From the NCBI GenBank assembly GCA_964036195.1, contig OZ038460.1:11039504-11103503 (forward strand): a stretch of DNA of 64,000 nt, in the 5' to 3' direction. Made by a program: the position numbers and the translations under genes. Source of the DNA: Sphaerolaimus hirsutus. Lineage: Eukaryota > Nematoda > Chromadorea > Monhysterida > Sphaerolaimidae. This document shows, one piece after another, positions 1 to 64,000 of the stretch. The notes under the pieces are model-generated. The model did not search any database. It worked only from the letters and a program-made list of their open reading frames with translations, and had not been told where the DNA came from. How positions within the stretch are numbered: the stretch's first letter is position 1; the number at the start of each line of letters is the position of its first letter.

Positions 1-106
1 AAAAATTCTTGAACCCTGAATGCAAAAAAATCTTGACCCCTGAATACAAAAAGGTTATTTTTTTGGACAAAACTAGGTTACTAGGTTAATCTAAAATGAG
101 GGGAAG

Positions 107-114
107 TATAAAAG
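107..114 (+). promoter_or_regulatory. TATA box of the first gene
   Basis: TATAAAAG lies 129 bp upstream of the ATG at 243. It is the only good TATA match between the window start and that ATG. The distance leaves room for a 5' UTR of about 100 bases. No initiator element was resolved. Confidence 0.5.
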
Positions 115-242
115 CCGGCGAAACTTGTCATTCATTCATTGTACTTGCTTTTGACAAATTTACTCAGATAATATATAGAATATGATGCTTCATAACTTTC
201 TACCGCAACACAGATTTCGTTAAATACGCATACCCACCCATC

Positions 243-2185
243 ATGGCTTCATGCCCCAACACACCAATTGCAGATAATCATACCAATTCACCATCACCTG
301 CTGACCGCACTTTCACAACCTTACGTACAATGCAGTTAGTTTTTAGTGAAGTTACAGCACTTTATTTATATTTTTGGGGTGTTTTAAAAACACCCTTTCA
401 AAAATTTGCTACCGGTCCGTCCGGTAAATGTCCATGTATTTTGAGTATTTTTATTGAGTATACTTCTGAGTACAAAATTACACAATTTTTAGCGGTGTCA
501 AAAACCAATGAAACATGAAAGATACGGGTTACACTTATGATGTAGCTTACACACAATTATTAGTATTTTTGCAAAGCGTGAAATATTACATGTAAATTTG
601 CTTTAAAATGTAAAGTGTATTAATAAAAATGATACCAAAAATACCGTAATTCTTCGAACTTATTCACAGAATACACCCTGAACCGGATTCAACCATGCAT
701 GCTGACCCAGAATATTCACCAGCCAGCCCGATCTGCCCTGACTGCCCAGAAAATTCAACTAATGAGCCCAATTGCCCAAATTACCCAGAATATTCACCCG
801 CCAGTCCTCTAGTTGATTACAGCAGTGATGGTGAAACGTGTGAAAGTGAAACGAGTCAAAACACTGAGGATATGGATACTGACCCCGATTACGTCGATGT
901 GGATGGATTGAGTGAGGCTAGCGAAATTGATAATGAGGAGCCTGTTGTCGATGAAAATATGGCTCACTTGAAAAGCACCATGGAGAAAAATTTCAAAAAA
1001 ATCAAAACCTCCTTCAAAAATTTCGAAATGTTGCACAAAACGTTGAATGAAAACAAAAAGGTTTCATTTTTCAAACTTTATACTCACTCATAATTATTGA
1101 AAACTTTTTTCAATTTGTGTATAGAATATGACATCTGCACAATTAACCATGGGACACTATCTACCGCTAGACTTGAAAATTCAAATGGTGGAAAAAGGTA
1201 TGATCAAAATGGCCGACTGTGTGAGCCAAACAAAAGATATAGCTATGGACGATGTAATGACAATAGTGATGACTGGTGAAGGTCTGAAAGACATGAAACT
1301 AGTTAGAGAGTATTTAGAAACTGAAGTATGTTATTTAAAAATCAAAATCACATGATATGAGTCACCTTCTATTTTATATCACAGTATGAAACGCTGGAAA
1401 AATGGTCAATGGATAGGTTAAATGATTTAGAAGAGCGTATCAAATATTTCAACAGAAACATCGCCAAAATTGTGAAGTCAGAGGTTTTTGAAAGGAGAGA
1501 TGATAAACTGCGGGAATTGAGGGCTAGATACCCTCTGTTCGAATTAGCTAGGTGTGGAAGCGATGATACGCTATGCTCAGATGGTCACACAGGAGAATGT
1601 CTACCCATGAAATACAGTATGTATTTTGTAGTGGACATTGGTCCTTTTGTAGTGGACATTGGTCACTCATTTTTTTAAACACTCAAAACTTTCAGTTTTG
1701 GCGAAATACAAAAAATTAAAAATGGATCACAAGCGCGCGGTGGCTGCTGGAAGACTCAAATGTAATCAATGCATTGATAGCGTACGCGGTCACCCGGGAA
1801 GAATGTGTGAAGTCTTACTACAGTGTATGTCACCACGTTATAAATAAATTCAATGTATATTTAATTAACTGTATACATTTCAGTGGAAAGGTATAGAATT
1901 GATGAAATTGATGAGCACAAATTGTTGTCAGTTACCGGTCACTTTGAGTGCACACAATGTGCTCTGGCTGAATTTGACACATTGAAAGATAGTGATATGA
2001 GTGGTGACTCCACTGAGGCTACACACAATGGTAATCAAGCGCTCAATGACGATCCTGCGGTGGATGGTGATCCTGCACTTGATGGCGGCCCTGTACACGA
2101 TCATAGTCCTACACTCGATGGTGTGACTGATACGGCACTCGGTGATGGTGCTGAAATGGTGCACGATGATGTAATGGATGCTTGA
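243..2185 (+). CDS. Six-exon gene of unknown function (about 431 aa)
   Basis: I do not recognise this protein. Proposed exons are 243-324, 711-1060 (or from 670), 1125-1325, 1385-1616, 1696-1824 and 1884-2185. The last five fit together with consistent phases (0, 0, 1, 1) and GT/AG ends, which is strong evidence for a real gene. The first junction is less certain: the acceptor at 710 keeps frame with the ATG at 243, while the one at 669 does not. The N-terminal part has repeated PEYSPASP motifs and is Pro/Cys-rich, followed by a very acidic stretch and a Lys-rich, probably helical segment. The middle is charged and helical (DLEERIKYFNRNIAKIVKSE). Cys pairs CNQC and CTQC near the C-terminal third could bind metal. 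The tail has Asp-rich repeats. A nuclear or regulatory protein is possible, but no family is claimed. Introns are about 60-80 bp apart from the first. Confidence 0.65.
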
Positions 2186-2285
2186 TTTCCACTATCGTGA
2201 TTACATAATTGGTTTATTGACAAGTTCTAGATAAAAAATATTTCATTTGCACTGAATATACCATATTATTTGTGTGTTTTACTTC

Positions 2286-2291
2286 AATAAA
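2286..2291 (+). terminator. Polyadenylation signal of the first gene
   Basis: AATAAA lies about 100 bp after the TGA at 2183-2185. It is the first canonical signal downstream of the stop. Confidence 0.55.
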
Positions 2292-2990
2292 CATTTGAAC
2301 AGTGTTATTTTTCAAAACAAAAATAAAAAAACGGTGCCTAAACACTTTCTCAAGGCTTTCCGTGGTACATAAAGTACTTTTTAGGGCTGCGTTTGGTACG
2401 TAAAGTGCTTTTTAAAGCCGGAATAATGGGTTACTTATAGTGATATACACTACTCATGATACTCTACAAATAGATATGATTCTTGTCTTCTATGTCTTCG
2501 GATGGCAAACAGCCAACTGAAAACTTGTGATCTGATTCCCCACTCCACTCCACCTGCTGACTCCAAACCGGTTCAGTCAGCCATAAGTCCACTGCGGACT
2601 GTGGTTATGACGTCACGATCAGGGTTGGTTTTACAAAAATCATTTGCATACAAATTGCATAAAAATGTATTTTATTTTAATTTTAATTTTATTTTTGTTT
2701 CATTTTATTTTATTTTATTTTATTCTAAAATGTTAATTAAATAATAAAATGGAACTATTTTACAATTTTTTTACAAATATTGTACAAAATTTTTACAAAA
2801 AAATCAAATCTTGCATGCAAGGCCAGCAAAATGTTATCACTAGACCTCAACATGAAAAACTTTCAAGTGCAATTTTTTCATTACTTTGCAAAAGGTTGCA
2901 TGTACCTAGTAGGTATTGTTAGCTAGTTAAAGGTGTAAGGTTACAATTATTGATAACAATGTTTTGCATTTTTGGTACAACAACTACTGA
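2292..2990. other. Intergenic AT-rich stretch without a gene
   Basis: It holds short AT-rich iterations (TTTTATTTTA around 2660-2745 and ACAAATTTTT-type repeats around 2755-2810). An 80-codon ORF at 2502-2744 runs into the simple repeat and is not supported as a gene. Confidence 0.4.
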
Positions 2991-2995
2991 AGTGT

Positions 2996-4622
2996 GCAGG
3001 GTGTAAAATGTCATGCAAAGTGTCAATTGTCATGAACAATGAAAAGTAAAGTGTCAAATGTCATGTCAGATGTCAAGCAAAGCGTCAATTTGTAAGAGCA
3101 TTTTTACGATGGGAAAGACACCACCCCACAAATTTTTAGACAACCAAATGCAATAATAATTCGCAAGCCAACCGGATAGTCACAATAGTGGGTCGCGACG
3201 TTGAGGGTTATAAGCATTTCGCACCCGCGAGAATTCCGTTAGCTACCGTAACTTATGAATACAAACCCCCCGTGCAAAGTTTCCACGTGACATGTAGAAA
3301 ATACTGTATATATTGTTTCACGCCAGTGTCTTTCATTTCCATGAGCTTAATTAATCGCATTTAGTAACCTTATTAATTAGCATTAGTTGTAAGCTTGTAC
3401 CGATTGCTTAATTATCTGTTAGCTTGATTTCCTATGATGATTCATGATGTCGTATTTGTTTTTAGTCATATTTCTTCCATTCCCATTTTTTGTAAATATG
3501 CGTTGCACTGCGCTGTTACCTGTTTCAGATTATATTAGATTAAGTAGGGATTTGTAGGTAATTATGGAAGTGGTTAATTGTCTCTCGAGTAAGCTATTAA
3601 TTAGTATACTAAGCCCCATGTTGCATGAAGCTTTTAATTGTTACTACTAGCCATTCCTAATTTATTAGCCTAATAAGTTATGCTTTTATAAGTATCTGTA
3701 TCTTACGATTTTATTAAGTGTTTACATCAGAGCTTATGTGATTTGGAAGTGATTCTGTGCATTCCTGACATTATGCCTTTTTAGCTTTTTTATTCACGTC
3801 TATTATGGTAGGTTCATTCACCTTATAAGTAGCTGAAATTGTTGTTTTTTCACCAATATTTCGACTTGTGACAAAAATTGTCTCTTGCTTCTACTCTGTC
3901 GCTAGTGTTCTTCCATCGCCCTAAAAAATAAACTCTCTTCTCAAACTCAACTTGGACCCCCTTCTGTATTGACACTAAGTACTAACTGGTTTTCCCTTAG
4001 TTTGCTAATTAACAAACCACTCTAATTACTGCGCTGCTTGTGCTAAGTGTAGGCACTGTGTGTGCTGCGGGAAACGGAACAGCATGAACCCCAAGTGGTT
4101 CACTGCACGTTCTGCAAAACACCGTCTTTGGACAAGTTTCCTTAAAATTTACACACACATTTATAACCTGGACCTCTGGGCCCAGTGCAGTGCACACCAG
4201 CGGCAAGCGGCCGGTGTAGTGGAGTGATAGAGAAGATAGTGAGGTAAAAGCGCTCTGAATCGTGTAGACAAAAAACAGCCGAATACACGGATTCATGACA
4301 AATTGTCATGACAAATTTCATGCAAAGTGTAAATTGTTTATTCAAATCATCAGATATTTTTGTATTCAAATTTTATGTTTTTGTATCCAAATCGTTTTGT
4401 ATCAAAGTCTGATGTTCACACAAGATTTGGATACAAAAACAACAACAAGATTTGGATACAAAACATAAAATTTGGATACAGTGTGCTAAACACTTGATGC
4501 TTATTGAACTTATATTTGTTATGACAATTCACTTTACTTTACATTTGTCATGACAATTGACACTTTGCATGACATTTTACATGACATTTAACACTTCACA
4601 GGGCTTGGTACAGCCCCCAGTT
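2996..4622. repeat. AAAGTGTCAAATGT-iterated element, split by a solo LTR
   Basis: Both sides of the solo LTR consist of repeated GTCAAATGTCATG-like words, direct on the left and inverted on the right. The right part ends in CAGGGCTTGG followed by TACAGCCCCC. Related copies are at 53904-55231 and, shorter, around 6050-6220 and 53085-53235. The exact termini of this copy were not fixed. Confidence 0.5.
3091..4300 (+). mobile_element. Solo LTR of the giant Ty3-type element
   Basis: It starts TGTAAGAGC and ends CATGACA, the same termini as the LTRs of the element at 26985-45010, in the opposite orientation on this strand. It is flanked by 4 bp direct repeats AATT (3087-3090 and 4301-4304). At 1,210 bp it is shorter than the 1,963 bp left LTR and lacks roughly the block equivalent to 28150-28870. 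A solo LTR with a target duplication implies LTR-LTR recombination of a complete insertion. Confidence 0.85.
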
Positions 4623-4860
4623 CCCAAAATAGACAGGTAGAAACAACAGCAACACAATAAAATTTTTACAAAAATATGAATTTTTATACAATTTTACAAA
4701 AATTCGATTTTTATACAATTTTACAAAAATTCAAATTTTTATACAATTTTTATTTTTATTTTTAAATTTTCCATTTTATTTTATTTTATTTTTAAATTTT
4801 CCATTTTATTTTTATTTTATTTTTATTATTTTCCGAGATTTTGCTAACCGTGGTCACGAT
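4377..4860. repeat. AT-rich word arrays (TTTGGATACAAAA, ACAAAAATTCGA, TTTTATTTTA)
   Basis: TTTGGATACAAAA recurs in both orientations between 4377 and 4480. ATTTTTATACAATTTTAC repeats fill 4670-4750, followed by TTTTATTTTATT arrays to about 4830. I see no gene here. Confidence 0.5.
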
Positions 4861-5001
4861 GGAATGTTACCTCGCAAAAAAATGTAGGGTCTAATGTCAC
4901 CCGAGTATAGCACACTGAGCGTACTCAGTGCATACAGTGCTAACTTCACAAAATACGGTACTTCTCACACCAATACTCAAAACCACTCTTATACTCCAGT
5001 G

Positions 5002-5822
5002 TAGTGATGGAAAAGCGCCAGAAAAAATGGCGCCATGGCGCCATTCGGAAAGTGGGCGCCAAGAGCCAAGGGCGCCACAGAAAAAAGGGCGCCAGGCGCC
5101 AAGGGCGCCATGCGCCATTCGGAAAGTGGGCGCCAGGCGCCAGGGGCGCCACGGAAAGAGGGCGCCAAGCGCCAAGGGCGCCATGGCGCCATCTGTAAAA
5201 TAGGGCGCCAGGCGCCAAGGGCACCAGGATCCATAAGTGCCTACAACACCCTGCATGTGCTAAAAATGTTGCTACAGCACGGTGGTACACGCATTCACGT
5301 TTTAATTCGAGTTCTTCAGGATGTAATGAACAAAAACATATCTAGCAACAAAATTTCAATAAATTCCACATTACGAATTCAAACACAATGGAAATTGTCA
5401 TTTGATAACAATCCATTCACTTCAAATAGGCTTTTCCAATCAATTTTTCCCTGAAATGGACAAAAACGGAATTGCAACGATTTGAATCCTTTTTTATAAT
5501 TTTGCAAGTTCGACGGTCCATCATTCTTATCTTCAGACACATCTGATGAAACGTTGGACGAAAGATTTCCAACGACTCACACCACTTCGTCCATTTTTCT
5601 TGCTAATTTCGATCATCCATTATGATTTTTTATGATTTTTTTTTTCATTTATACAGCACTCACCTTGAAACTCTGCTGGCTTCTTTTTGGCGCCCTTTTA
5701 TAGCAGGGCGCCAGGCGCCAAGGGCGCCACAGAAAAAGGGCGCCAAGCGCCAATGGCGCCATGGCGCGGCGCCATTTGGCGCCCTCAAATGGCGCCAGCG
5801 CCATGGCGCCATTCCATCACTA
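5002..5822. mobile_element. GGCGCC-word hAT-like MITE, copy 1
   Basis: Terminal inverted repeats are TAGTGATGGA and TCCATCACTA, with an exact 8 bp target duplication CTCCAGTG at 4994-5001 and 5823-5830. Both subterminal regions (about 5015-5225 and 5685-5815) are dense arrays of the palindrome GGCGCC and variants. The unique middle has no convincing coding sequence. ORFs through the arrays translate into APGAKGATEKGRQ-type low-complexity peptides and are not genes. Confidence 0.85.
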
Positions 5823-6049
5823 CTCCAGTGACATTACACCTTACAATGAAATCTACCAAATTCCATCTGAATAAAAGTGCAAACATAAAACAATTTCAAA
5901 GCAATTTGATAAGTATGATGAAATTTTTTGATGTGTGTTCTTTTATTCAGATGGCATATGGTAGATTTCATTGGAAGGTGTAACGTCACTTGAGTAGGTA
6001 TATCTTTGATCAAATCTCTTTTACTTATAAATATGAGCAGTTCCAATGG

Positions 6050-6530
6050 GCAGTCCCAGACGCCTGTAAAATACTCTGTGAAATGTCAAATGTTATAGAA
6101 AATGTCTAAAGTCATGAAAATGCTGTGGAAAATGACAAATATGTTAGCCATTTTCCAAGGCATTTTCATAACTTTTAACACTTTGCATGACATTTAACAT
6201 TTTCAGGGCATTTTACATTTAAAAGTTTTTGGACGTTTTTTCCCTGTTTTGCTTCGTTTTTCATACGCACCGCGTATCAATTGTCTATTTATTTAGCACG
6301 TGGAACTGAAGAATGCGTTTTGTTGCCTGGAATTCCCTGAAAAATTCGAAAAGTATTTTCGAATTTTTTGAAAAATAAAACGATTTTTAAGTGTTGTTTC
6401 TAGGGGCGAAAATAAATAAAAATTCGAAAATTCCAAAAAAAATCTAAAATTCGAAAATATTTTCGAATCTTTTTTGCCATTTGTGATACACGCTGACACT
6501 TTACAATCACTGTGCAAAAATGGGTGTGTG
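6050..6530. repeat. Fragments of word-iterated elements
   Basis: 6050-6220 carries AAATGTCAAATG-type words in inverted arrangement. 6340-6480 carries TTCGAA / GAATTTTTCGAA words as in the element at 26246-26771. 6512-6540 resembles the end of the CACAGCAAAAATGGG family. No clean target duplications were found. Confidence 0.4.
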
Positions 6531-6609
6531 ATGCATGGTGAAGTGTTGTGAATTGCCTTCTTGCAGATGTGCAGTGTCAGCTTGAAGACACTTCACTGTG
6601 CCACCAGAC

Positions 6610-7512
6610 TAGTGATGGAATGGCGCCATGGCGCTGGCGCCATTTGAGGGCGCCAAAGGGCGCCGCGCCATGGCGCCATTGGCGCTTGGCGCCCTTTTTC
6701 TGTGGCGCCCTTGGCGCCTGGCGCCCACATTCTGAAAGGCGCCATGGCGCCCTTGGCGCTTGGCGCCCTTTTTCCGTGGCGCCCTTGGCGCCTGGCGCCC
6801 TGCTTTAGAAGGGCGCCAAAAAGGCGCCAGCAAGGTTTCACGGTGAGTGCTGTGTAAACGAAAAAAAAGAAAGCCGCATCCGTAGATGATCTAAATTCGC
6901 CAGAAAAATAAACTGAGTGGTGTGAGTGGGTGGAAGTCTTTCGTCCAACGGTTCATCAGATCTGTCTGACGGATCAGAAGACAAGAATGATGGACCGTCT
7001 AACTTGCAAAATCATAAATAAATGGATTTAAATCGTTGCAATTAGGAAACATTGTTTGGAAAGGTCTATTTGTAATGAATGGATTGTTGTCAAATGACAA
7101 TTTCCATTACGTTTGAATTCGTCATGTGGATTTTATTCAAAAAATTTTTGTTCCTAGCCTTATTTTTGTCATTATATCCTGGAGAACGCGAATTAAGATC
7201 TGAATGCGCGTATAATGGTGCTGGAGAAACATTTTTAGCACACGCATGGTGTTGTAGGCACTTTTTTATCCTGGCGCCCTTGGCGCCTGGCGCCCTATTT
7301 TCTAAATGGCGCCATGGCGCCCTTGGCGCTTGGCGCCCTCTTTCCGTGGCGCCCCTGGCGCCTGGCGCCCACTTTCTCAATGGCGCCATGGCGCCCTTGG
7401 CGCCTGGCGCCCTTTTTCTGTGGCGCCCCTGGCGCTTGGCGCCCACTTTCCGAATGGCGCCATGGCGCCCTTGGCGCCTGGCTCCATTTTTTCTGGCGCT
7501 TTTCCATCACTA
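6610..7512. mobile_element. GGCGCC-word hAT-like MITE, copy 2 (inverted to copy 1)
   Basis: The same termini (TAGTGATGGA ... TCCATCACTA) flank it, with an exact 8 bp duplication CACCAGAC at 6602-6609 and 7513-7520. Its unique middle is the reverse complement of that in copy 1, for example the segments around 6830-6860 and 7225-7265. The 239-codon ORF beginning at 7079 runs across the array and is rejected as a gene. Confidence 0.85.
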
Positions 7513-7593
7513 CACCAGACTTTCACTAACAAAGTATGGTGAAATGATTTGTGAAGCGCACTGCATGAATTTTATCAATGGTATGATTATGAT

Positions 7594-8543
7594 TAGTGAT
7601 GTAAATGCACCGGGGCACCGGTGCCCCGGTGCTGGGCACCGAAGGGCACCAGCACCGGTGCTGGTGCGGTGCCATTGCAATCTTCAGGGGTGCCATGCCG
7701 GTGCCGGTGCCATTTTTTTCAGAATAGCACCGGTGCTGGTGCGGTGCGGTGCCATTTTTTTGCCGGTGCCAAAGGTGCTAGCACCAGGGCCAAAGTAAAA
7801 GGCACCGGGAAAGGCACCGGCCAAGGCTTCATGTGCTGTGCAATGTTGTCCATAGTATGTGCTTATTCATATTTCAAAAAACAGCGATATATTTACCCAA
7901 CCGTTTTTGCCTATTTTGTAAACCTCCCATCAAATAAATATACCTACTGTGAAGTCCATTATACCCGATACGTGATCTGATGTGCGAATCTAAAATTTGG
8001 CTGAATTTAAAATCATTTTTATATTTTATATTTATCTTACTTTTTTGTTCAAAATTTGTTGTCAGTTTATGACAGAGATAGTTCCATTCTCTGTACAGCA
8101 ACGACTCCGATCAGTAGACAATACATGCTATGGAGGCAGGCTATGGACATTGTAGTGAATGAAATATTTTATCTTTCATTTGTAATCATTGTAATTGTTT
8201 CGTAAAAGTGATTGCCACATCATTCTGATCATTTTAAGTGCTCAACCATCAAAATCGGTTGAAAATTCATGGAAATATGCACTTCCAAATGTGAGACCAC
8301 TGAGAAACTGCCTGATATTTACTTCAGAAATTCCAGCCCGGTGCGGTGCTTTTCGGTGCTAGCACCGGCAACCCGCCGGTGCACTTCGGTGCCGGTGCCA
8401 TTTTTTCCAAAAGGCACCGGTGCCTGTGCGGTGCGGTGCCATTTTCTGGCCGGTGCCCCAGGGTGCCAGGTGCCCTTTTCATGCGTTGGCAAAGGTGCCG
8501 GTGCGGTGCGGTGCCATTTTTCCCGGTGCCTTTAACATCACTA
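7594..8543. mobile_element. GGTGCC/GGCACC-word hAT-like MITE, copy 1
   Basis: It begins TAGTGATGTAAA and ends TTTAACATCACTA. Both ends carry many GGCACC/GGTGCC words, often fused as the palindrome CACCGGTG. The flanking 8-mers ATTATGAT (7586-7593) and GTGATGAT (8544-8551) match at six of eight positions. The unique middle (about 7830-8330) is shared with the element at 8696-16372. Confidence 0.75.
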
Positions 8544-9024
8544 GTGATGATAGCTGAAGAATGTGGAAGACACCTCACATCAAATTTTGTGAAGCCTGTA
8601 GAAGCGTTTTCACAAACGAGCATACTTTCGCACACTTCACAAACTTTTTTGCAGTGAATGCTCTGACACCAAGGGCCAGATTTAATTCCCCCTACTAGTG
8701 ATGTAAAGGCACTGGGGCACCGGTGCCCCGGTGCTGGGCACCGAAGGGCACCAGCACCGGTGCTGGTGCGGTGCCATTGCAATCTTCAGGGGTGCCATGC
8801 CGGTGCCGGTGCCAATCTTTCAGAATAGCACCGGTGCCGGTGCGGTGCGTGCCATTTTTTTTGCCGGTGCCAAAGGTGCTAGCACAAGGGCCAAAGTAAA
8901 ATGCACCGGGAAAGGCATTGGCCAAGGCTTCATGTGCTGATCAATTTTGTCCTTATTCATATTTCAAAAACAGCGATTGATCTACCCAACCGTTTTTTGC
9001 CTATTTTGTAAACATCCCATCAAA

Positions 9025-9432
9025 TACCGTATTATCCCCCCCCTTGAATTAACCCCCCCCCCTCGAAATACCCCCCTAAATTTCGGCTGTGAAAATAATA
9101 ACCCCCCCCCCCCCCTCGAAATACCCCCCTAAAATTGAGTGTAACGTGAACGTACATGACAAATACCGCAGTTTGTGATCCGTACTATGCAGAACACAAG
9201 TTAAAACTGATGATTAAGTGACGTTAGGGAAGGGTTTTTTATGTCTATACAGTAATATATGCCTATAAACACATATAAATCTATGTGATTGTTTTTGTTC
9301 TCTACGTCTGCGTATGGGGAATTTCCGAAAATTTCTGGCGAAATAATAGACCCCCCCCCCTCGAATTATCCCTCCTCAAATTTTGCTGGCGAAATAATAA
9401 ACCCCCTGGGGGTATTTCGAGGTAATACGGTA
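9025..9432. mobile_element. TACCGTATTA-type C-rich MITE (TA target)
   Basis: The ends TACCGTATTA and TAATACGGTA are inverted. The body alternates runs of C with CTCGAAATA / TTGAATTAA words. Compared with the empty site in the copy at 7594-8543 (CATCAAATAAATATACC), the insertion is at a TA dinucleotide that is now duplicated, as expected of Tc1/mariner-type transposition. Confidence 0.7.
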
Positions 9433-9601
9433 ATCATTTTTTACCTACTGTGAAATCCATTATACCCGATACGTGATCTGATGAGCGAATCAAAATTTTG
9501 TTGAATTTTAACTTGTTTGCTCAAAATTTGTTGTCAGTTTATGACAGAGATAGTTCAATTCTCTGTACAGCAACGACTCCGATCAGTAGTAGACAATGTG
9601 G

Positions 9602-11931
9602 CCACACAAGCTGGTTTTCAATGTTCCTTTTTGAAAACTCTTATGGGCGACGCGTCGCTATACGCTTTTCAATAGTGTGCAATTTGTACTTTTATTTTTC
9701 AATTAGTGATAGCATATGTGACTATTGGTTTCGGCAAGTCACATTTGCCATTCAAAGTTCACATTTGCAGAACATTTTTGAAAACTGTAGCGGCGACACG
9801 TCGCCAACATAATACTCTGAAGACAATTTTGAAAACTTAAAATTGAATAAGGTAGTTTTCAAAAATGTACATTACAGTTTTCAAATTTGCATAACATTTG
9901 TGAAAAGTTAGCGTGGACGTTTATGTAGAGCAACGTACGTACGTCGCTGTACGTCGCTGTACGTGCCAGTTTTCAATATCTGTGCAACATATGTGAAAAT
10001 GTGTCGCTGTACACACAAAAAGTAGCAAAATCATTGCCAGGCGTCGCTACTTTATGAATTTTCACCAGCTTACTCCAAAATCTTTTAAAAAACACTGGAT
10101 GGATGGGTTAATGTAAAATTAAGAGTGTACATGCAGTATTTTATGCTGCATGTACTGATTGGGTCGTAGAAAACTTGGGATTCATATAAAATAAAATAAA
10201 TTTTTTTTTTAACATCACTGTGGCAACGTTTCAGGTGACAACTGTATATGTCACCTGTTTCCATAAGTTATTACCAATCTTGAAAAGTACTTATAACATG
10301 ACAGAATTCATAAATTTATCAACAACACAGAATCTGGGACTTGGTACTACTGTTAATTAAATCAATCTTTCTGAAATTTGTGTGTACCATGCAATTGTTA
10401 GTCATGATCTTGCATTAAAATATATATATATATTTATATATAATTTTTCATTTCATTAATTGATAAATATTTGTGAAAGTGATTTATACATGCAGTTAGG
10501 TTGGCACTCTGTACAATGGGCTAAATGAAATTTCAGGTGAAAATCACAGGGATGAAATTCGAGATGCCATCACAGAGAAACTGAAAGACTGGTTTCAATG
10601 TACTCATGGCAGACTTAGATACTGCTCAATTGCCAGTCATTGGTGAATTAATCCAGTATGACCAACTGCTTGCACAATCTTTGGGTCAATACCAGCATCA
10701 ACACTCCAAGGTGACCAAACAACTAAACAGTATCTGGCCAGCTGCCAAACCTGATTTTATGCATACAACATATGTCTTATTTTGTGCACTTTCACCTTGC
10801 ATCACATTTACTAAGCTGAGTTTTCCTGAGCACTGCTTGGCTCAGCTGGACTGGAGTTTTTGGTGTTTTTGCTGCAGGCTGGAGTGTTGTAATGGCCTCC
10901 ACTGGGTGCTTGGCAGTTAATTTATACCCTTTGCACTGACACTTTGAAGTTGTGCACATACACTAAATAATTTTGAAAAAATCTCTGGAAACATAAAAAG
11001 ACTATGTGATTTTTCCAAGCCTTTATTGCATCTTTACGTTTCTTTTATAAGACTTTCACTCAATTCCTCAATTCCATGGATAGATCCAGATAACTTTTGA
11101 GTTTTCAAAAAGGTTCATGTCTAGGTTAAATTTCGTGACAGATCATAATATTAAATGAAAACATTTCTGAAAACAATACAATAAAATTGTTTTTATTTTT
11201 TTGTGCTAGTGTATTGAATGTGACATCATCTCAGTCAGTGTTCACTTGTTTTACATTTTTTTGGATTTCATTTACATACAAAATCAGCTGTTTGAATTGC
11301 ACTTGTGATTTTTAAAAAAAATTATAAAGTGGATTGTATAAAAATATCATTACTTGTTTTGCAGATATGTTATTGAATTCAGTTTTTTTTTTGATGCGAA
11401 AAAATAAGGGCTTGTTACTGTGATAATGTGATAATTACAGATACAGGGATGTAATTTAAAAAAATTATTTAATGTTTTGAGCATCACAACAATTTCTCTA
11501 TCATCTTTGGACTTCTATCGCAAAACATGGTATCAAATGAAAGAGAAAAAAAAACTGAACATATATCTGAGACGGATATCATATACAATGTAAAACCAAA
11601 TTTTTAAAAATATTTATAGTTTTAAAACAAATTAATTTTTAAAAATATGTATAACAGCGCTAAAAATATACAATACAGTCCCAAAAATCAAGCATAATTT
11701 TCAGCATCACATGCTGCTTACAGCTTGTCCTACAAATTCGTACTTATTCGACAAAAAAATATTTTGTCTGCCGCATTTTACCAAAGTTTTCAAATATGTG
11801 TTCTTTTGGAGGAAAACTAGAAAAAAAACAAAGATGGCGGCTGTTTGGCTCATTACACAGACTGTTTAAATGAATTTGAAAACAAAATAATGGGTTTTCA
11901 CAGAGGGAACCTTGAAAACCAGCTTGTGTGG
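9602..11931. mobile_element. 2.3 kb element with 20 bp terminal inverted repeats
   Basis: CCACACAAGCTGGTTTTCAA at the left end is exactly inverted at the right end. It sits inside the second GGTGCC element. Flanking sequences (CAATGTGG and AATAGTGG) do not give a clean duplication. The 104-codon ORF at 10606-10920 is the longest inside; it has no recognisable domain and is not called. The left part repeats GTCGCTGTACGT and TTTTCAA words. Confidence 0.65.
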
Positions 11932-12656
11932 GGCCAATAGTGGCTATGGGCATTGTAGTGAATTAGATACTTTATATCTTTCATTTGTAATCATTGTAAT
12001 TGCTCATAAAAGTGATTGCCACATCATTCTGATCATTTTAAGTGCTCAACCATCAAAATCAGTTGAAAATTCATGGAAATATGCACTTCCGAATGTGTGG
12101 CCACTAGTGATGGAATGGCGCCATGGCGCTGGCGCCCTTTTCTGTGGCGCCATCTGGGACCTGGCGCCATTATTTCGAATGGCGCCATGGCGCCCTTGGC
12201 GCTTGGCGCCATTTTCTGTGGCGCCATCTGGGACCTGGCGCCATTATTTCGAATGGCGCCATGGCGCCCTTGGCGCTTGGCGCCATTTTTGCTGGCGCCA
12301 ATTTGGCGCCCGGCGCCATTGTTTTTGGATGGCGCCGGATATGGCGCGAAGATGACGGGATGAACGGTCATATTTGGTTGTATTCAACTGCCTTTTCTGC
12401 TAAATGATGTCATTTAGGTGATATTCAACACAGTCACCTTTGTTATTTTTTGCCAGCATTGCAAATTTGGGTTTGGCAAAACTGCAAATTATATATTATA
12501 ACAAATGGAAATGTTCATCTAAAATGATTTTTTCACAGCCCTTACATAATTGATTAGGTACCTATTTACAATGCACTGTATTTTCATGAAATACTATACT
12601 TGCTTGAATAATTCCACTTTTTGTCATCATTTTTTATTATTTTTTGTCATCAGACA

Positions 12657-13448
12657 CAGAGTTGTTAAAATACCGGTATTTTTGAAAAGTGTAAGTGTAA
12701 GTGTAAATACACTTTCCAAATTTTGAGTATGGATACAAAAAGTGTAAGGTATTTTAAAAATACCTAGGAAAGTGTAAAAAAAGTGTAAGTGTAAAAAATT
12801 TTTTTAGAAAGAGCTCCCACTGTTGAACATTAGAAAACACCACTATTTTTACCTTTAGATCATTTTATTTGTCATTTTCATGCATTTTTTCACATTTTAC
12901 TGCCTTTTATGAAACATTTCAGACTGTAACAAATACTGTAGTGGTATGAAGTTCCCTAATAATGGCACCTTTTCAGTGTTGATACTTTACGGATTAAGCA
13001 ATGTGATACACACTGTTTAAATGCAAGAATGGACATGCAGCAAATGTCAATGCAAAAGCCAGTTGACTTTGTGTCCAGCTGGTGAATTTCCATTGATCTT
13101 GTCCTTTTTACAAAAGTATGATGAAACTGTAGAATACCATGAGTACTGATCAAAGGTTGGAGATCAAAGACTAGTTTGTACATTTGCCATATTTTCTACA
13201 TTCAATGCATAACTGCATGTGTGCACTGTGCAGTTATTTTTTGTACATGACCCAATTTTATGCTTTCTCAGAAGCATAAAACAGGGCCATCTGAAAGAAA
13301 AAATACACTTTCTGTACCCGGGTATTTTGCTCAGGAAAGTGTAAAAAAAGTGTATGGGTATTTTATGAAAGTGTAAGTGTAAGTGTAAATATAAATACCC
13401 ATTTACCCGGGTATTTCGGGTAAGTGTAAATACACTTTCGCAACTCTG
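12657..13448. mobile_element. hAT MITE with CAGAGTTG ends and AAGTGTAAGTG words
   Basis: The termini CAGAGTTG and CAACTCTG are inverted and flanked by an exact 8 bp duplication ATCAGACA (12649-12656, 13449-13456). Subterminal sequence repeats GTGTAAGTGTAAATACC words in inverted orientation. Related fragments are at about 23355-23530, 25805-26015 and 58041-58090. CAGAG termini are typical of hAT elements. Confidence 0.88.
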
Positions 13449-13769
13449 ATCAGACATTCTTCAGGGGGAACTATGTAGCTAAGGGGAGGAATTATTCAAG
13501 CAAATGCGGTATCTCTATAGACCTTAAGCAATGAATAGTTTATTTTTTCAAGAGCAAATTTTTCAGGGGTTAATCAAGAGAGGGGTATTTCAAGGGGGAA
13601 TTACTTCGACAGAATTTTTTCAAAGTGCACATTTTGAGGAGGTATTTCAAGGAAATACGGTAACACAATTTCATAAAAGTTTTGGCGAAATGATAAACCC
13701 CCTCGAATAAGCGCCTTCAAATAACCCACACAAAACTTGGGTACAGCATGTTGCTCTTCTGGGCTTACA

Positions 13770-13850
13770 TACCATTTCCTCGAGGACTATTTCCCCCGGC
13801 AGGGTGAAATACCCCACCGCCAACGAGGACTATATCCCCCAATGTATAAT
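13770..13850. repeat. GGACTATTTCCCCC-word fragment
   Basis: Repeats of GAGGACTAT(T/A)TCCCCC resemble the inverted cluster at 15710-15870, so the two may be the ends of one broken element. No target duplication was resolved. Confidence 0.35.
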
Positions 13851-14311
13851 ATATAATGTAATACACCTTATTTGTGTTTACCATTGACAGGGGCATCTGT
13901 TAGGCTGCATGGATTATTGATTGCTATTTACATGCATAGCTCTATACACGGCTGGGTACAGTTACCATCCCAATGGAAACAGACGCCAACACACGCGCAC
14001 TCAGTACCGGGAAGGTTTTTTTTACGTATTGATTCAGATCGACCCCTGCGTACGCACGCAATTACGAATTATTATGCCAATTCTTGTCGGATTATCTTAC
14101 CTACCTATTTATATTGTCTTTGCGTGAACGTTTTGCGTCTTTAGGGCACAGCCGTGACGTGACGTTGAGTGACATTTATTTGTGTATGTACATTTGCGGC
14201 AGTTTGTGCGTACTGAATTATATGTTATAAATTTTTCCTATTTATATATTTTCAGTGAGTAATTAGTCAATATTACAAATACGGTAACTTACATAAAAAT
14301 GTGCATAAATG

Positions 14312-14490
14312 TAGGGTTCAAACGGGATTGACTTTTCGGGGTCGGGATCGGGATTCACTTTTTGAGATTTCGGGATCGGGATCGGGATTCACTTTTTGAG
14401 ATTTCGGGATCGGGATCGGGATTGGGGTTTCGGTATCGGGATCGGGATTGGTATTTTGAGATTCCGGGATCGGGATCGGGATTGGCCTTA
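14312..14490. repeat. Fragment of the GGGATC-word hAT-like family
   Basis: It begins TAGGGTTCAAACGGGAT like the intact copy at 45714-46297 and has about ten GGGATC(G) repeats. The right end is missing. Confidence 0.6.
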
Positions 14491-14739
14491 AACGTAAAGC
14501 GGAGTAATAATCGGGAGTTCACGTAAAGACAATGTAAGATAATCCTACCAGAAGCGGCCTTGATGCACGCCGCCACTGACCTCTCAAATGCAAGAGCAAT
14601 CAAGGCGGAACAAAAACTAATGCAAATCCCAGTTCCTAAGTGGGCGTGTGCGCTTGGGTCTGGCATTGGGATGGTAACTGGAATACGCCCTATACACACA
14701 ACAGAATTGCAACATTGCATTGCAGGGTGTTGCATTGAT

Positions 14740-15595
14740 GCATGGCACAATTATGCACGTGTCTATTAGGCCACATTGATTATCGATTATGTGGGTGGTT
14801 GAAGAAAAATGCATGCAACTTCAAAACTCTATATCTCGGCCATTTCTCAGCCAATTTTCACCAGTGAACACTTAAAATGGTTAGAATCACATGGAGATTA
14901 CACATGGAGATTTTATGTTCAGATTATATTTTTATATTTTAAGTCTTCATTGGTGGAAATAGTAAAAACTATGCAAATCGGAAACGTGAACCACACTGCA
15001 GTTTTAGGCATTCTATTGTGAAAACTGGCATAGTGAGATTTATGTAATGTGACACCAGTGCAACAGAACAAAATACCAGAGCATTTTGTCTGTGATCCAT
15101 TGGTGTTTTGTCTGTGTTGCATTAATGTCTTGTCTGTGTTGCATTGATGTTTTGTCTCATGATTGCCATAATGTATAGTTCAACATATGAAAAACTGTAT
15201 GATTTTTGGTTCAATATTCAGATGGGTGATGGTAATCATGACAGATAAAACTACAATGGACCGCAGACAAAACAGCAATGCAACACAGACAATACACCAA
15301 TGCAACACGCCTGTGATTTTTGTCTGTGATCCATTGGTGTTTTGTCCGTGTTGCATTGATGTTTTGTCTGTGGTGCATTGGTGTCCAAAAATACTAATGC
15401 AACACCTGCAACACGTTAAAACGGACATCTCCATGTGATTCTGATCATTTTAAGTGTTCAGTGGTGAAAATCGGCTGAGAAATGGCTGAGAAATAGAGTT
15501 TTGAAGTTGCATGCATTTTTCTTTGTGCACCCACACAATCGATAATCAATGCCAATGGGCCTAACAGACGCGTGCATAATTGTGGAGCACCACGC
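14740..15595. mobile_element. Foldback element with arms of about 170-200 bp
   Basis: The segment from CACAATTATGCACG (14748) through AATCACATGGAGAT (about 14900) is repeated inverted at about 15425-15580. The centre contains TTTTGTCTGTGTTGCATTGATG words in both orientations. A related fragment lies at 62110-62178. Confidence 0.65.
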
Positions 15596-15699
15596 GTCAA
15601 TAAATAATTTTGAACTGATGCAAGTGTTGTTCTTGCATCACATTAGATAAAAGAAAAAATCACTTAGAACACATTCTTGTGGCCAAACAGAAGCCCCAA

Positions 15700-15875
15700 T
15701 AGAGTAATTAGAGTGGGCGGGGGAAGTAGTCCTACTCAATATACTGTTTAATACTCTTTTGTATGGAGGACTACTTCCCCCCACGTTATAAAAGTCGGGG
15801 TGAAGTAGTCCTTGGGCGGAAGTAGTCCTCGCGGACTATTTCCCTCTGGGGGGAAGATGTCCATGGGGGGATATT
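15700..15875. repeat. GAGGACTACTTCCCCC-word cluster
   Basis: It has at least five direct or inverted copies of GTAGTCCTC / GGACTACTTCCCCC. It is probably the partner of the fragment at 13770-13850. Confidence 0.35.
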
Positions 15876-16372
15876 TACCTGTAATTGCTCTTCTGTAAAT
15901 GCTTCCATCGTGATACACATGCTGAAATAGTGAATTTTTGTTGACGCCCGGCGCCATTGTTTCTGGCGCCCTTTGGCGCCCGGCGCCATTTTTTCAGATG
16001 GCGCCATGGCGCCATTGGCGCCTGGCGCCATTTTCTGTGGCACCCGGCGCCATATTTTTGAATAGCGCCATGGCGCCATTGGCGCCTGGCGCCATTTTTC
16101 CTGGCGCTTTTCCATCACTAGTGGCCACTGAGAAACTGCCCGATATTTACTTCGGAAATTCCAGCCCGGTGCGGTGCCTTTCGGTGCTAGCACCGGCAAC
16201 CCGCCGGTGCCCTTCGGTGCCGGTGCCATTTTTTCCGAATGGCACCGGTGCCGGTGCGGTGCGGTGCCATTTTCTTGCCAATGCCCCAGGGTGCCCGGTG
16301 CCATTTTTTTCCGAATGGCACTGGTCCCGGTGCGGTGCGGTGCCATTTTTTCCGGTGCCTTTAACATCACTA

Positions 16373-17695
16373 CTCCCTACAGATTTGTAGGGTAGGGCGT
16401 ACGCCCGATAGATTTTTTAAAGTTCAGCCGCATCGACGCACATGCAACGAGAGCAAGGCGGTTCGTAAAATACATGAAACTATCCATTAAGCAGGATTTA
16501 CAGCATAACGATCAATAGGAGGTGATGCGACAAATTCAACTTCACCGAAAAATTACTTATTTTCATTTTTTCAATTTTTTAAAATTAAAAATTGATGTTT
16601 AATAATCAATATTTTGCAAAAATTATGTGCGAGATGTGAAACTCGAATTTGAATGACAAACGTTCGATAAAAAATTGTCCACTGTCAAATCAATTTCACG
16701 GTGAGGCATTAAAATCAATTTGCCGGTGGCCATTGCATGCAATGACAGCCGACAAATTGATTTTAGGGTATCACCGCGAAATTGATTTGACGGCGGACAA
16801 TTTTTCATCGAACGTTTTTCATTCAAATTCGAGTTTCAGATCTCGCACATACTAAATTTTTGCAAAATATTGATTATTAAACATGAATTTTTAATAAAAA
16901 AAACTTTAAAAAATGAAAATAAGTAATTTTTCGGTGACGTTGAATTTGTCGCATCACCTCCTATTGATCGTTATGCTGTAAATCCGGCTTTAAGGTCGCC
17001 GATATTGCAATATGACGTAAATATATCACTTCGATTTTGGCCTGGAAATCACGATTTCGTCATTTCTTGGCCGTCCACCAATTTGTTCGATTTTGTCGCG
17101 CTTTTGTATTGTCAGGTGCCAGATTTAATTCTCCCTACAGATTTTGTAGGGTAGGGCATCCGCCCGATAGATTTTCAACGTTCCGCCAGGGGCCAGATTT
17201 AATACTCCCTACAGATTTGTAGGGTAGGGCAGACGGATTTAATACGCCCGACAGATTTTTTAAAGTTTAATCGCATCGACGCACATGCACCGTCAGCAAG
17301 GCAGTTCGTGGAATGCCCTACCCTACAAAATCTGTAGGGAGAAATAAATCTCGTCCTAGGCGGTCACTTTTTTAGTGTTCACTGCCTACAACCGAAACCA
17401 TGAGGGCAGCGACAAGAAAGAAATGCATGCACGAGCGTACAAAGCGCGACTTATGCGAGTTATGCGCCCAACAAAATTTAATAAAGAACGAGTTGGCCGA
17501 CGGCCAAGAAATGACGACATCGTGATTTCCGTGTCAAAATCGAAGTGATATACCTACGTCATATTGCAGTATTGGCGACCTTAAGGGATAGTTTCATGCA
17601 TTTTACGAACCGCCTTGCTGTTGGTGCATGTGCGTCGCAAAAAATCTATCGGGCGTACGCCCTACCCTACAAATCTGTAGGGAGAATTAAATCTG
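16373..17695. mobile_element. CTCCCTACAGATTTGTAGGG inverted-repeat element
   Basis: The left sequence from 16373 (CTCCCTACAGATTTGTAGGG, then GTACGCCCGATAGATTTTTT) is inverted at 17640-17695, ending GAATTAAATCTGGCCCC. The missing outermost part of the left end, GGGCCAGATTTAATTC, is at 8673-8688, on the far side of the GGTGCC element that split it. Internal copies of the same terminus at about 17112 and 17190 show further nesting. A second version is at about 20825-21315. Confidence 0.6.
16505..16988. repeat. Near-perfect palindrome with arms of about 240 bp
   Basis: The arm from AGGATTTACAGCATAACG rightward is mirrored leftward from TTATGCTGTAAATCCGG. The centre is near GCATGCAATG at 16735-16744. 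ORFs on both strands are mirror images and not genes. The right arm opens the duplicated unit described at 16875-19647. Confidence 0.7.
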
Positions 17696-17998
17696 GCCCC
17701 AAGTATGCTAGTGATACCATACGTCGATCATTGCATGCAAACGATCATTGACAAACAAATTTTAGGGCGTCAACGTGAAATTGATTTGTCAGCAAACTAC
17801 TTTTGATTCAAATATGAATTGAACATCCTGCACATAATGAATTTTAGCGCAAAATTGAGTATTGAACATAAATTTTGAATAAAAAAAATGAACACCTGAG
17901 TATAATTAATTTTTCGCCGACGTATTTTGTCATTTCACCTTCTGTTTGTTATTATGCTGTAAATCGACTTTTCCTCAGCCATCTGTGCCCCGCCCGCA

Positions 17999-18131
17999 GT
18001 GACTCCGTGCGCAGCCAACGAAACGCTGTGCAACTCCGGTGGACACCGCGGCAGTTTGTGTGAATTTGAATGACGACGCATTTCAATGCAATTGCACCGA
18101 AGAACTTTACTCGGGGACCTACTGTGATATC
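17999..18131 (+). pseudogene. EGF exon, left duplicate, frameshifted
   Basis: This copy matches the intact exon at 21599-21730 and keeps the acceptor CCCGCAG and donor GTGAGT. It has one extra C near 18034 (AACTCCGG against AACTCGG), making it 133 instead of 132 bp. Including it would shift the frame within the EGF module. Confidence 0.8.
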
Positions 18132-21100
18132 AGTGAGTTCACAGCCAATATTTGGGTAGAATAGTTCTGCTTGATATTTGCATCTGCAATTATTCTGCAA
18201 CTGAAATTACCACCAAAATAGTTTTTGCCACTCAGTCAAAAGCGGTGCATCATTATGCATTGTTATTCGGAGTTTGACTGAAATTTTTGAGTCTATGCAA
18301 AGGAAGCTTTTACTGTTTTCAATTTACAAAAATAGAATTACAAAGTGATGGGCAAACATAAAATGTGTGAACTTGCATAATATGGACCAATGGAAGCGAT
18401 TGATATAATTCATTTCCATCAAAATGACTGCAAATATGTATCAAAGTGTAGAGGAAAACTGGACGTAATTAGGATTTACCGTATTTCTTCTAATAGAAGG
18501 GCGCCCTTCTATTTTTTCGTCAGCTTTTCTACCCGCGCTTCTATTGGAGACGCCCTTCTATTGGATACTGCCCTTATATTTGTTTCGCCATTTTTTCGGC
18601 GAATTTTTTTATGTTCTGCCAAGGATTTTCAATGTGTTAAGCCAGAGACAGTTCATAGAATGATGATTTATAGAGACCGTTCAATATTTGATGTTAAAGT
18701 AACACCAAATCAATGGAAAAAAGCCATTAAAGTAAAGTGTCCGCTGATATTCTTTAATTTTTTCATGCATTTGGCACAATTCCAGCACTTTGTGTACCTT
18801 CTATTGGGGACCGTCCTTCTATTTATTTCGTGGCCCAAGTCGAAAAAGTGTACCTTCTATTGGAGACACCCTTCTATTGGAGACACGCCCTTCTATCAGA
18901 AAAAAAATATGGTATACCGTATTACCTCGAAATACCCCAGGGGGTTTATTATTTCGCCAGCAAAATTTTAGGGGGGATAATTCGAGGGGGGGTCTATTAT
19001 TTCGCCAGAAATTTTCGGAAATTCCCCATACTCAGACATAGCAAAATCAAACAATTACATAGATAGATATGTGGTTATAGGCCCGTAAATCCTCGAATAA
19101 GTCCCCGGGGGAGTTATTTTTTCCTCAGAATTTTTCGAGGGTGGACTTATTTGAGGGGGGGCGTTATTCGAGGGGGGGAGTTATTTTTTCGTCGGAATAT
19201 TGAGTAAAAAGCATGATCAATATATCATCCAAATGGGGTTAAGTTAGTTGCATAAAGGTCTAAGCCAGTATAGAAATCCCATAATTCATGGAATGAAATC
19301 AATGTTAGTGTGCATCAAATGCAAAATAATACATACTTTTAATGAACGTATACATAAATACGTTTTTTTATACGTGGACTTCTTTCCCACCCATAAAATA
19401 GGGGGGAGTTATTCGAGGGGGGGAGTTATTTTTTCCTCAGCCTGCTTAGAGGGGGGAGTTATTTGAGGGGGGGGGGAGTTTTTCGAGGGGGGGGACTTAT
19501 TCGAGGATTTACGGTATAACTGTTTATACACATAAACCCTACCCTAACAGCACTCAATCATCAGTTTTAACGTGTGTTCTGCATTGTACAGATCACAAAC
19601 TGCGGTATTTGTCATGTACGTTCCCTTTACACTCAATTTTAGGGGGGGTATTTCATTTTCTGTGGCGCCCTTTGGCGCCCGGCGCCATATTTTCGAATAG
19701 CGCCATGGCGCCATTGGCGCCTGGCGCCATTTTTCCTGGCGCTTTTCCATCACTAGTGGCCACTGAGAAACTGCCCGATATTTACTTCGGAAATTCCAGC
19801 CCGGTGCGGTGCCTTTCGGTGCTAGCACCGGCAACCCGCCGGTGCCCTTCGGTCATAGGGGATTTTGAGGGTAGCATTTTAGGGGGGGGGGGGGGGGGTC
19901 GGCCCCCCCCCCTAAAATGCTACCCTCAAAATCCCCTATGCCTTCGGTGCCGGTGCCATTTTTTTCCAAATTATTTCCAACTCACTACTTAAACTCGGCG
20001 GACATGAAACGAATCAGCGATTCGGCCCTTCGTTACCAATGACGAATGTTTTTTAATTCGAACTTGAATGGACGGATTCCATTCAGTTCACGATAAATTT
20101 GATTCAATCCTATTTTTTATGCGAGAACGATGTGAATTTGATAGACAAATCGTTATAGAAAGTCGGATTGTTAGGTCTTACGTAAGATCTTATCGTCGCA
20201 GTCCCGACAAATGCATTCAAAAAATTACGTATGAACTTACCGCTGCGTCCAAGTTACTGTTGCGTTTTATACTAACAAAGTAAAAGACGCATGATTTCCG
20301 TTTGCGTCAACGATAATGACCGCAGAATGCAATTAAGTCAACACAAGTGTCAACTCGTGTGTGGGCTACCATCAGCGACCAATTGCGGTCGCTTAATCGC
20401 AATTCGCAGCCATTTTTGTTGACGCTGACGGAAATCCTGCGTCTTTCATACTTGGTAACATTCTCGCAAACGGTAACTTGGACGTGTGCCAACTGAGAAT
20501 ATACGCAGTTGTACGAAAATTCCTTAGACCATTGACTTCTATAATGTCTGTCGAGTTTATTAAACATGAATTTTTAATAAAAAAAACTTTAAAAAATGAA
20601 AATAAGTAATTTTTCGGTGACGTTGAATTTGTAGCATCACCTCCTATTGATCATTATGCTGTAAATCCGGCTTTAAGGTCGCCGATATTGCAATATGACG
20701 TAAATATATCACTTTGATTTTGGCCTGGAAATCACGATTTCGTCATTTCTTGGCCGTCCACCAATTCGTTCGATTTTGTCGGGCGCATTACTCGCATAAG
20801 TCGCGCTTTTGTATTGTCAGGCGCCAGATTTAATTCGCCCTACAGATTTTGTAGGGTAGGGCATCCGCCCGAGAGATTTTCAACGTTCCGCCAGGTGGAC
20901 GCACACGCACCGAGAGCAAGGCAGTTCGTGGAATGCCCTACCCTACAAAATCTGTAGGGAGAATTAAATCTCGTCCTAGGCGGTCACTTTTTTAGTGTTC
21001 ACTGCCTACAACCGAGACCATGAGGGCAGCGACAATAAAGAAATGCACGCACGAGCGTACAAAAGCGCGACTTATGCGAGTAATGCGCCCAACAAAATCT

Positions 21101-24100
21101 AATAAAGAACGAGTTGGCCGACGGCCAAGAAATGACGACATCGTGATTTCCGTGTCAAAATCGAAGTGATATACGTCATATTGCAGTATTGGCGACCTTA
21201 AGGGATAGTTTCATGCATTTTACGAACCGCCTTGCTGTTGGTGCATGTGCGTCGCAAAAGATCTATCGGGCGTACGCCCTACCCTACAAATCTGTAGGGA
21301 GAATTAATTCTGGCCCCAAGTATTCTAGTGATACCATACGTCGATCATTGCCAAATAAATTTTAGGGCGTCAACGTGAAATTGATTTGTCAGCAAACTAC
21401 TTTTGATTCAAATATGAATTGAGCATCCTGCACATAATAAATTTTAGCGCAAAACTGAGTATTGAACATAAATTTTGAATAAAAAACATGAACACCGAGT
21501 ATAATTAATTTTTCGCCGACGTATTTTGTCATTTCACCTTCTGTTTGTTATTATGCTGTAAATTGACTTTTCCTCAGCCATCTGTGCCCCGCCCGCAGTG
21601 ACTCCGTGCGCAGCCAACGAAACGCTGTGCAACTCGGTGGACACCGCGGCAGTTTGTGTGAATTTGAATGACGACGCATTTCAATGCAATTGCACCGAAG
21701 AACTTTACTCGGGGACCTACTGTGATATCAGTGAGTTCACAGCCAATATTTGGGTAGAATAGTTCTGCTTGATATTTGCATCTGCAATTATTCTGCAACT
21801 GAAATTACCACCAAAATAGTTTTTGCCACTCAGTCAAAAGCGGTGCATCATTATGCATTGTTATTCGGAGTTTGACTGAAATTTTTGAGTCTATGCAAAG
21901 GAAGCTTTTACTGTTTTCAATTTACAAAAATAGAATTACAAAGTGATGGGCAAACATAAAATGTGTGAACTTGCATAATATGGACCAATGGACGCGATTG
22001 ATATAATTCATTTCCATCAAAATGACTGCAAATATGTATCAAAGTGTAGAGGAAAACTGGACGTAATTAGGATTTACCGTATTTCTTCTAATAGAAGGGC
22101 GCCCTTCTATTTTTTCGTCAGCTTTTCTACCCGCGCTTCTATTGGAGACGCCCTTCTATTGGATACTGCCCTTATATTTGTTTCGCCATTTTTTTGGCGA
22201 ATTTTTTTATGTTCTGCCAAGGATTTTCAATGTGTTAAGCCAGAGACAGTTCATAGAATGATGATTTATAGAGACCGTTCAATATTTGATGTTAAAGTAA
22301 CACCAAATCAATGGACAAAAGCCACTAAAGTACAGTGTCCGCTGATATTCTTTAATTTTTTCATGCATTTGGCACAATTCCAGCACTTTGTGTACCTTCT
22401 ATTGGGGACCGTCCTTCTATTTATTTCGTGGCCCAAGTCGAAAAAGTGTACCTTCTATTGGAGACACCCTTCTATTGGAGACACGCCCTTCTATCAGAAA
22501 AAAAATATGGTATACCGTATTACCTCGAAATACCCCAGGGGGTTTATTATTTCGCCAGCAAAATTTTAGGGGGGATAATTCGAGGGGGGGTCTATTATTT
22601 CGCCAGAAATTTTCGGAAATTCCCCATACTCAGACATAGCAAAATCAAACAATTACATAGATAGATATGTGGTTATAGGCCCGTAAATCCTCGAATAAGT
22701 CCCCGGGGGAGTTATTTTTTCCTCAGAATTTTTCGAGGGGGGACTTATTTGAGGGGGGGCGTTATTCGAGGGGGGGAGTTATTTTTTCGTCGGAATTTTG
22801 AGTAAAAAGCATGATCAATATATCATCCAAATGGGGTTAAGTTAGTTGCATAAAGGTCTAAGCCAGTATAGAAATCCCATAATTCATGGAATGAAATCAA
22901 TGTTAGTGTGCATCAAATGCAAAATAATACATACTTTTAATGAACGTATACATAAATACGTTTTTTTATACGTGGACTTCTTTCCCACCCATAAAATAGG
23001 GGGGAGTTATTCGAGGGGGGGAGTTATTTTTTCCTCAGCCTGCTTAGAGGGGGGAGTTATTCGAGGGGGGGGGGGAGTTTTTCGAGGGGGGGGACTTATT
23101 CGAGGATTTACGGTATAACTGTTTATACACATAAACCCTACCCTAACAGCACTCAATCATCAGTTTTAACGTGTGTTCTGCATTGTACAGATCACAAACT
23201 GCGGTATTTGTCATGTACGTTCCCTTTACACTCAATTTTAGGGGGGGGGGTATTTCGAGGGGGGGGGGTTATTATTTCCTCAGCCGAATTTTAGGGGGGG
23301 GGGTATTTCGAGGGGGGGTTAATTCAAGGGGGGATAATTCGAGGTAATACGGTATTCAATTTACTAGAAAATACTCAAAAATACTTGAGTAAATACTTTT
23401 ACGCAATTTTACCCAAGTACTGGGTAAAAACAAAGTATTTTACCTGGGTAATTTTTGAGCATGGGTAAAAATGAAAGTATTTACCGGTACGAGTACTTTT
23501 TAAAAAGTTCCGTACTTATAACAACTCTGGTGTATGAGTGAGTACCAATTCGCCATACAAAATCACAGTGCTGCCGTGTCTTCAAAACCAAGGAATTTGC
23601 AACACAGTAGATCAAAATGCAATGTGTGAAAACATTGATAGTGAAGCAGGAACATATCAGTGCATTTGCTCAGATCCTGACTGGTTTGGAGGAGTACATT
23701 GTGAGATATGTAAGTAAACTTTAATGGATCCATACTTTCTGCGTCGTTTTGGGATTTTTTGTAGCTTTCATTGACGTATTGATTTTTTATTGACATTTCA
23801 AAGCATTTCAAAGCTTTCAATATAGTTTCAATAGATGAGAAAAAATAGTAGAAACAGCAAAAACTTAAAAAGTTTCATAAACCAATAGGTAGTTTCAATA
23901 CTGGCACAGACTTGGCATGCAAAAAAGCTGTATGCAACATGACCGACCCCCTAGCAACCTGCATTGCAGTGCCAGAGCATAAATCGTTCGAATGTGTCTG
24001 CTCAGAAAATTTCACTGGAGAACATTGTGACATGGGTAATGTCTTTTTTATGGCATAATTCTTGCTTATTTTGTTGACTTGGGGTCAATACCGCAAGTGG

Positions 24101-27100
24101 TTAAGTGAGAAGTAACAAGTCAAAAGAAGACAAAAATATCACCATATTACCTGGAATTATCCCCCCATTGAATTGACCCCCCCCCCCCCCCGCCCCTCGA
24201 AATACTACCAGGTCTGAGCGAGCTGGGGAAATAATAGACCCCCCTCGAAAGAGCCCGTGCCATCCGACATGTAAACCCATCGCACATCTAGACCAACCGC
24301 ACATTGAATTTTGAGTCATCCGTTTCAACGGGGGGCGGGTAACCCAACCCCAAACCGCCCAGCGATATATCTATCCCTGTGGCAAATTTTTTGGGCTACT
24401 TTCCCCTTAACCCCCACCCCACCCCCCCCCCCTGATCTAGCTATCTGGAGCGATTTTGAGCAATTTTACTGTAATTTGCACCAAAAACCCAACTTTTCAT
24501 ACTTCTTATAGATTTTCACCTATTTACCAAATCATTAGGTCATGTGTTTTATTGCCTATTCTCAGCATGCCGGGTATAATTTAATGTGTTCCGTGTCAAC
24601 ATGTTCCGTGTCCCAGTCTAGATGTGGGATGGGTTTAGATGTCGGAAGCATGCCCCCCTCGAAATACCCCCCCCCCATCTGGAATAATGTACATCATGTA
24701 TGCCATGTACATGATGTATCATCAGCTAAGTGACGTATTCATGTCAAACACCTTATTAGTGTTTCCTTGTCAGTTGACATGTGTCTTTTTATCTTTGTAT
24801 GGGATTTCAATTCTCATTTGAATATTTACTTTTGTTATGACTTTTTACTCCACACTTACACAGTTCTTAAAATTACTGAACCTTTCAAAGTACCGTAAAT
24901 CTTCGAAAAAGTCCTCCCCCTCGAATACCCCCCCCCTCGAATAACTCCCCCCTGCTAGTTGACTGAGGAAAAAATAACTCCCCCTCGATTAACTCCCCCC
25001 TACGTTGTGGGTGGGAAAGTCGTATATGTATAAAAACGCGGTAAATATGTACGTGTTCATTAAAACGAATGTATTCGTTTGCAGCTGACGTTTACTAGCA
25101 TTGATTTCACTGCATAAAATTATGAATTAATGTGTGAATTTGACCCCATTTATACAAAACATTGATCATGGATTTACTTAATATTCTGACGAAAAAATAC
25201 CCCCCCCCCTTGAATAACTCCCCCCTTCGAATAAGTCCCCCCTCAAAAAATTCTGAGCAAAAAATAACTCCCCCGGGGACTTATTCGAGGATTTACGGTA
25301 GATGTATGTACCGTATTTCCTCGAAATACCCCCCCCCTCCTTGAAATACCCCCCCCCCCCCTTGTTTGACCCCCCCCCTCTCGAGACCACTATGAAACAA
25401 TCACCCCCCCCCCTCGAAATACCCCCTCCCCAAATTGAGTGTAAAGAGAACGTATATGACAAATACGGCAGTTTGTGTTCTGCGTAGTGCAGAACACACG
25501 TTAGAACAATGTCGGTGTCACGTTAGAACAGTGTACATACCATCTACATACTAATATTAGTCTACAGAACCTTATAAATGGCGGTTTTTGTTGCATTTTG
25601 CGACGTCTGCGTACGTTTCAGACGACAATTTCGTACTTGGTTTTCAAAAATTTTCTTGTGAAATAATAACCCCCCCCCCTCGAAATACCCCCCCCCCCCC
25701 TCGTTTAACCCCCCCCTCGTTTAACCCCCCCTCGTTTAACCCCCCCCTCTCGGGACCACTATGAAACAATCACCCCCCGGGGGGTATTTCGAGGAAATAC
25801 GGTATATGTAAAAAAAAACTTTTTTACCAACGCATTGCATTTTTTACCAAAAAAAATGCATTTTTTCGAAAATAAATTTTCTGTACATGTGTACTTTTCA
25901 AAAGTACGCATACACAAGGGGTACATGTACTTTTTAAAGTCTATGTAAATGTATTTACCCAGTACTCGAGTATATGTATTTTTAGTAAATGTAAACACAT
26001 TTTAACAACTGTGCACGAACACTTACTACTCCATTTGCGGAATTGGCACATGTTTCTTCATTTCAGAGATCTCACTTAATATTGGCAGCACACTGGACAA
26101 TCTTGGTATTTCTGTGGAGGTAAGATTTTTTCCTGTTCACTGGGGTTGGGAAATTGTAAAATTTCTGGTTCAGGTATCAGATTTATGTTCAACAAAATGT
26201 GTGGGCAAAACAACAATCACAGCAAAAAAATGGGTGTGTGGATGCTAACGATGGCAAACCCTCTGGAAAACAGTATTTAAATTTTTAAGTGTTTTTTGGA
26301 AATGGCTTTTCGAATTTTCGAATTTTTTAGGAAAAAAATTCGGAAATTCAAAAAGTAGTTTTTGAATTTTCAAATTTTTTGGATACTTTTCGAATTTTCA
26401 AATCTTTTTTACTGCTTTTCGAATTTTTTTGCATAAAATTATTGGATTTTCAAATTTTTAGTCTGAGTTTTCAATGTATCTTAATGTTTTACAGCATTGT
26501 ATACCGTTACCGCGGACATACATTGCATGTTCAAGTCCTGCCGCTGCAAAAAAATACATTCAAAATTGATGTTTTGAGTTTTTTGCATTTTTATTTATTT
26601 AAACCAAAAAACCTCAACAAAAAAAAAAGACTTTTTGAATTTTCGAATTTTTTGAAGAAAAAAATCGATTTTTATGTATTTTTCACTGCATGCTCAAAAA
26701 TTCGAAAAGTCCAAAAAAAATCGAAAATTTGAAAAGGTTTTCAAATTTTCGAATCTTTTTTGCCATCGTTAGTGGATGCGAGGAGCAGTGAAGCGTCGGG
26801 AAGTGTCTTCACGTCAACACTTCCCGACGCTTCACCAAGCATGCTAACGCTTCCACGCACATCACGGAAATCTGCATGAAGACAGGTCACGCTTTTTATT
26901 TACTCGCTGGCACGCAAACTAATATGTTGGCGAAGCGTGTGGAAGAGTCAGCGTTGTGAAGTGTCTTCCACATGTTTGGATATGTGTCATGAATCCGTGT
27001 ATTCAGCTGTTTTTTGTCTACACGATTCAGAGCATTTTTACCGCACTTTTTCCCTCTATCTCCACTTCACCGGCCGCTTGCCGCTGCAGTGCACTGCACT

Positions 27101-30100
27101 GGGCCCGGAGGTCCAGGTTATAACTGCGTGTGTAAATTTTAAGGAAACGTGTCCGAAGACGGTAGGTTTTTCAGAATGTGCAGTGAACCACTCGGTGGCT
27201 CACGCTGTTCCGTTTCCCGCAGCAAGCACAGCACCTACACCTAGCACAAGCAGCGCGGTAATTAGAGCAGTTGTTAATTAGCTAACTTAGGGAAAACAGT
27301 TAGTACTTAGTGCCAATACAAAAGGGGGTCCAAGTTGGGTTGAGAAGAGAGTTTATTTTTTAGGGCGATGGAAGAACAGTAGCGGCAGAGTAGAAGCAAA
27401 ATCAATTTTCGTCTAATCGAAGAATTGGGTGAAAAATAACAATTTCAGCTACTTATAAGGCAATTGAAACTACCATAATCGACAGGAATAAAAAGCTAAA
27501 AAAGGCATAATGTTACGTAGGTACATAATCACTATCAAATCACATAAGCTCTGATGCTAATACTTAGTAAAATCTTGACATATAGCTACCTATGAAAAGA
27601 GCACTAATTAAGCTAATAAAAAGGGGTGGTAACAATTAAGAACGGCTAATAACGACAATTAAAAAGGCTTCATGCGACATGGGGCTTAATGTACAATTTA
27701 CTACACCACTTAAAACAGCAATTATCTACTTCCATAATTACCTACAAATCCCTACTTAATCCAACATAATCTAGAACAGGTAACAACGCAGTGCAACACA
27801 TGTTTACAACAGGCGGAATGAACAAGGTATGGACAAAGGCAATTACGGCGTCATAAACTAATACAGGGAATCAAGCTAACAAGTAATTAGACAATTAATA
27901 CAAGCTTACAACTAATGTTAATTAATTAAGATACAAGGCGATTAATTAAGCTCGTGGAAATGAAAGACACTGGCGTGAAACAATATGTACAATGATTTCT
28001 ACATGTCACATGGAAACTCTGTGTGGGGGCTTTGTATTCATAAGTTACGGTAGCTAGCAAAATGCTCGTGGGCGCAAAATGCTTATCACCTCCAACCCCG
28101 CGACCCACTATTGTGACTATCCGGTCAGCTAGCGCCCGTGAGAAAGGTTTCAGCCCGATGGCCACACCCTTCCGAGCGCGATGGGATATTTATGCTGGGG
28201 CAGCGGAAAAGTGTTTTTTAGACTGCGACTTGTCACTTGGGGCATTATCAGAAGCTGTTCCTACCACCCACCGGTACTAGATGAAGCACAACAATCTAGT
28301 CAACATGGGGAGGAACGCGGAACAGTATTTATTTTGGTATTTTTTTGGGTGAATTCATTGTTCCTGGCTTCCGGTCGCCACCTACCTATTAGTCATCAGT
28401 CTCCGCCTCTGCCCAAAGATAAGTAAAGGGTGGAATGTGCTTTTAGACCGCCCAGAAAGTCACAACAGTGTGCCGGCAAACTCAAAGGCGGCCACACGCC
28501 GCGCCGCGGCATTTCAAAGTGAAAAATATGAAATTTCCCTCTCACCTTATGCCACGTGGAATGTAGTTACACTTAAGCTAGTCATAACTTAGCTAACTTT
28601 ACTTAAATAAATTTAGCACACAAAATAGTAATTAAAATTGGGGGATAAGGGAACGAAATTGTGCAGAGATCTACAACCACTATAAACATGGCAAACTCAG
28701 TCTGCCAGTGTAGCGGCGTCGATCTTGCGATGCAGGGCTCTGCCGGGGTACTGCGCAGCCCACTGCGTGGCCGCGCATGCCGCGCAGGCCCCGTAGCCGT
28801 CGAAAAGCCGCCAAGATGTCTGAAAAGATTTAATCGAATTTAATTAACAAAACACGTAGCAGTTTACGTTCCGTGAATTATTATTGCATTTGATTGTCTA
28901 AAATTTTGTGGGGTGGTGTTTTTCCCATCGTAAAAAACGCTCTTACAACCCACCAGCCATTGCGGTTTACCTCCTGGCTAAACTACTGAGGTGTGACCGG
29001 TGATCAGCGTTGCAGCAGAGTTCACACATTTTGGCATTCACACTTCACACGCAAGTCAACAAAAAACAAAATCACACCAAAAATATTCACACACCAATTT
29101 TTCGGTATAATGTGATCGAACCATTTTTTATCACACTATGGCACTGTGTGTTGGAATGTGTGAATTTGGATCAATTCACACACTACAGAAGGTCAATATT
29201 TAGTTGACCTCTGCACGCTAGTGCCCATCACATTACAGTGTGGGTCAAATAGCAATGTTAGAGTGTGTGTTATTTGCAGCAGCAATAATGCTATGCTAGA
29301 GCGTGTGTTTCTAACAGCAATGCAATGTAATGATAGAGCAATAATTTGGTTTTATTCAGATGGGATGTGGTATTTTTAATTGTAAAGTGTACGGTCAGTG
29401 GACTATATCTATAAAAATACTAAGTGCAAATGCAATTGTTTAAATATGTATAACTATATCTACATTGACATGAATGAAACTTAAAACACAATTTTTTTTA
29501 ATCCCACTCTTATGTTAACTAATGTACTTATATAAATACATAAACAAAAGTAGGAAATGCAATTTAATGAAACTGCAATTTCAGTTTGTATTTTCAACGT
29601 GGGCCACCCAGCCATTTGTCTTGACTGTTGTGTAACCTGAGACAACAGATGCATTCACACACTCAATATTATTCACACACGAAAAGCGTGCCGAGTTTTT
29701 CGGTGCCTTTTACTAGCACATATTCGATGTGGAGTTTTTTCGGCTGTGTAATGGTCAAAAAATTTTATCACGCTCCCAAAATCACACAATGTTTCACACA
29801 CCGAAAACGGGAGCTGCAAGCCTGCCGGTGATTATTTTTACGATCGCATGCACAAAATTTTTTGTGGACTATAAAAGTTGTTCATCTTTTCAAAATTTTC
29901 AAAAGTGGCTGTTTGCATGCAAAATGGCTTGTGTGTATTTTACAGTTGAAAATCAAGTCCCAGAGCGCGGCTGGCAATTACAAAAATGCAATAATAAACT
30001 GAGAACGGTATGGGAGTTAATCAACTGCCCTGCCTTTTGCAGTCGGGATTTTATCATGGAGTTGCCGATTGGATTTTCAAGGTATTTTTGATTTCAAAAT

Positions 30101-33100
30101 TGTTTTACTCTTTTCAAATTTACAAGAACTTATTTTTGTTCAGAAAAGTGCCAATTTTGGACGGTCAACTGGGGGCGGGTGTTACGTTTGTCAACTCGGG
30201 GGGACAGAATTTGGCCATTCGGTGCCGCAGCAAACGTCTTGGAAACTACTTGGTGTGTGATTTCGAGATACTTAGTTAATTTTTTTTGTTAATTTGTTTT
30301 TGTTAGTTAATATCACCTGACAAAAAAAACTTTCAAAAATGTCCTGAGTCTACTCAAACTCCCTCGTTTGTGCCCTCCATTGGCACATCTTCTTCCGCGG
30401 CGGCCTCAGGCTGCGTGTCGTCCATGTTTGCCGGCGCTGCCTCTGGCACGGCGATCGCCACGGGTTTGTCAGGCTCGATGTCGCCACCGGGGGCTAGCAG
30501 CGCCTCCTCCTCCGCCGCAAAGAAAGTGGCGCCTTCCCCTTCGCTGTCGGACGTGCTGGCAAGGTCCTCCACCTCATCCGTGGGGTCGTACGGCAACGGC
30601 TCGTCCGCGGGCTGGGGCTCGTGCTGCACGTTTACTGGCTCGTCCATGTTGACGTCGGGCTGGGCGAGCTCGGTGTGGACGGCTTCGTCGTCGTCGGCTT
30701 GGTGCTCGCGGATGTGGGCCTGTGGAAGCCAGTCTGGCGACCAGAGCCAAATTCTGGATCCCCAGATTTTTTCTGCGTGATACTGGTAACGACCAGCCGA
30801 ACCGAATTCATAAGAGAAGAAAATGTGGAAGAAGTCAGACCACAACAAGGTCTCCACGTTGGCCACTACGACTCTGGCACAACGCGAGTGGGAGGTGGCC
30901 ACGTTCCCACGTTCCAACTGGGCCACAAAGCCGACTCAAGTGGCCTGCTGAGAGTACTGGGTGGTCAACCTGTCGCGCGAGGGCGGCTCGCTGCTGCGCA
31001 CGCACAACACAATGGTCACCTCAGCTTCTCTCGCTTGCGCCTTGTCGGCGGTGAGCACTCGAGTCGCCCAGAACTCTCGGCCGTAGTGCTTCAGCAACGG
31101 ATCGGTTGCCAATTTGTCGATCAGCGCACGCTGCTGCACCGCATAAAAAGTGACCACCAAAATGGCATCCGCCCGGCTCAAGTCACTCCAAGGCACGCCG
31201 CTTAAGGCCACCTGTTCCACAGTGTTTAACCAACTGCACTACGATGAGCTGCTCGGGCACGTTGACGGTCGACGTGCCTTCTTTGGTCTCCAGTCCGGTG
31301 TGGTTGATCAGTGGACAGCGGGATCGGGACGTGGTCGCCCGGCACGCGCGGCAAGTTGTCATCCCTGCACGGAGACGTCTGGTGGTAGGGGCGGAGCCGG
31401 CCTTCGTAAGCCGCGTACGAGTTGGCGTTGATCAGCTGGGGGTGCCCGCGGAACACCGTTTCCAACCGCAGCAGGGGGCACATTTTGGACGCTGTAAGTC
31501 CATTGATCAGGGACGGGGAGGGGTTAAGGAAGGGTTCAACCCATCGCTGGGTCTGAACTTTTCGCGTGAGTTGCTTGCTGTCGCCGAACAGCAAGACTAA
31601 GCCGTTGTGGGGGAGCGACACAGGATTCAACGCTGTGACCATGGAGATGTTTGTGGCGTGCGACGCCTCATCTACTATCATGGCACAGTACTTGTTGTGC
31701 TTAATTCGCACATCGTGCGTCGAATCGACTGTCACGTGGATCTGACCCGGCTGTAACAAATCCAGAACGTACTTGTGCAACTTGACGGTGCCCTTGGCAT
31801 ACCTCCGGGCGGCCCGGCGCAGAACGCGGCCCCAGTCCTTGTCTTCAAGCTCCGGGTCGTCCACATTGACGCCCGTGCGGCCCACTACGACCTCATTCTC
31901 GTCGTCGTCCCATTCTTTGTCGTCGTCGTCACTGGTGACGACCAGGTGCGGCACCTGCTCCATTAGCACCTTCATCACCTGCTGGAGGGTTTGGTTGGGA
32001 CCTGCGACGATGGAGTGCACGGTCTCGTACTCAGTTTTTGCCACCCAGTACTGGGCCACTAACTCCACCCACTGTCTGTCGGCGCGCACGATCAAAAACG
32101 GGGTGTCTTGCGCGATTTTGTGCAACGCGGGCAAGTCGTCAACAGCAAGGTTGCTGTACACCTCCTGGGTCTCTAACAAGGGGCTCAACACCCTTACGGC
32201 GAACGCCGCTCTCAACTTCAAATAGTCAACGTACCCAGGCCCTTGCAGCATGTCCTTGACTTGCGCTGCGGGCAGTTCGGCCCACTGCTTGCCGCCCAGC
32301 AGCAGGCGGCGCACGGCCTCGTGCACGCCTTTGCAGCCGGTGCGTCGCATGTTCTGCACAGCGCGCCTGGCGCTCTCGTTCGTCGCCGAGTTGACGGTGC
32401 ACGTAACGATGGTGGAGTGGTATTTGGCGTTGGAAGTGATGTCGGAAGAAAGGGTAGAATTGCTATCTGGGAATGGGCGACCATTGAACTGGTTGAAGTA
32501 CAACGAGCACATGTACGCCACCTGATTCTGCACAGTGGTCTTGCCAGTGCCGAACGGGGAGTCGCACATGTGCAACAGCGGCCATGCCAACTTCAAAGCG
32601 GCGTAAATGGCCGCCAGATTTTTTACCTGGCCGCCCAGCGGCTTGAACTCGCCTGGCTTACTTATCAGCAGCGCTTCAGACGTGCCCTGACGGATTTCGT
32701 CTTCTAGGGGCTCAGCCGTGGCGCGAATGTGCGACCACTGAGTGAAAGTATCCGACAACCGGTCATCATACACTATGGCAATGGCGATCTGGTCGCCCAG
32801 TTTCAGGACATTGCCCGAGCGTATGTTGGACGGCTTCCAACCTTCGTTCAGGCGCTCAATGGCGCCTTGCATGGAACGCATGGTTCGCGCGTAGTTGGGC
32901 GACTCGTTGGTGCTGCGCACCATGTAGTCGCCATTCTCGAGCTCGGCCGGGAGCGCCGCCTGGCTCAACTTCAAATCCAAATTGCCTACAATTACAGCCC
33001 GCTCCGGACTAACCTCTAATGTGGCCACTCGCAGTTGCAATTTTGGCTGCGTCGGGTCGGGCCTGTCTGCCACCACGACCGACGTGCGGCAGTCGCGGGA

Positions 33101-36100
33101 GCTGCGCGCGATGTTGGTCGAGAAGATGAAGAAGGGGTACACATTGTCGGCGCCGTTCCACTTGTCGTTCTCGGCCAACTCGGCCAACGTGTCGTAGTGG
33201 AGTCGCACGTGGGCTTGGTAGTGCTCCCAGTCTGCTGTGTCGTGTCTCCAGTAGACGCGGTCCACACAGCCGGCGAACATCCTCTTAGCGTAGACGGGTG
33301 GCGGGGGTCGCTGGTTCTCAGCCCACTGGTGATCTACTCTGGGGGGCGGTATTGTAGCGCCCGGCTCGCCGCGCTGGGTGGTGGCTTTCATGAAGCCCGG
33401 CCCCGCGGCGCTAGCCCGCCGGCCGTTGTGCTGCCGTTTGGCGCCCATGCTCCTTCCGGCCATTTTTCACGTTTTTGAAGTTTTAAGGAAGAGCACAATT
33501 AATCACAATCAATCACTGGCACTGCAGTGGACTCTCGGAGCCCTCTAGTGTACCAGCAAATTTACAACTGCACTCACACACGCACAAACACACACAATTT
33601 AAAAATCACGAGGTTCGTCAAACTTACACGACAGGGTGTTTAAATGAATTATGGAAACACAATTAATTAGTAAATTTAATCAGTGGCTACGTCGATAGCT
33701 ACTCAAGGGCTTTACCGCAATGAGAGTCTAAGTAGGGCCGAGATTCTGCGTACATGTGGGGATGATGTTTTCAAGTGTTGGTTTACAGCGATCCGCATGC
33801 ACTACATAAATCTTATCATTAGTGTCATTATAAATAGTTACAAGCGGATGAGCGTAGCGAATGCATTCGTAGGGGCCTAAAAAGAAAGCAGCAAATTTCT
33901 TACAAGGGCCGGTCTGCTCTGTCAAGCGCGGAGTGAAAATACAGACCGCTTGGCCCGGCTTCAAATTCAAATGGCGGGCGCGGCGATTGGCGTAGTATTG
34001 CTCTTTCAATTGAGCATTCCTAAGTGCGGTGTGCGTTGCATTGCGCGCCGCCGAGAGACGCTGTGCTAGCTCGGTGGGTTCGCCGTGCTTATCTGTCGAC
34101 TCGGGTAGCATTGCGCCTGGCGCGGGTGGCGTCAACATTCTTTCCCATAGCGACACGGCTGGGCGCCCGAACAAAAGTGTGTATGGCGTGGTGCCCATTG
34201 CCGGGTGTTTTGACGTATTGTATGCGTGCACCGCGGCGCCTAAATGGTAATCCCAATCGGAATGGGTTTGGTTTACGTAATGGGACACAACTTCCATCAG
34301 AACACCGTTTCGGCGCTCCACCATTCCATTGCCTTTTGGCATATACACGAATGAGCGATGCTGAAGGGTATTGAAATACAATAACAATCTTTTGAATGAC
34401 CCTTTGACAAAGCTTGGCGCGTTATCGCTCAAAATGGCGCCGGGCGTGCTAAATATGGGAAAAATGTGTAGCAGGAATGCAAACGCTACAGTATCCTGCT
34501 GGATATCGGGTACCGGCACAGCGATACCGAATCGCGTGCACTGGTCAACAAAAACCAACACGTGTTTATGCCCGCGTCGCGTGCGTGGCAACAAGCCAAC
34601 GGCGTCGACGGCGATGACATCGCCGGGAGATCGTGCGATTTTCCGGCACGCCATCAAAGTCTGCATCAACTGCCTAAGCCCTTTTCGCGCACAACACAAA
34701 GGGCACGTGGCGACCCAATGCGCGCTTTCTGGCCGCATATTTGGGAACCACGCAAATTCCTGCAATCTTTCAAAAGTTTTCATTATTCCCAAATGTTCAG
34801 CGGTGGGGTGATTGTGTGCTAGTTCGAACACTAGTTGGCACAAAGAGGCTGGAATACACACAGGATCATACAACTTGATCCCCGATACTATTGAAGCCTC
34901 AGCCCTTTTTCGCATGATTCCATACTGATCAATAAAAAACGGTGGCACACATTGCCCAGGCGCATCTTTGCAAACTTCTATCAAATTTACTATTTACGCT
35001 TCTTGCATTTGCAGTCGCTTTAATTCAATTATGGGAACAAACGGGGGCAAAACGTGATCAGTGTGAACTTCACGCGCACTTCGGTAGCCGCGGGGCCACC
35101 AGCCATTGTTTGTGGACCTACGGTAGTGAGTCCGATAATTGGCTCCACCCCATTGTTCGCTGGCTGTCGCGTGTCCATTGTCCCGGGGTTGCGGTCACGC
35201 GCGGCAGACTCCGCCCTTGCCCGCGCGCGCGTCCTCATTGGCTCCTTTTTAGGCGCGCATCTGGAAACAGTATCCCATGGGTCAATTGCGGTCTGTGTCG
35301 CGACATTTTTGTTGTGTGACATTTTAATTAATGCAAATTGTTCAAATGCTTCATCAAGCTCTAATTTCTCATCAAAAGTTATCGGCGCGTCGCGCCTTCG
35401 GGATAGAGCGTCTGCGAGCTCATTGCACTTCCCTTTCAGGTGCTTGAATGTAATTTGATACGGGGCAATAGCCAACGCGAACTTATGCAATGCGGCGTGC
35501 GGTGTGGCTTCCAAATTAGGGTTTTTCACCCAAGGAATACTTTTTGCGTTGGTCCACACTTCAAAGGGGCGTCCCGCCAAATAACAATGCCAGTTTCGAA
35601 CGCTCTCAAAAATTGTGTAGGCTTCTAGAGTGATGGCGGGCCATCTGCTCTGAACCTCGGTCAGCTTCCGGCTGTAGAAAGCGCATGCATGCAGTCCAGA
35701 CTACTCGTCCGCGCTGCACCAACACTCCAGCGACCGCAATTTGTGACGCGTCTGTAATTACAATGAATGTTTTATTTGGGTTCGGGTATTGCAAACAGGG
35801 GCTGTGTAATAGAATTTCCTTTAATTGGAAAAAAGCTCTCAGGGCCTCAGGATTGTCATGAAGATCTACCGGCGCGTTTCCATCATAATTCTCACGCGGG
35901 CCAGTGCGTGTCAAATTTGATAGCGGCACTGCAATTTCGGCCCACCTATGGATCATGCGTCTGAAAAATCCCACTGCTCCCAAAAACCCTTTGACTTCCT
36001 TGACAGTTTTCGGGAAGGGCCATTCTGAAATAATGTTACGCTTGTCCATGGGAATGCAGATGCCCTCGCGGCCGATCATGAAGCCCAGAAATTTTACCGC

Positions 36101-39100
36101 AGTGATGCGTGCGAAAAAACATTTACGGGGACTTATTTTGAAGTTATTTTTGATCAATCGATCCAAAATTTGGCCAATATCATTTAAATGAGTTTTCCAG
36201 TCCTGACTGTAAATTAACAGGTCGTCAATATATAGTAGCACATTGCGATGAATCAATCCAGCCATGGCAAGCTCAAAACACCTTTGCGCCAAACTCGGTG
36301 AACATTTTAATCCCATAGGTAATCTCTTTAATTGAAATTGGCCAAAAATGTTGCGGAATGAGGTGATATGTCTGTCGTCAGGATGCAGTGCAATGTTGTA
36401 GAACGCCTGATTAATATCGGCACTGCTAAAAAAACTTGCAGTTGCTGAGTGCATCCACAGTGTCTTCCAGTCTTGGTAGTGGAAATTGCGGCGCATGCAA
36501 AACCAAATTTAGTCACCTGTAATCGATGACCATGCGTTTGGAACCATCAGGTTTGGAAACGACTAATGTGGGAGCGCAATATGGGCTTGTACTTGTTTCA
36601 ATAATGTCATGTTCAATTAGACAGCGCAGGTGCTTTTCTAAGTACTGTTGGTCATCCAGGCTCAGCCGATACATGCGGCACGCAATCGGTTTTCGATCAG
36701 TTAATTGCAATCGATAATCAACTAATTCGCTGTACCCTATGTCGTACTTGTGCCTTGCGAAAGCGCCTTTGTGCTTCAAAAGTACGGCCACAAGTTCTTT
36801 GCACTCACTTTCCGACAGCGTTTTGGGTACGGAAAATTCCATTTCATGTCCATCTGGACATTTCACATGCAATGGCTCACCTAATTGGTCTTCAATTACT
36901 TTTTCTGGGGCGCTCGAAGACGCTGGTTCCGCTGCCTCGTTGGCGCGACACTGTCGTACCCATTCCTCAGGGGGGTCGCCGGCCTTGACTTTCAGGACAC
37001 AATCAATGGGCTCAACCAAACCGATTTTTTGTTCCGCCTGCAAGGTAACTGGCTGATCACGAACATTTGCGACCCTAATTAGGAACACATCGTCGCTTGT
37101 CTCGTACGCTGCGGATGCGGCAACTATTCCATCTTTCAAATTTACGGATTCCAGCCCGGTGACAGTAAACGTACGGTAGCTAACTGGGGCTGATAGGCGC
37201 ACCGGTACCATTGCTTCATGCCTTGCCTTGATTTCGGTAGCCGCTGAAACTAATGCAAACATGGCACGAATCTGTTCATCAGGCTTGTGGTTATCAAATG
37301 GAATACTGACGCCTACGGATGGGATTTTTAATAGACGCGCGGGCATGTCAATTACCATGTGCCTCAACACGTCCGCGCCCAAAATTATGTTGTCAACCAG
37401 ACCGTCAATGGCTTGGAAAACGACACGAAAAGTGTGTCCCACAATCTCAATTGGCATTTCCAGTTGACCAATTATCATTAGCTTGGAATCCGCAGCGCAT
37501 CGCATGTGAGAAATGGGAGAAGTTTCTTCAACTGCGTCATGTCCGTGACGATGCTCATGAAACACATCTCTGCTGCATAGCGAACACATGGCGCCGGTGT
37601 CCAGCAGACATCTGTGATACATGATACCGTCCATGCACACAGGCACTGCAGGACTGTAATAAACATGCACGGGTCCATTTCGCCTCGCGACGACAGATTT
37701 AATATTTTCCTGCTCATCTTTCGATAGTGTAATCATTCTAACTCTCTCTACCAGTGGGCTCATGGAAATTTCAGCCATTTCAAGTTGATGATTATATTCA
37801 ATTGATGGAAACATCTGTACCGTTACCGTGTCATCTGGTGCACACTCGGACGCACCTGTTGTCGGATTTAACACAGTCAGTCGGCCATCATAGCTTTGCA
37901 TAAAGCTTTGCTTACCGGCGTCTCTGTGTCTGGTGATTAGCGGCCTTGACTCCAGCCGCAGTCGCCGGCGCGCACGCTCAATTAGCGTCGTAGCTGCCGG
38001 AGGCGCGGCGGCTAGCAGAGCTGCTAATAAATACTGACAAGTTACTACAGCGCACACCAGATAAATCCATATCTGCAGCCATGACCTCAGGGCGTCAAAA
38101 TCCCAAAATCCCACACTCACCATCGACCTTGCCATTAACCGATGCGATTGTAAACTGCCATCGACTGCATGCGCCGGCATTCCATGCACGCGCTGCACAA
38201 TCGCGTATGAATGCCACACGTCATTCAGCATGGTGGTCGGTAGCAACTCAGACAAATTGTACATTGTAGTCGCGGCAAAAATCTGATGGTGCACATCGGT
38301 AGGTCGCTCGAGCTGCCATCTATGTGGGAAACTATGGTAGTTGTAAACCGGGATATGTTCCAGAGCGCCTTTCTCAGGTAAATACTTATACCACTGCCCA
38401 TGCAATTTCAGTACACGGTTGTGGCGATTTGTGCATGTTCCCATAACCGGTTGAAACAGAAGGGCATTTGTAATTGTATTCAAATGCAAAGTCACATTCT
38501 GTCTGTGTAATTTCATTCGAATTGGGACTGTGGCGTGGTCCGCGCCTTTACCTGTTTCAGTACCCAACTGATAAGTCTTTACCGCAAAGCACTTATGCAC
38601 TAGAAATCCATCCGGCGCCGCCTTGGCCAAAATTTCATTGTTGCGCATGTACCAGCGCGCCGTTGTCGTTGGATGTTCGGTCATGGCTAGGCGAAGAAGT
38701 TCCTGGAAATGTTGCACGCGCCTACAAGTAGACACGGCCTGCGCGCGCATAGTTTGTTCAGAAGTCTCATACACTGCTTGCATCGCTGCAGCCAAGTGAC
38801 CGGTATCCACTACGCCAAATCTGGGGCGCGCTGCACAGCGCTTCTCACGCACATACCTAATTGGGGGGATTTCGAACGGTGCCACGACAATGTCCTGATC
38901 TGATTTCCATAATTTTTTACCACATGAAATGACTTCTTCTTTTGATCGGAACGACAATGCCAAAGTGTGATCACGTGCGAGCCAAATATCTTGTCTAATT
39001 AGTCCGGCTATCTCTTGCCATTTTTCATAAGGGCATTCCGCCTTTGGATTTGGTTTCCAGACTAATTGGCTGCCGTCCAGCAGGGTGCATGTGCCCTCCT

Positions 39101-42100
39101 CGTAATTACACTTTGACACTTCTCCTAATGTACTTTGCATGACCTTGGCGCTGTAGCACATGCGTACATCTCCCTTGAATAACCCACACTGCGGGGTTTT
39201 GGTAATTAGCCAACTGCAACAGTACAGCCCATGCCCCGAATAACTTACGTTTGTCGGGTATTGTGTATCCCACGCATTACTCAGCTTGTCAAGCGGCCGG
39301 AGCGCGCCGTCGTTGCACTTGTGGTACGTCATCATGCTCTCGCACTCCGAGGGATCTACTGCGCGCGGCTGCAAGTCAAAATGTTCCAAAGTGACGTCAC
39401 CCCAGAAGTTCTGGTATGTATGGGCTGACCGTGTGGCCGCTACACATCGATACGCAGTGGCACGATACTCCACCATATTGTGTTTGTAAATTGTGAGTTT
39501 CAGGGGAACAGGCTTAGTCAAAGACACAGCAGAATTGACTAATGCTGTGCAGTTAGGCAAGTCGGGATAGGTGTACAGGTTGTAGTGGTTGGTCAGGTCG
39601 CTGCACAGCAACGGCGTGTCTGGCATCGTCGAGGCCGCCGCCATGGGCACCAAGCTCAAGCACGCCATCACGACGGCGATGGTGAACACTGTAAACAGGG
39701 CGCCAAAAATTTGATTATTATATGGGGGTTCAGAATAAGCTCGCTGGCGTGGCACTGCAGACGTTTTGTCTCTGAATTCGGCCATTTTATCAACGCATGT
39801 GCTTGAAAACGTACGCGGGGACAAAATCACGGGGGGTTCATTTAGAAATGGGTCTAATGGGGCATTGCGCAAAACCCTCCACTCGATCCTAGTGAGCGTG
39901 TCATTGTGATCGTCATGCGGGCGACAATCTGGGAGCACCACACAATCTTTATCCTTCAGATCATGCATTGCAGTGCGCCACAGATAATCCAACCAACTTG
40001 TACGAAATAGGATCGATGTGGCTTCGCGGTGATATGCCCAGTGGCTAATCCATTGTTCCCGGTCTACCATAAGCGCATGCATTTTATAATGGAGGCTAGC
40101 TGCAGGTTGCTCTTCCATTTCCTCCTCTTCTTCGGGGGCTTCCGGTTCAAGCCCTTGCAGCGTCAATAATTGATCATGATGGAAGAGGATCCTAGCATAT
40201 GACGGCGATGACTCGGTCACTGCCTTGTAGGTACATTCACCCACCTGCGTTACCGTCGTTGGGTTCAACAATGGCATGCTGCTGCTCTGGCCTTGCTGTG
40301 GTTCCAACGGCCGTTGCGCCGGCTGCGGTTGCGGGCGCCATCCGATGGCCACAGGCTGCTGGCTCTGGACGTACACAGGCTGCATCATCTGCGAAGAAGG
40401 CACGGTCATAGGTTGACTTAATTGCATTGGTACCCATCCACCTGGATACCCAAAATTTTGTGGATATTGTCTTCCCTGTCCACGGCCTCGCCCTCGACCA
40501 CCACCTCTACCGCGTGCGCGAAAGTCGCCCCCGCGGCTGCGCTGATTACTATCATTGCCAGCAGATGGCTTGGGAGGGGGCCTATTTGGACACTGATAAC
40601 GAAAGTGATCAGGAGATCCGCACTCCCTACATCCATTTTCAAACCTTTTGGGCGGTAACTCACGCCTCGGGCGCGGCGCGCCCATCATTTTAGCTTCCTG
40701 GGCGTCGAGCTTTTTCTGTCGCTCGTCGAGTGCCCGTTCCTTGGCCTTGAGCTTCGCATTCTCTGCATTCTCAGCCTCCATCGACTGGACTGAGGGGTGC
40801 AGGTTCATGGCCATGATGCACTCCATGACCTGGTTTGACGTCTTGGCGACAATCTCGCTGGCCGACTTCACGTGTTCCTTCTGAACGGTTTCAAGATTTT
40901 TGTAACTTTCTTGCATGCGCGCGTTATCAACTAATTCCTTCCAACTTATATTGGCATGCACCGCCAAATTACGCCGGATGTCTTTATCCAACCCCTGGTG
41001 AAATTTAGTGATGCACATGCCTTCCCTTTGGGCAGAATGCAGCATTGGATATGCGCGTTTTACCGCACGTTCCAATCTGGTTGCCCAGTCTAGCACAGAT
41101 TCAGTAGGACTTTGGGTTGATTCAATAAATTCATGCTGCGCATGATGCTGAGCGTTCAGGTTTGCAAAAAGTTCTTCCAAACAGTCCATCATGGCTTTGT
41201 AGTCAAGCGCACGCAATTCCCGCCTTCTAGCGACAAAAATGGAATTCACATTCTTTTGCAAAAAGATAGGCAGCAACTTTTGCCTGGAGCGCATTGAAAC
41301 ACTTAGCGCATCACACAAAATATCCCACTTACGTCTCCAATCCTTGAAACTTTTGTCAGCCCTTCCAGTGAATGCATCGCACTGCGTAGCCAGGGCGGTC
41401 AGCGTAGCGGCTGTGCCGTGCAGCACCTGGTGTTGCGCCAAATAGTCTGGATCAGTAGGATTAAGTGCAGGTGATATCAATCCTGACAATCCTGGGGAAG
41501 AGGGGCCAGGCTGTCCTGCCAAATTAATTACACTGGTAGCTGGTTGAGCCGTAGCATTTGCAGCCGCAGGCGCCGTTCCACTGCCGCCCGCTGATCTGCT
41601 TACGCTTGCCGGTGGGGGCACAGCCTGCGTTGTTGTGTTCCCAGGGGTTGTTCCCGCGCCTAATGTAGCATTAGCTAACGACGCAATAGGCGTAATTAAT
41701 CCCCTATTAGAACAGAACGTCAAAAATTGGGTAGTAGCCTGCTCCAGCGCGCTAGGATTGCCTATGCTTGTGTACATACTCATACCTAGCCTAATGGCCT
41801 GTAGCTTATTTTTATCTGCTGTTGAAGCATTAATTGAAATCGCCGCGGGTCCCGCGCGAGTGAGTTCCCCAGACCACTGGTGCAATAATTGTATCATGCC
41901 CGGAAAGGTCCAACCTTCTCTGGTGTACCCTGTGGTTTCCCTGCACGGGTCCGCCACGGCCGCCGCCATCAAGATCTGGTCCGGGGTCACTTGGTTGGGC
42001 GCCGCCGCCGGGGTGGTCGTTATTGTGGTGAGCGTGCCCGGCGCGGTCGTCACGCTCGTGCCTGGGGGTGGGGTGTTAGTCATTCTACTTTGATTTATGG

Positions 42101-45100
42101 GAGACGGTCCTACGATTCTGCGCCGTGCTCTATTCGAAGAGACACCGCTTTCAATCGAGCCTTGTGCTGACACAAGCTCACGTGGTGTAGACAACGATGG
42201 AAAAAACACAGAAATTGAACACAGAAACTCATTGAGTTTCTGTGTTTTTGTTTTACACAGAAACACGGAAACTCATAAATTTTGAAAAACTCAAAACTCA
42301 AATGAGTTTTTTTTTGGAGAACACAGAAACACAGAAACACGGAAACACAGAAAAGTTTTTTTGAGTTTTTGTGTTTTTTTCAGTGAAGCGGTTGAATGCA
42401 CATTAATTCAGTTAAACTAAACAAGATAAGATGAGCATGTATAGTATGTAAATATGTAAATACATAATGTATTCATATTTTATAATGGTACAAAAAAGAA
42501 ATTCAAGATGCATGCACATCTCATGGTGGATTTGACAATTTAAGTTTCGTCATTTAAGTATACCTTATTACCTCGAATTAACCCCCCCCCCCCCTTGAAT
42601 TAACCCCCCTCAAAATGGACTGGTGAAATAATAAGCCCCCCCCTCTGGAAATAGCCCTCTCCGGGATGATGTACATCATGTATTCAATGTGCATGATGTA
42701 TTTACCTATTACTGCTAATTTGCATCGCAGCTACACATAGACTGTACTAGGTTGTGTAGCTATCTACATGTTTATTTCAAATATATCCTGTTTGTATGCA
42801 TTTATAACCTGTTTTGGGTATGTAAATGCCAACTTTTTTCTATGATCCTTACAAAACTTTCTGATGAAATAATAAACCCCCATGGGGGTATTTCGAGGTA
42901 AATAGTAGTTGTAGTTCAAATCAATTCCGTAGTCTTCCATACAGTGCACATCCATTGAAGAATTTTGGAGTACTACGTAAATTGTTGTTTTTGGGCATTT
43001 TGTTGCCGGTGTTGTGATGTTGATGTCCTCATTGTCGACATTTTTATGTACTTTTTTGACACTTGAATGAATACACAAATGTTATGTGGGGTTAAACATG
43101 TGTAAAACCAATATTTTATAAGAAAACCACTGTTTCCAGATCGAAATGCTGTAAATCGAAATTTTTGGGGGGAAAACTCAAATTTTTTGGAAAAAACTCA
43201 AGTTTTTTAGAAAAAAACTAAAAAAACTCAAGTTTTTACAAAAAAACACAGAAATAAAAACAGAGTTACTCAAGTTTTTTTCAAGAAAAAAACTCAAAAC
43301 ACAGGTATTCATTTTTGAAAAACTCAAAACACAGAAAGTGTTTTTTTTTGGAGAAATTACCCATCGTTGGGTGTAGATGAACTTCGCGGGGCACTTAATT
43401 GAAGCTCCCCCAATGAATTTTCCGCCTCTTCGAGCTATTCAGCTAACGAGGGAAATTCAATATTTATATCTGGGATCGCTACTGGGGTGTCAATTAGATT
43501 TACGGAAGTCTCACCACTTCTACGCTGGTATGCAGACGAACTCACGGGCTCGTCTTCACCAGCGTACCCTGCTGAATCAGCCTGTGATCCAGACCCTGTC
43601 GACACTGGGGAACTACCGCCGCTTTTTCCCCATGGTCGTCAAAATAAACCTCACTTACTTGATTTCCACTGCTCTCGCCCGGGTTCAGCACTTACTGGCA
43701 TGTTGGGTCGCAGGAGCGGACTATCTGGTGGGCGTTCTGCTTCTGTGCCTCCACTGGATGCTTGTCGAGCCGCCCCAGTCGGTAGCGCACCTGGCGCGCA
43801 AGCCGGCGTATCCCAACGGCTGCCGCCTGTTCCTGCATGTGCAATTCCAAATTGCAGCACTGGCCGGACGACGGGAGTGCTATCCTCTGTGCGTCTGGTC
43901 TAAGTCGCTGCTTCCTGTGCGCGCTCGGCTTCCGCTCCCTGCGCACCTGCTGCTTCAACTCTTACCTGTTCAACCTCAGCGTCCTGCGCGTTTGCAGTCT
44001 GCTGTGCCCTGTGCAAAGCCGCCTCTCGGCACGTGCGCTTCTGTAGCTGTTCTGCAGCTCTCCACACTTCCTCAACTGACCCTGGGATCGACGCTGGCCC
44101 TCCTGACCGCAGCGTTTCCACCCGGCGCGACAGATCACTTGTTGTTTATCACTTAACGGCTTGTCGTTGATCAGGCGCCGCACCGTTCACTGAAGTGAAT
44201 TAAACAAACCACTCGCGTCTGCTACCAAGTTGTCATGAATCCGTGTATTCAGCTGTTTTTTGTCTACATGATTCAGTGCGTTTTACCACACTTTTTCCCT
44301 CTATCTCCACTTCACTGGCCGCTTGCCGCTGCAGTGCACTGCACTGGGCCCGGAGGTCCAGGTTATAAATGCATGTGTAAATTTTAAGGAAACGTGTCCG
44401 AAGACGGTAGGTTTTTCAGAACGTGCAGTGAACCACTCGGTGGCTCACGCTGTTCCGTTTCCCGCAGCACGCACAGCACCTACACCTAGCACAAGCAGCG
44501 CGGTAATTAGAGCAGTTGTTCATTAGCTAACTTAGGGAAAACAGTCAAAGGCGGCCACACGCCGCGCCGCGGCATTTCAAAGTGAAAAATATGAAATTTC
44601 CCTCTCACCTTATGCCACGCGGAATGTAGTTACACTTAAGCTAGTCATAACTTAGCCAACTTTACTTAAATAGATTTAGCGCACAAAATAGTAATTAAAA
44701 TTGGGGGATAAGGGAACAAAATTGTGCAGAGCACTACAACCACTATAAACATGGCGAACTCGGTCTGCCAGTGTAGCAGCGTCGATCTTGCGATGCAGTG
44801 CTCTGCCGGGGTACTGCGCAGCCCACTGCGTGGCCGCGCATGCCGCGCAGGCCCTGTAGCCGTCGAAAAGCCGCCAAGATGTCTGAAAAGATTTAATCGA
44901 ATTTAATTAACAAAACACGTAGCAGTTTACGTTCCGTGAATTATTATTGCATTTGATTGTCTAAAATTTTGTGGGGTGGTGTTTTTCCCATCGTAAAAAA
45001 CGCTCTTACATATGCGTGAAGCACATGGTGAAGCTAAGTGAAGTGTGCAGAAGATACTTCACCCAGAATCTCGTGATGTTGTGGAAGCGTGTGGAAGCGC

Positions 45101-48100
45101 GCCGCTTCCATGGCTCTACGAGCCTATTTTTTGCTGTGAATGATGGCAAAAACACACATATTGAATGCAAAAACTCATTCAGTTTAATTCATCTACCTAA
45201 TTTTTTTACACAACAACATGGAGGATCTCAAAAATTTTGAAAAACCCAAAACTCAAATCAGTTTTATTTAGATAACACGGAAAGACATGAACACAGAAAA
45301 TACAGGAAGTTTTTTTAATAGTTTTTTTCATTATATCCTACATTATGCTGTGTTGAACTGAACAAAATAATTTTAAAACCCATTTTACATAAAATCTCGT
45401 GTTTTATTTTCGAATGACGAAATGAATTTAGTGGACATATCGTTTTAGAAAGTCGGATTGTAAGCTAACTTACCATCGCTGCCCCAACAAATTCCTCCAA
45501 GACTTACGGACTCCAAGATTCCTCCTCCTCCAGTATGTGAACTTGGCGCATGTCCAAGCAACCTTGCGTTTCATACCAAGAAGTTTGAAAGATGCAGGAT
45601 TTCTGTTTGCGCATCTGATAATGACGACAGATTGCAATTAAGTCAACACATGTGTCAACTACTTGTGGGCCACCACTGGCGACCATTTGTGGTTGCTTAA
45701 TAGCAATCAGCAGTAGGGTTCAAACGGGATTGACTTTTCGGGATCGGGATCGGGATTCACTTTTTGAGATTTCGGGATCGGGATCGGGATCGGGATTGGG
45801 GTTTCGGGATCGGGATCAGGATCGGGATTGGTTTTTTGACATTTCGGGATCGGGATCGGGATTGGCCGGGATTGGGGTCACGGGATCGGGATCGGGATTG
45901 GGATTGGCATTTTTCCGGGATCGGGATTGGGTTCTAGGAATAGAGATTTTGGCCATTTTTCTGGCATTCACAGTTGTTCATAAAGGTCTCAAAACACTGT
46001 TGGATGCCAGGAAAGTGGCATAAAATTGACGCTGGGGGTTTGCATGCACATTTTTGCATGCAAAAACGTCATTATTTAACTTTTTATAATTTCCACTAAT
46101 TTTTCCGGGATCGGGATCCCGGACTTGGGAGTTTCTCGGGATCGGGATCGGGATTTGAAAATTTTCGGGATCGGGATCGGGATTGGTATTTTTGGATTTC
46201 GGGATCGGGATCGGGATTGGGGTTTCGGGATCGGGACTGGTAAATCCCGGAATTTCACGGGATCCGGGATCGGGATCGGGATCCCGTTTGAACCCTAATC
46301 AGCAGTCATTATCAGTGGCGCAAACAGGAATCCTGTGTTTTTCAAACTCGTTGGTATGGAATGCAAGGTAACTTGGACATGAGCCATGTATGCGCACTTG
46401 TACTAAAATCCCGTAGGCCATGACTTCCAAAAAATCTGCCGAGTTTATCTGAAACATGTAGTTCAAGATTTCAGTTTTAACCATTTGAATTTGAATTGAA
46501 CTTTAGCTTGGACCCAATTCAATCGCCACTAATCAAACAGAACGCCACAATGCAGGCCTACGCAAAAGCAGGGACTGATACTGCATTGAATGCCATGACC
46601 AGTGTGTCCATCACATACCAAATAGACCTGCTCAGTAAAGAGGAAAGATTGAACATTAGCTGGGACATTGCTGAAATGGTCTCTTCGTGCAAATACAATC
46701 AGGCAGTGGCGTAGCCAGGATTTTTGAGCGGGGGGGGGGGGGGCGGATTGTTTACGGAGCCCCGCGAACGGGGGGGGCGGCGCCCCCCCCCCCTAAAATT
46801 TGACCTATGTAGATGGGGAATGGCGCCATGGCACTGGCGCCATTCGTAGGCGCCGCGCCATGGCGCCATTGGCGTTGGCATAGGCGCCACAGACCGCTGT
46901 ATATGTATGTATTTTACATATGTATACAGCGAAAATGAACATTTGAGTGCATTTTCAACGAGCTTGAGGCCGTTGCGACCTGCAAAGAGAAATAGCCTTT
47001 GGTGTTACGCTTTATTGCGCGCTTGCGCGCAAAATTTTTGAAAAAAGGCCTCAAAATCGCTGCACCAGAACACATTTCACGACATTTCTCACGTCTCACC
47101 CGGGAAGGGGGGGGGGCGGCCGCCCCCCCCGCCCCCCCCTGGCTACGCCACTGCAATCAGGCACCATGTTACATGTCTGTTTTTGTTTTGTTTTACTCAG
47201 TGTCTGAACTCTGGGCACTTTTACCCACTTTTTAGGTCTATATCATTTCAAGACTATTAAACAACCATGCTTCACACTCACAGGGACAAGAGTGACTTAT
47301 CAGTGTATTACGAAAAATCGCTGGGTACATGCATTAGATTCAATGCAAATGGATCCGAATACCCACACATGATGGCTGGACCAGGGATCAATGCAGGTTG
47401 TCAATATTTACTGTTTCAGGTTTTCTCTACAGTAGTTCTCTACAGTTTCTCTCTTTTCTTGACATTGTGTACCTCACTAAGCATGTGTGAGAAGTCCAGG
47501 GTTCAATTATCTGCTCTTACAGCATGTTAAGAGCATAGATGTTTTGGTATTTGTATTGATGTTATGGTTATATTGAATGATGGTTGCCTATGTGAGTTCA
47601 CATAAATAGCAATGGGAGTGAAAATAACTGATCACTGGGTGTGTTAGCTTATCCTGACACATTTTTTTATATTTTTTTAAAAGAGCGGACTGAAGCACAA
47701 GCGAAAATAATCACCTAAACCCCTGCTCACCTCTCTTGCAACCCTTCAAATATTTTCAAGAGAAACTTAAAAACTCATGAATGGGGCAACTTTCATGGTT
47801 AAGTTGGGTATACACTTGTAGGGCAAATCATGCCCTACAAGTGTATACCCAACTTAGCCATGAAAGTGTCCCCATTCACGAGTTTTCAAGTTTCTCTTGA
47901 AAAAATTTGAAGGGTTGCAAGAGAGGTGAGCAGGGGTTTACCGTATTACCTCGAAATACCCCCCGGGGTGATTGTTTCGTAGTGCTCACGAGAGGGAGGG
48001 GGTGTTAAACGAGGGGGGGTAATTCGAGGGTGGGTTATTATTTCACAGGCAATTTTTTGAGATTGTGATTGTTTCATAGTGGTCTCGAGAGGGGGGGTCA

Positions 48101-48528
48101 AACAAGGGGGGGGGGTATTTCAAGGGGGGGGGGGGTATTTCAAGGGGGGGGGGGTATTTCGAAGAAATACGGTATACACCAGGGACTGTCTTTGGAAAAA
48201 GATCTGTCCCTCCGCACCACAACTGCTAAATATCACTTAAGTTGTGACAGCAGCTGCATAATCAAATCACGCAATTTGACAGACTGTTATGTTCGCCAAG
48301 ACATCTGCCAAATCTACATAAATACTACCATGATTCACATTCTGCTTTTTGGTTTTGTTGTATAGCATAGTGAAGTTTCAGACTAACAGACTTTTCACAG
48401 TGAATAGATATATGGTTCCACAAAAGCCAAATTGCTTCAGCAATTTAATATTATATCATATATTATTACATTTCCATCAGATTGCTTTTCTACTGCCAGC
48501 TTTATTACATTAAAACAACCAGGGTTTT

Positions 48529-48589
<61 letters not shown>

Positions 48590-51500
48590 GTATATCTTGA
48601 CTCAAATGCAATCAGGTATGGAGCTAATTTTTGACACAATGGTGGAATCCTACCTGCCTTGGGTGGAGAGCAATGGTGCCAGAGTTTTCACACATGAACA
48701 AGGTGAGGCGATATTCAGTGATTCTCCTGCAACTATAGTGTCACCTGGACAAATCACGCACATTGGCATAAAATTTGTGAGTTTTATTTAATTACTACCT
48801 ATGTTTATTTTTTCTCCAATTTTTGAACACTCATTAGGACAAGAGTGTGAAGCTGGGTGGAGTTTATGGCAGCTGTGCTGATGGGCCCAGTGATGTTCCA
48901 GATTACTACTACAAAGGACTATACTCCATAGAGGTTCATTCACTGTACATTTTTAGCCTGCAGTTAAAATGATTTTATATGAAGTTCACCAGTACTCCAC
49001 TGTCATTTTTAACACCTAAGTAGTCCAATAAGTGAGTCTATAATACAATCATTTTTCTAGGGCTGTCAGAGGAGTTGTATGCAAAAAACTGTGATGGAAA
49101 TTTGCCAATGCACTGATCCCAGATATGGTAAACCTGATAGTAACCTAAGGTAAGACTTTTTTGCAATATGTAGTTTGAAAAATAACCACATAATCAATGT
49201 CATTTAAATGGTTCTTTGAAAAACATCACTCAGAGATTGTGTTTTGAGTGATTTTCAGTGTTGCGATCAGGCATTGATTGATGTTGATGCTGTACTGAGA
49301 GACTGTTATTGTCCAGATAAATGCACGTTAGTAATGTTTTTTCAACATACAGAAAAGGTACAAAATGTTTTCGCCCTCGCCGGGACTTGAACCCAGGACC
49401 TTTCACTTTGCGTGTGAATGCTCTAACTAACTGAGCTATGAGGAGGCCACATTTTGCACCGCTCTAACTAAAGTCTTAAAATATTGTTATTGATGACTGA
49501 ACTCATTAGATGCACCAGGTCAAAATCTGAGAGACCCCTGCCACTTCTCCCTGTGAGGTACTTTAACGAAAGCTGAATGGAACACCATAAATAAACAAAA
49601 AAGATCTGCATATCATCACCTGCATTGGAGACTCGGAGTGATTTACTATATTGAATCATCTCCAAGAATGTAAAAAAATTTGAAGGTTACACCAGCTTAA
49701 AAATGTTGTTCTATCATACAAATGCATAACTTGCAGAAAAGTGACAGCCACTCATCTCATTTCCCATACAAACTATGGCAACCACATGGAAAAGTGCCAA
49801 TGGTACACTAACACAACAGAAGAGGCCCATTGTGAACACAATGAATTCACAAGAATTGCACATGTACATGTTTACATAGAAGACATGCTGTACAAGGTAG
49901 TAAAGGAAGTGCCAGCATTCCCTGTTTGTCGCAATTTAATCACTTAACTTGAATTAACACTAGGCATACATATTTCAAAGCAACTTCAGTGCTGGTGATC
50001 TGCTGTGATCTGTGGTGAATTGTCTTCACACAGACACTTCAACACACTGCATGGATTTCCAAGGAATTCACTTGAAAGGAAATTAGTAATGAATTTCATG
50101 AAGTGTCATTAATTCCATCCATGAAAAAACATGATCAGGCTCTGAAGTGTGATAACAGGGGATCAATTCATTCCATTCAGTTTACTGGTCTCTAAACTGA
50201 GAAACATTATCTAATGAATATGGAACTTTTTACTCGAATTATTGAACTTTTTCATGTTGTCAGAGACGTCACAGAAAAAGGTGTAAAAGGGGCCTTAAGA
50301 AAAATCTGAAAGATTTAAAAATACTGTGTGACAATGTTAACATCATATTTTGAACACCATACACTGCCCAACATCTGGTGTTCCCATTGGCTCAAAACAT
50401 GCTTATATCATTTCCGACAGCTTAACACTTTTCTTCTCAATTGTCCAGTTTCCATTAAAGTATAACATCAAACATTTTTCTCATATCAAATACTAAAATT
50501 GAGAAAAAATGGTTATAAATATTATAATACAAAATGTCATTACATTTGGATTTTGAATTTGATCTAATACACTACAATGCAGAATAGTTGAGACTTTTTC
50601 ACTGCATCACTAACATTGCCAAAATTTCAAAATGATGAATGTGTCAAACATTTGGACATCATAAGTGGGTACCTGGGGGGTTGGCTACATGTGCCCAGGA
50701 TGACTTTTCTTGTTTTGGACAGTATCCACCCAATACAGTCATCCCCGGGTTATCGGGTGAAGTAAAAATTCTGAAATCTCACCCTATAATCCGGGGAACC
50801 CAATAACCGGGGATGCACTATAGAAGTGTCGCAGTGCTGGTGCATGGCGTTTCAAGCATTTACATCACTAATACGAGAATATGAGGCTTTTTAAGTGCAG
50901 TAATTGTGCAACGTTTAAAATGTGCATTTATGATGTTCATATGTAAATTTTTACTCCATGGACAGCACAGTTTACATTTATACCATTTTTATTACACTTG
51001 AATACCCGATAATTGAAGGAATTTCATATATTAAAATGCAAAAAAATTTTCCAAATTCCACCCGATAACCCGGGAATGCGGGGAACCCTTCAATCCGGGG
51101 AATTGTGTTCACTAGTGTCCCCGCTTTTCAGAATTGCACCCATTAACCCGGGGAACCCTATAACCGGGGGAACCGTTAACCCGGGGACGACTGTATCTTA
51201 CTTTCAAGTCTGTATCCAATTCATGTGTTCATTTTTTAACAAAATTTTTACCATGGCAACTGATTGCCTGCATCAATGAGCGCTGTGTGCAGCATGGAAC
51301 ATTCTAACCATGTACAGCATATGGTAATGCATTTATGGAACTGTGGCATCTATTTATTTTTGCTGCAGTTTTGCATCCATTGCCAGCAACTCAGAAATGG
51401 GTGTAGGCATACTACTGAGTGGGGCTATTTGGTGTGTAAATTTGAGGTTTTGGTTTTACTCTATTAGGGAGAAAAGTTGGCCCAACTGTGAATGAGTAAT

Positions 51501-52426
51501 GTGCTATTATTTTGTATGGAATGAAGATGGAAGTGTGTAAGTGCTATAACTTTTGATTGGAAAGAAATATTGAAAAAAATTATATCACACAAATTCTCTG
51601 TGTCTAAAGTATTTTATAGACTGTTTAAAAACAAAATTATCATGCTGAAAACCCCAGTAAAATCAGCATAAAATATTTAGACACCATTGATAACTTTGAA
51701 GTGCCATAACTTTTGATTGGAAAGAGATATCGAACTCAATTTTGTTTTAAATGAATCGTTGTTGTCTAAAGTATATGATAGCATGTTCAAAAAATTATTG
51801 TTTCATGTTAAAAAAGTGGGTCATATCAACATATTGAATATAGACATCACTAATCTGATCACAAAAATAGAATCTGCAGGTTGTCCCGATCATTTTAATT
51901 GTTGAATGATCCAAATCACCCCAGAAATGGTCGAGTTATTAAGCTTCAAAAACACATCCAGATTGCCCATTTTTTGTATTTTTATTGACCACTATTTAAT
52001 AGACCCCCCTTATCTTGGGCCTGCGGGATTATTTGAGCAAAAAAAAATTTATCATAGTAGCCTCAGCCTCAGCACAAAGCCCAACATACTCACATGGAAT
52101 CAAAATTGGGCAAGGGACAAGAAACTGGGAAGCAAAAAAATTGCAGTGGACCCCTACCCAGCCTACTGTTTCTCTATGTGTGAAAAGTCTCAACTTTTCT
52201 GCACTGTAGTGTATTACCCATAAAATTACTAGTTTTCTATAATATAAAAGTAACTAAATTAATACAAATTTAAAAAAAGATTTTTTTCACACAGCCAATA
52301 GATCTAATTCCAAAAATTGGTGGAATCCTTGGTTTGATTATGGGCATATCCATATTTTCTGTATTGGAAATGATGTTCACAATGATACAAGTGATTGTGA
52401 TACTGAGCACTGGAAAACTTGCTTAA
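17999..52426 (+). CDS. EGF plus DEG/ENaC channel gene, egas-like (overview)
   Basis: Exons found: 17999-18131 (frameshifted duplicate), 21599-21730, 23569-23709, 23910-24035, 26067-26119, 46507-47174 (with insertion), 47284-47396, 48616-48776, 48838-48933, 49061-49149, 49249-49326, 49737-49923 and 52295-52426. DEG/ENaC proteins are amiloride-sensitive, voltage-independent cation channels of the plasma membrane with a large extracellular Cys-rich domain. Support includes GTCIRFN, GPGIN, GARV followed by SPGQITHIGIK, YSIEGCQRSC, CYCPDKC, VPAFP and IPKIGGILGLIMGIS. The last of these leads into the second membrane helix with its G-x-S filter motif. EGF exons before a channel domain match the egas arrangement known in C. 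elegans. TM1 and the start were not found and may lie upstream or in undetected exons. An exon is also missing between 26119 (phase 0) and 46507 (phase 2). The gene may be inactive because of the coding insertion. Confidence 0.8.
18477..18914. mobile_element. TACCGTATTTCTTC / CTTCTATTGGAGAC element, left copy
   Basis: Its left end is TACCGTATTTCTTCTAATAG and its right end is the approximate inverse (ending ATATGGTA). Repeated CTTCTATTGGAGACGCC words lie near both ends. It abuts a C-rich MITE and is duplicated at 22075-22512. The 193-codon ORF starting at 18390 runs through it and is not called. Confidence 0.6.
18914..19640. mobile_element. Nested C-rich MITEs, left copy
   Basis: A TACCGTATTACCTCGAAATA-type element begins at about 18915. 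It contains a CCGTAAATCCTCGAATAAG-type element at about 19083-19515. The outer right end is cut where GGCGCC sequence begins at about 19655. An intact counterpart is at 22513-23354. Confidence 0.6.
19655..19853. repeat. Fragment of the nested GGCGCC-in-GGTGCC composite
   Basis: It carries the same junction as 16111-16190: a GGCGCC element ending TCCATCACTA, then GTGGCCAC, then the GGTGCC element. The composite was therefore copied after nesting. It continues after the hairpin at 19854-19940 to about 19975. Confidence 0.7.
19854..19940. mobile_element. 87 bp perfect-hairpin MITE with 8 bp target duplication
   Basis: CATAGGGGATTTTGAGGG at the left end is exactly inverted at the right end. The two arms, each ending in TAAAATG and a long G or C run, meet around GGTCGG. 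The flanks are an exact 8 bp duplication CCTTCGGT (19846-19853 and 19941-19948). It is inserted in the GGTGCC-word sequence. Confidence 0.75.
20070..20557. repeat. Degenerate palindrome of about 480 bp
   Basis: The left arm (AAAGTCGG, AAGTTACTGTTGCG, AATGACCGCAGAATGCAATTAAG) recurs inverted on the right, with the centre near 20310-20345. A second copy at about 45400-46490 is split by the GGGATC element. No genes are seen. Confidence 0.5.
21599..21730 (+). CDS. EGF-like exon (intact copy)
   Basis: This 44-codon exon is phase 1 at both ends, with acceptor CCCGCAG and donor GTGAGT. It has six Cys in EGF spacing (TPCAANETLC, AAVC, FQCNC, TYCDI). Symmetric 1-1 phase is usual for EGF modules and allows gain or loss without frame change. 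Confidence 0.8.
22075..22512. mobile_element. TACCGTATTTCTTC / CTTCTATTGGAGAC element, right copy
   Basis: Duplicate of 18477-18914, differing by a few substitutions. It is followed directly by the C-rich MITE at 22513. Confidence 0.6.
22513..23354. mobile_element. C-rich MITE (TACCGTATTACC) containing a second one (CCGTAAATCC)
   Basis: The outer element runs from TACCGTATTACCTCGAA to TTCGAGGTAATACGGTA. The inner one, 22681-23113, runs from CCGTAAATCCTCGAATAAG to CTTATTCGAGGATTTACGG. Long runs of G alternate with TATTTCGAG or TTATTCGAG words. Confidence 0.65.
23569..23709 (+). CDS. EGF-like exon
   Basis: This 47-codon exon is phase 1-1, with acceptor ATCACAG and donor GTAAGT. Cys pattern: LPCLQNQGIC, AMCENI, TYQCICSDPDWFGGVHCEI, a standard EGF module. 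Confidence 0.82.
23910..24035 (+). CDS. EGF-like exon
   Basis: This 42-codon exon is phase 1-1, with acceptor TGGCACAG and donor GTAATG. It shows LACKKAVC, ATCIAV, FECVCSENFTGEHCDM. The FTGEHCD ending is a classic EGF signature. It joins the exon at 26067 in phase. Confidence 0.82.
24136..24720. repeat. Degenerate C-rich MITE fragments
   Basis: Runs of C with TCGAAATA / GAATTGA words (24160-24245, 24410-24432, 24650-24682) mark decayed copies of the TACCGTATTACC family. No intact termini and no coding exon were found. This is intron of the channel gene. Confidence 0.4.
24891..25300. mobile_element. TACCGTAAATC C-rich MITE
   Basis: It begins TACCGTAAATCTTCGAA and ends TTCGAGGATTTACGGTA, inverted. 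The subterminal CCCCCCTCGAATAACTCC words resemble those at 22681-23113 and 61351-61689. Confidence 0.65.
25309..25804. mobile_element. TACCGTATTTCCTCGAAATA C-rich MITE
   Basis: It begins TACCGTATTTCCTCGAAATA and ends TATTTCGAGGAAATACGGTA, a 20 bp exact inverted repeat. The body alternates C runs with CTCGAAATA and CTCGTTTAA words. Confidence 0.7.
26067..26119 (+). CDS. Short exon following the EGF exons
   Basis: It starts after TTTCATTTCAG and ends GTGGAG before GTAAGAT. In the phase supplied by the previous exon it reads EISLNIGSTLDNLGISVE and ends in phase 0. It is probably a linker between the EGF modules and the channel ectodomain. Confidence 0.65.
26246..26771. mobile_element. TTCGAA-word hAT-like MITE
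   Basis: TAACGATGGCAAA at the left is inverted as TTTGCCATCGTTA at the right, with an exact 8 bp duplication GTGGATGC (26238-26245, 26772-26779). The body is full of CGAATTTTTCGAA-type palindromes. A 117-codon ORF inside is low complexity and not called. Confidence 0.85.
26985..28947 (-). repeat. 3' LTR (left), 1,963 bp
   Basis: It ends match the solo LTR at 3091-4300 and the right LTR. Relative to the right LTR it contains an extra block of about 1.17 kb (about 27304-28477). It is the most complete LTR copy in the window. ORFs on either strand are short and unsupported. Confidence 0.85.
29005..29824. mobile_element. hAT-like MITE inside the retroelement 3' region
   Basis: CAGCGTTGCAG and CTGCAAGCCTG form imperfect inverted ends, flanked by an exact 8 bp duplication CCGGTGAT (28997-29004, 29825-29832). 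The ends carry repeated TTCACAC(A) words. It inserted after the retroelement arrived. Confidence 0.8.
29872..30279 (+). CDS. Putative two-exon gene antisense to the retroelement
   Basis: A TATAAAAG box at 29871-29878 precedes an ATG at about 29923. The first exon runs to about 30080 (ending IGFSR before GTATTT) and a second opens after TTTTTGTTCAG at 30142. With a 61 bp intron, the frame continues to a stop at 30277-30279, giving about 97 residues. It begins MACVYFTVENQVPERGWQLQ and ends in NYLVCDFEILS. I do not recognise the family. It could be a captured host exon pair, an accessory antisense gene, or chance. There is no poly(A) signal close by. It lies between the helicase gene's end and the 3' LTR. 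Confidence 0.4.
30354..33463 (-). pseudogene. UPF1-like superfamily-1 helicase gene of the retroelement, broken
   Basis: The first 745 codons (33463 to 31226) are open. Walker A FGTGKTT is near residue 301 and Walker B DEASH near residue 597, followed by GDSKQL (motif III) and ETVFRGHPQLI. After about 31330 the frame changes, and again near 31230. Motif V-like TADKAQAREAEVTIVL and motif VI-like ERGNVATSHSR lie in a third frame, with a TGA at about 30936 between them. The usual Arg of motif VI reads His. The C-terminal 150 residues are acidic and Ala/Pro/Glu-rich. SF1 helicases of this type unwind RNA or DNA 5' to 3'. Here it is the last gene of the element, after integrase. A helicase is not a standard Ty3 component. 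It may have been captured from the host and could aid genome handling; that role is inference. Confidence 0.85.
33728..34984 (-). CDS. Integrase domain of the Ty3-type polyprotein
   Basis: This open frame of 418 codons has an HHCC zinc-binding domain (H59, H64, C94, C97), a catalytic core with D127, D187 and E223 (DD35E spacing), and a C-terminal FLGPYECI segment matching the GPY/F module. It joins cDNA to host DNA; the TATG duplications fit this. It is continuous with upstream pol in the intact ancestor. The ATG shown is only the first Met after a TAA near 35007. About 265 bp separate its stop from the helicase start. Confidence 0.9.
   Translation of the reverse strand: MIEVCKDAPGQCVPPFFIDQYGIMRKRAEASIVSGIKLYDPVCIPASLCQLVFELAHNHPTAEHLGIMKTFERLQEFAWFPNMRPESAHWVATCPLCCARKGLRQLMQTLMACRKIARSPGDVIAVDAVGLLPRTRRGHKHVLVFVDQCTRFGIAVPVPDIQQDTVAFAFLLHIFPIFSTPGAILSDNAPSFVKGSFKRLLLYFNTLQHRSFVYMPKGNGMVERRNGVLMEVVSHYVNQTHSDWDYHLGAAVHAYNTSKHPAMGTTPYTLLFGRPAVSLWERMLTPPAPGAMLPESTDKHGEPTELAQRLSAARNATHTALRNAQLKEQYYANRRARHLNLKPGQAVCIFTPRLTEQTGPCKKFAAFFLGPYECIRYAHPLVTIYNDTNDKIYVVHADRCKPTLENIIPTCTQNLGPT
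35029..35700 (-). pseudogene. RNase H C-terminal part and connector
   Basis: The frame containing SRWPAITLEAYTIF, AGRPFEVWTNAKS and KHLKGKCNELADALSR continues RNase H and the RT-integrase linker. It is shifted relative to the RT frame, with the change near 35690-35700. The linker loses frame again before a TAA near 35007. NELADALSR is the typical end of a Ty3 RNase H domain. Confidence 0.8.
35606..36512 (-). pseudogene. Reverse transcriptase and start of RNase H
   Basis: RT motifs are clear: SSADINQAFYNI with the first catalytic Asp, LPMGLKCSPSLAQRC, and YIDD at residues 89-92 of the 297-codon open frame. RNase H begins with FIVITDASQIAVAGVLVQ. RT is cut off from the upstream polyprotein by a TGA at about 36513 after VIDYR. 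A frame change at a run of seven T (about 36427-36433 on this strand's complement) follows. The RT therefore cannot be made as one product from this copy. Confidence 0.9.
36513..42083 (-). CDS. Gag - glycoprotein-like - protease - RT N-terminus polyprotein (about 1,856 aa)
   Basis: The likely start is the first ATG after the MITE insertion (42083). The open frame extends 61 codons further into the MITE, which is artefactual. Domain order with approximate residues: Ala/Thr/Pro-rich N-terminus; retrotransposon gag helical region 230-430; CCHC knuckle CRECGSPDHFRYQC at 483-497; RG-rich RNA-binding stretch; acidic EEEEEMEE linker; hydrophobic segment IFGALFTVFTIAVVMACLSL at about 791; Cys-rich ectodomain of about 520 residues with several N-glycosylation sites; second hydrophobic segment at about 1334-1358; aspartic protease with DTGAMCSL at about 1494; start of RT ending at VIDYR. 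The ectodomain has the look of viral surface glycoproteins of the mononegavirus/chuvirus type, but that assignment is by eye only. It contains no stop over 5.5 kb, unlike downstream pol. Confidence 0.85.
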   Translation of the reverse strand: MTNTPPPGTSVTTAPGTLTTITTTPAAAPNQVTPDQILMAAAVADPCRETTGYTREGWTFPGMIQLLHQWSGELTRAGPAAISINASTADKNKLQAIRLGMSMYTSIGNPSALEQATTQFLTFCSNRGLITPIASLANATLGAGTTPGNTTTQAVPPPASVSRSAGGSGTAPAAANATAQPATSVINLAGQPGPSSPGLSGLISPALNPTDPDYLAQHQVLHGTAATLTALATQCDAFTGRADKSFKDWRRKWDILCDALSVSMRSRQKLLPIFLQKNVNSIFVARRRELRALDYKAMMDCLEELFANLNAQHHAQHEFIESTQSPTESVLDWATRLERAVKRAYPMLHSAQREGMCITKFHQGLDKDIRRNLAVHANISWKELVDNARMQESYKNLETVQKEHVKSASEIVAKTSNQVMECIMAMNLHPSVQSMEAENAENAKLKAKERALDERQKKLDAQEAKMMGAPRPRRELPPKRFENGCRECGSPDHFRYQCPNRPPPKPSAGNDSNQRSRGGDFRARGRGGGRGRGRGQGRQYPQNFGYPGGWVPMQLSQPMTVPSSQMMQPVYVQSQQPVAIGWRPQPQPAQRPLEPQQGQSSSMPLLNPTTVTQVGECTYKAVTESSPSYARILFHHDQLLTLQGLEPEAPEEEEEMEEQPAASLHYKMHALMVDREQWISHWAYHREATSILFRTSWLDYLWRTAMHDLKDKDCVVLPDCRPHDDHNDTLTRIEWRVLRNAPLDPFLNEPPVILSPRTFSSTCVDKMAEFRDKTSAVPRQRAYSEPPYNNQIFGALFTVFTIAVVMACLSLVPMAAASTMPDTPLLCSDLTNHYNLYTYPDLPNCTALVNSAVSLTKPVPLKLTIYKHNMVEYRATAYRCVAATRSAHTYQNFWGDVTLEHFDLQPRAVDPSECESMMTYHKCNDGALRPLDKLSNAWDTQYPTNVSYSGHGLYCCSWLITKTPQCGLFKGDVRMCYSAKVMQSTLGEVSKCNYEEGTCTLLDGSQLVWKPNPKAECPYEKWQEIAGLIRQDIWLARDHTLALSFRSKEEVISCGKKLWKSDQDIVVAPFEIPPIRYVREKRCAARPRFGVVDTGHLAAAMQAVYETSEQTMRAQAVSTCRRVQHFQELLRLAMTEHPTTTARWYMRNNEILAKAAPDGFLVHKCFAVKTYQLGTETGKGADHATVPIRMKLHRQNVTLHLNTITNALLFQPVMGTCTNRHNRVLKLHGQWYKYLPEKGALEHIPVYNYHSFPHRWQLERPTDVHHQIFAATTMYNLSELLPTTMLNDVWHSYAIVQRVHGMPAHAVDGSLQSHRLMARSMVSVGFWDFDALRSWLQIWIYLVCAVVTCQYLLAALLAAAPPAATTLIERARRRLRLESRPLITRHRDAGKQSFMQSYDGRLTVLNPTTGASECAPDDTVTVQMFPSIEYNHQLEMAEISMSPLVERVRMITLSKDEQENIKSVVARRNGPVHVYYSPAVPVCMDGIMYHRCLLDTGAMCSLCSRDVFHEHRHGHDAVEETSPISHMRCAADSKLMIIGQLEMPIEIVGHTFRVVFQAIDGLVDNIILGADVLRHMVIDMPARLLKIPSVGVSIPFDNHKPDEQIRAMFALVSAATEIKARHEAMVPVRLSAPVSYRTFTVTGLESVNLKDGIVAASAAYETSDDVFLIRVANVRDQPVTLQAEQKIGLVEPIDCVLKVKAGDPPEEWVRQCRANEAAEPASSSAPEKVIEDQLGEPLHVKCPDGHEMEFSVPKTLSESECKELVAVLLKHKGAFARHKYDIGYSELVDYRLQLTDRKPIACRMYRLSLDDQQYLEKHLRCLIEHDIIETSTSPYCAPTLVVSKPDGSKRMVIDYR
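42192..43369. mobile_element. hAT-like MITE in the retroelement leader (AAACACAG / AACTC words)
   Basis: CAACGATGG and CCATCGTTG are inverted ends, flanked by an exact 8 bp duplication GGTGTAGA (42184-42191, 43370-43377). The ends repeat ACACAGAAAC and AAAACTCAAAA words. A C-rich TACC-type MITE is nested at about 42560-42907. It lies just upstream of the gag start. Confidence 0.85.
43378..44210 (-). other. Retroelement 5' leader with an interrupted Ala/Glu-rich ORF
   Basis: This is the region between the primer-binding site and gag. On the minus strand, one frame is open from 44121 to 43900 (METLRSGGPASIPGSVEEVW start, Ala/Glu-rich, probably helical) to a TAG, then open again to 43651. That could be a decayed leader ORF or gag extension. 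The long plus-strand ORF at 43377-44156 is its shadow. No domain is recognised. Confidence 0.4.
44211..44227 (-). promoter_or_regulatory. Primer-binding site
   Basis: Three bases after the 5' LTR (minus strand) the sequence reads TGGTAGCAGACGCGAGT. The first ten bases match the complement of the 3' end of animal initiator Met tRNA (from memory). The match then fails, so the actual primer tRNA is uncertain. Confidence 0.6.
44231..45010 (-). repeat. 5' LTR (right), 780 bp, internally deleted
   Basis: It has the same ends as the left LTR, but after GGGAAAACAGT (about 44541) it jumps directly to the sequence equivalent to left LTR 28477 onward. It lacks about 1.17 kb. Remaining parts align with scattered substitutions. 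Confidence 0.85.
45142..45370. repeat. Fragment resembling the AAACACAG/AACTC MITE
   Basis: GATGGCAAAAACACACA and AAAACCCAAAACTCAAAT words resemble the ends of the element at 42192-43369. The termini are degenerate. Confidence 0.4.
45714..46297. mobile_element. GGGATC-word hAT-like MITE
   Basis: TAGGGTTCAAACGGGAT and ATCCCGTTTGAACCCTA are inverted ends, with an exact 8 bp duplication ATCAGCAG (45706-45713, 46298-46305). The body has more than twenty CGGGATCGGGAT(T) words, with palindromic CGGGATCCCG at the right end. It is inserted in a copy of the palindromic repeat seen at 20070-20557. Confidence 0.88.
46507..47174 (+). CDS. DEG/ENaC ectodomain exon carrying a 450 bp transposon
   Basis: The acceptor is GAACTTTAG. 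The exon reads LDPIQSPLIKQNATMQAYAK through LSKEERLNISWDIAEMVSSC, matching the region before the conserved Asn/Phe-rich motif of DEG/ENaC ectodomains. At 46704 an element interrupts it. Reading resumes after 47161 and ends at a phase 2 donor (CAT before GTCTGT). Unless the element is removed by splicing, the frame hits TAG six bases into the element. Confidence 0.75.
46704..47153. mobile_element. CAGTGGCGTAGCCAGG hAT-like MITE inside a coding exon
   Basis: Exact 16 bp inverted ends (CAGTGGCGTAGCCAGG / CCTGGCTACGCCACTG) and an exact 8 bp duplication CAATCAGG (46696-46703, 47154-47161). The body has G/C homopolymers, GGCGCC-type words and a middle related to the elements at 59930-60379, 60381-60819 and 62179 onward. 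Confidence 0.9.
47284..47396 (+). CDS. DEG/ENaC exon (GTCIRFN ... GPGIN)
   Basis: The acceptor is CACTCACAG and the donor follows ATGCAG. It encodes KSLGTCIRFNANG, the counterpart of the conserved GNCYTFN block, then AGPGINAG, the counterpart of the G-P-x-N/G-L motif. Phases 2 in and 1 out fit both neighbours. Confidence 0.85.
47716..47940. repeat. Intronic hairpin with arms of about 110 bp
   Basis: TAAACCCCTGCTCACCTCTC through TACACTTGTAGGGC is repeated inverted, with only a handful of mismatches and a loop around AAATCAT. It abuts the C-rich MITE at 47939. It could be a foldback element or a source of double-stranded RNA. Confidence 0.7.
47939..48174. mobile_element. TACCGTATTACC C-rich MITE
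   Basis: It starts TACCGTATTACCTCGAAATA and ends TTTCGAAGAAATACGGTA. G-run and TATTTCAAG words lie near the right end. Confidence 0.6.
48531..48591. repeat. (TA)n microsatellite
   Basis: About 28 TA units with two interruptions, 25 bp upstream of the next channel exon. An apparent ORF through it is spurious. Confidence 0.9.
48616..48776 (+). CDS. DEG/ENaC exon (GARV ... SPGQITHIGIK)
   Basis: The acceptor is GCAATCAG and the donor GTGAGT. It encodes MELIFDTMVESYLPWVESNG, then GARVFTHEQGEAIFSDSP and IVSPGQITHIGIKF. This is the conserved palm/beta-ball stretch of the DEG/ENaC ectodomain. Phase 1 in, 0 out. Confidence 0.87.
48838..48933 (+). CDS. DEG/ENaC exon (YGSC ... YSIE)
   Basis: The acceptor is CTCATTAG and the exon ends ATAGAG before GTTCAT. 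It encodes KLGGVYGSCADGPSD and YYYKGLYSIE, matching the Y-G-x-C block and the Y-S-x-x-x-C approach of the family. 32 codons, phase 0-0. Confidence 0.82.
49061..49149 (+). CDS. DEG/ENaC Cys-rich exon (CQRSC ... CQC)
   Basis: The acceptor is TTTTTCTAG and the donor GTAAGA. It encodes GCQRSCMQKTVMEICQCTDP, the conserved C-x3-C-x7-C-x-C cluster. Phase 0 in, 2 out. Confidence 0.85.
49249..49326 (+). CDS. DEG/ENaC Cys-rich exon (CYCPDKC)
   Basis: It encodes CCDQALIDVDAVLRDCYCPD, then KC. The apparent acceptor TTTTCAG at 49258 would put it out of frame. Using GTTTTGAG at 49248 adds SDFQ and keeps phase with both neighbours. The donor is GTTAGT, phase 2. A one-base change is the alternative. Confidence 0.75.
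49373..49447 (-). tRNA. tRNA-Cys-like sequence, probably a pseudogene or tRNA-derived repeat
   Basis: On the minus strand it has a TAGCTCAGTTAGTTAGAGC D-arm, a perfect 5 bp anticodon stem (TTCAC/GTGAA) with loop ACGCAAA (anticodon GCA), and a T-arm with GTTCAAGT. However, position 33 is C instead of T and the acceptor stem has about two mismatches. It is flanked by a short inverted repeat (ACAAAATGT / GCAAAATGT), suggesting a mobile tRNA-like unit. It lies in an intron, antisense to the channel gene. Confidence 0.5.
49737..49923 (+). CDS. DEG/ENaC exon before the second membrane helix
   Basis: The acceptor is AACTTGCAG. It encodes KVTATHLISHTNYGNH through HVHVYIEDMLYKVVKEVPAFP, corresponding to the strand leading to TM2 (…Y-x-x-x-E-x-P-A-Y in the family). 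The donor CCT/GTTTGT is non-optimal but gives phase 0 into the TM2 exon and conserved spacing. The ORF runs on to a stop at 49947, so intron retention would truncate the protein before TM2. Confidence 0.82.
49924..52294 (+). other. Intron of the channel gene
   Basis: A 2.4 kb intron. Besides the MITE at 50736-51195, the section 49990-50130 resembles the GTGAAGTG-word CACTA-like family in decayed form. The sequences at 51535-51600 and 51700-51790 share CATAACTTTTGATTGGAAAG in a repeat pair. No exon is recognised. Confidence 0.5.
50736..51195. mobile_element. Tigger/pogo-like MITE with CCCGGGG words
   Basis: CAGTCATCCCCGGGTTATC at the left and TAACCCGGGGACGACTG at the right form imperfect inverted repeats between TA dinucleotides. 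Six or more AACCCGGGGA-type words fill the ends. TACAGTCGTCCCC termini are typical of pogo/Tigger elements (from memory). Confidence 0.7.
52295..52426 (+). CDS. DEG/ENaC terminal exon: second membrane helix
   Basis: The acceptor is TTTCACACAG. It encodes PIDLIPKIGGILGLIMGISI followed by FSVLEMMFTMIQVIVILSTG and a TAA at 52424-52426. IGG-x-LGL-x-x-G-x-S is the hallmark TM2 entry and selectivity filter of DEG/ENaC channels. The cytoplasmic tail is only a few residues. Confidence 0.88.
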   Translation, partial: PIDLIPKIGGILGLIMGISIFSVLEMMFTMIQVIVILSTGKLA

Positions 52427-52553
52427 ACTTTGTATTACATCTAGCATCTACATCATTACTCATCATCTACTTTCAGGGAATTTATATCCTTGAAAATATC
52501 ATAAAATATTAAAAAATCTTACATTTACGTTTTCTCCTGGGGTTTTTTCCATA

Positions 52554-52857
52554 CACAGCAAATAATGCGCTGGTGATCTGCCGTGATCTGCGGTGAAGTG
52601 CCTTCACGCAGATGCTCGCACGCACTTCAACGCACTTCACGAATTTCAGATTTTTTATTTCTGTAAACAATTTATTAATAAGATTCGTGAAGCGTCGGTG
52701 AAGTGCATTCCAATGGTGATCAGGCTTGATCAGGATCTGAAGTGTGATCACGAGCGGTGAAGTGCCCGGTGATCAGGCGTGATCAGGCTCTGAAGTGTGA
52801 TCACAAGAGGCACTTCCAACCGCTTCAGTGCACTTCACGAGCGTTTTATTTGCAGTG
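52554..52857. mobile_element. CACTA-like MITE (CACAGC ... CAGTG), GTGAAGTG words
   Basis: CACAGCAAATAATGCG and CGTTTTATTTGCAGTG are imperfect inverted ends, with 3 bp ATA flanks (52551-52553, 52858-52860). The body carries GTGATCTGC, GTGAAGTGC and CACTTCACG words. It lies just after the channel gene. Confidence 0.7.
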
Positions 52858-53903
52858 ATAGAGATTCAATAATAAATATTTTTATGAGAAGAAAATACAA
52901 AAAAAATCATTCATATTTTACTTTTGTATATTTTCTCACATTTTTCAGACAGACCAAATGACATTTTTGAGATTTTCTGATTATTATGAATACTATTTTC
53001 TCAAAATTACTTATTTTGCTAATCACCTAAGTATTGAGGGTGTCTGTGTGCAGTGAAGTTACTGGCCACAAATCCAATTGGGTGACAATACCAGACCCTG
53101 TGAAATTTCAAATGTCATGCAAAGTGTCTAAGGTCATGGAAAATTTCCTGTAAAGTCGCAAATGACACATTTCACATGACTTTTAGCACTTTTTTGAAGA
53201 CACTTGACATTTTTCAAGGCATCTTATAGGGTCTGGGAAGGTACCTGACACACAAGTCTTGACACATGAATTTCTGTTAACAATGTGTTGAACACCATAC
53301 ATTCAAATTGAATTTGGGCCAGGGTAGTTTTTGCTTTTTGTTATATGACCCCACGTTTGTTTGTGTCCGTCAACAGGTGGTATTCGAATCCAACCAGCAA
53401 TCATTTTTTTCTTTTAGCTGTGCATTTTTTTGGTACACTTTTTCTTACATTTGTTCTGCTTATTACTTTGAAGCTGAGAATGCTCAAAGTACTTTTGAAA
53501 TTTGACGTTGATTGTCCAAGTGCTTTTTGACATGGCCTTGTCAATGATGTAATTTGCTTTGCCCTTAAGCACAACATTGAAGTGATTCCACGTTGAATTT
53601 AACACTGTATGATTCATAAGTTACTTTGTTGACTCCAGTAAAGTAGGGTTTCACTGTTTCACTTGGATTTTTTCTGGAAGATGCATTTGCTGAATCTTTG
53701 TCACTGTTTGGTGTCTTTTCCTGGCAGCATCGCGATTTCTTTCTTAATTAAGTTTTCTGTACTTGAGTAGTGCTGTAAAGGCACTGGTGCAGGTGCGGTG
53801 CCTTTGCAATTTTCAGAGGTGCCACCCCGTGTTGTGTTCTTACACGCAGCTGTCCTACTACTTTTGGATCACACCTTACCTGCATGTTCACGTTCAGCTG
53901 TCA

Positions 53904-55231
53904 TCTGGTGCCAATCCCAAGCCCTGTAAAGTGTAAAGTAAAGTGTCAAATGTAAAGTAAAGTGTCAAGTCAAATGTCAAATGTAAAGTCAAGTGTCAAG
54001 TCAAATGTCAAATGTAAAGTCAAGTGTCAAATGTAAAGTAAAGTGTCAAGTAAAGTGTCAAATGTAAAGTAAAGTGTCAAGTGAAGTGTCAAATGTAATG
54101 ACAAACAATAAATATTCACGAAAGAAGAAAAATATTAAAAGGAAAGTAACGATATCCGTGTCGGACGTATCGTGAAATCGCAACGTCGAAATTAAAATAC
54201 AAATATAAATATAAAGTACGAATATAAATTTAACGGAGATATACAAATACAAATATAAATTTAATGGAGATACAATTTGGCAGTCAGCCAAAAATATATA
54301 AGTATTTTATGTCACTTTGTTCCCAAATGAGCAAGAATCAATTTTGTATGTACGATTGAATCCCCCTTTACATATTTTTACAAAACTTTTATTTTTACTT
54401 TACAAAACTTTCGTAATCTCTATAGATAAAAGCATATTTTGAACATGTGTATACCTAGATGATTAAGATGGTCAAAATGGAGCTTATTTTGGTGATTTTA
54501 AGCAAAAACTCTCATTTCAACAGCTTTCACTCTCGTTTGTACAGTACGTAACCGGCAACTTGAACATGGGCCAACTTTGCATACATGATCCGGTCAGATT
54601 TGTTAAATTTGCATTGGGTTATGTATGACAAGTTGGCTCATGTCCAAGTTGCCGGTTGTAAATTGTACCTTAAGCAAGTTTTCCATAATTTCTGCTCAAA
54701 ATCGCTAAAATTTACTCTATTTTGCAAATTTTCTCCTTCATAACTGCTATTTTTGTCTAAATACGTGGTAAGAGATGTGAGATAGTACACGGAACCAGTT
54801 GTATACCTATCTTTAGCCTTCTTTATTTTTATTTATGTGATTACGAAATTTTTGGCTGACTGCCAAATTGTATCTCCATTAAATTTAAGCAGTCGATCTG
54901 AATACCGAACATATCTCACATTTAAGATCTGCCAAGCCAATATGCCAATGATTGGTGTTGAGGATTCACTATACATACGACACGATACATGTCGGAGTCC
55001 ATTTCAGTTGGATTAAATTTGGAGTTTCATTAAATATTTTATTTTTTTTCGTGAACATTTTATGTTTTTCATGACAATTGACACTTTACTTTACATTTGA
55101 CATGACATTTGACTTTACATTTGACACTTGACTTTGCATTTGACTTTACATTTGACACTTGACTTTACATTTGACATTTGACTTGACACTTTACTTTACA
55201 CTTTACAGGGCTTGGGACTGCCCCCTGGTGG
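53904..55231. mobile_element. AAAGTGTCAAATGT-word element inside the LTR
   Basis: CCCAAGCCCTGTAAAGTGTA near the left end is inverted near the right end. Flanking 8-mers ATCTGGTG and CCCTGGTG match at six positions. The ends are long arrays of AAAGTGTCAAATGTAAAGT. A further inverted pair (TTTGGCAGTCAGCCAAAAA at 54275-54295 and its inverse at 54850-54875) and a central hairpin at 54548-54655 are nested in the middle. Confidence 0.7.
54548..54655. repeat. Central hairpin
   Basis: ACCGGCAACTTGAACATGGG at the left and CATGTCCAAGTTGCCGGT at the right form an inverted pair with a loop of about 60 bp, itself partly pairing. Confidence 0.6.
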
Positions 55232-58200
55232 AAATCAACGCGTGACTCAGTTTAGCACCTATCTGGTGACTTAGAAACAGCAAATGACCAGTTTAGAATT
55301 GATATAATCTGTAAAGTGTGTAGGCGATTTGGTTGTAAATGACCTATATTAGTGAAATGTTTCTTTGTTGTGCCTACAAGAATCGTATAAATAGGAACTG
55401 CTGGCTAGCTATCGGGACTGGTGAAATTTGCTAAAAGCAAAACAAGATTGAAGCTTCATATCCAGTCCTGGTAGCTTGCTGAGTGACTAACCTACCACAC
55501 CCCACCAGCATACACTCTGCACAAAACAACTACACTACACCACAACTGGACGACCATCTACACCATCAACTTCATCATTGACAATGCTGTCTGGCTTGAA
55601 CTGACACTCAGGCTGCTTCCAAGGTGCACTATGAAACAAACAGGAGGCCTCATGGCAAAACTCCCAAGACCACCAGAATGACCATCCACATTGCACCAGT
55701 GCCTTTTGGATCTATACCACCATGCCCCATACCCAAGATGGACAGGAACAGGGGTGAAGTGTTGGATCCAGAGACCATCATCATGGCCAGACAAGAGCAT
55801 CTGAATCTGCCACTCAGCACTACTGTGGCACCTCCATCTGCTGCAGTCTTCAAAAATAGGGCTGACTTGTGTGGTGATAACCAGATCTTCACGGTTCTGT
55901 ATTAGTTGTAGTTGTGTGGTCAAAGTCCATTATAGTTTACTTGTGTTCGCTTTAGGAAAGCTCTAGTTTTTTTTAGGGGAAGCATCACATAATCATCCTG
56001 ACAGTAGTTTAATCATCATTTGCTAAGTTACAGTTTGCAGTGTTTTACAGTTTTAAATAAAAATTCCAAAAAAACTCTACAAAAACAAAATAAATCCAAA
56101 AAAATCTACAAAAACAAAATGCTGAAAACATAAACAATTATGGTGCCTTGATGATGTTTGCACCTGTATTTTGTGTTATGCCTTATTGTGCTTTGTGTAA
56201 GAATGTGCCTTGTATAGGAATTGTGTCTATTTAGGATTTGCCTTTATTTTGCCAGCTATAACCTAAGATTGTGTAAAGTTATTTTCCTGAATCTCACCAG
56301 TGTTTTAGGAAAGTATGGTTACTGGTTCCTTAGATTTTAGTTTGATTCAAGTGCCTCTCCCATACCCATATTAATCTCAAGATCTGACAAACATTAAGTT
56401 TAGGCAGTATTCATTCATTCCATCAACCTTGAAAAGTTTTCTGTGCAATTTATTCACCATCTAAGTAAGTAAGTCCCAGGTATTTTTGTATTTGTATAGA
56501 CTGCCAGGTGGCAGTGGTCGAAAAGTATAGGGAGAACTGTTGTGTTCTTACACGCAGCTGTCCTACTACTTTTGGATCACACCTTACCTGCATGTTCACG
56601 TTCAGCTGTCATCTGGTGGATATCAATGCGTGATTCAGTTTAGCACCCATCTGGTGACTTAGAAACAGCAAATGACCAGTTTAGAATTGATAAAATCTGT
56701 AAAGTGTGTAGGCGATTTGGTTGTAAATGACCTATATTAGTGAAATGTTTCTTTGTTGTGCCTACAAGAATCGTATAAATAGGAGCCGCTGGCTAGCTAT
56801 CGGGACCAGTGAGATTTAGTGCTAAAAGCAAAACAAGATTGAAGCTTCATATCCAGTCCTGGTAGCTTGCTGAGTGATCAAGTGCCACTACTTCTGTATT
56901 CGTTCTGCGTGACAGCGAATGAATAGTTCCTGGGCAACGGCAGTTGAGATTTATTTGAACCTAAGAAATCCTGAAACCCAAGTCCTACCCTTAGGCTACA
57001 GAATAGGAACATTAAGCATCTATTGGAGCTCCACAATGTGCACGTATCTACCATCTGAACTTCTGGGCTCTAATCTAGTGGCTTTGGTTCGCTATCTGGT
57101 CTACGGCGTCGACATCAAAGGACACAGGGCGTTAGGCAGCAAAGCTTATCCTCAATTTTGTATCACCCGGTGCCGGTGCCCTTTTTTAAAAACGCACCGG
57201 TGCCGGTGCGGTGCGGTGTCAATTTTTGATGGTGCCTTTTGGTGCGAGCACCAGCAAGAAAAAGTGGGGCACCGGGAAAGGCACCGGCAGGGTTTCAAGG
57301 GTCCGAAATCTGTGCCTACCCACGACGTGCACATGTATGTACATTTAAAAAGTGACGCAATGTAATGCACGTTGAAACGTGCTGTGATGGTTTTTTTAGC
57401 GCCAGTGTTAATGCATTGACAAATATAAAAATGGATTTCGAGCCAGATAAGAGTCATTCCAACTGTCGGAAAGGAGTATCGCCACTGAAAATCAAGTCAG
57501 CGGCTCGGCAGCCATTCGTTAATCGAACAGAGCCACGTACATTGATCGTTTTTTATTACCCATGGACTTGTGACAAAGTGACATACACATTGTGCAGTGG
57601 AAACGCTTTGCTGGGTGCCATTGCATTGTCAATTGTGTGTAAAGTATTGAATTTTTAATTAAAATAGATTTTTTTGCTGCTTTTCGGGTCATACGCAAAT
57701 CGTTTGGGCTAAAAACGCATCTAAATCATTGCCATAGCACTAAATACAAAGCGTTCGTTCAACGACAGGAGAATCCAACTCCGAGCAGATGTACACAGCC
57801 AAATTTGGAGCAAACACTCTCAGAAAAATATTGACCCGGTGCGGTGCCTTTTGGTGCTAGCACCGGCAACTGGCCGGTGCCCTTCGGTGCCGGTGCCATT
57901 TTTTCAGAATGGCACAGGTGCCGGTGCGGTGCGGTGCCATTTTTTGGGCGGTGCCCCAGGGTGCCAGGTGCCCTTCTCATGCGATGAGAGAGTGCCGGTG
58001 CGGTGTGGTGCCATTTCTCCCGTCGTCTTTAACATCACTATACTTGAGTACTTTCAAAAAGTACGCATAAAGGTTAGTGCAGGTATTTTTTCTCAGAGGA
58101 AATGTAAACATAGTTACTCAGCACAGCATGCAAGTATGGATGCAGCAGAATTCACACGTTTTCACGTTCACACATCACACACATAAATGCTACCGAAAAT

Positions 58201-58316
58201 TAGGGAGGATACTGTAACGTATCTTCGCGTAACATATCCTAATTCATGTACCTGTCCGTATCCTCTTTGCGGGATACGGAAAACTTTCAATGTAGCCATA
58301 GGAATCTCGAACTCAC

Positions 58317-58608
58317 CAAAAATACATCAATCTGCTCCTTCTGGATGACCTCCAAATCCTCATCACACAGTAAAATATGGTCGCCACCAACAAACCGCGC
58401 CCATAACTGGACATCTTCCATTTTGACCTCGACCGCCATCCATGGTGCTTTATTTGATTTGTCGGCGACAAAATCGACGAGCCAGGCAACTTTAAGTTGC
58501 GATTTACTTTCTGTGCTACTGCTAGAGCTTTTTGGTATATTTGAAAGTGCCTCAGAAATACAGGTGGTGATTGTTTGTTGTGCTGATTTCGATTGTCGCA
58601 CAGATGGC
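58317..58608 (-). CDS. Exon of the minus-strand gene (tentative)
   Basis: The open frame reads TITTCISEALSNIPKSSSSS, then LKVAWLVDFVADKSNKAPWM and DHILLCDEDLEVIQKEQIDV, ending FL before a strong GTGAGT donor at 58316. The start (acceptor) is uncertain. Charged, non-repetitive composition and a good donor favour a real exon. It follows the exon at 58737-59259. Confidence 0.4.
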
Positions 58609-61600
58609 CGCGATAGAACGCAAAGCAGTATTGGACAGGCCGCGTGCAGTCTGCGTTCGCGAGTTCGTTAAAAAACCCTGGTTTTTAAAACCATCTTATT
58701 TTTCTCAAAAGGTTGAAAAACACACGTCAACTTTACCAGACAAACCTTTTGTAGAACTCAGCCGGCGCTTGACCGGGTGGAAATGCTCCACCCAGTGCAG
58801 CCACAAGAGCAAAACTGACATCCAAACGAGCAAATTCGTGTCGCCCCGATTTGAGCGGCGCGAACAACACAGCAAAAAATGGGTGTGTGATGCGCGGTGA
58901 AGTGTCCTGAAGTGACTTCACGCAGACGCGCAATGTCGGCGTGAAGACACTTCACCGCATTCCAGACGCTTCACGGCACTTCACGAACCATGCAAAGTAT
59001 GCTGCAAAGGTTCGTGAAGTGCACTTCACGAATTCCGGTCTTCGTGAAGCTAGGTGAAGTGAGTGGAAGACACTTCACCGAAAACTTCGTGAAGTGTGTG
59101 GAAGTGAGTGGAAGTGTCTTCACAGAGCGCACTTCCACACACTTCACGAACCCATTTTTTGCTGTGCAATGGATCGAAAATGACGGAATCCAAAATACTT
59201 GGATAATGAGTGTACAAGGAGCAGATGCAAGCGCCGCACAATCGAGCAGCGTTCTCGGTCTGCGACAACGGGTAAGATAAATAACATGATTTTGCGCACT
59301 TGCCAAATAAATGGAAACTTTTTGTGAATATTTACATTCAACATTTTCCATAAATATTCGAAAAATTAAATATTTGCATTTTAAAATGTATTCAAAATGA
59401 ATGACAAGTCACAAATCGCCGTTCCAAACACTTCTAGCATTTTTTCAAGAAAAAGCAGCCAGTCGACTGTGTAAATAAACTGAGAAAAATAATATGGAAA
59501 CAAATGGATGTATTTAGTACACAATAGGGATGGCCGGCGCTTTTTTTCAAGCGCTTCTTTTAAACGCCGCTTTTTAAAAAAAAGCACTGGCAAATTTTTT
59601 TTGTATACTCGGCGGACCGCACGCTATACATTTTTCTGAAAGAAACACTCCATCATGACGTCATCATTAAAAAATAAAAATAATAACAGCAAAAAAAAAC
59701 ATTTCGGGAAAAACATTTCTCGTTTGTACGTGACTCCGCCTTTTCTTTTTTTGAAATATTTTTCTTTTTGTGAAAGTGCATACATATTGAAGTATCCAGC
59801 TCGCGCGTTATCGACCAAGACATGAATAATTTTGGGCGCATACTCTGCGGTCCGCCGGGTATACCTATGCACTAGGTATTTTGTAATTTTTTGGCACGCA
59901 AGTGCTATCATATAATAATAATCAGTGACAAGGACGTAGCCAGGGGGGGGGGGCGGGGGGAAGGGGGTCGGCCGCCGCCCCCCCCTTCCCGGGCCGGACC
60001 AAAAAATGTGCCAGAAATGGCACTTTCAGAAGACAACTTTGTCGACAGTTGAAAAAATTTTGCGCGCAAGCGCGTATTTTCCCTTCACAACATATATTTT
60101 CGGCTGACCGTTCTCCGCGGCCTCAAAGCCAGTGAAAATGGACGCAAATCCAGTCCATGTCGCATTTTATGCCTGTAAAATACAGACGTATACTGCTGTT
60201 TTGGCGCCAATGCCAACGCCATTGGCGCCATGGCATGGCACCTACGAATGGCGCCAGCGCCATGGTGCCATTACCATACTACAGAGGTAAAATTTAAGGG
60301 GGGGACCTAAAATCCCCCCCCTTCGCCGGGTTCCGTATACAATCCGCCCCCCCGCTCGAAAATCCTGGCTACGTCCCTGACAAGGACGTATCCAGGGGGG
60401 GGGGGCTCAGCCCCCCCCTTCCCGGGGTGAGACCTAAAAAGTCCCGGAAAATGCAACTTTTCCTACATATTTTTCGATGTTTCTACAAAATTTTGCGCGC
60501 AAGCGCGCAATTTCTTCCCATGCATTGTGTTTTCAGCGGATCGGTCCCTGTAAACCAATATCCTTTGAAATGAACACATTTTTGCAACTTTTGCTGTATA
60601 TGTATGCATATTTACATACATATAAAGCAGTTCCTGGCGCTGGCGCCAACGCCAATAGCGCCATCGCGTGGCGCCTTTGAATGGCGCTAGCGCCAAAACG
60701 CCTTTCCGTCCCTATATAGGAAAAATTTTTAGGGGGGGGCTGAGCCCCCCCCCCCCCGTTCGCCAGCCCGCGTAAACAAACAGCCCCCCCCCCGCTCAAA
60801 AATCCTGGATACGTCCCTGATGGCTATATATTATCACAAGTACTGCTACTTGTGTGATATACCTGTATATATGGACTCAGAACCATATTTGGGAGCTTTC
60901 TATGTCTTGACATTTTTTGAAAAAAGCGCGTTTTTTAAAAAAGGCGGGCCGTTAAAAAAGCGATTTTTATCCATCCCTAGTACACAATGACTGCAAATCG
61001 AGATTTTTATATCGGCATCGATACCGAAAAGTTGAAAAATATTAAATCGAAAATATTGAAAATGTCAATTAACCCCAAAAGAAGTCAGTGAGTCTGACAC
61101 TAGCATAAAGTCAAAACGTCAAAAAACGTCAAAAACAACGAACATGCGATTCCAGCAGCAAAAGCACCTGTTTGCACACGTCCTCTATGTAAACTTTCTC
61201 CACTATATGTGGAATTTTTGGAACAGACGAAACCAAACGCCCCACAGCGCTGCACCTTGTCCAATCGTCATTCAAATCGCCTAAATCCCCCAAGGACTGC
61301 AAAAAGGTTTTCCACATGTTTACTCCAGCACTGCATCAAACTGCAATAATTACCGCAAATCCTCGAATAACTCCCCCGTGTCTACGAGGTGAGGAAAAAA
61401 TACCCCCTCGAATAACTCCCCCCTCTGGATGAAAAGGATACAATACAAAAATACAAAACAATATCAGCCTACCACAGCGACAGCAGATACATTATGTGTA
61501 TGCAGTGTATACACATCGTTTCGTTGTTGGACAATTAAATACCTGAATTACAGAGTTGAAAGACTGCATCCATACAATGAATCAAGTCTAAGTTTTCCGA

Positions 61601-61924
61601 GGAAAAAATGTCTCCCCATCGAATCACCCCCCTAAAAACCTCTGACGAAAAAATAACTCCCCTGGGGTCTTATTCGAGGATTTAGTGTATAATAACAAAA
61701 CAATACCTGGACAAGTGTCGAAAAACCATCTTGTCTAGCCAAACAACGGCCGAGCAGCGCAGTGCAGTCAGCGCGCAGCCACCGCGGCGCGGCGTGGCCG
61801 TTGCGACGGTGCTTGTCGCGCAGCAGCGGCAGCAGGGCTGCGAATAGGTCGCGCAGACTGCACGTGTTCATGGCTGCTTTGAGGTAGCCGCGGTAGACGG
61901 ATGATGATCCAGCTCCGACGCAAT
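58317..61924 (-). CDS. Minus-strand gene, TANGO6/RTP1-like (overview, partial)
   Basis: Exons on the minus strand, in order, are 61924-61707, 61330-61144, 59259-58737 (interrupted) and about 58608-58317; more are missing at both ends. The reading SSSVYRGYLKAAMNTCSLRD ... LLGRCLARQDGFSTLVQ, then DWTRCSAVGRLVSSVPK ... YIEDVCKQVLLLLESH, then LCGACICSLYTHYP, follows the order I recall for the RTP1_C1 region of TANGO6, a helical-repeat protein linked to secretory traffic and RNA polymerase II assembly. This is by-eye similarity. Phases do not join between the first two exons, so a small exon is probably missing. Confidence 0.45.
58737..59259 (-). CDS. TANGO6-like exon interrupted by a CACTA-like MITE
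   Basis: The acceptor is GTTGTCGCAG. The exon reads TENAARLCGACICSLYTHYP and ILDSVIFDPL, is broken by the element at 58868-59166, and continues in the same frame with FAPLKSGRHEFARLDVSFAL and GAFPPGQAPAEFYKRFV before donor GTAAAG. Frame continuity across the empty site (one CAA retained) shows that the element landed in coding sequence. Confidence 0.6.
58868..59166. mobile_element. CACTA-like MITE (CACAGCAAAAAATGGG), GTGAAGTG words
   Basis: CACAGCAAAAAATGGG and CCCATTTTTTGCTGTG are exact inverted ends, with 3 bp CAA flanks (58865-58867, 59167-59169). The whole 299 bp body is made of GTGAAGTG, CTTCACG and CACTTCAC words. It is inserted in a coding exon. Confidence 0.8.
59540..59930. other. 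Intronic stretch, no gene recognised
   Basis: AAGCGC and TTTTTTAAAA words around 59540-59590 recur inverted at 60905-60975 (GCGCGTTTTTTAAAAAAGGC), suggesting the ends of another element enclosing 59527-60985. GGGATGG at 59528 and CCATCCCTA at about 60970 fit such inverted ends. The minus-strand ORFs here are AT-rich and unsupported. Confidence 0.4.
59930..60379. mobile_element. CAAGGACGTAGCCAGG MITE, copy 1
   Basis: CAAGGACGTAGCCAGG and CCTGGCTACGTCCCTG are near-inverted ends with G/C runs inside. The subterminal region has GGCGCC-type words at 60200-60265. It shares its middle (TTTTGCGCGCAAGCGCG) with the element at 46704-47153. Confidence 0.7.
60381..60819. mobile_element. CAAGGACGTATCCAGG MITE, copy 2 in tandem
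   Basis: A second head-to-tail copy begins one base after the first and ends CCTGGATACGTCCCTG. GGCGCC-type words lie at 60635-60700. Flanks give no clean duplication. Confidence 0.65.
61144..61330 (-). CDS. TANGO6-like exon
   Basis: On the minus strand after TTTGATGCAG: FLQSLGDLGDLNDDWTRCSA, then VGRLVSSVPKIPHIVEKVYI and EDVCKQVLLLLESH. It ends CAT before GTTCGT. 187 bp, phase 2 in and 0 out. Confidence 0.5.
61351..61689. mobile_element. TACCGCAAATCCTCGAATAA C-rich MITE
   Basis: The termini TACCGCAAATCCTCGAATAA and TTATTCGAGGATTTAGTGTA are inverted with a few mismatches. CCCCCTCGAATAACTCC words are inside. It fills most of the intron between two TANGO6-like exons. Confidence 0.6.
61707..61924 (-). 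CDS. TANGO6-like exon
   Basis: On the minus strand after CCTGCGCAG: SSSVYRGYLKAAMNTCSLRD, LFAALLPLLRDKHRRNGHAA, then ALLGRCLARQDGFSTLVQ and donor GTATTG. It is more GC-rich than its surroundings. Phase 1 in, 0 out. Confidence 0.5.
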
Positions 61925-62109
61925 CTGCGCAGGATGGTGTAGGGTTGGTGAAAAGTCAATTTTTAGATCACACATTTTTGATCGATTAGTTTCTTCAAAT
62001 TGAAACTACTTTTCTTCAAAAGCACGTCTGAAAGGAATATGGATATGAAATAGGTATCCAGAGTGGCAGGGGTACATCCGCCATATAGGGATAATCTGGT
62101 CCTAAAAAT

Positions 62110-62178
62110 GAAATCTCCATGTTATTCTGATCATTTTAAGTGTTCATCAGTGAAAATCGGCTGAGAAATGGCCGAGAT
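62110..62178. repeat. Fragment of the foldback family at 14740-15595
   Basis: AATCTCCATGTTATTCTGATC through GGCTGAGAAATGGCCGAGAT matches an arm of that foldback. It is cut by the insertion starting at 62179. Confidence 0.6.
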
Positions 62179-62323
62179 CAAGGACGTACGCAGGGGGGGG
62201 GGGCGGGGGGGGGCGGCCGCCCCCCCCGTTCCCGGGCCGGTCATAATAATTTGCCAGGAATGGCACTTTTGTAAAGCTATTTTGTAGCTACTTTGAAAAT
62301 TTTTTGCGCGCAAGCGCGCAAAC

Positions 62324-63824
62324 TAGGGCTCGAACTCGACTCGACTCGACTCGACTCGACTCGTGACTCGAGGGTAAAATAGGGTACCGACTCGACTCGA
62401 TAGACTCGACCGGAAAAATATGGCCCTGACTCGAGACTCGAGGTTTTTGCCCGACTCGACTCGAAATTTTGGCAAATTTCGAGTCGGGGTTCCCATTGAA
62501 TAATGTCCAAAATATTCAATTTTGATATGAATTTATTGACATACTTTTTAAAAATTTGTGCATGAGTGCACACTTCCACACAATATTCATGATATATCAT
62601 TGATTGGCTTGGGATGTAAAAGCTTGGGATGTAAATTGATGTTAAAGCTCAAGTTTCTTATTGTCAATAGTGCCATGTTGTGGTGCCTATGAAAGGGCCA
62701 GTGTAATGGCATGAATCCGTTTGTGTAGATAAAATTTCTGTGTGTGGGAGGTAACCTCCGACCATTTATTCACCATTACAGAGGGTAAACAAACACTCCC
62801 ATTAAAAAATACTAGATAAATCCCTGGTTGTAGTTAATCATCTTCATATGATAAGTACCCCCATCTTTTGTTAATATAAAAAATGCTTATTTCTGACAAG
62901 GGACTTTCCAATCATTGCCTGACAATGGCTTTATGTGTGATTTACCAGGTGGTTTACGGATGGCATTTTTCAATGGTTTTTCTATTAAAAAGATTGTTGT
63001 TTTTTATCATAAAAACCAGATCATAAAAAGATGTTGTATTTCCATCGATAGACTGGTTGTATTTTTGCAACTTTTTTTCTGCAACATCAAGAAAGTGAAC
63101 ATGAAAGTTATATTTTCACTTTATTTTTTATGGTATAAAAAATTGTTGGCATTTAGACTCCATTAAGTGTGTGTGAAAAGAATGGTAGAGAAACAAGTAC
63201 CGTATTACCTCGAAATACCCCCATGGGGGTTTATTATTTCGCCAGCAAAATTTGAGGGGGGGTTAATTCGAGGGGGGGGGGTTTATTCGAGGGGGGGTCT
63301 TATTATTTCGTCAGAAATTTTCATAAGGATCGTAGTAAATAGTAGGCATTTGCATGCCCAAAACAGGTAATAAATGTGTCCAAACAAGATATATTTGGAC
63401 ATAAAAACGTAGATTAGCCACACAAATATGTCCATGTGTAGCTGCAATACAAATAAACAGTAAATTACATCATGTACATTGCATACATGACGTATTTATT
63501 ATGTACATGACGTACATCATTCCGAAGGGGGGGGGTATTTCGAGGGGGGGGTTTATTATTTCCCCAGCTGATTTTGAGGGGGGGTTAATTCGAGGGGGGG
63601 TTAATTCAAGGGGGGGGGATAATTCGAGGTAATACGGTATCTGAAATTTCTGCGAGCATCATGCCAAAAAGTAACGCTTCTGACTCGACTCGAGACTCGA
63701 CATTTTTGCCTGACTCGACTCGAATTTTCACTGGCTCGTCTGACTCGACTCGCCGACTCGACCGGAAAAGTTTTTGGGTTGCGACTCGAACTCGAGTTTG
63801 AAAAAAATCGAGTTTCGAGCCCTA
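62324..63824. mobile_element. CTCGA-word hAT-like MITE
   Basis: TAGGGCTCGAA and TTTCGAGCCCTA are inverted ends, with an exact 8 bp duplication GCGCAAAC (62316-62323, 63825-63832). ACTCGACTCG repeats fill 62333-62480 and 63680-63800. A C-rich MITE is nested in its middle. An ORF at 62915-63166 is AT-rich and unsupported. Confidence 0.85.
63198..63639. mobile_element. TACCGTATTACC C-rich MITE
   Basis: It starts TACCGTATTACCTCGAAATA and ends TTCGAGGTAATACGGTA. Runs of G with TTAATTCGAG and TATTTCGAG words lie between. It is inserted in the CTCGA-word element. Confidence 0.7.
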
Positions 63825-64000
63825 GCGCAAACCCCACCCCGTCGTTAAATGTATAATTTCAGGAGTCCGAACAGCATTATAAACGTGCCCCACGTGGTCA
63901 TAGTGACTATATCTAGGTCTTAATAGGTACCTATATAGTATACGTTGGCGCCAGCGCCAACGCCAATACTGCCATGGCGCTGGCGCCTACAAATGGCGCC

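What the first reader, a model, noticed from the sequence alone, without database searches (positions are those of the whole stretch)
36513..42083. Glycoprotein-like region between nucleocapsid and protease of a Ty3-type polyprotein
The open frame has a CCHC knuckle (residue about 483), then a membrane-bounded, Cys-rich segment of about 520 residues (about 791-1358), then the protease DTGA (about 1494). In retroviruses and known env-carrying Ty3 elements the envelope gene follows pol and is made from a spliced RNA. A glycoprotein built into gag-pro, in frame and before the protease, would need a different expression and membrane-insertion strategy. The ectodomain's Cys and aromatic pattern suggests a mononegavirus/chuvirus-like origin, which is inference.
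Basis: partly seen in the sequence, partly recalled or inferred. Interest (0 to 1): 0.88.

Follow-up and report, generated by a model that had tools for sequence, protein, structure and literature searches.

The report
Retrotransposon with built-in viral glycoprotein
A Ty3-type retrotransposon, found in many copies in this genome, carries an RNA-virus-like membrane-fusion protein inside its main protein, ahead of the protease; a similar layout has been described before in planarian worms, so this is a rare variant and not a wholly new kind.

Summary
The frame 42083-36513 is on the MINUS strand of an 18-kb Ty3/Metaviridae element (LTRs 45010-44231 and 28947-26985, duplication CATA). Between the CCHC knuckle and the DTGA protease lies a 575-residue segment with two hydrophobic helices, 16 conserved ectodomain cysteines, four conserved glycosylation sequons and a furin-like REKR. 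It matches Pfam Monjiviricetes_fusion in 15 of 15 copies scanned (best E 4.4e-9; 7 of 8 scored singly pass the curated cut-off; the window copy does not). It sits in the same place in 20 of 20 other copies fetched (all found through it), in one frame with gag and protease in 6, under purifying selection (median dN/dS 0.057). Not new in principle: planarian Burro (PMC6431247) has in-frame mononegavirus-like env between gag and pol. This element lacks detectable Burro accessory domains and has an SF1/UPF1-like helicase gene after integrase. Membrane insertion of a polyprotein is inferred; a spliced env RNA is the main rival. Structure prediction was uninformative.

The parts
45011..45014 (.). 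target-site duplication CATA (5' side of the element)
   Evidence: same 4 bases at 26981-26984
44231..45010 (-). 5' LTR (TGTAAG...ATGACA), lacking about 1.18 kb that the family's LTR normally has
44212..44227 (-). candidate primer-binding site (TGGTAGCAGACGCGAG); tRNA not identified
   Evidence: inference
43961..43968 (-). splice-donor-like CAG|GTAAG in the leader (GT at 43965-43964)
   Evidence: 18 of 21 sequences; the 3 without it lack that part of the leader
42191..43370 (.). about 1.18-kb insertion in the leader, absent from 18 of 18 other copies that keep this part; short repeat of about 6-8 bp at the junction
40647..42083 (-). gag (PNMA-like capsid match at ORF residues 302-405)
   Evidence: (E 9.8e-5, 22.3 bits, cut-off 25)
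40584..40634 (-). CCHC zinc knuckle
   Evidence: (E 0.03-0.06)
39717..40646 (-). CCHC region, Gly/Arg-rich and acidic linker; conserved Met (39785-39783) 26 residues before the first helix
37992..39716 (-). Monjiviricetes-type fusion-glycoprotein segment (575 aa): first hydrophobic helix from 39707, ectodomain, second helix 38072-37998
38838..38849 (-). furin-like REKR (13 of 15 aligned copies; EKR in 15 of 15)
37647..37991 (-). Arg-rich tail and linker to protease
37167..37646 (-). retropepsin-type protease (DTGA, ILGADVL; motifs recalled, no Pfam match)
36438..37166 (-). N-terminal part of reverse transcriptase in the gag frame (stop at 36513 particular to the window copy)
36426..36437 (-). 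candidate +1 frameshift site AAG TTT TTT TAG, followed by C; RT continues in the +1 frame
35606..36425 (-). main part of reverse transcriptase in the +1 frame, start of RNase H
   Evidence: Ty3 RT 4ol8, E 2.9e-27
35029..35580 (-). probable RNase H remainder (no Pfam match)
33728..34984 (-). integrase (H2C2 and rve)
33568..33570 (-). acceptor-like CAG ahead of the helicase gene
   Evidence: by eye
30936..33463 (-). SF1/UPF1-like helicase gene, frame change near 31.2 kb
   Evidence: (AAA_12 30.4 bits, cut-off 27; AAA_11 23.0, cut-off 27)
30354..30926 (-). acidic C-terminal extension or separate ORF
26985..28947 (-). 3' LTR, near full family length
26981..26984 (.). target-site duplication CATA (3' side)

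Best explanation
It is a Ty3/Metaviridae provirus-like retrotransposon whose envelope module, a fusion glycoprotein of negative-strand RNA virus (Monjiviricetes) type, is built into the gag-protease frame between nucleocapsid and protease. Shown: anatomy, family match, same position in other copies, purifying selection, and a conserved frame change inside RT. Inferred: gag is made first in the cytosol; the first helix acts as signal or signal-anchor, the ectodomain enters the ER lumen, the second helix with its Arg-rich tail stops transfer, and protease is made back in the cytosol. Most ribosomes end at the TAG inside RT, giving Gag-Env-Protease in excess; a minority slip +1 at TTT_TAG_C and make the rest of pol. 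Signal peptidase and the element's protease free gag and pol, a furin-like enzyme cuts at REKR, and the glycoprotein sits on particles and mediates cell-to-cell transfer. The helicase gene after integrase is probably expressed from a spliced RNA.
For: Open frame of 1856 codons. Same order in 20 of 20 fetched copies, all six segments open in one frame in 6 of 20. 23 of 40 RT hits pair with a glycoprotein hit, 21 of these at 1549-1560 bases. PF24664 in 15 of 15 open copies scanned, of 21 held; 7 of 8 scored singly pass the cut-off, matched spans about equal in protein and profile (196-475 to 193-473 in the best copies). Median dN/dS: glycoprotein 0.057 and linker 0.071 (78 pairs each), gag 0.089 (78), tail-protease-RT start 0.068 (36). 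16 ectodomain Cys conserved, 4 sequons in 15 of 15, REKR in 13 of 15. Frame change at TTT_TAG_C in 17 of 18 sequences where the site was located; in the window the +1 frame then runs through RT. RT closest to Ty3 among PDB chains. Precedent for the env position in Burro.
Against: No relative found among candidates from 5.8 billion proteins, in the PDB or in viral contigs, so the viral origin rests on one Pfam profile; the window copy is below its cut-off. A second, weak Pfam name (rubber elongation factor) turns up in 12 of 15 copies (best E 0.012). The model is useless. No RNA or protein data; a leader donor and a well-placed AUG leave separate env expression open. dN/dS used only copies open in the segment, which lowers it. 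The RNA after the shift site folds no better than shuffles (z 0.76), and in other copies only some 25 bases after the site were read, so the +1 frame is shown at length in the window alone.
Confidence: 0.7

Rival explanations
1. The glycoprotein is made mainly from a spliced subgenomic RNA: the leader donor (GT at 43965) joins an acceptor just upstream of the conserved Met at 39785, which starts a signal peptide. The in-frame position is then permissive but not the main expression route.
For: CAGGTAAG in the leader in 18 of 21 sequences, all that keep that stretch. Met present in 20 of 20 sequences aligned there, AAAATGG in 19. In 12 of 21 sequences a second CAGGTAAG lies 73 nt after the glycoprotein segment.
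Against: 223 of 860 leader 9-mers are invariant anyway, so conservation of the donor is weak evidence. By eye no canonical acceptor was seen just before the Met. The frame stays open into protease and the linker is under selection, so ribosomes on full-length RNA must still pass through the segment.
Confidence: 0.3
2. The segment is spliced out or skipped to make gag-pol, acting as an in-frame intron, while unspliced RNA makes a Gag-Env form.
For: Donor-like site near the segment's end in 12 of 21 sequences; otherwise inference.
Against: That site lies after the segment, not before it; among CAGGTRAG matches none lies just before the segment, and no other pair of sites was searched for.
Confidence: 0.06
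3. The frame change inside RT is not a recoding signal but an old inherited defect or a homopolymer sequencing error, and these copies move with help from others.
For: Most sites are a run of seven T, prone to sequencing and copying errors; one copy, L021, has a run of another length. No stimulatory structure found.
Against: Kept in lineages that differ at dS about 0.4-0.5 while the flanking frames stay under selection; two copies whose runs are interrupted by another base keep the same spacing and TTT_TAG_C.
Confidence: 0.3
4. A cellular membrane protein with a chance Pfam match, not a viral glycoprotein.
For: Only one profile supports the viral origin; no sequence relatives found.
Against: 15 of 15 copies match, with E-values down to 4.4e-9 over about 280 residues; furin-like site, cysteines, sequons and two helices fit a fusion protein.
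Confidence: 0.07
5. Recent private insertion or assembly artefact in this one copy.
For: None found.
Against: 20 of 20 other copies at other sites have it in the same place.
Confidence: 0.01

Closest known systems
Burro (GYPSM1) giant Ty3/gypsy elements of dugesiid planarians (PMC6431247, section 7 read in full)
   Same: Gag with CCHC, env-like region with hits to mononegavirus fusion glycoproteins, in frame between gag and protease
   Different: Burro exceeds 30 kb, with an ORF1 of 4,873 (5,140 in another planarian) residues and parts such as MATH/TRAF, BCL2, BIR, ankyrin, SUMO-like and dUTPase-like; none detected here by Pfam. This element is 18 kb, with a helicase gene after integrase and a frame change inside RT. 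Sequences were not compared directly.
Anakin (BEL/Pao elements with chuvirus glycoprotein; PMC7642597, passages read)
   Same: LTR element that took up a chuvirus-type glycoprotein
   Different: BEL/Pao, not Ty3. The passages say that env of three other BEL/Pao elements lies after the polyprotein; I did not see Anakin's own gene order stated.
Lokiretroviruses (PMC9040795, passages read)
   Same: Env similar to mononegavirus fusion glycoproteins
   Different: Retrovirus-like with dual RNase H; env a separate gene (recalled)
TelKA elements of bdelloid rotifers (PMC5408684, abstract and passages read)
   Same: LTR element with paramyxovirus-type fusion protein
   Different: Env is ORF3, after pol
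Insect retrotransposons with viral SF1 helicase domains (PMC6338049, passages read)
   Same: SF1 helicase joined to a retroelement, in some orders to LTR elements
   Different: There of plus-RNA virus type and fused to retroelement proteins; here weak best matches are UPF1/IGHMBP2-like and it is a separate ORF
+1 frameshifting of yeast Ty1 and Ty3 (PMC5009743, passages read)
   Same: +1 shift used to make pol products in an LTR element
   Different: There near the end of gag and at sense-codon sites; here inside RT, after protease, with a stop codon in the shift site

Membership tests
Metaviridae (Ty3/gypsy) | LTRs with TG..CA and a 4-6 bp duplication | tested here: met
   4-bp CATA duplication
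Metaviridae (Ty3/gypsy) | order PR-RT-RH-IN | tested here: met
   protease by motif only, most of RNase H not matched by Pfam
Metaviridae (Ty3/gypsy) | RT closest to Ty3-type RTs | tested here: met
   best PDB match Ty3 RT 4ol8, E 2.9e-27; no tree was built
Burro-like elements | env-like glycoprotein in frame between gag and protease | tested here: met
Burro-like elements | accessory domains (MATH/TRAF, BCL2, BIR, ankyrin) and dUTPase between PR and RT | tested here: not met
   Pfam at E up to 0.1 on nine ORFs; very distant or broken domains could be missed
Burro-like elements | total length over 30 kb | tested here: not met
   element spans 26985-45010, about 18 kb
Burro-like elements | RT clade shared with Burro | not tested
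   no Burro sequence on hand
Monjiviricetes fusion glycoprotein (PF24664) | profile match above curated cut-off | tested here: met
   7 of 8 other copies (31.5-33.2 bits, cut-off 27); L021 (23.7) and the window copy (23.2) fall below
Monjiviricetes fusion glycoprotein (PF24664) | fusion-protein fold | tested here: inconclusive
   mean pLDDT 36.4; no fold search run
Monjiviricetes fusion glycoprotein (PF24664) | fusogenic activity | not testable with these tools
   needs bench work

The most novel reading that the evidence does not exclude
A lineage, independent of Burro, of elements whose Gag-Env-Protease is one polyprotein threaded through the ER membrane, with gag and protease tethered by the glycoprotein until cleavage; RT, RNase H and integrase are added only when ribosomes slip +1 at a stop codon inside the RT gene itself, and the usual env place after pol has been taken by an SF1 helicase gene.
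Probability: 0.3. Interest if true: 0.8.

Novelty: new variant of a known kind. Interest (0 to 1): 0.6.

Why it matters
Envelope capture turns retrotransposons into potential viruses. A glycoprotein inside the gag-protease frame, kept under strong selection across many copies, suggests that the arrangement works and is not a broken by-product. It makes testable how a polyprotein with cytosolic ends and a lumenal middle is made, how the ratio of structural to pol products is set when env lies between them (the TAG inside RT offers an answer), and whether glycoproteins of negative-strand RNA virus type entered this position more than once.

Tried and rejected
Homology searches that led nowhere: phmmer of the segment, of the 1856-residue frame and hmmsearch with A1 up to E 10; PDB sequence searches of the segment; viral contigs, 57 pattern matches from two peptide patterns, none confirmed. 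Single-sequence AlphaFold gave mean pLDDT 36.4; I ran no fold search on it. Troyka (abstract, introduction and start of methods read) was rejected: CG..CG ends and 3-bp duplications. I first took the 1.18 kb in the 3' LTR for an insertion; 18 of 20 other copies have it in their LTR at least in part, and the window's 5' LTR has lost it. It raised my interest score from 0.56 to 0.6 and the novel case's interest from 0.75 to 0.8; the other scores stand. A search for such a shift in print listed one review, PMC5009743, of which I read passages; they mention +1 shifts near the end of gag and none inside RT. Not answered: whether the helicase gene is in other copies, and whether 17 of 40 RT hits lack a glycoprotein; the genome machine did not answer those requests.
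Full report
What is there. The finding's coordinates are right but the coding strand is minus. An LTR element spans 45010-26985: 5' LTR 45010-44231 and 3' LTR 28947-26985, both TGTAAG...ATGACA, with CATA on both outer sides. The LTRs are 97.4% alike over 466 bp and 96.5% over 316 bp. In 18 of 20 other copies the LTR has, at least in part, a stretch of about 1.18 kb that the window's 5' LTR lacks (L024 and L040 show none); the window's leader carries a separate insertion of about 1.18 kb that 18 of 18 other copies with this part do not have.

The open frame. From Met 42083 the frame reads gag (PNMA-like match, E 9.8e-5, below cut-off), CCHC, a Gly/Arg-rich and acidic linker, a hydrophobic helix, a Cys-rich ectodomain with REKR, a second helix, an Arg-rich tail, protease (DTGA) and the start of RT. 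Pol continues in other frames: RT (best PDB match Ty3 RT, E 2.9e-27), probable RNase H, integrase. After integrase comes an SF1 helicase gene (AAA_12 30.4 bits, cut-off 27; AAA_11 23.0, below cut-off) with weak UPF1/IGHMBP2 similarity (E 0.15 and 0.04), then an acidic ORF.

What the segment is. Against Pfam the window segment matches PF24664 Monjiviricetes_fusion at E 2e-5 (23.2 bits, cut-off 27) and, weakly, rubber elongation factor (E 0.036). I aligned 15 sequences, the window and 14 of 20 other copies; the six dropped (L025, L026, L029, L030, L038, L040) have stops or frame changes inside the segment. All 15 match PF24664, best E 4.4e-9; 12 of 15 also show the weak second name, best E 0.012. 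Of eight scored singly, seven pass the cut-off and L021 does not. The matched span is about 280 residues with nearly equal length in protein and profile; I did not see the alignment itself. In the 15, 16 ectodomain cysteines are conserved (15 in all, one in 14 of 15, the window being the exception), four sequons in all, EKR in all and REKR in 13. No relatives came from the protein, PDB or viral-contig searches, and the structure model is uninformative. The link to negative-strand RNA viruses thus rests on one profile and the anatomy.

Is it part of the element? 40 copies of the glycoprotein DNA, the window included, were scored of 286 candidates, and 40 of the RT DNA of 327. I fetched the 5' portions of 20 other copies; 20 of 20 have gag-CCHC before and tail-protease after the segment, at least in part, and 6 of 20 have all six segments in one frame without stops. 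These copies were chosen by glycoprotein similarity, so they cannot show how many lack it. Of 40 RT hits, 23 have a glycoprotein hit ahead of them (21 at 1549-1560 bases, two at 1009 and 1212); the other 17 are untested because the glycoprotein list stops at 40.

Selection. Pairwise Nei-Gojobori medians of dN/dS are 0.057 for the glycoprotein (13 sequences, 78 pairs), 0.089 for gag (13, 78), 0.071 for the linker (13, 78) and 0.068 for tail-protease-RT start (9, 36). The window differs from the others at mean dS 0.415 and dN 0.028 in the glycoprotein. Only copies open in the segment were used, which biases the ratios down, but the glycoprotein is as constrained as the replication genes, which fits a module needed for spread.

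The frame change inside RT. The stop at 36513 belongs to the window copy: 12 of 12 other copies aligned there have a sense codon. In 8 of 8 copies checked the gag frame ends 30 codons further on, at AAG TTT TTT TAG C; the RT then continues one base later. A pattern search found the site in 15 other copies and the window, with seven T in 14 of 15 and in the window, and another length in L021. BLAST found it in two more, L024 and L038, where another base interrupts the run but the spacing and TTT_TAG_C are kept. So 17 of 18 sequences keep the frame change; three copies (L029, L035, L040) have no such site in the stretch fetched. Elsewhere between gag and RT most of these copies have no run of seven or more A or T. 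A stop codon behind UUU with re-pairing possible at +1 is a plausible +1 shift site (mechanism recalled; PMC5009743, passages, notes that stop-containing sites shift better than Ty3's own). RNA after it does not fold better than shuffles. In other copies only about 25 bases after the site were read, so the +1 frame is shown at length in the window alone. An inherited defect or homopolymer error remains possible.

How it probably works. The simplest reading of the open frame is a polyprotein. Gag would be cytosolic; the first helix (RQR before it, AAAS|T after it, signal-peptidase-like by recalled rules) opens the ER channel; the ectodomain is lumenal; the second helix followed by an Arg-rich stretch stops transfer; protease is cytosolic. 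Termination at the TAG inside RT would give Gag-Env-Protease in excess, and a +1 shift would give the rest of pol. This is inference. The main rival for env is a spliced RNA: the leader holds CAG|GTAAG in 18 of 21 sequences, all that keep that stretch, and a Met conserved in 20 of 20 aligned sequences (AAAATGG in 19) lies 26 residues before the first helix. But 223 of 860 leader 9-mers are invariant anyway, and by eye I saw no good acceptor before that Met. An acceptor-like CAG precedes the helicase gene (33570-33568), so the donor may serve the helicase.

What is known. Burro elements of planarians were reported to have an env region with hits to arthropod and fish mononegavirus fusion glycoproteins, in frame between gag and pol, 'the first case' (PMC6431247, section 7 read in full). 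The layout is therefore in print. My searches (listings and starts of abstracts, with passages of the papers named) showed no second in-frame case, but the library holds only open-licence papers. This element differs from Burro in size, in lacking detectable Burro accessory domains, in the helicase gene and in the frame change inside RT; whether its RT belongs with Burro was not tested, and since the host is unidentified a flatworm host is not excluded. Anakin, TelKA and Lokiretroviruses have comparable env sources in other settings (passages).

Verdict. A real, conserved and selected in-frame glycoprotein module in a Ty3-type element: a new variant of a known but rarely reported kind, with a candidate recoding site that the finding did not mention.

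Noticed in passing
window 36426-36437 (-); L022-L039 near locus position 8758 in element orientation: Frame change inside RT at AAG TTT TTT TAG C in 17 of 18 sequences where the site was located; candidate +1 programmed frameshift.
   Followed up: partly
window 30354-33463 (-): SF1/UPF1-like helicase gene with an acidic extension between integrase and the 3' LTR, in the place where env usually lies; presence in other copies could not be tested because the genome machine was busy.
   Followed up: partly
window 42191-43370: About 1.18-kb insertion in the leader of this copy with a short junction repeat, part of it 78% similar to 63293-63600 in the same window; possibly a DNA transposon.
   Followed up: partly
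window 3090-4305: LTR sequence of the same family in opposite orientation, about 83% like the 3' LTR, apparently a solo LTR.
   Followed up: no
window 17187-19648 and 20818-23247: 2.4-kb direct repeat, 97% identical, each copy with a 193-residue ORF.
   Followed up: no
L027, L029 and L031-L040, position 7283 in element orientation: A second splice-donor-like CAGGTAAG 73 nt after the glycoprotein segment in 12 of 21 sequences; absent from the window copy.
   Followed up: partly
G000 C14 near 17.658-17.663 Mb (L005, L008): Two glycoprotein copies 4.3 kb apart on the same strand, suggesting a rearranged or tandem element.
   Followed up: no
window 45713-45931 and 14311-14487: GGGATC-rich minisatellite-like repeats shared between two places of the window.
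   Followed up: no
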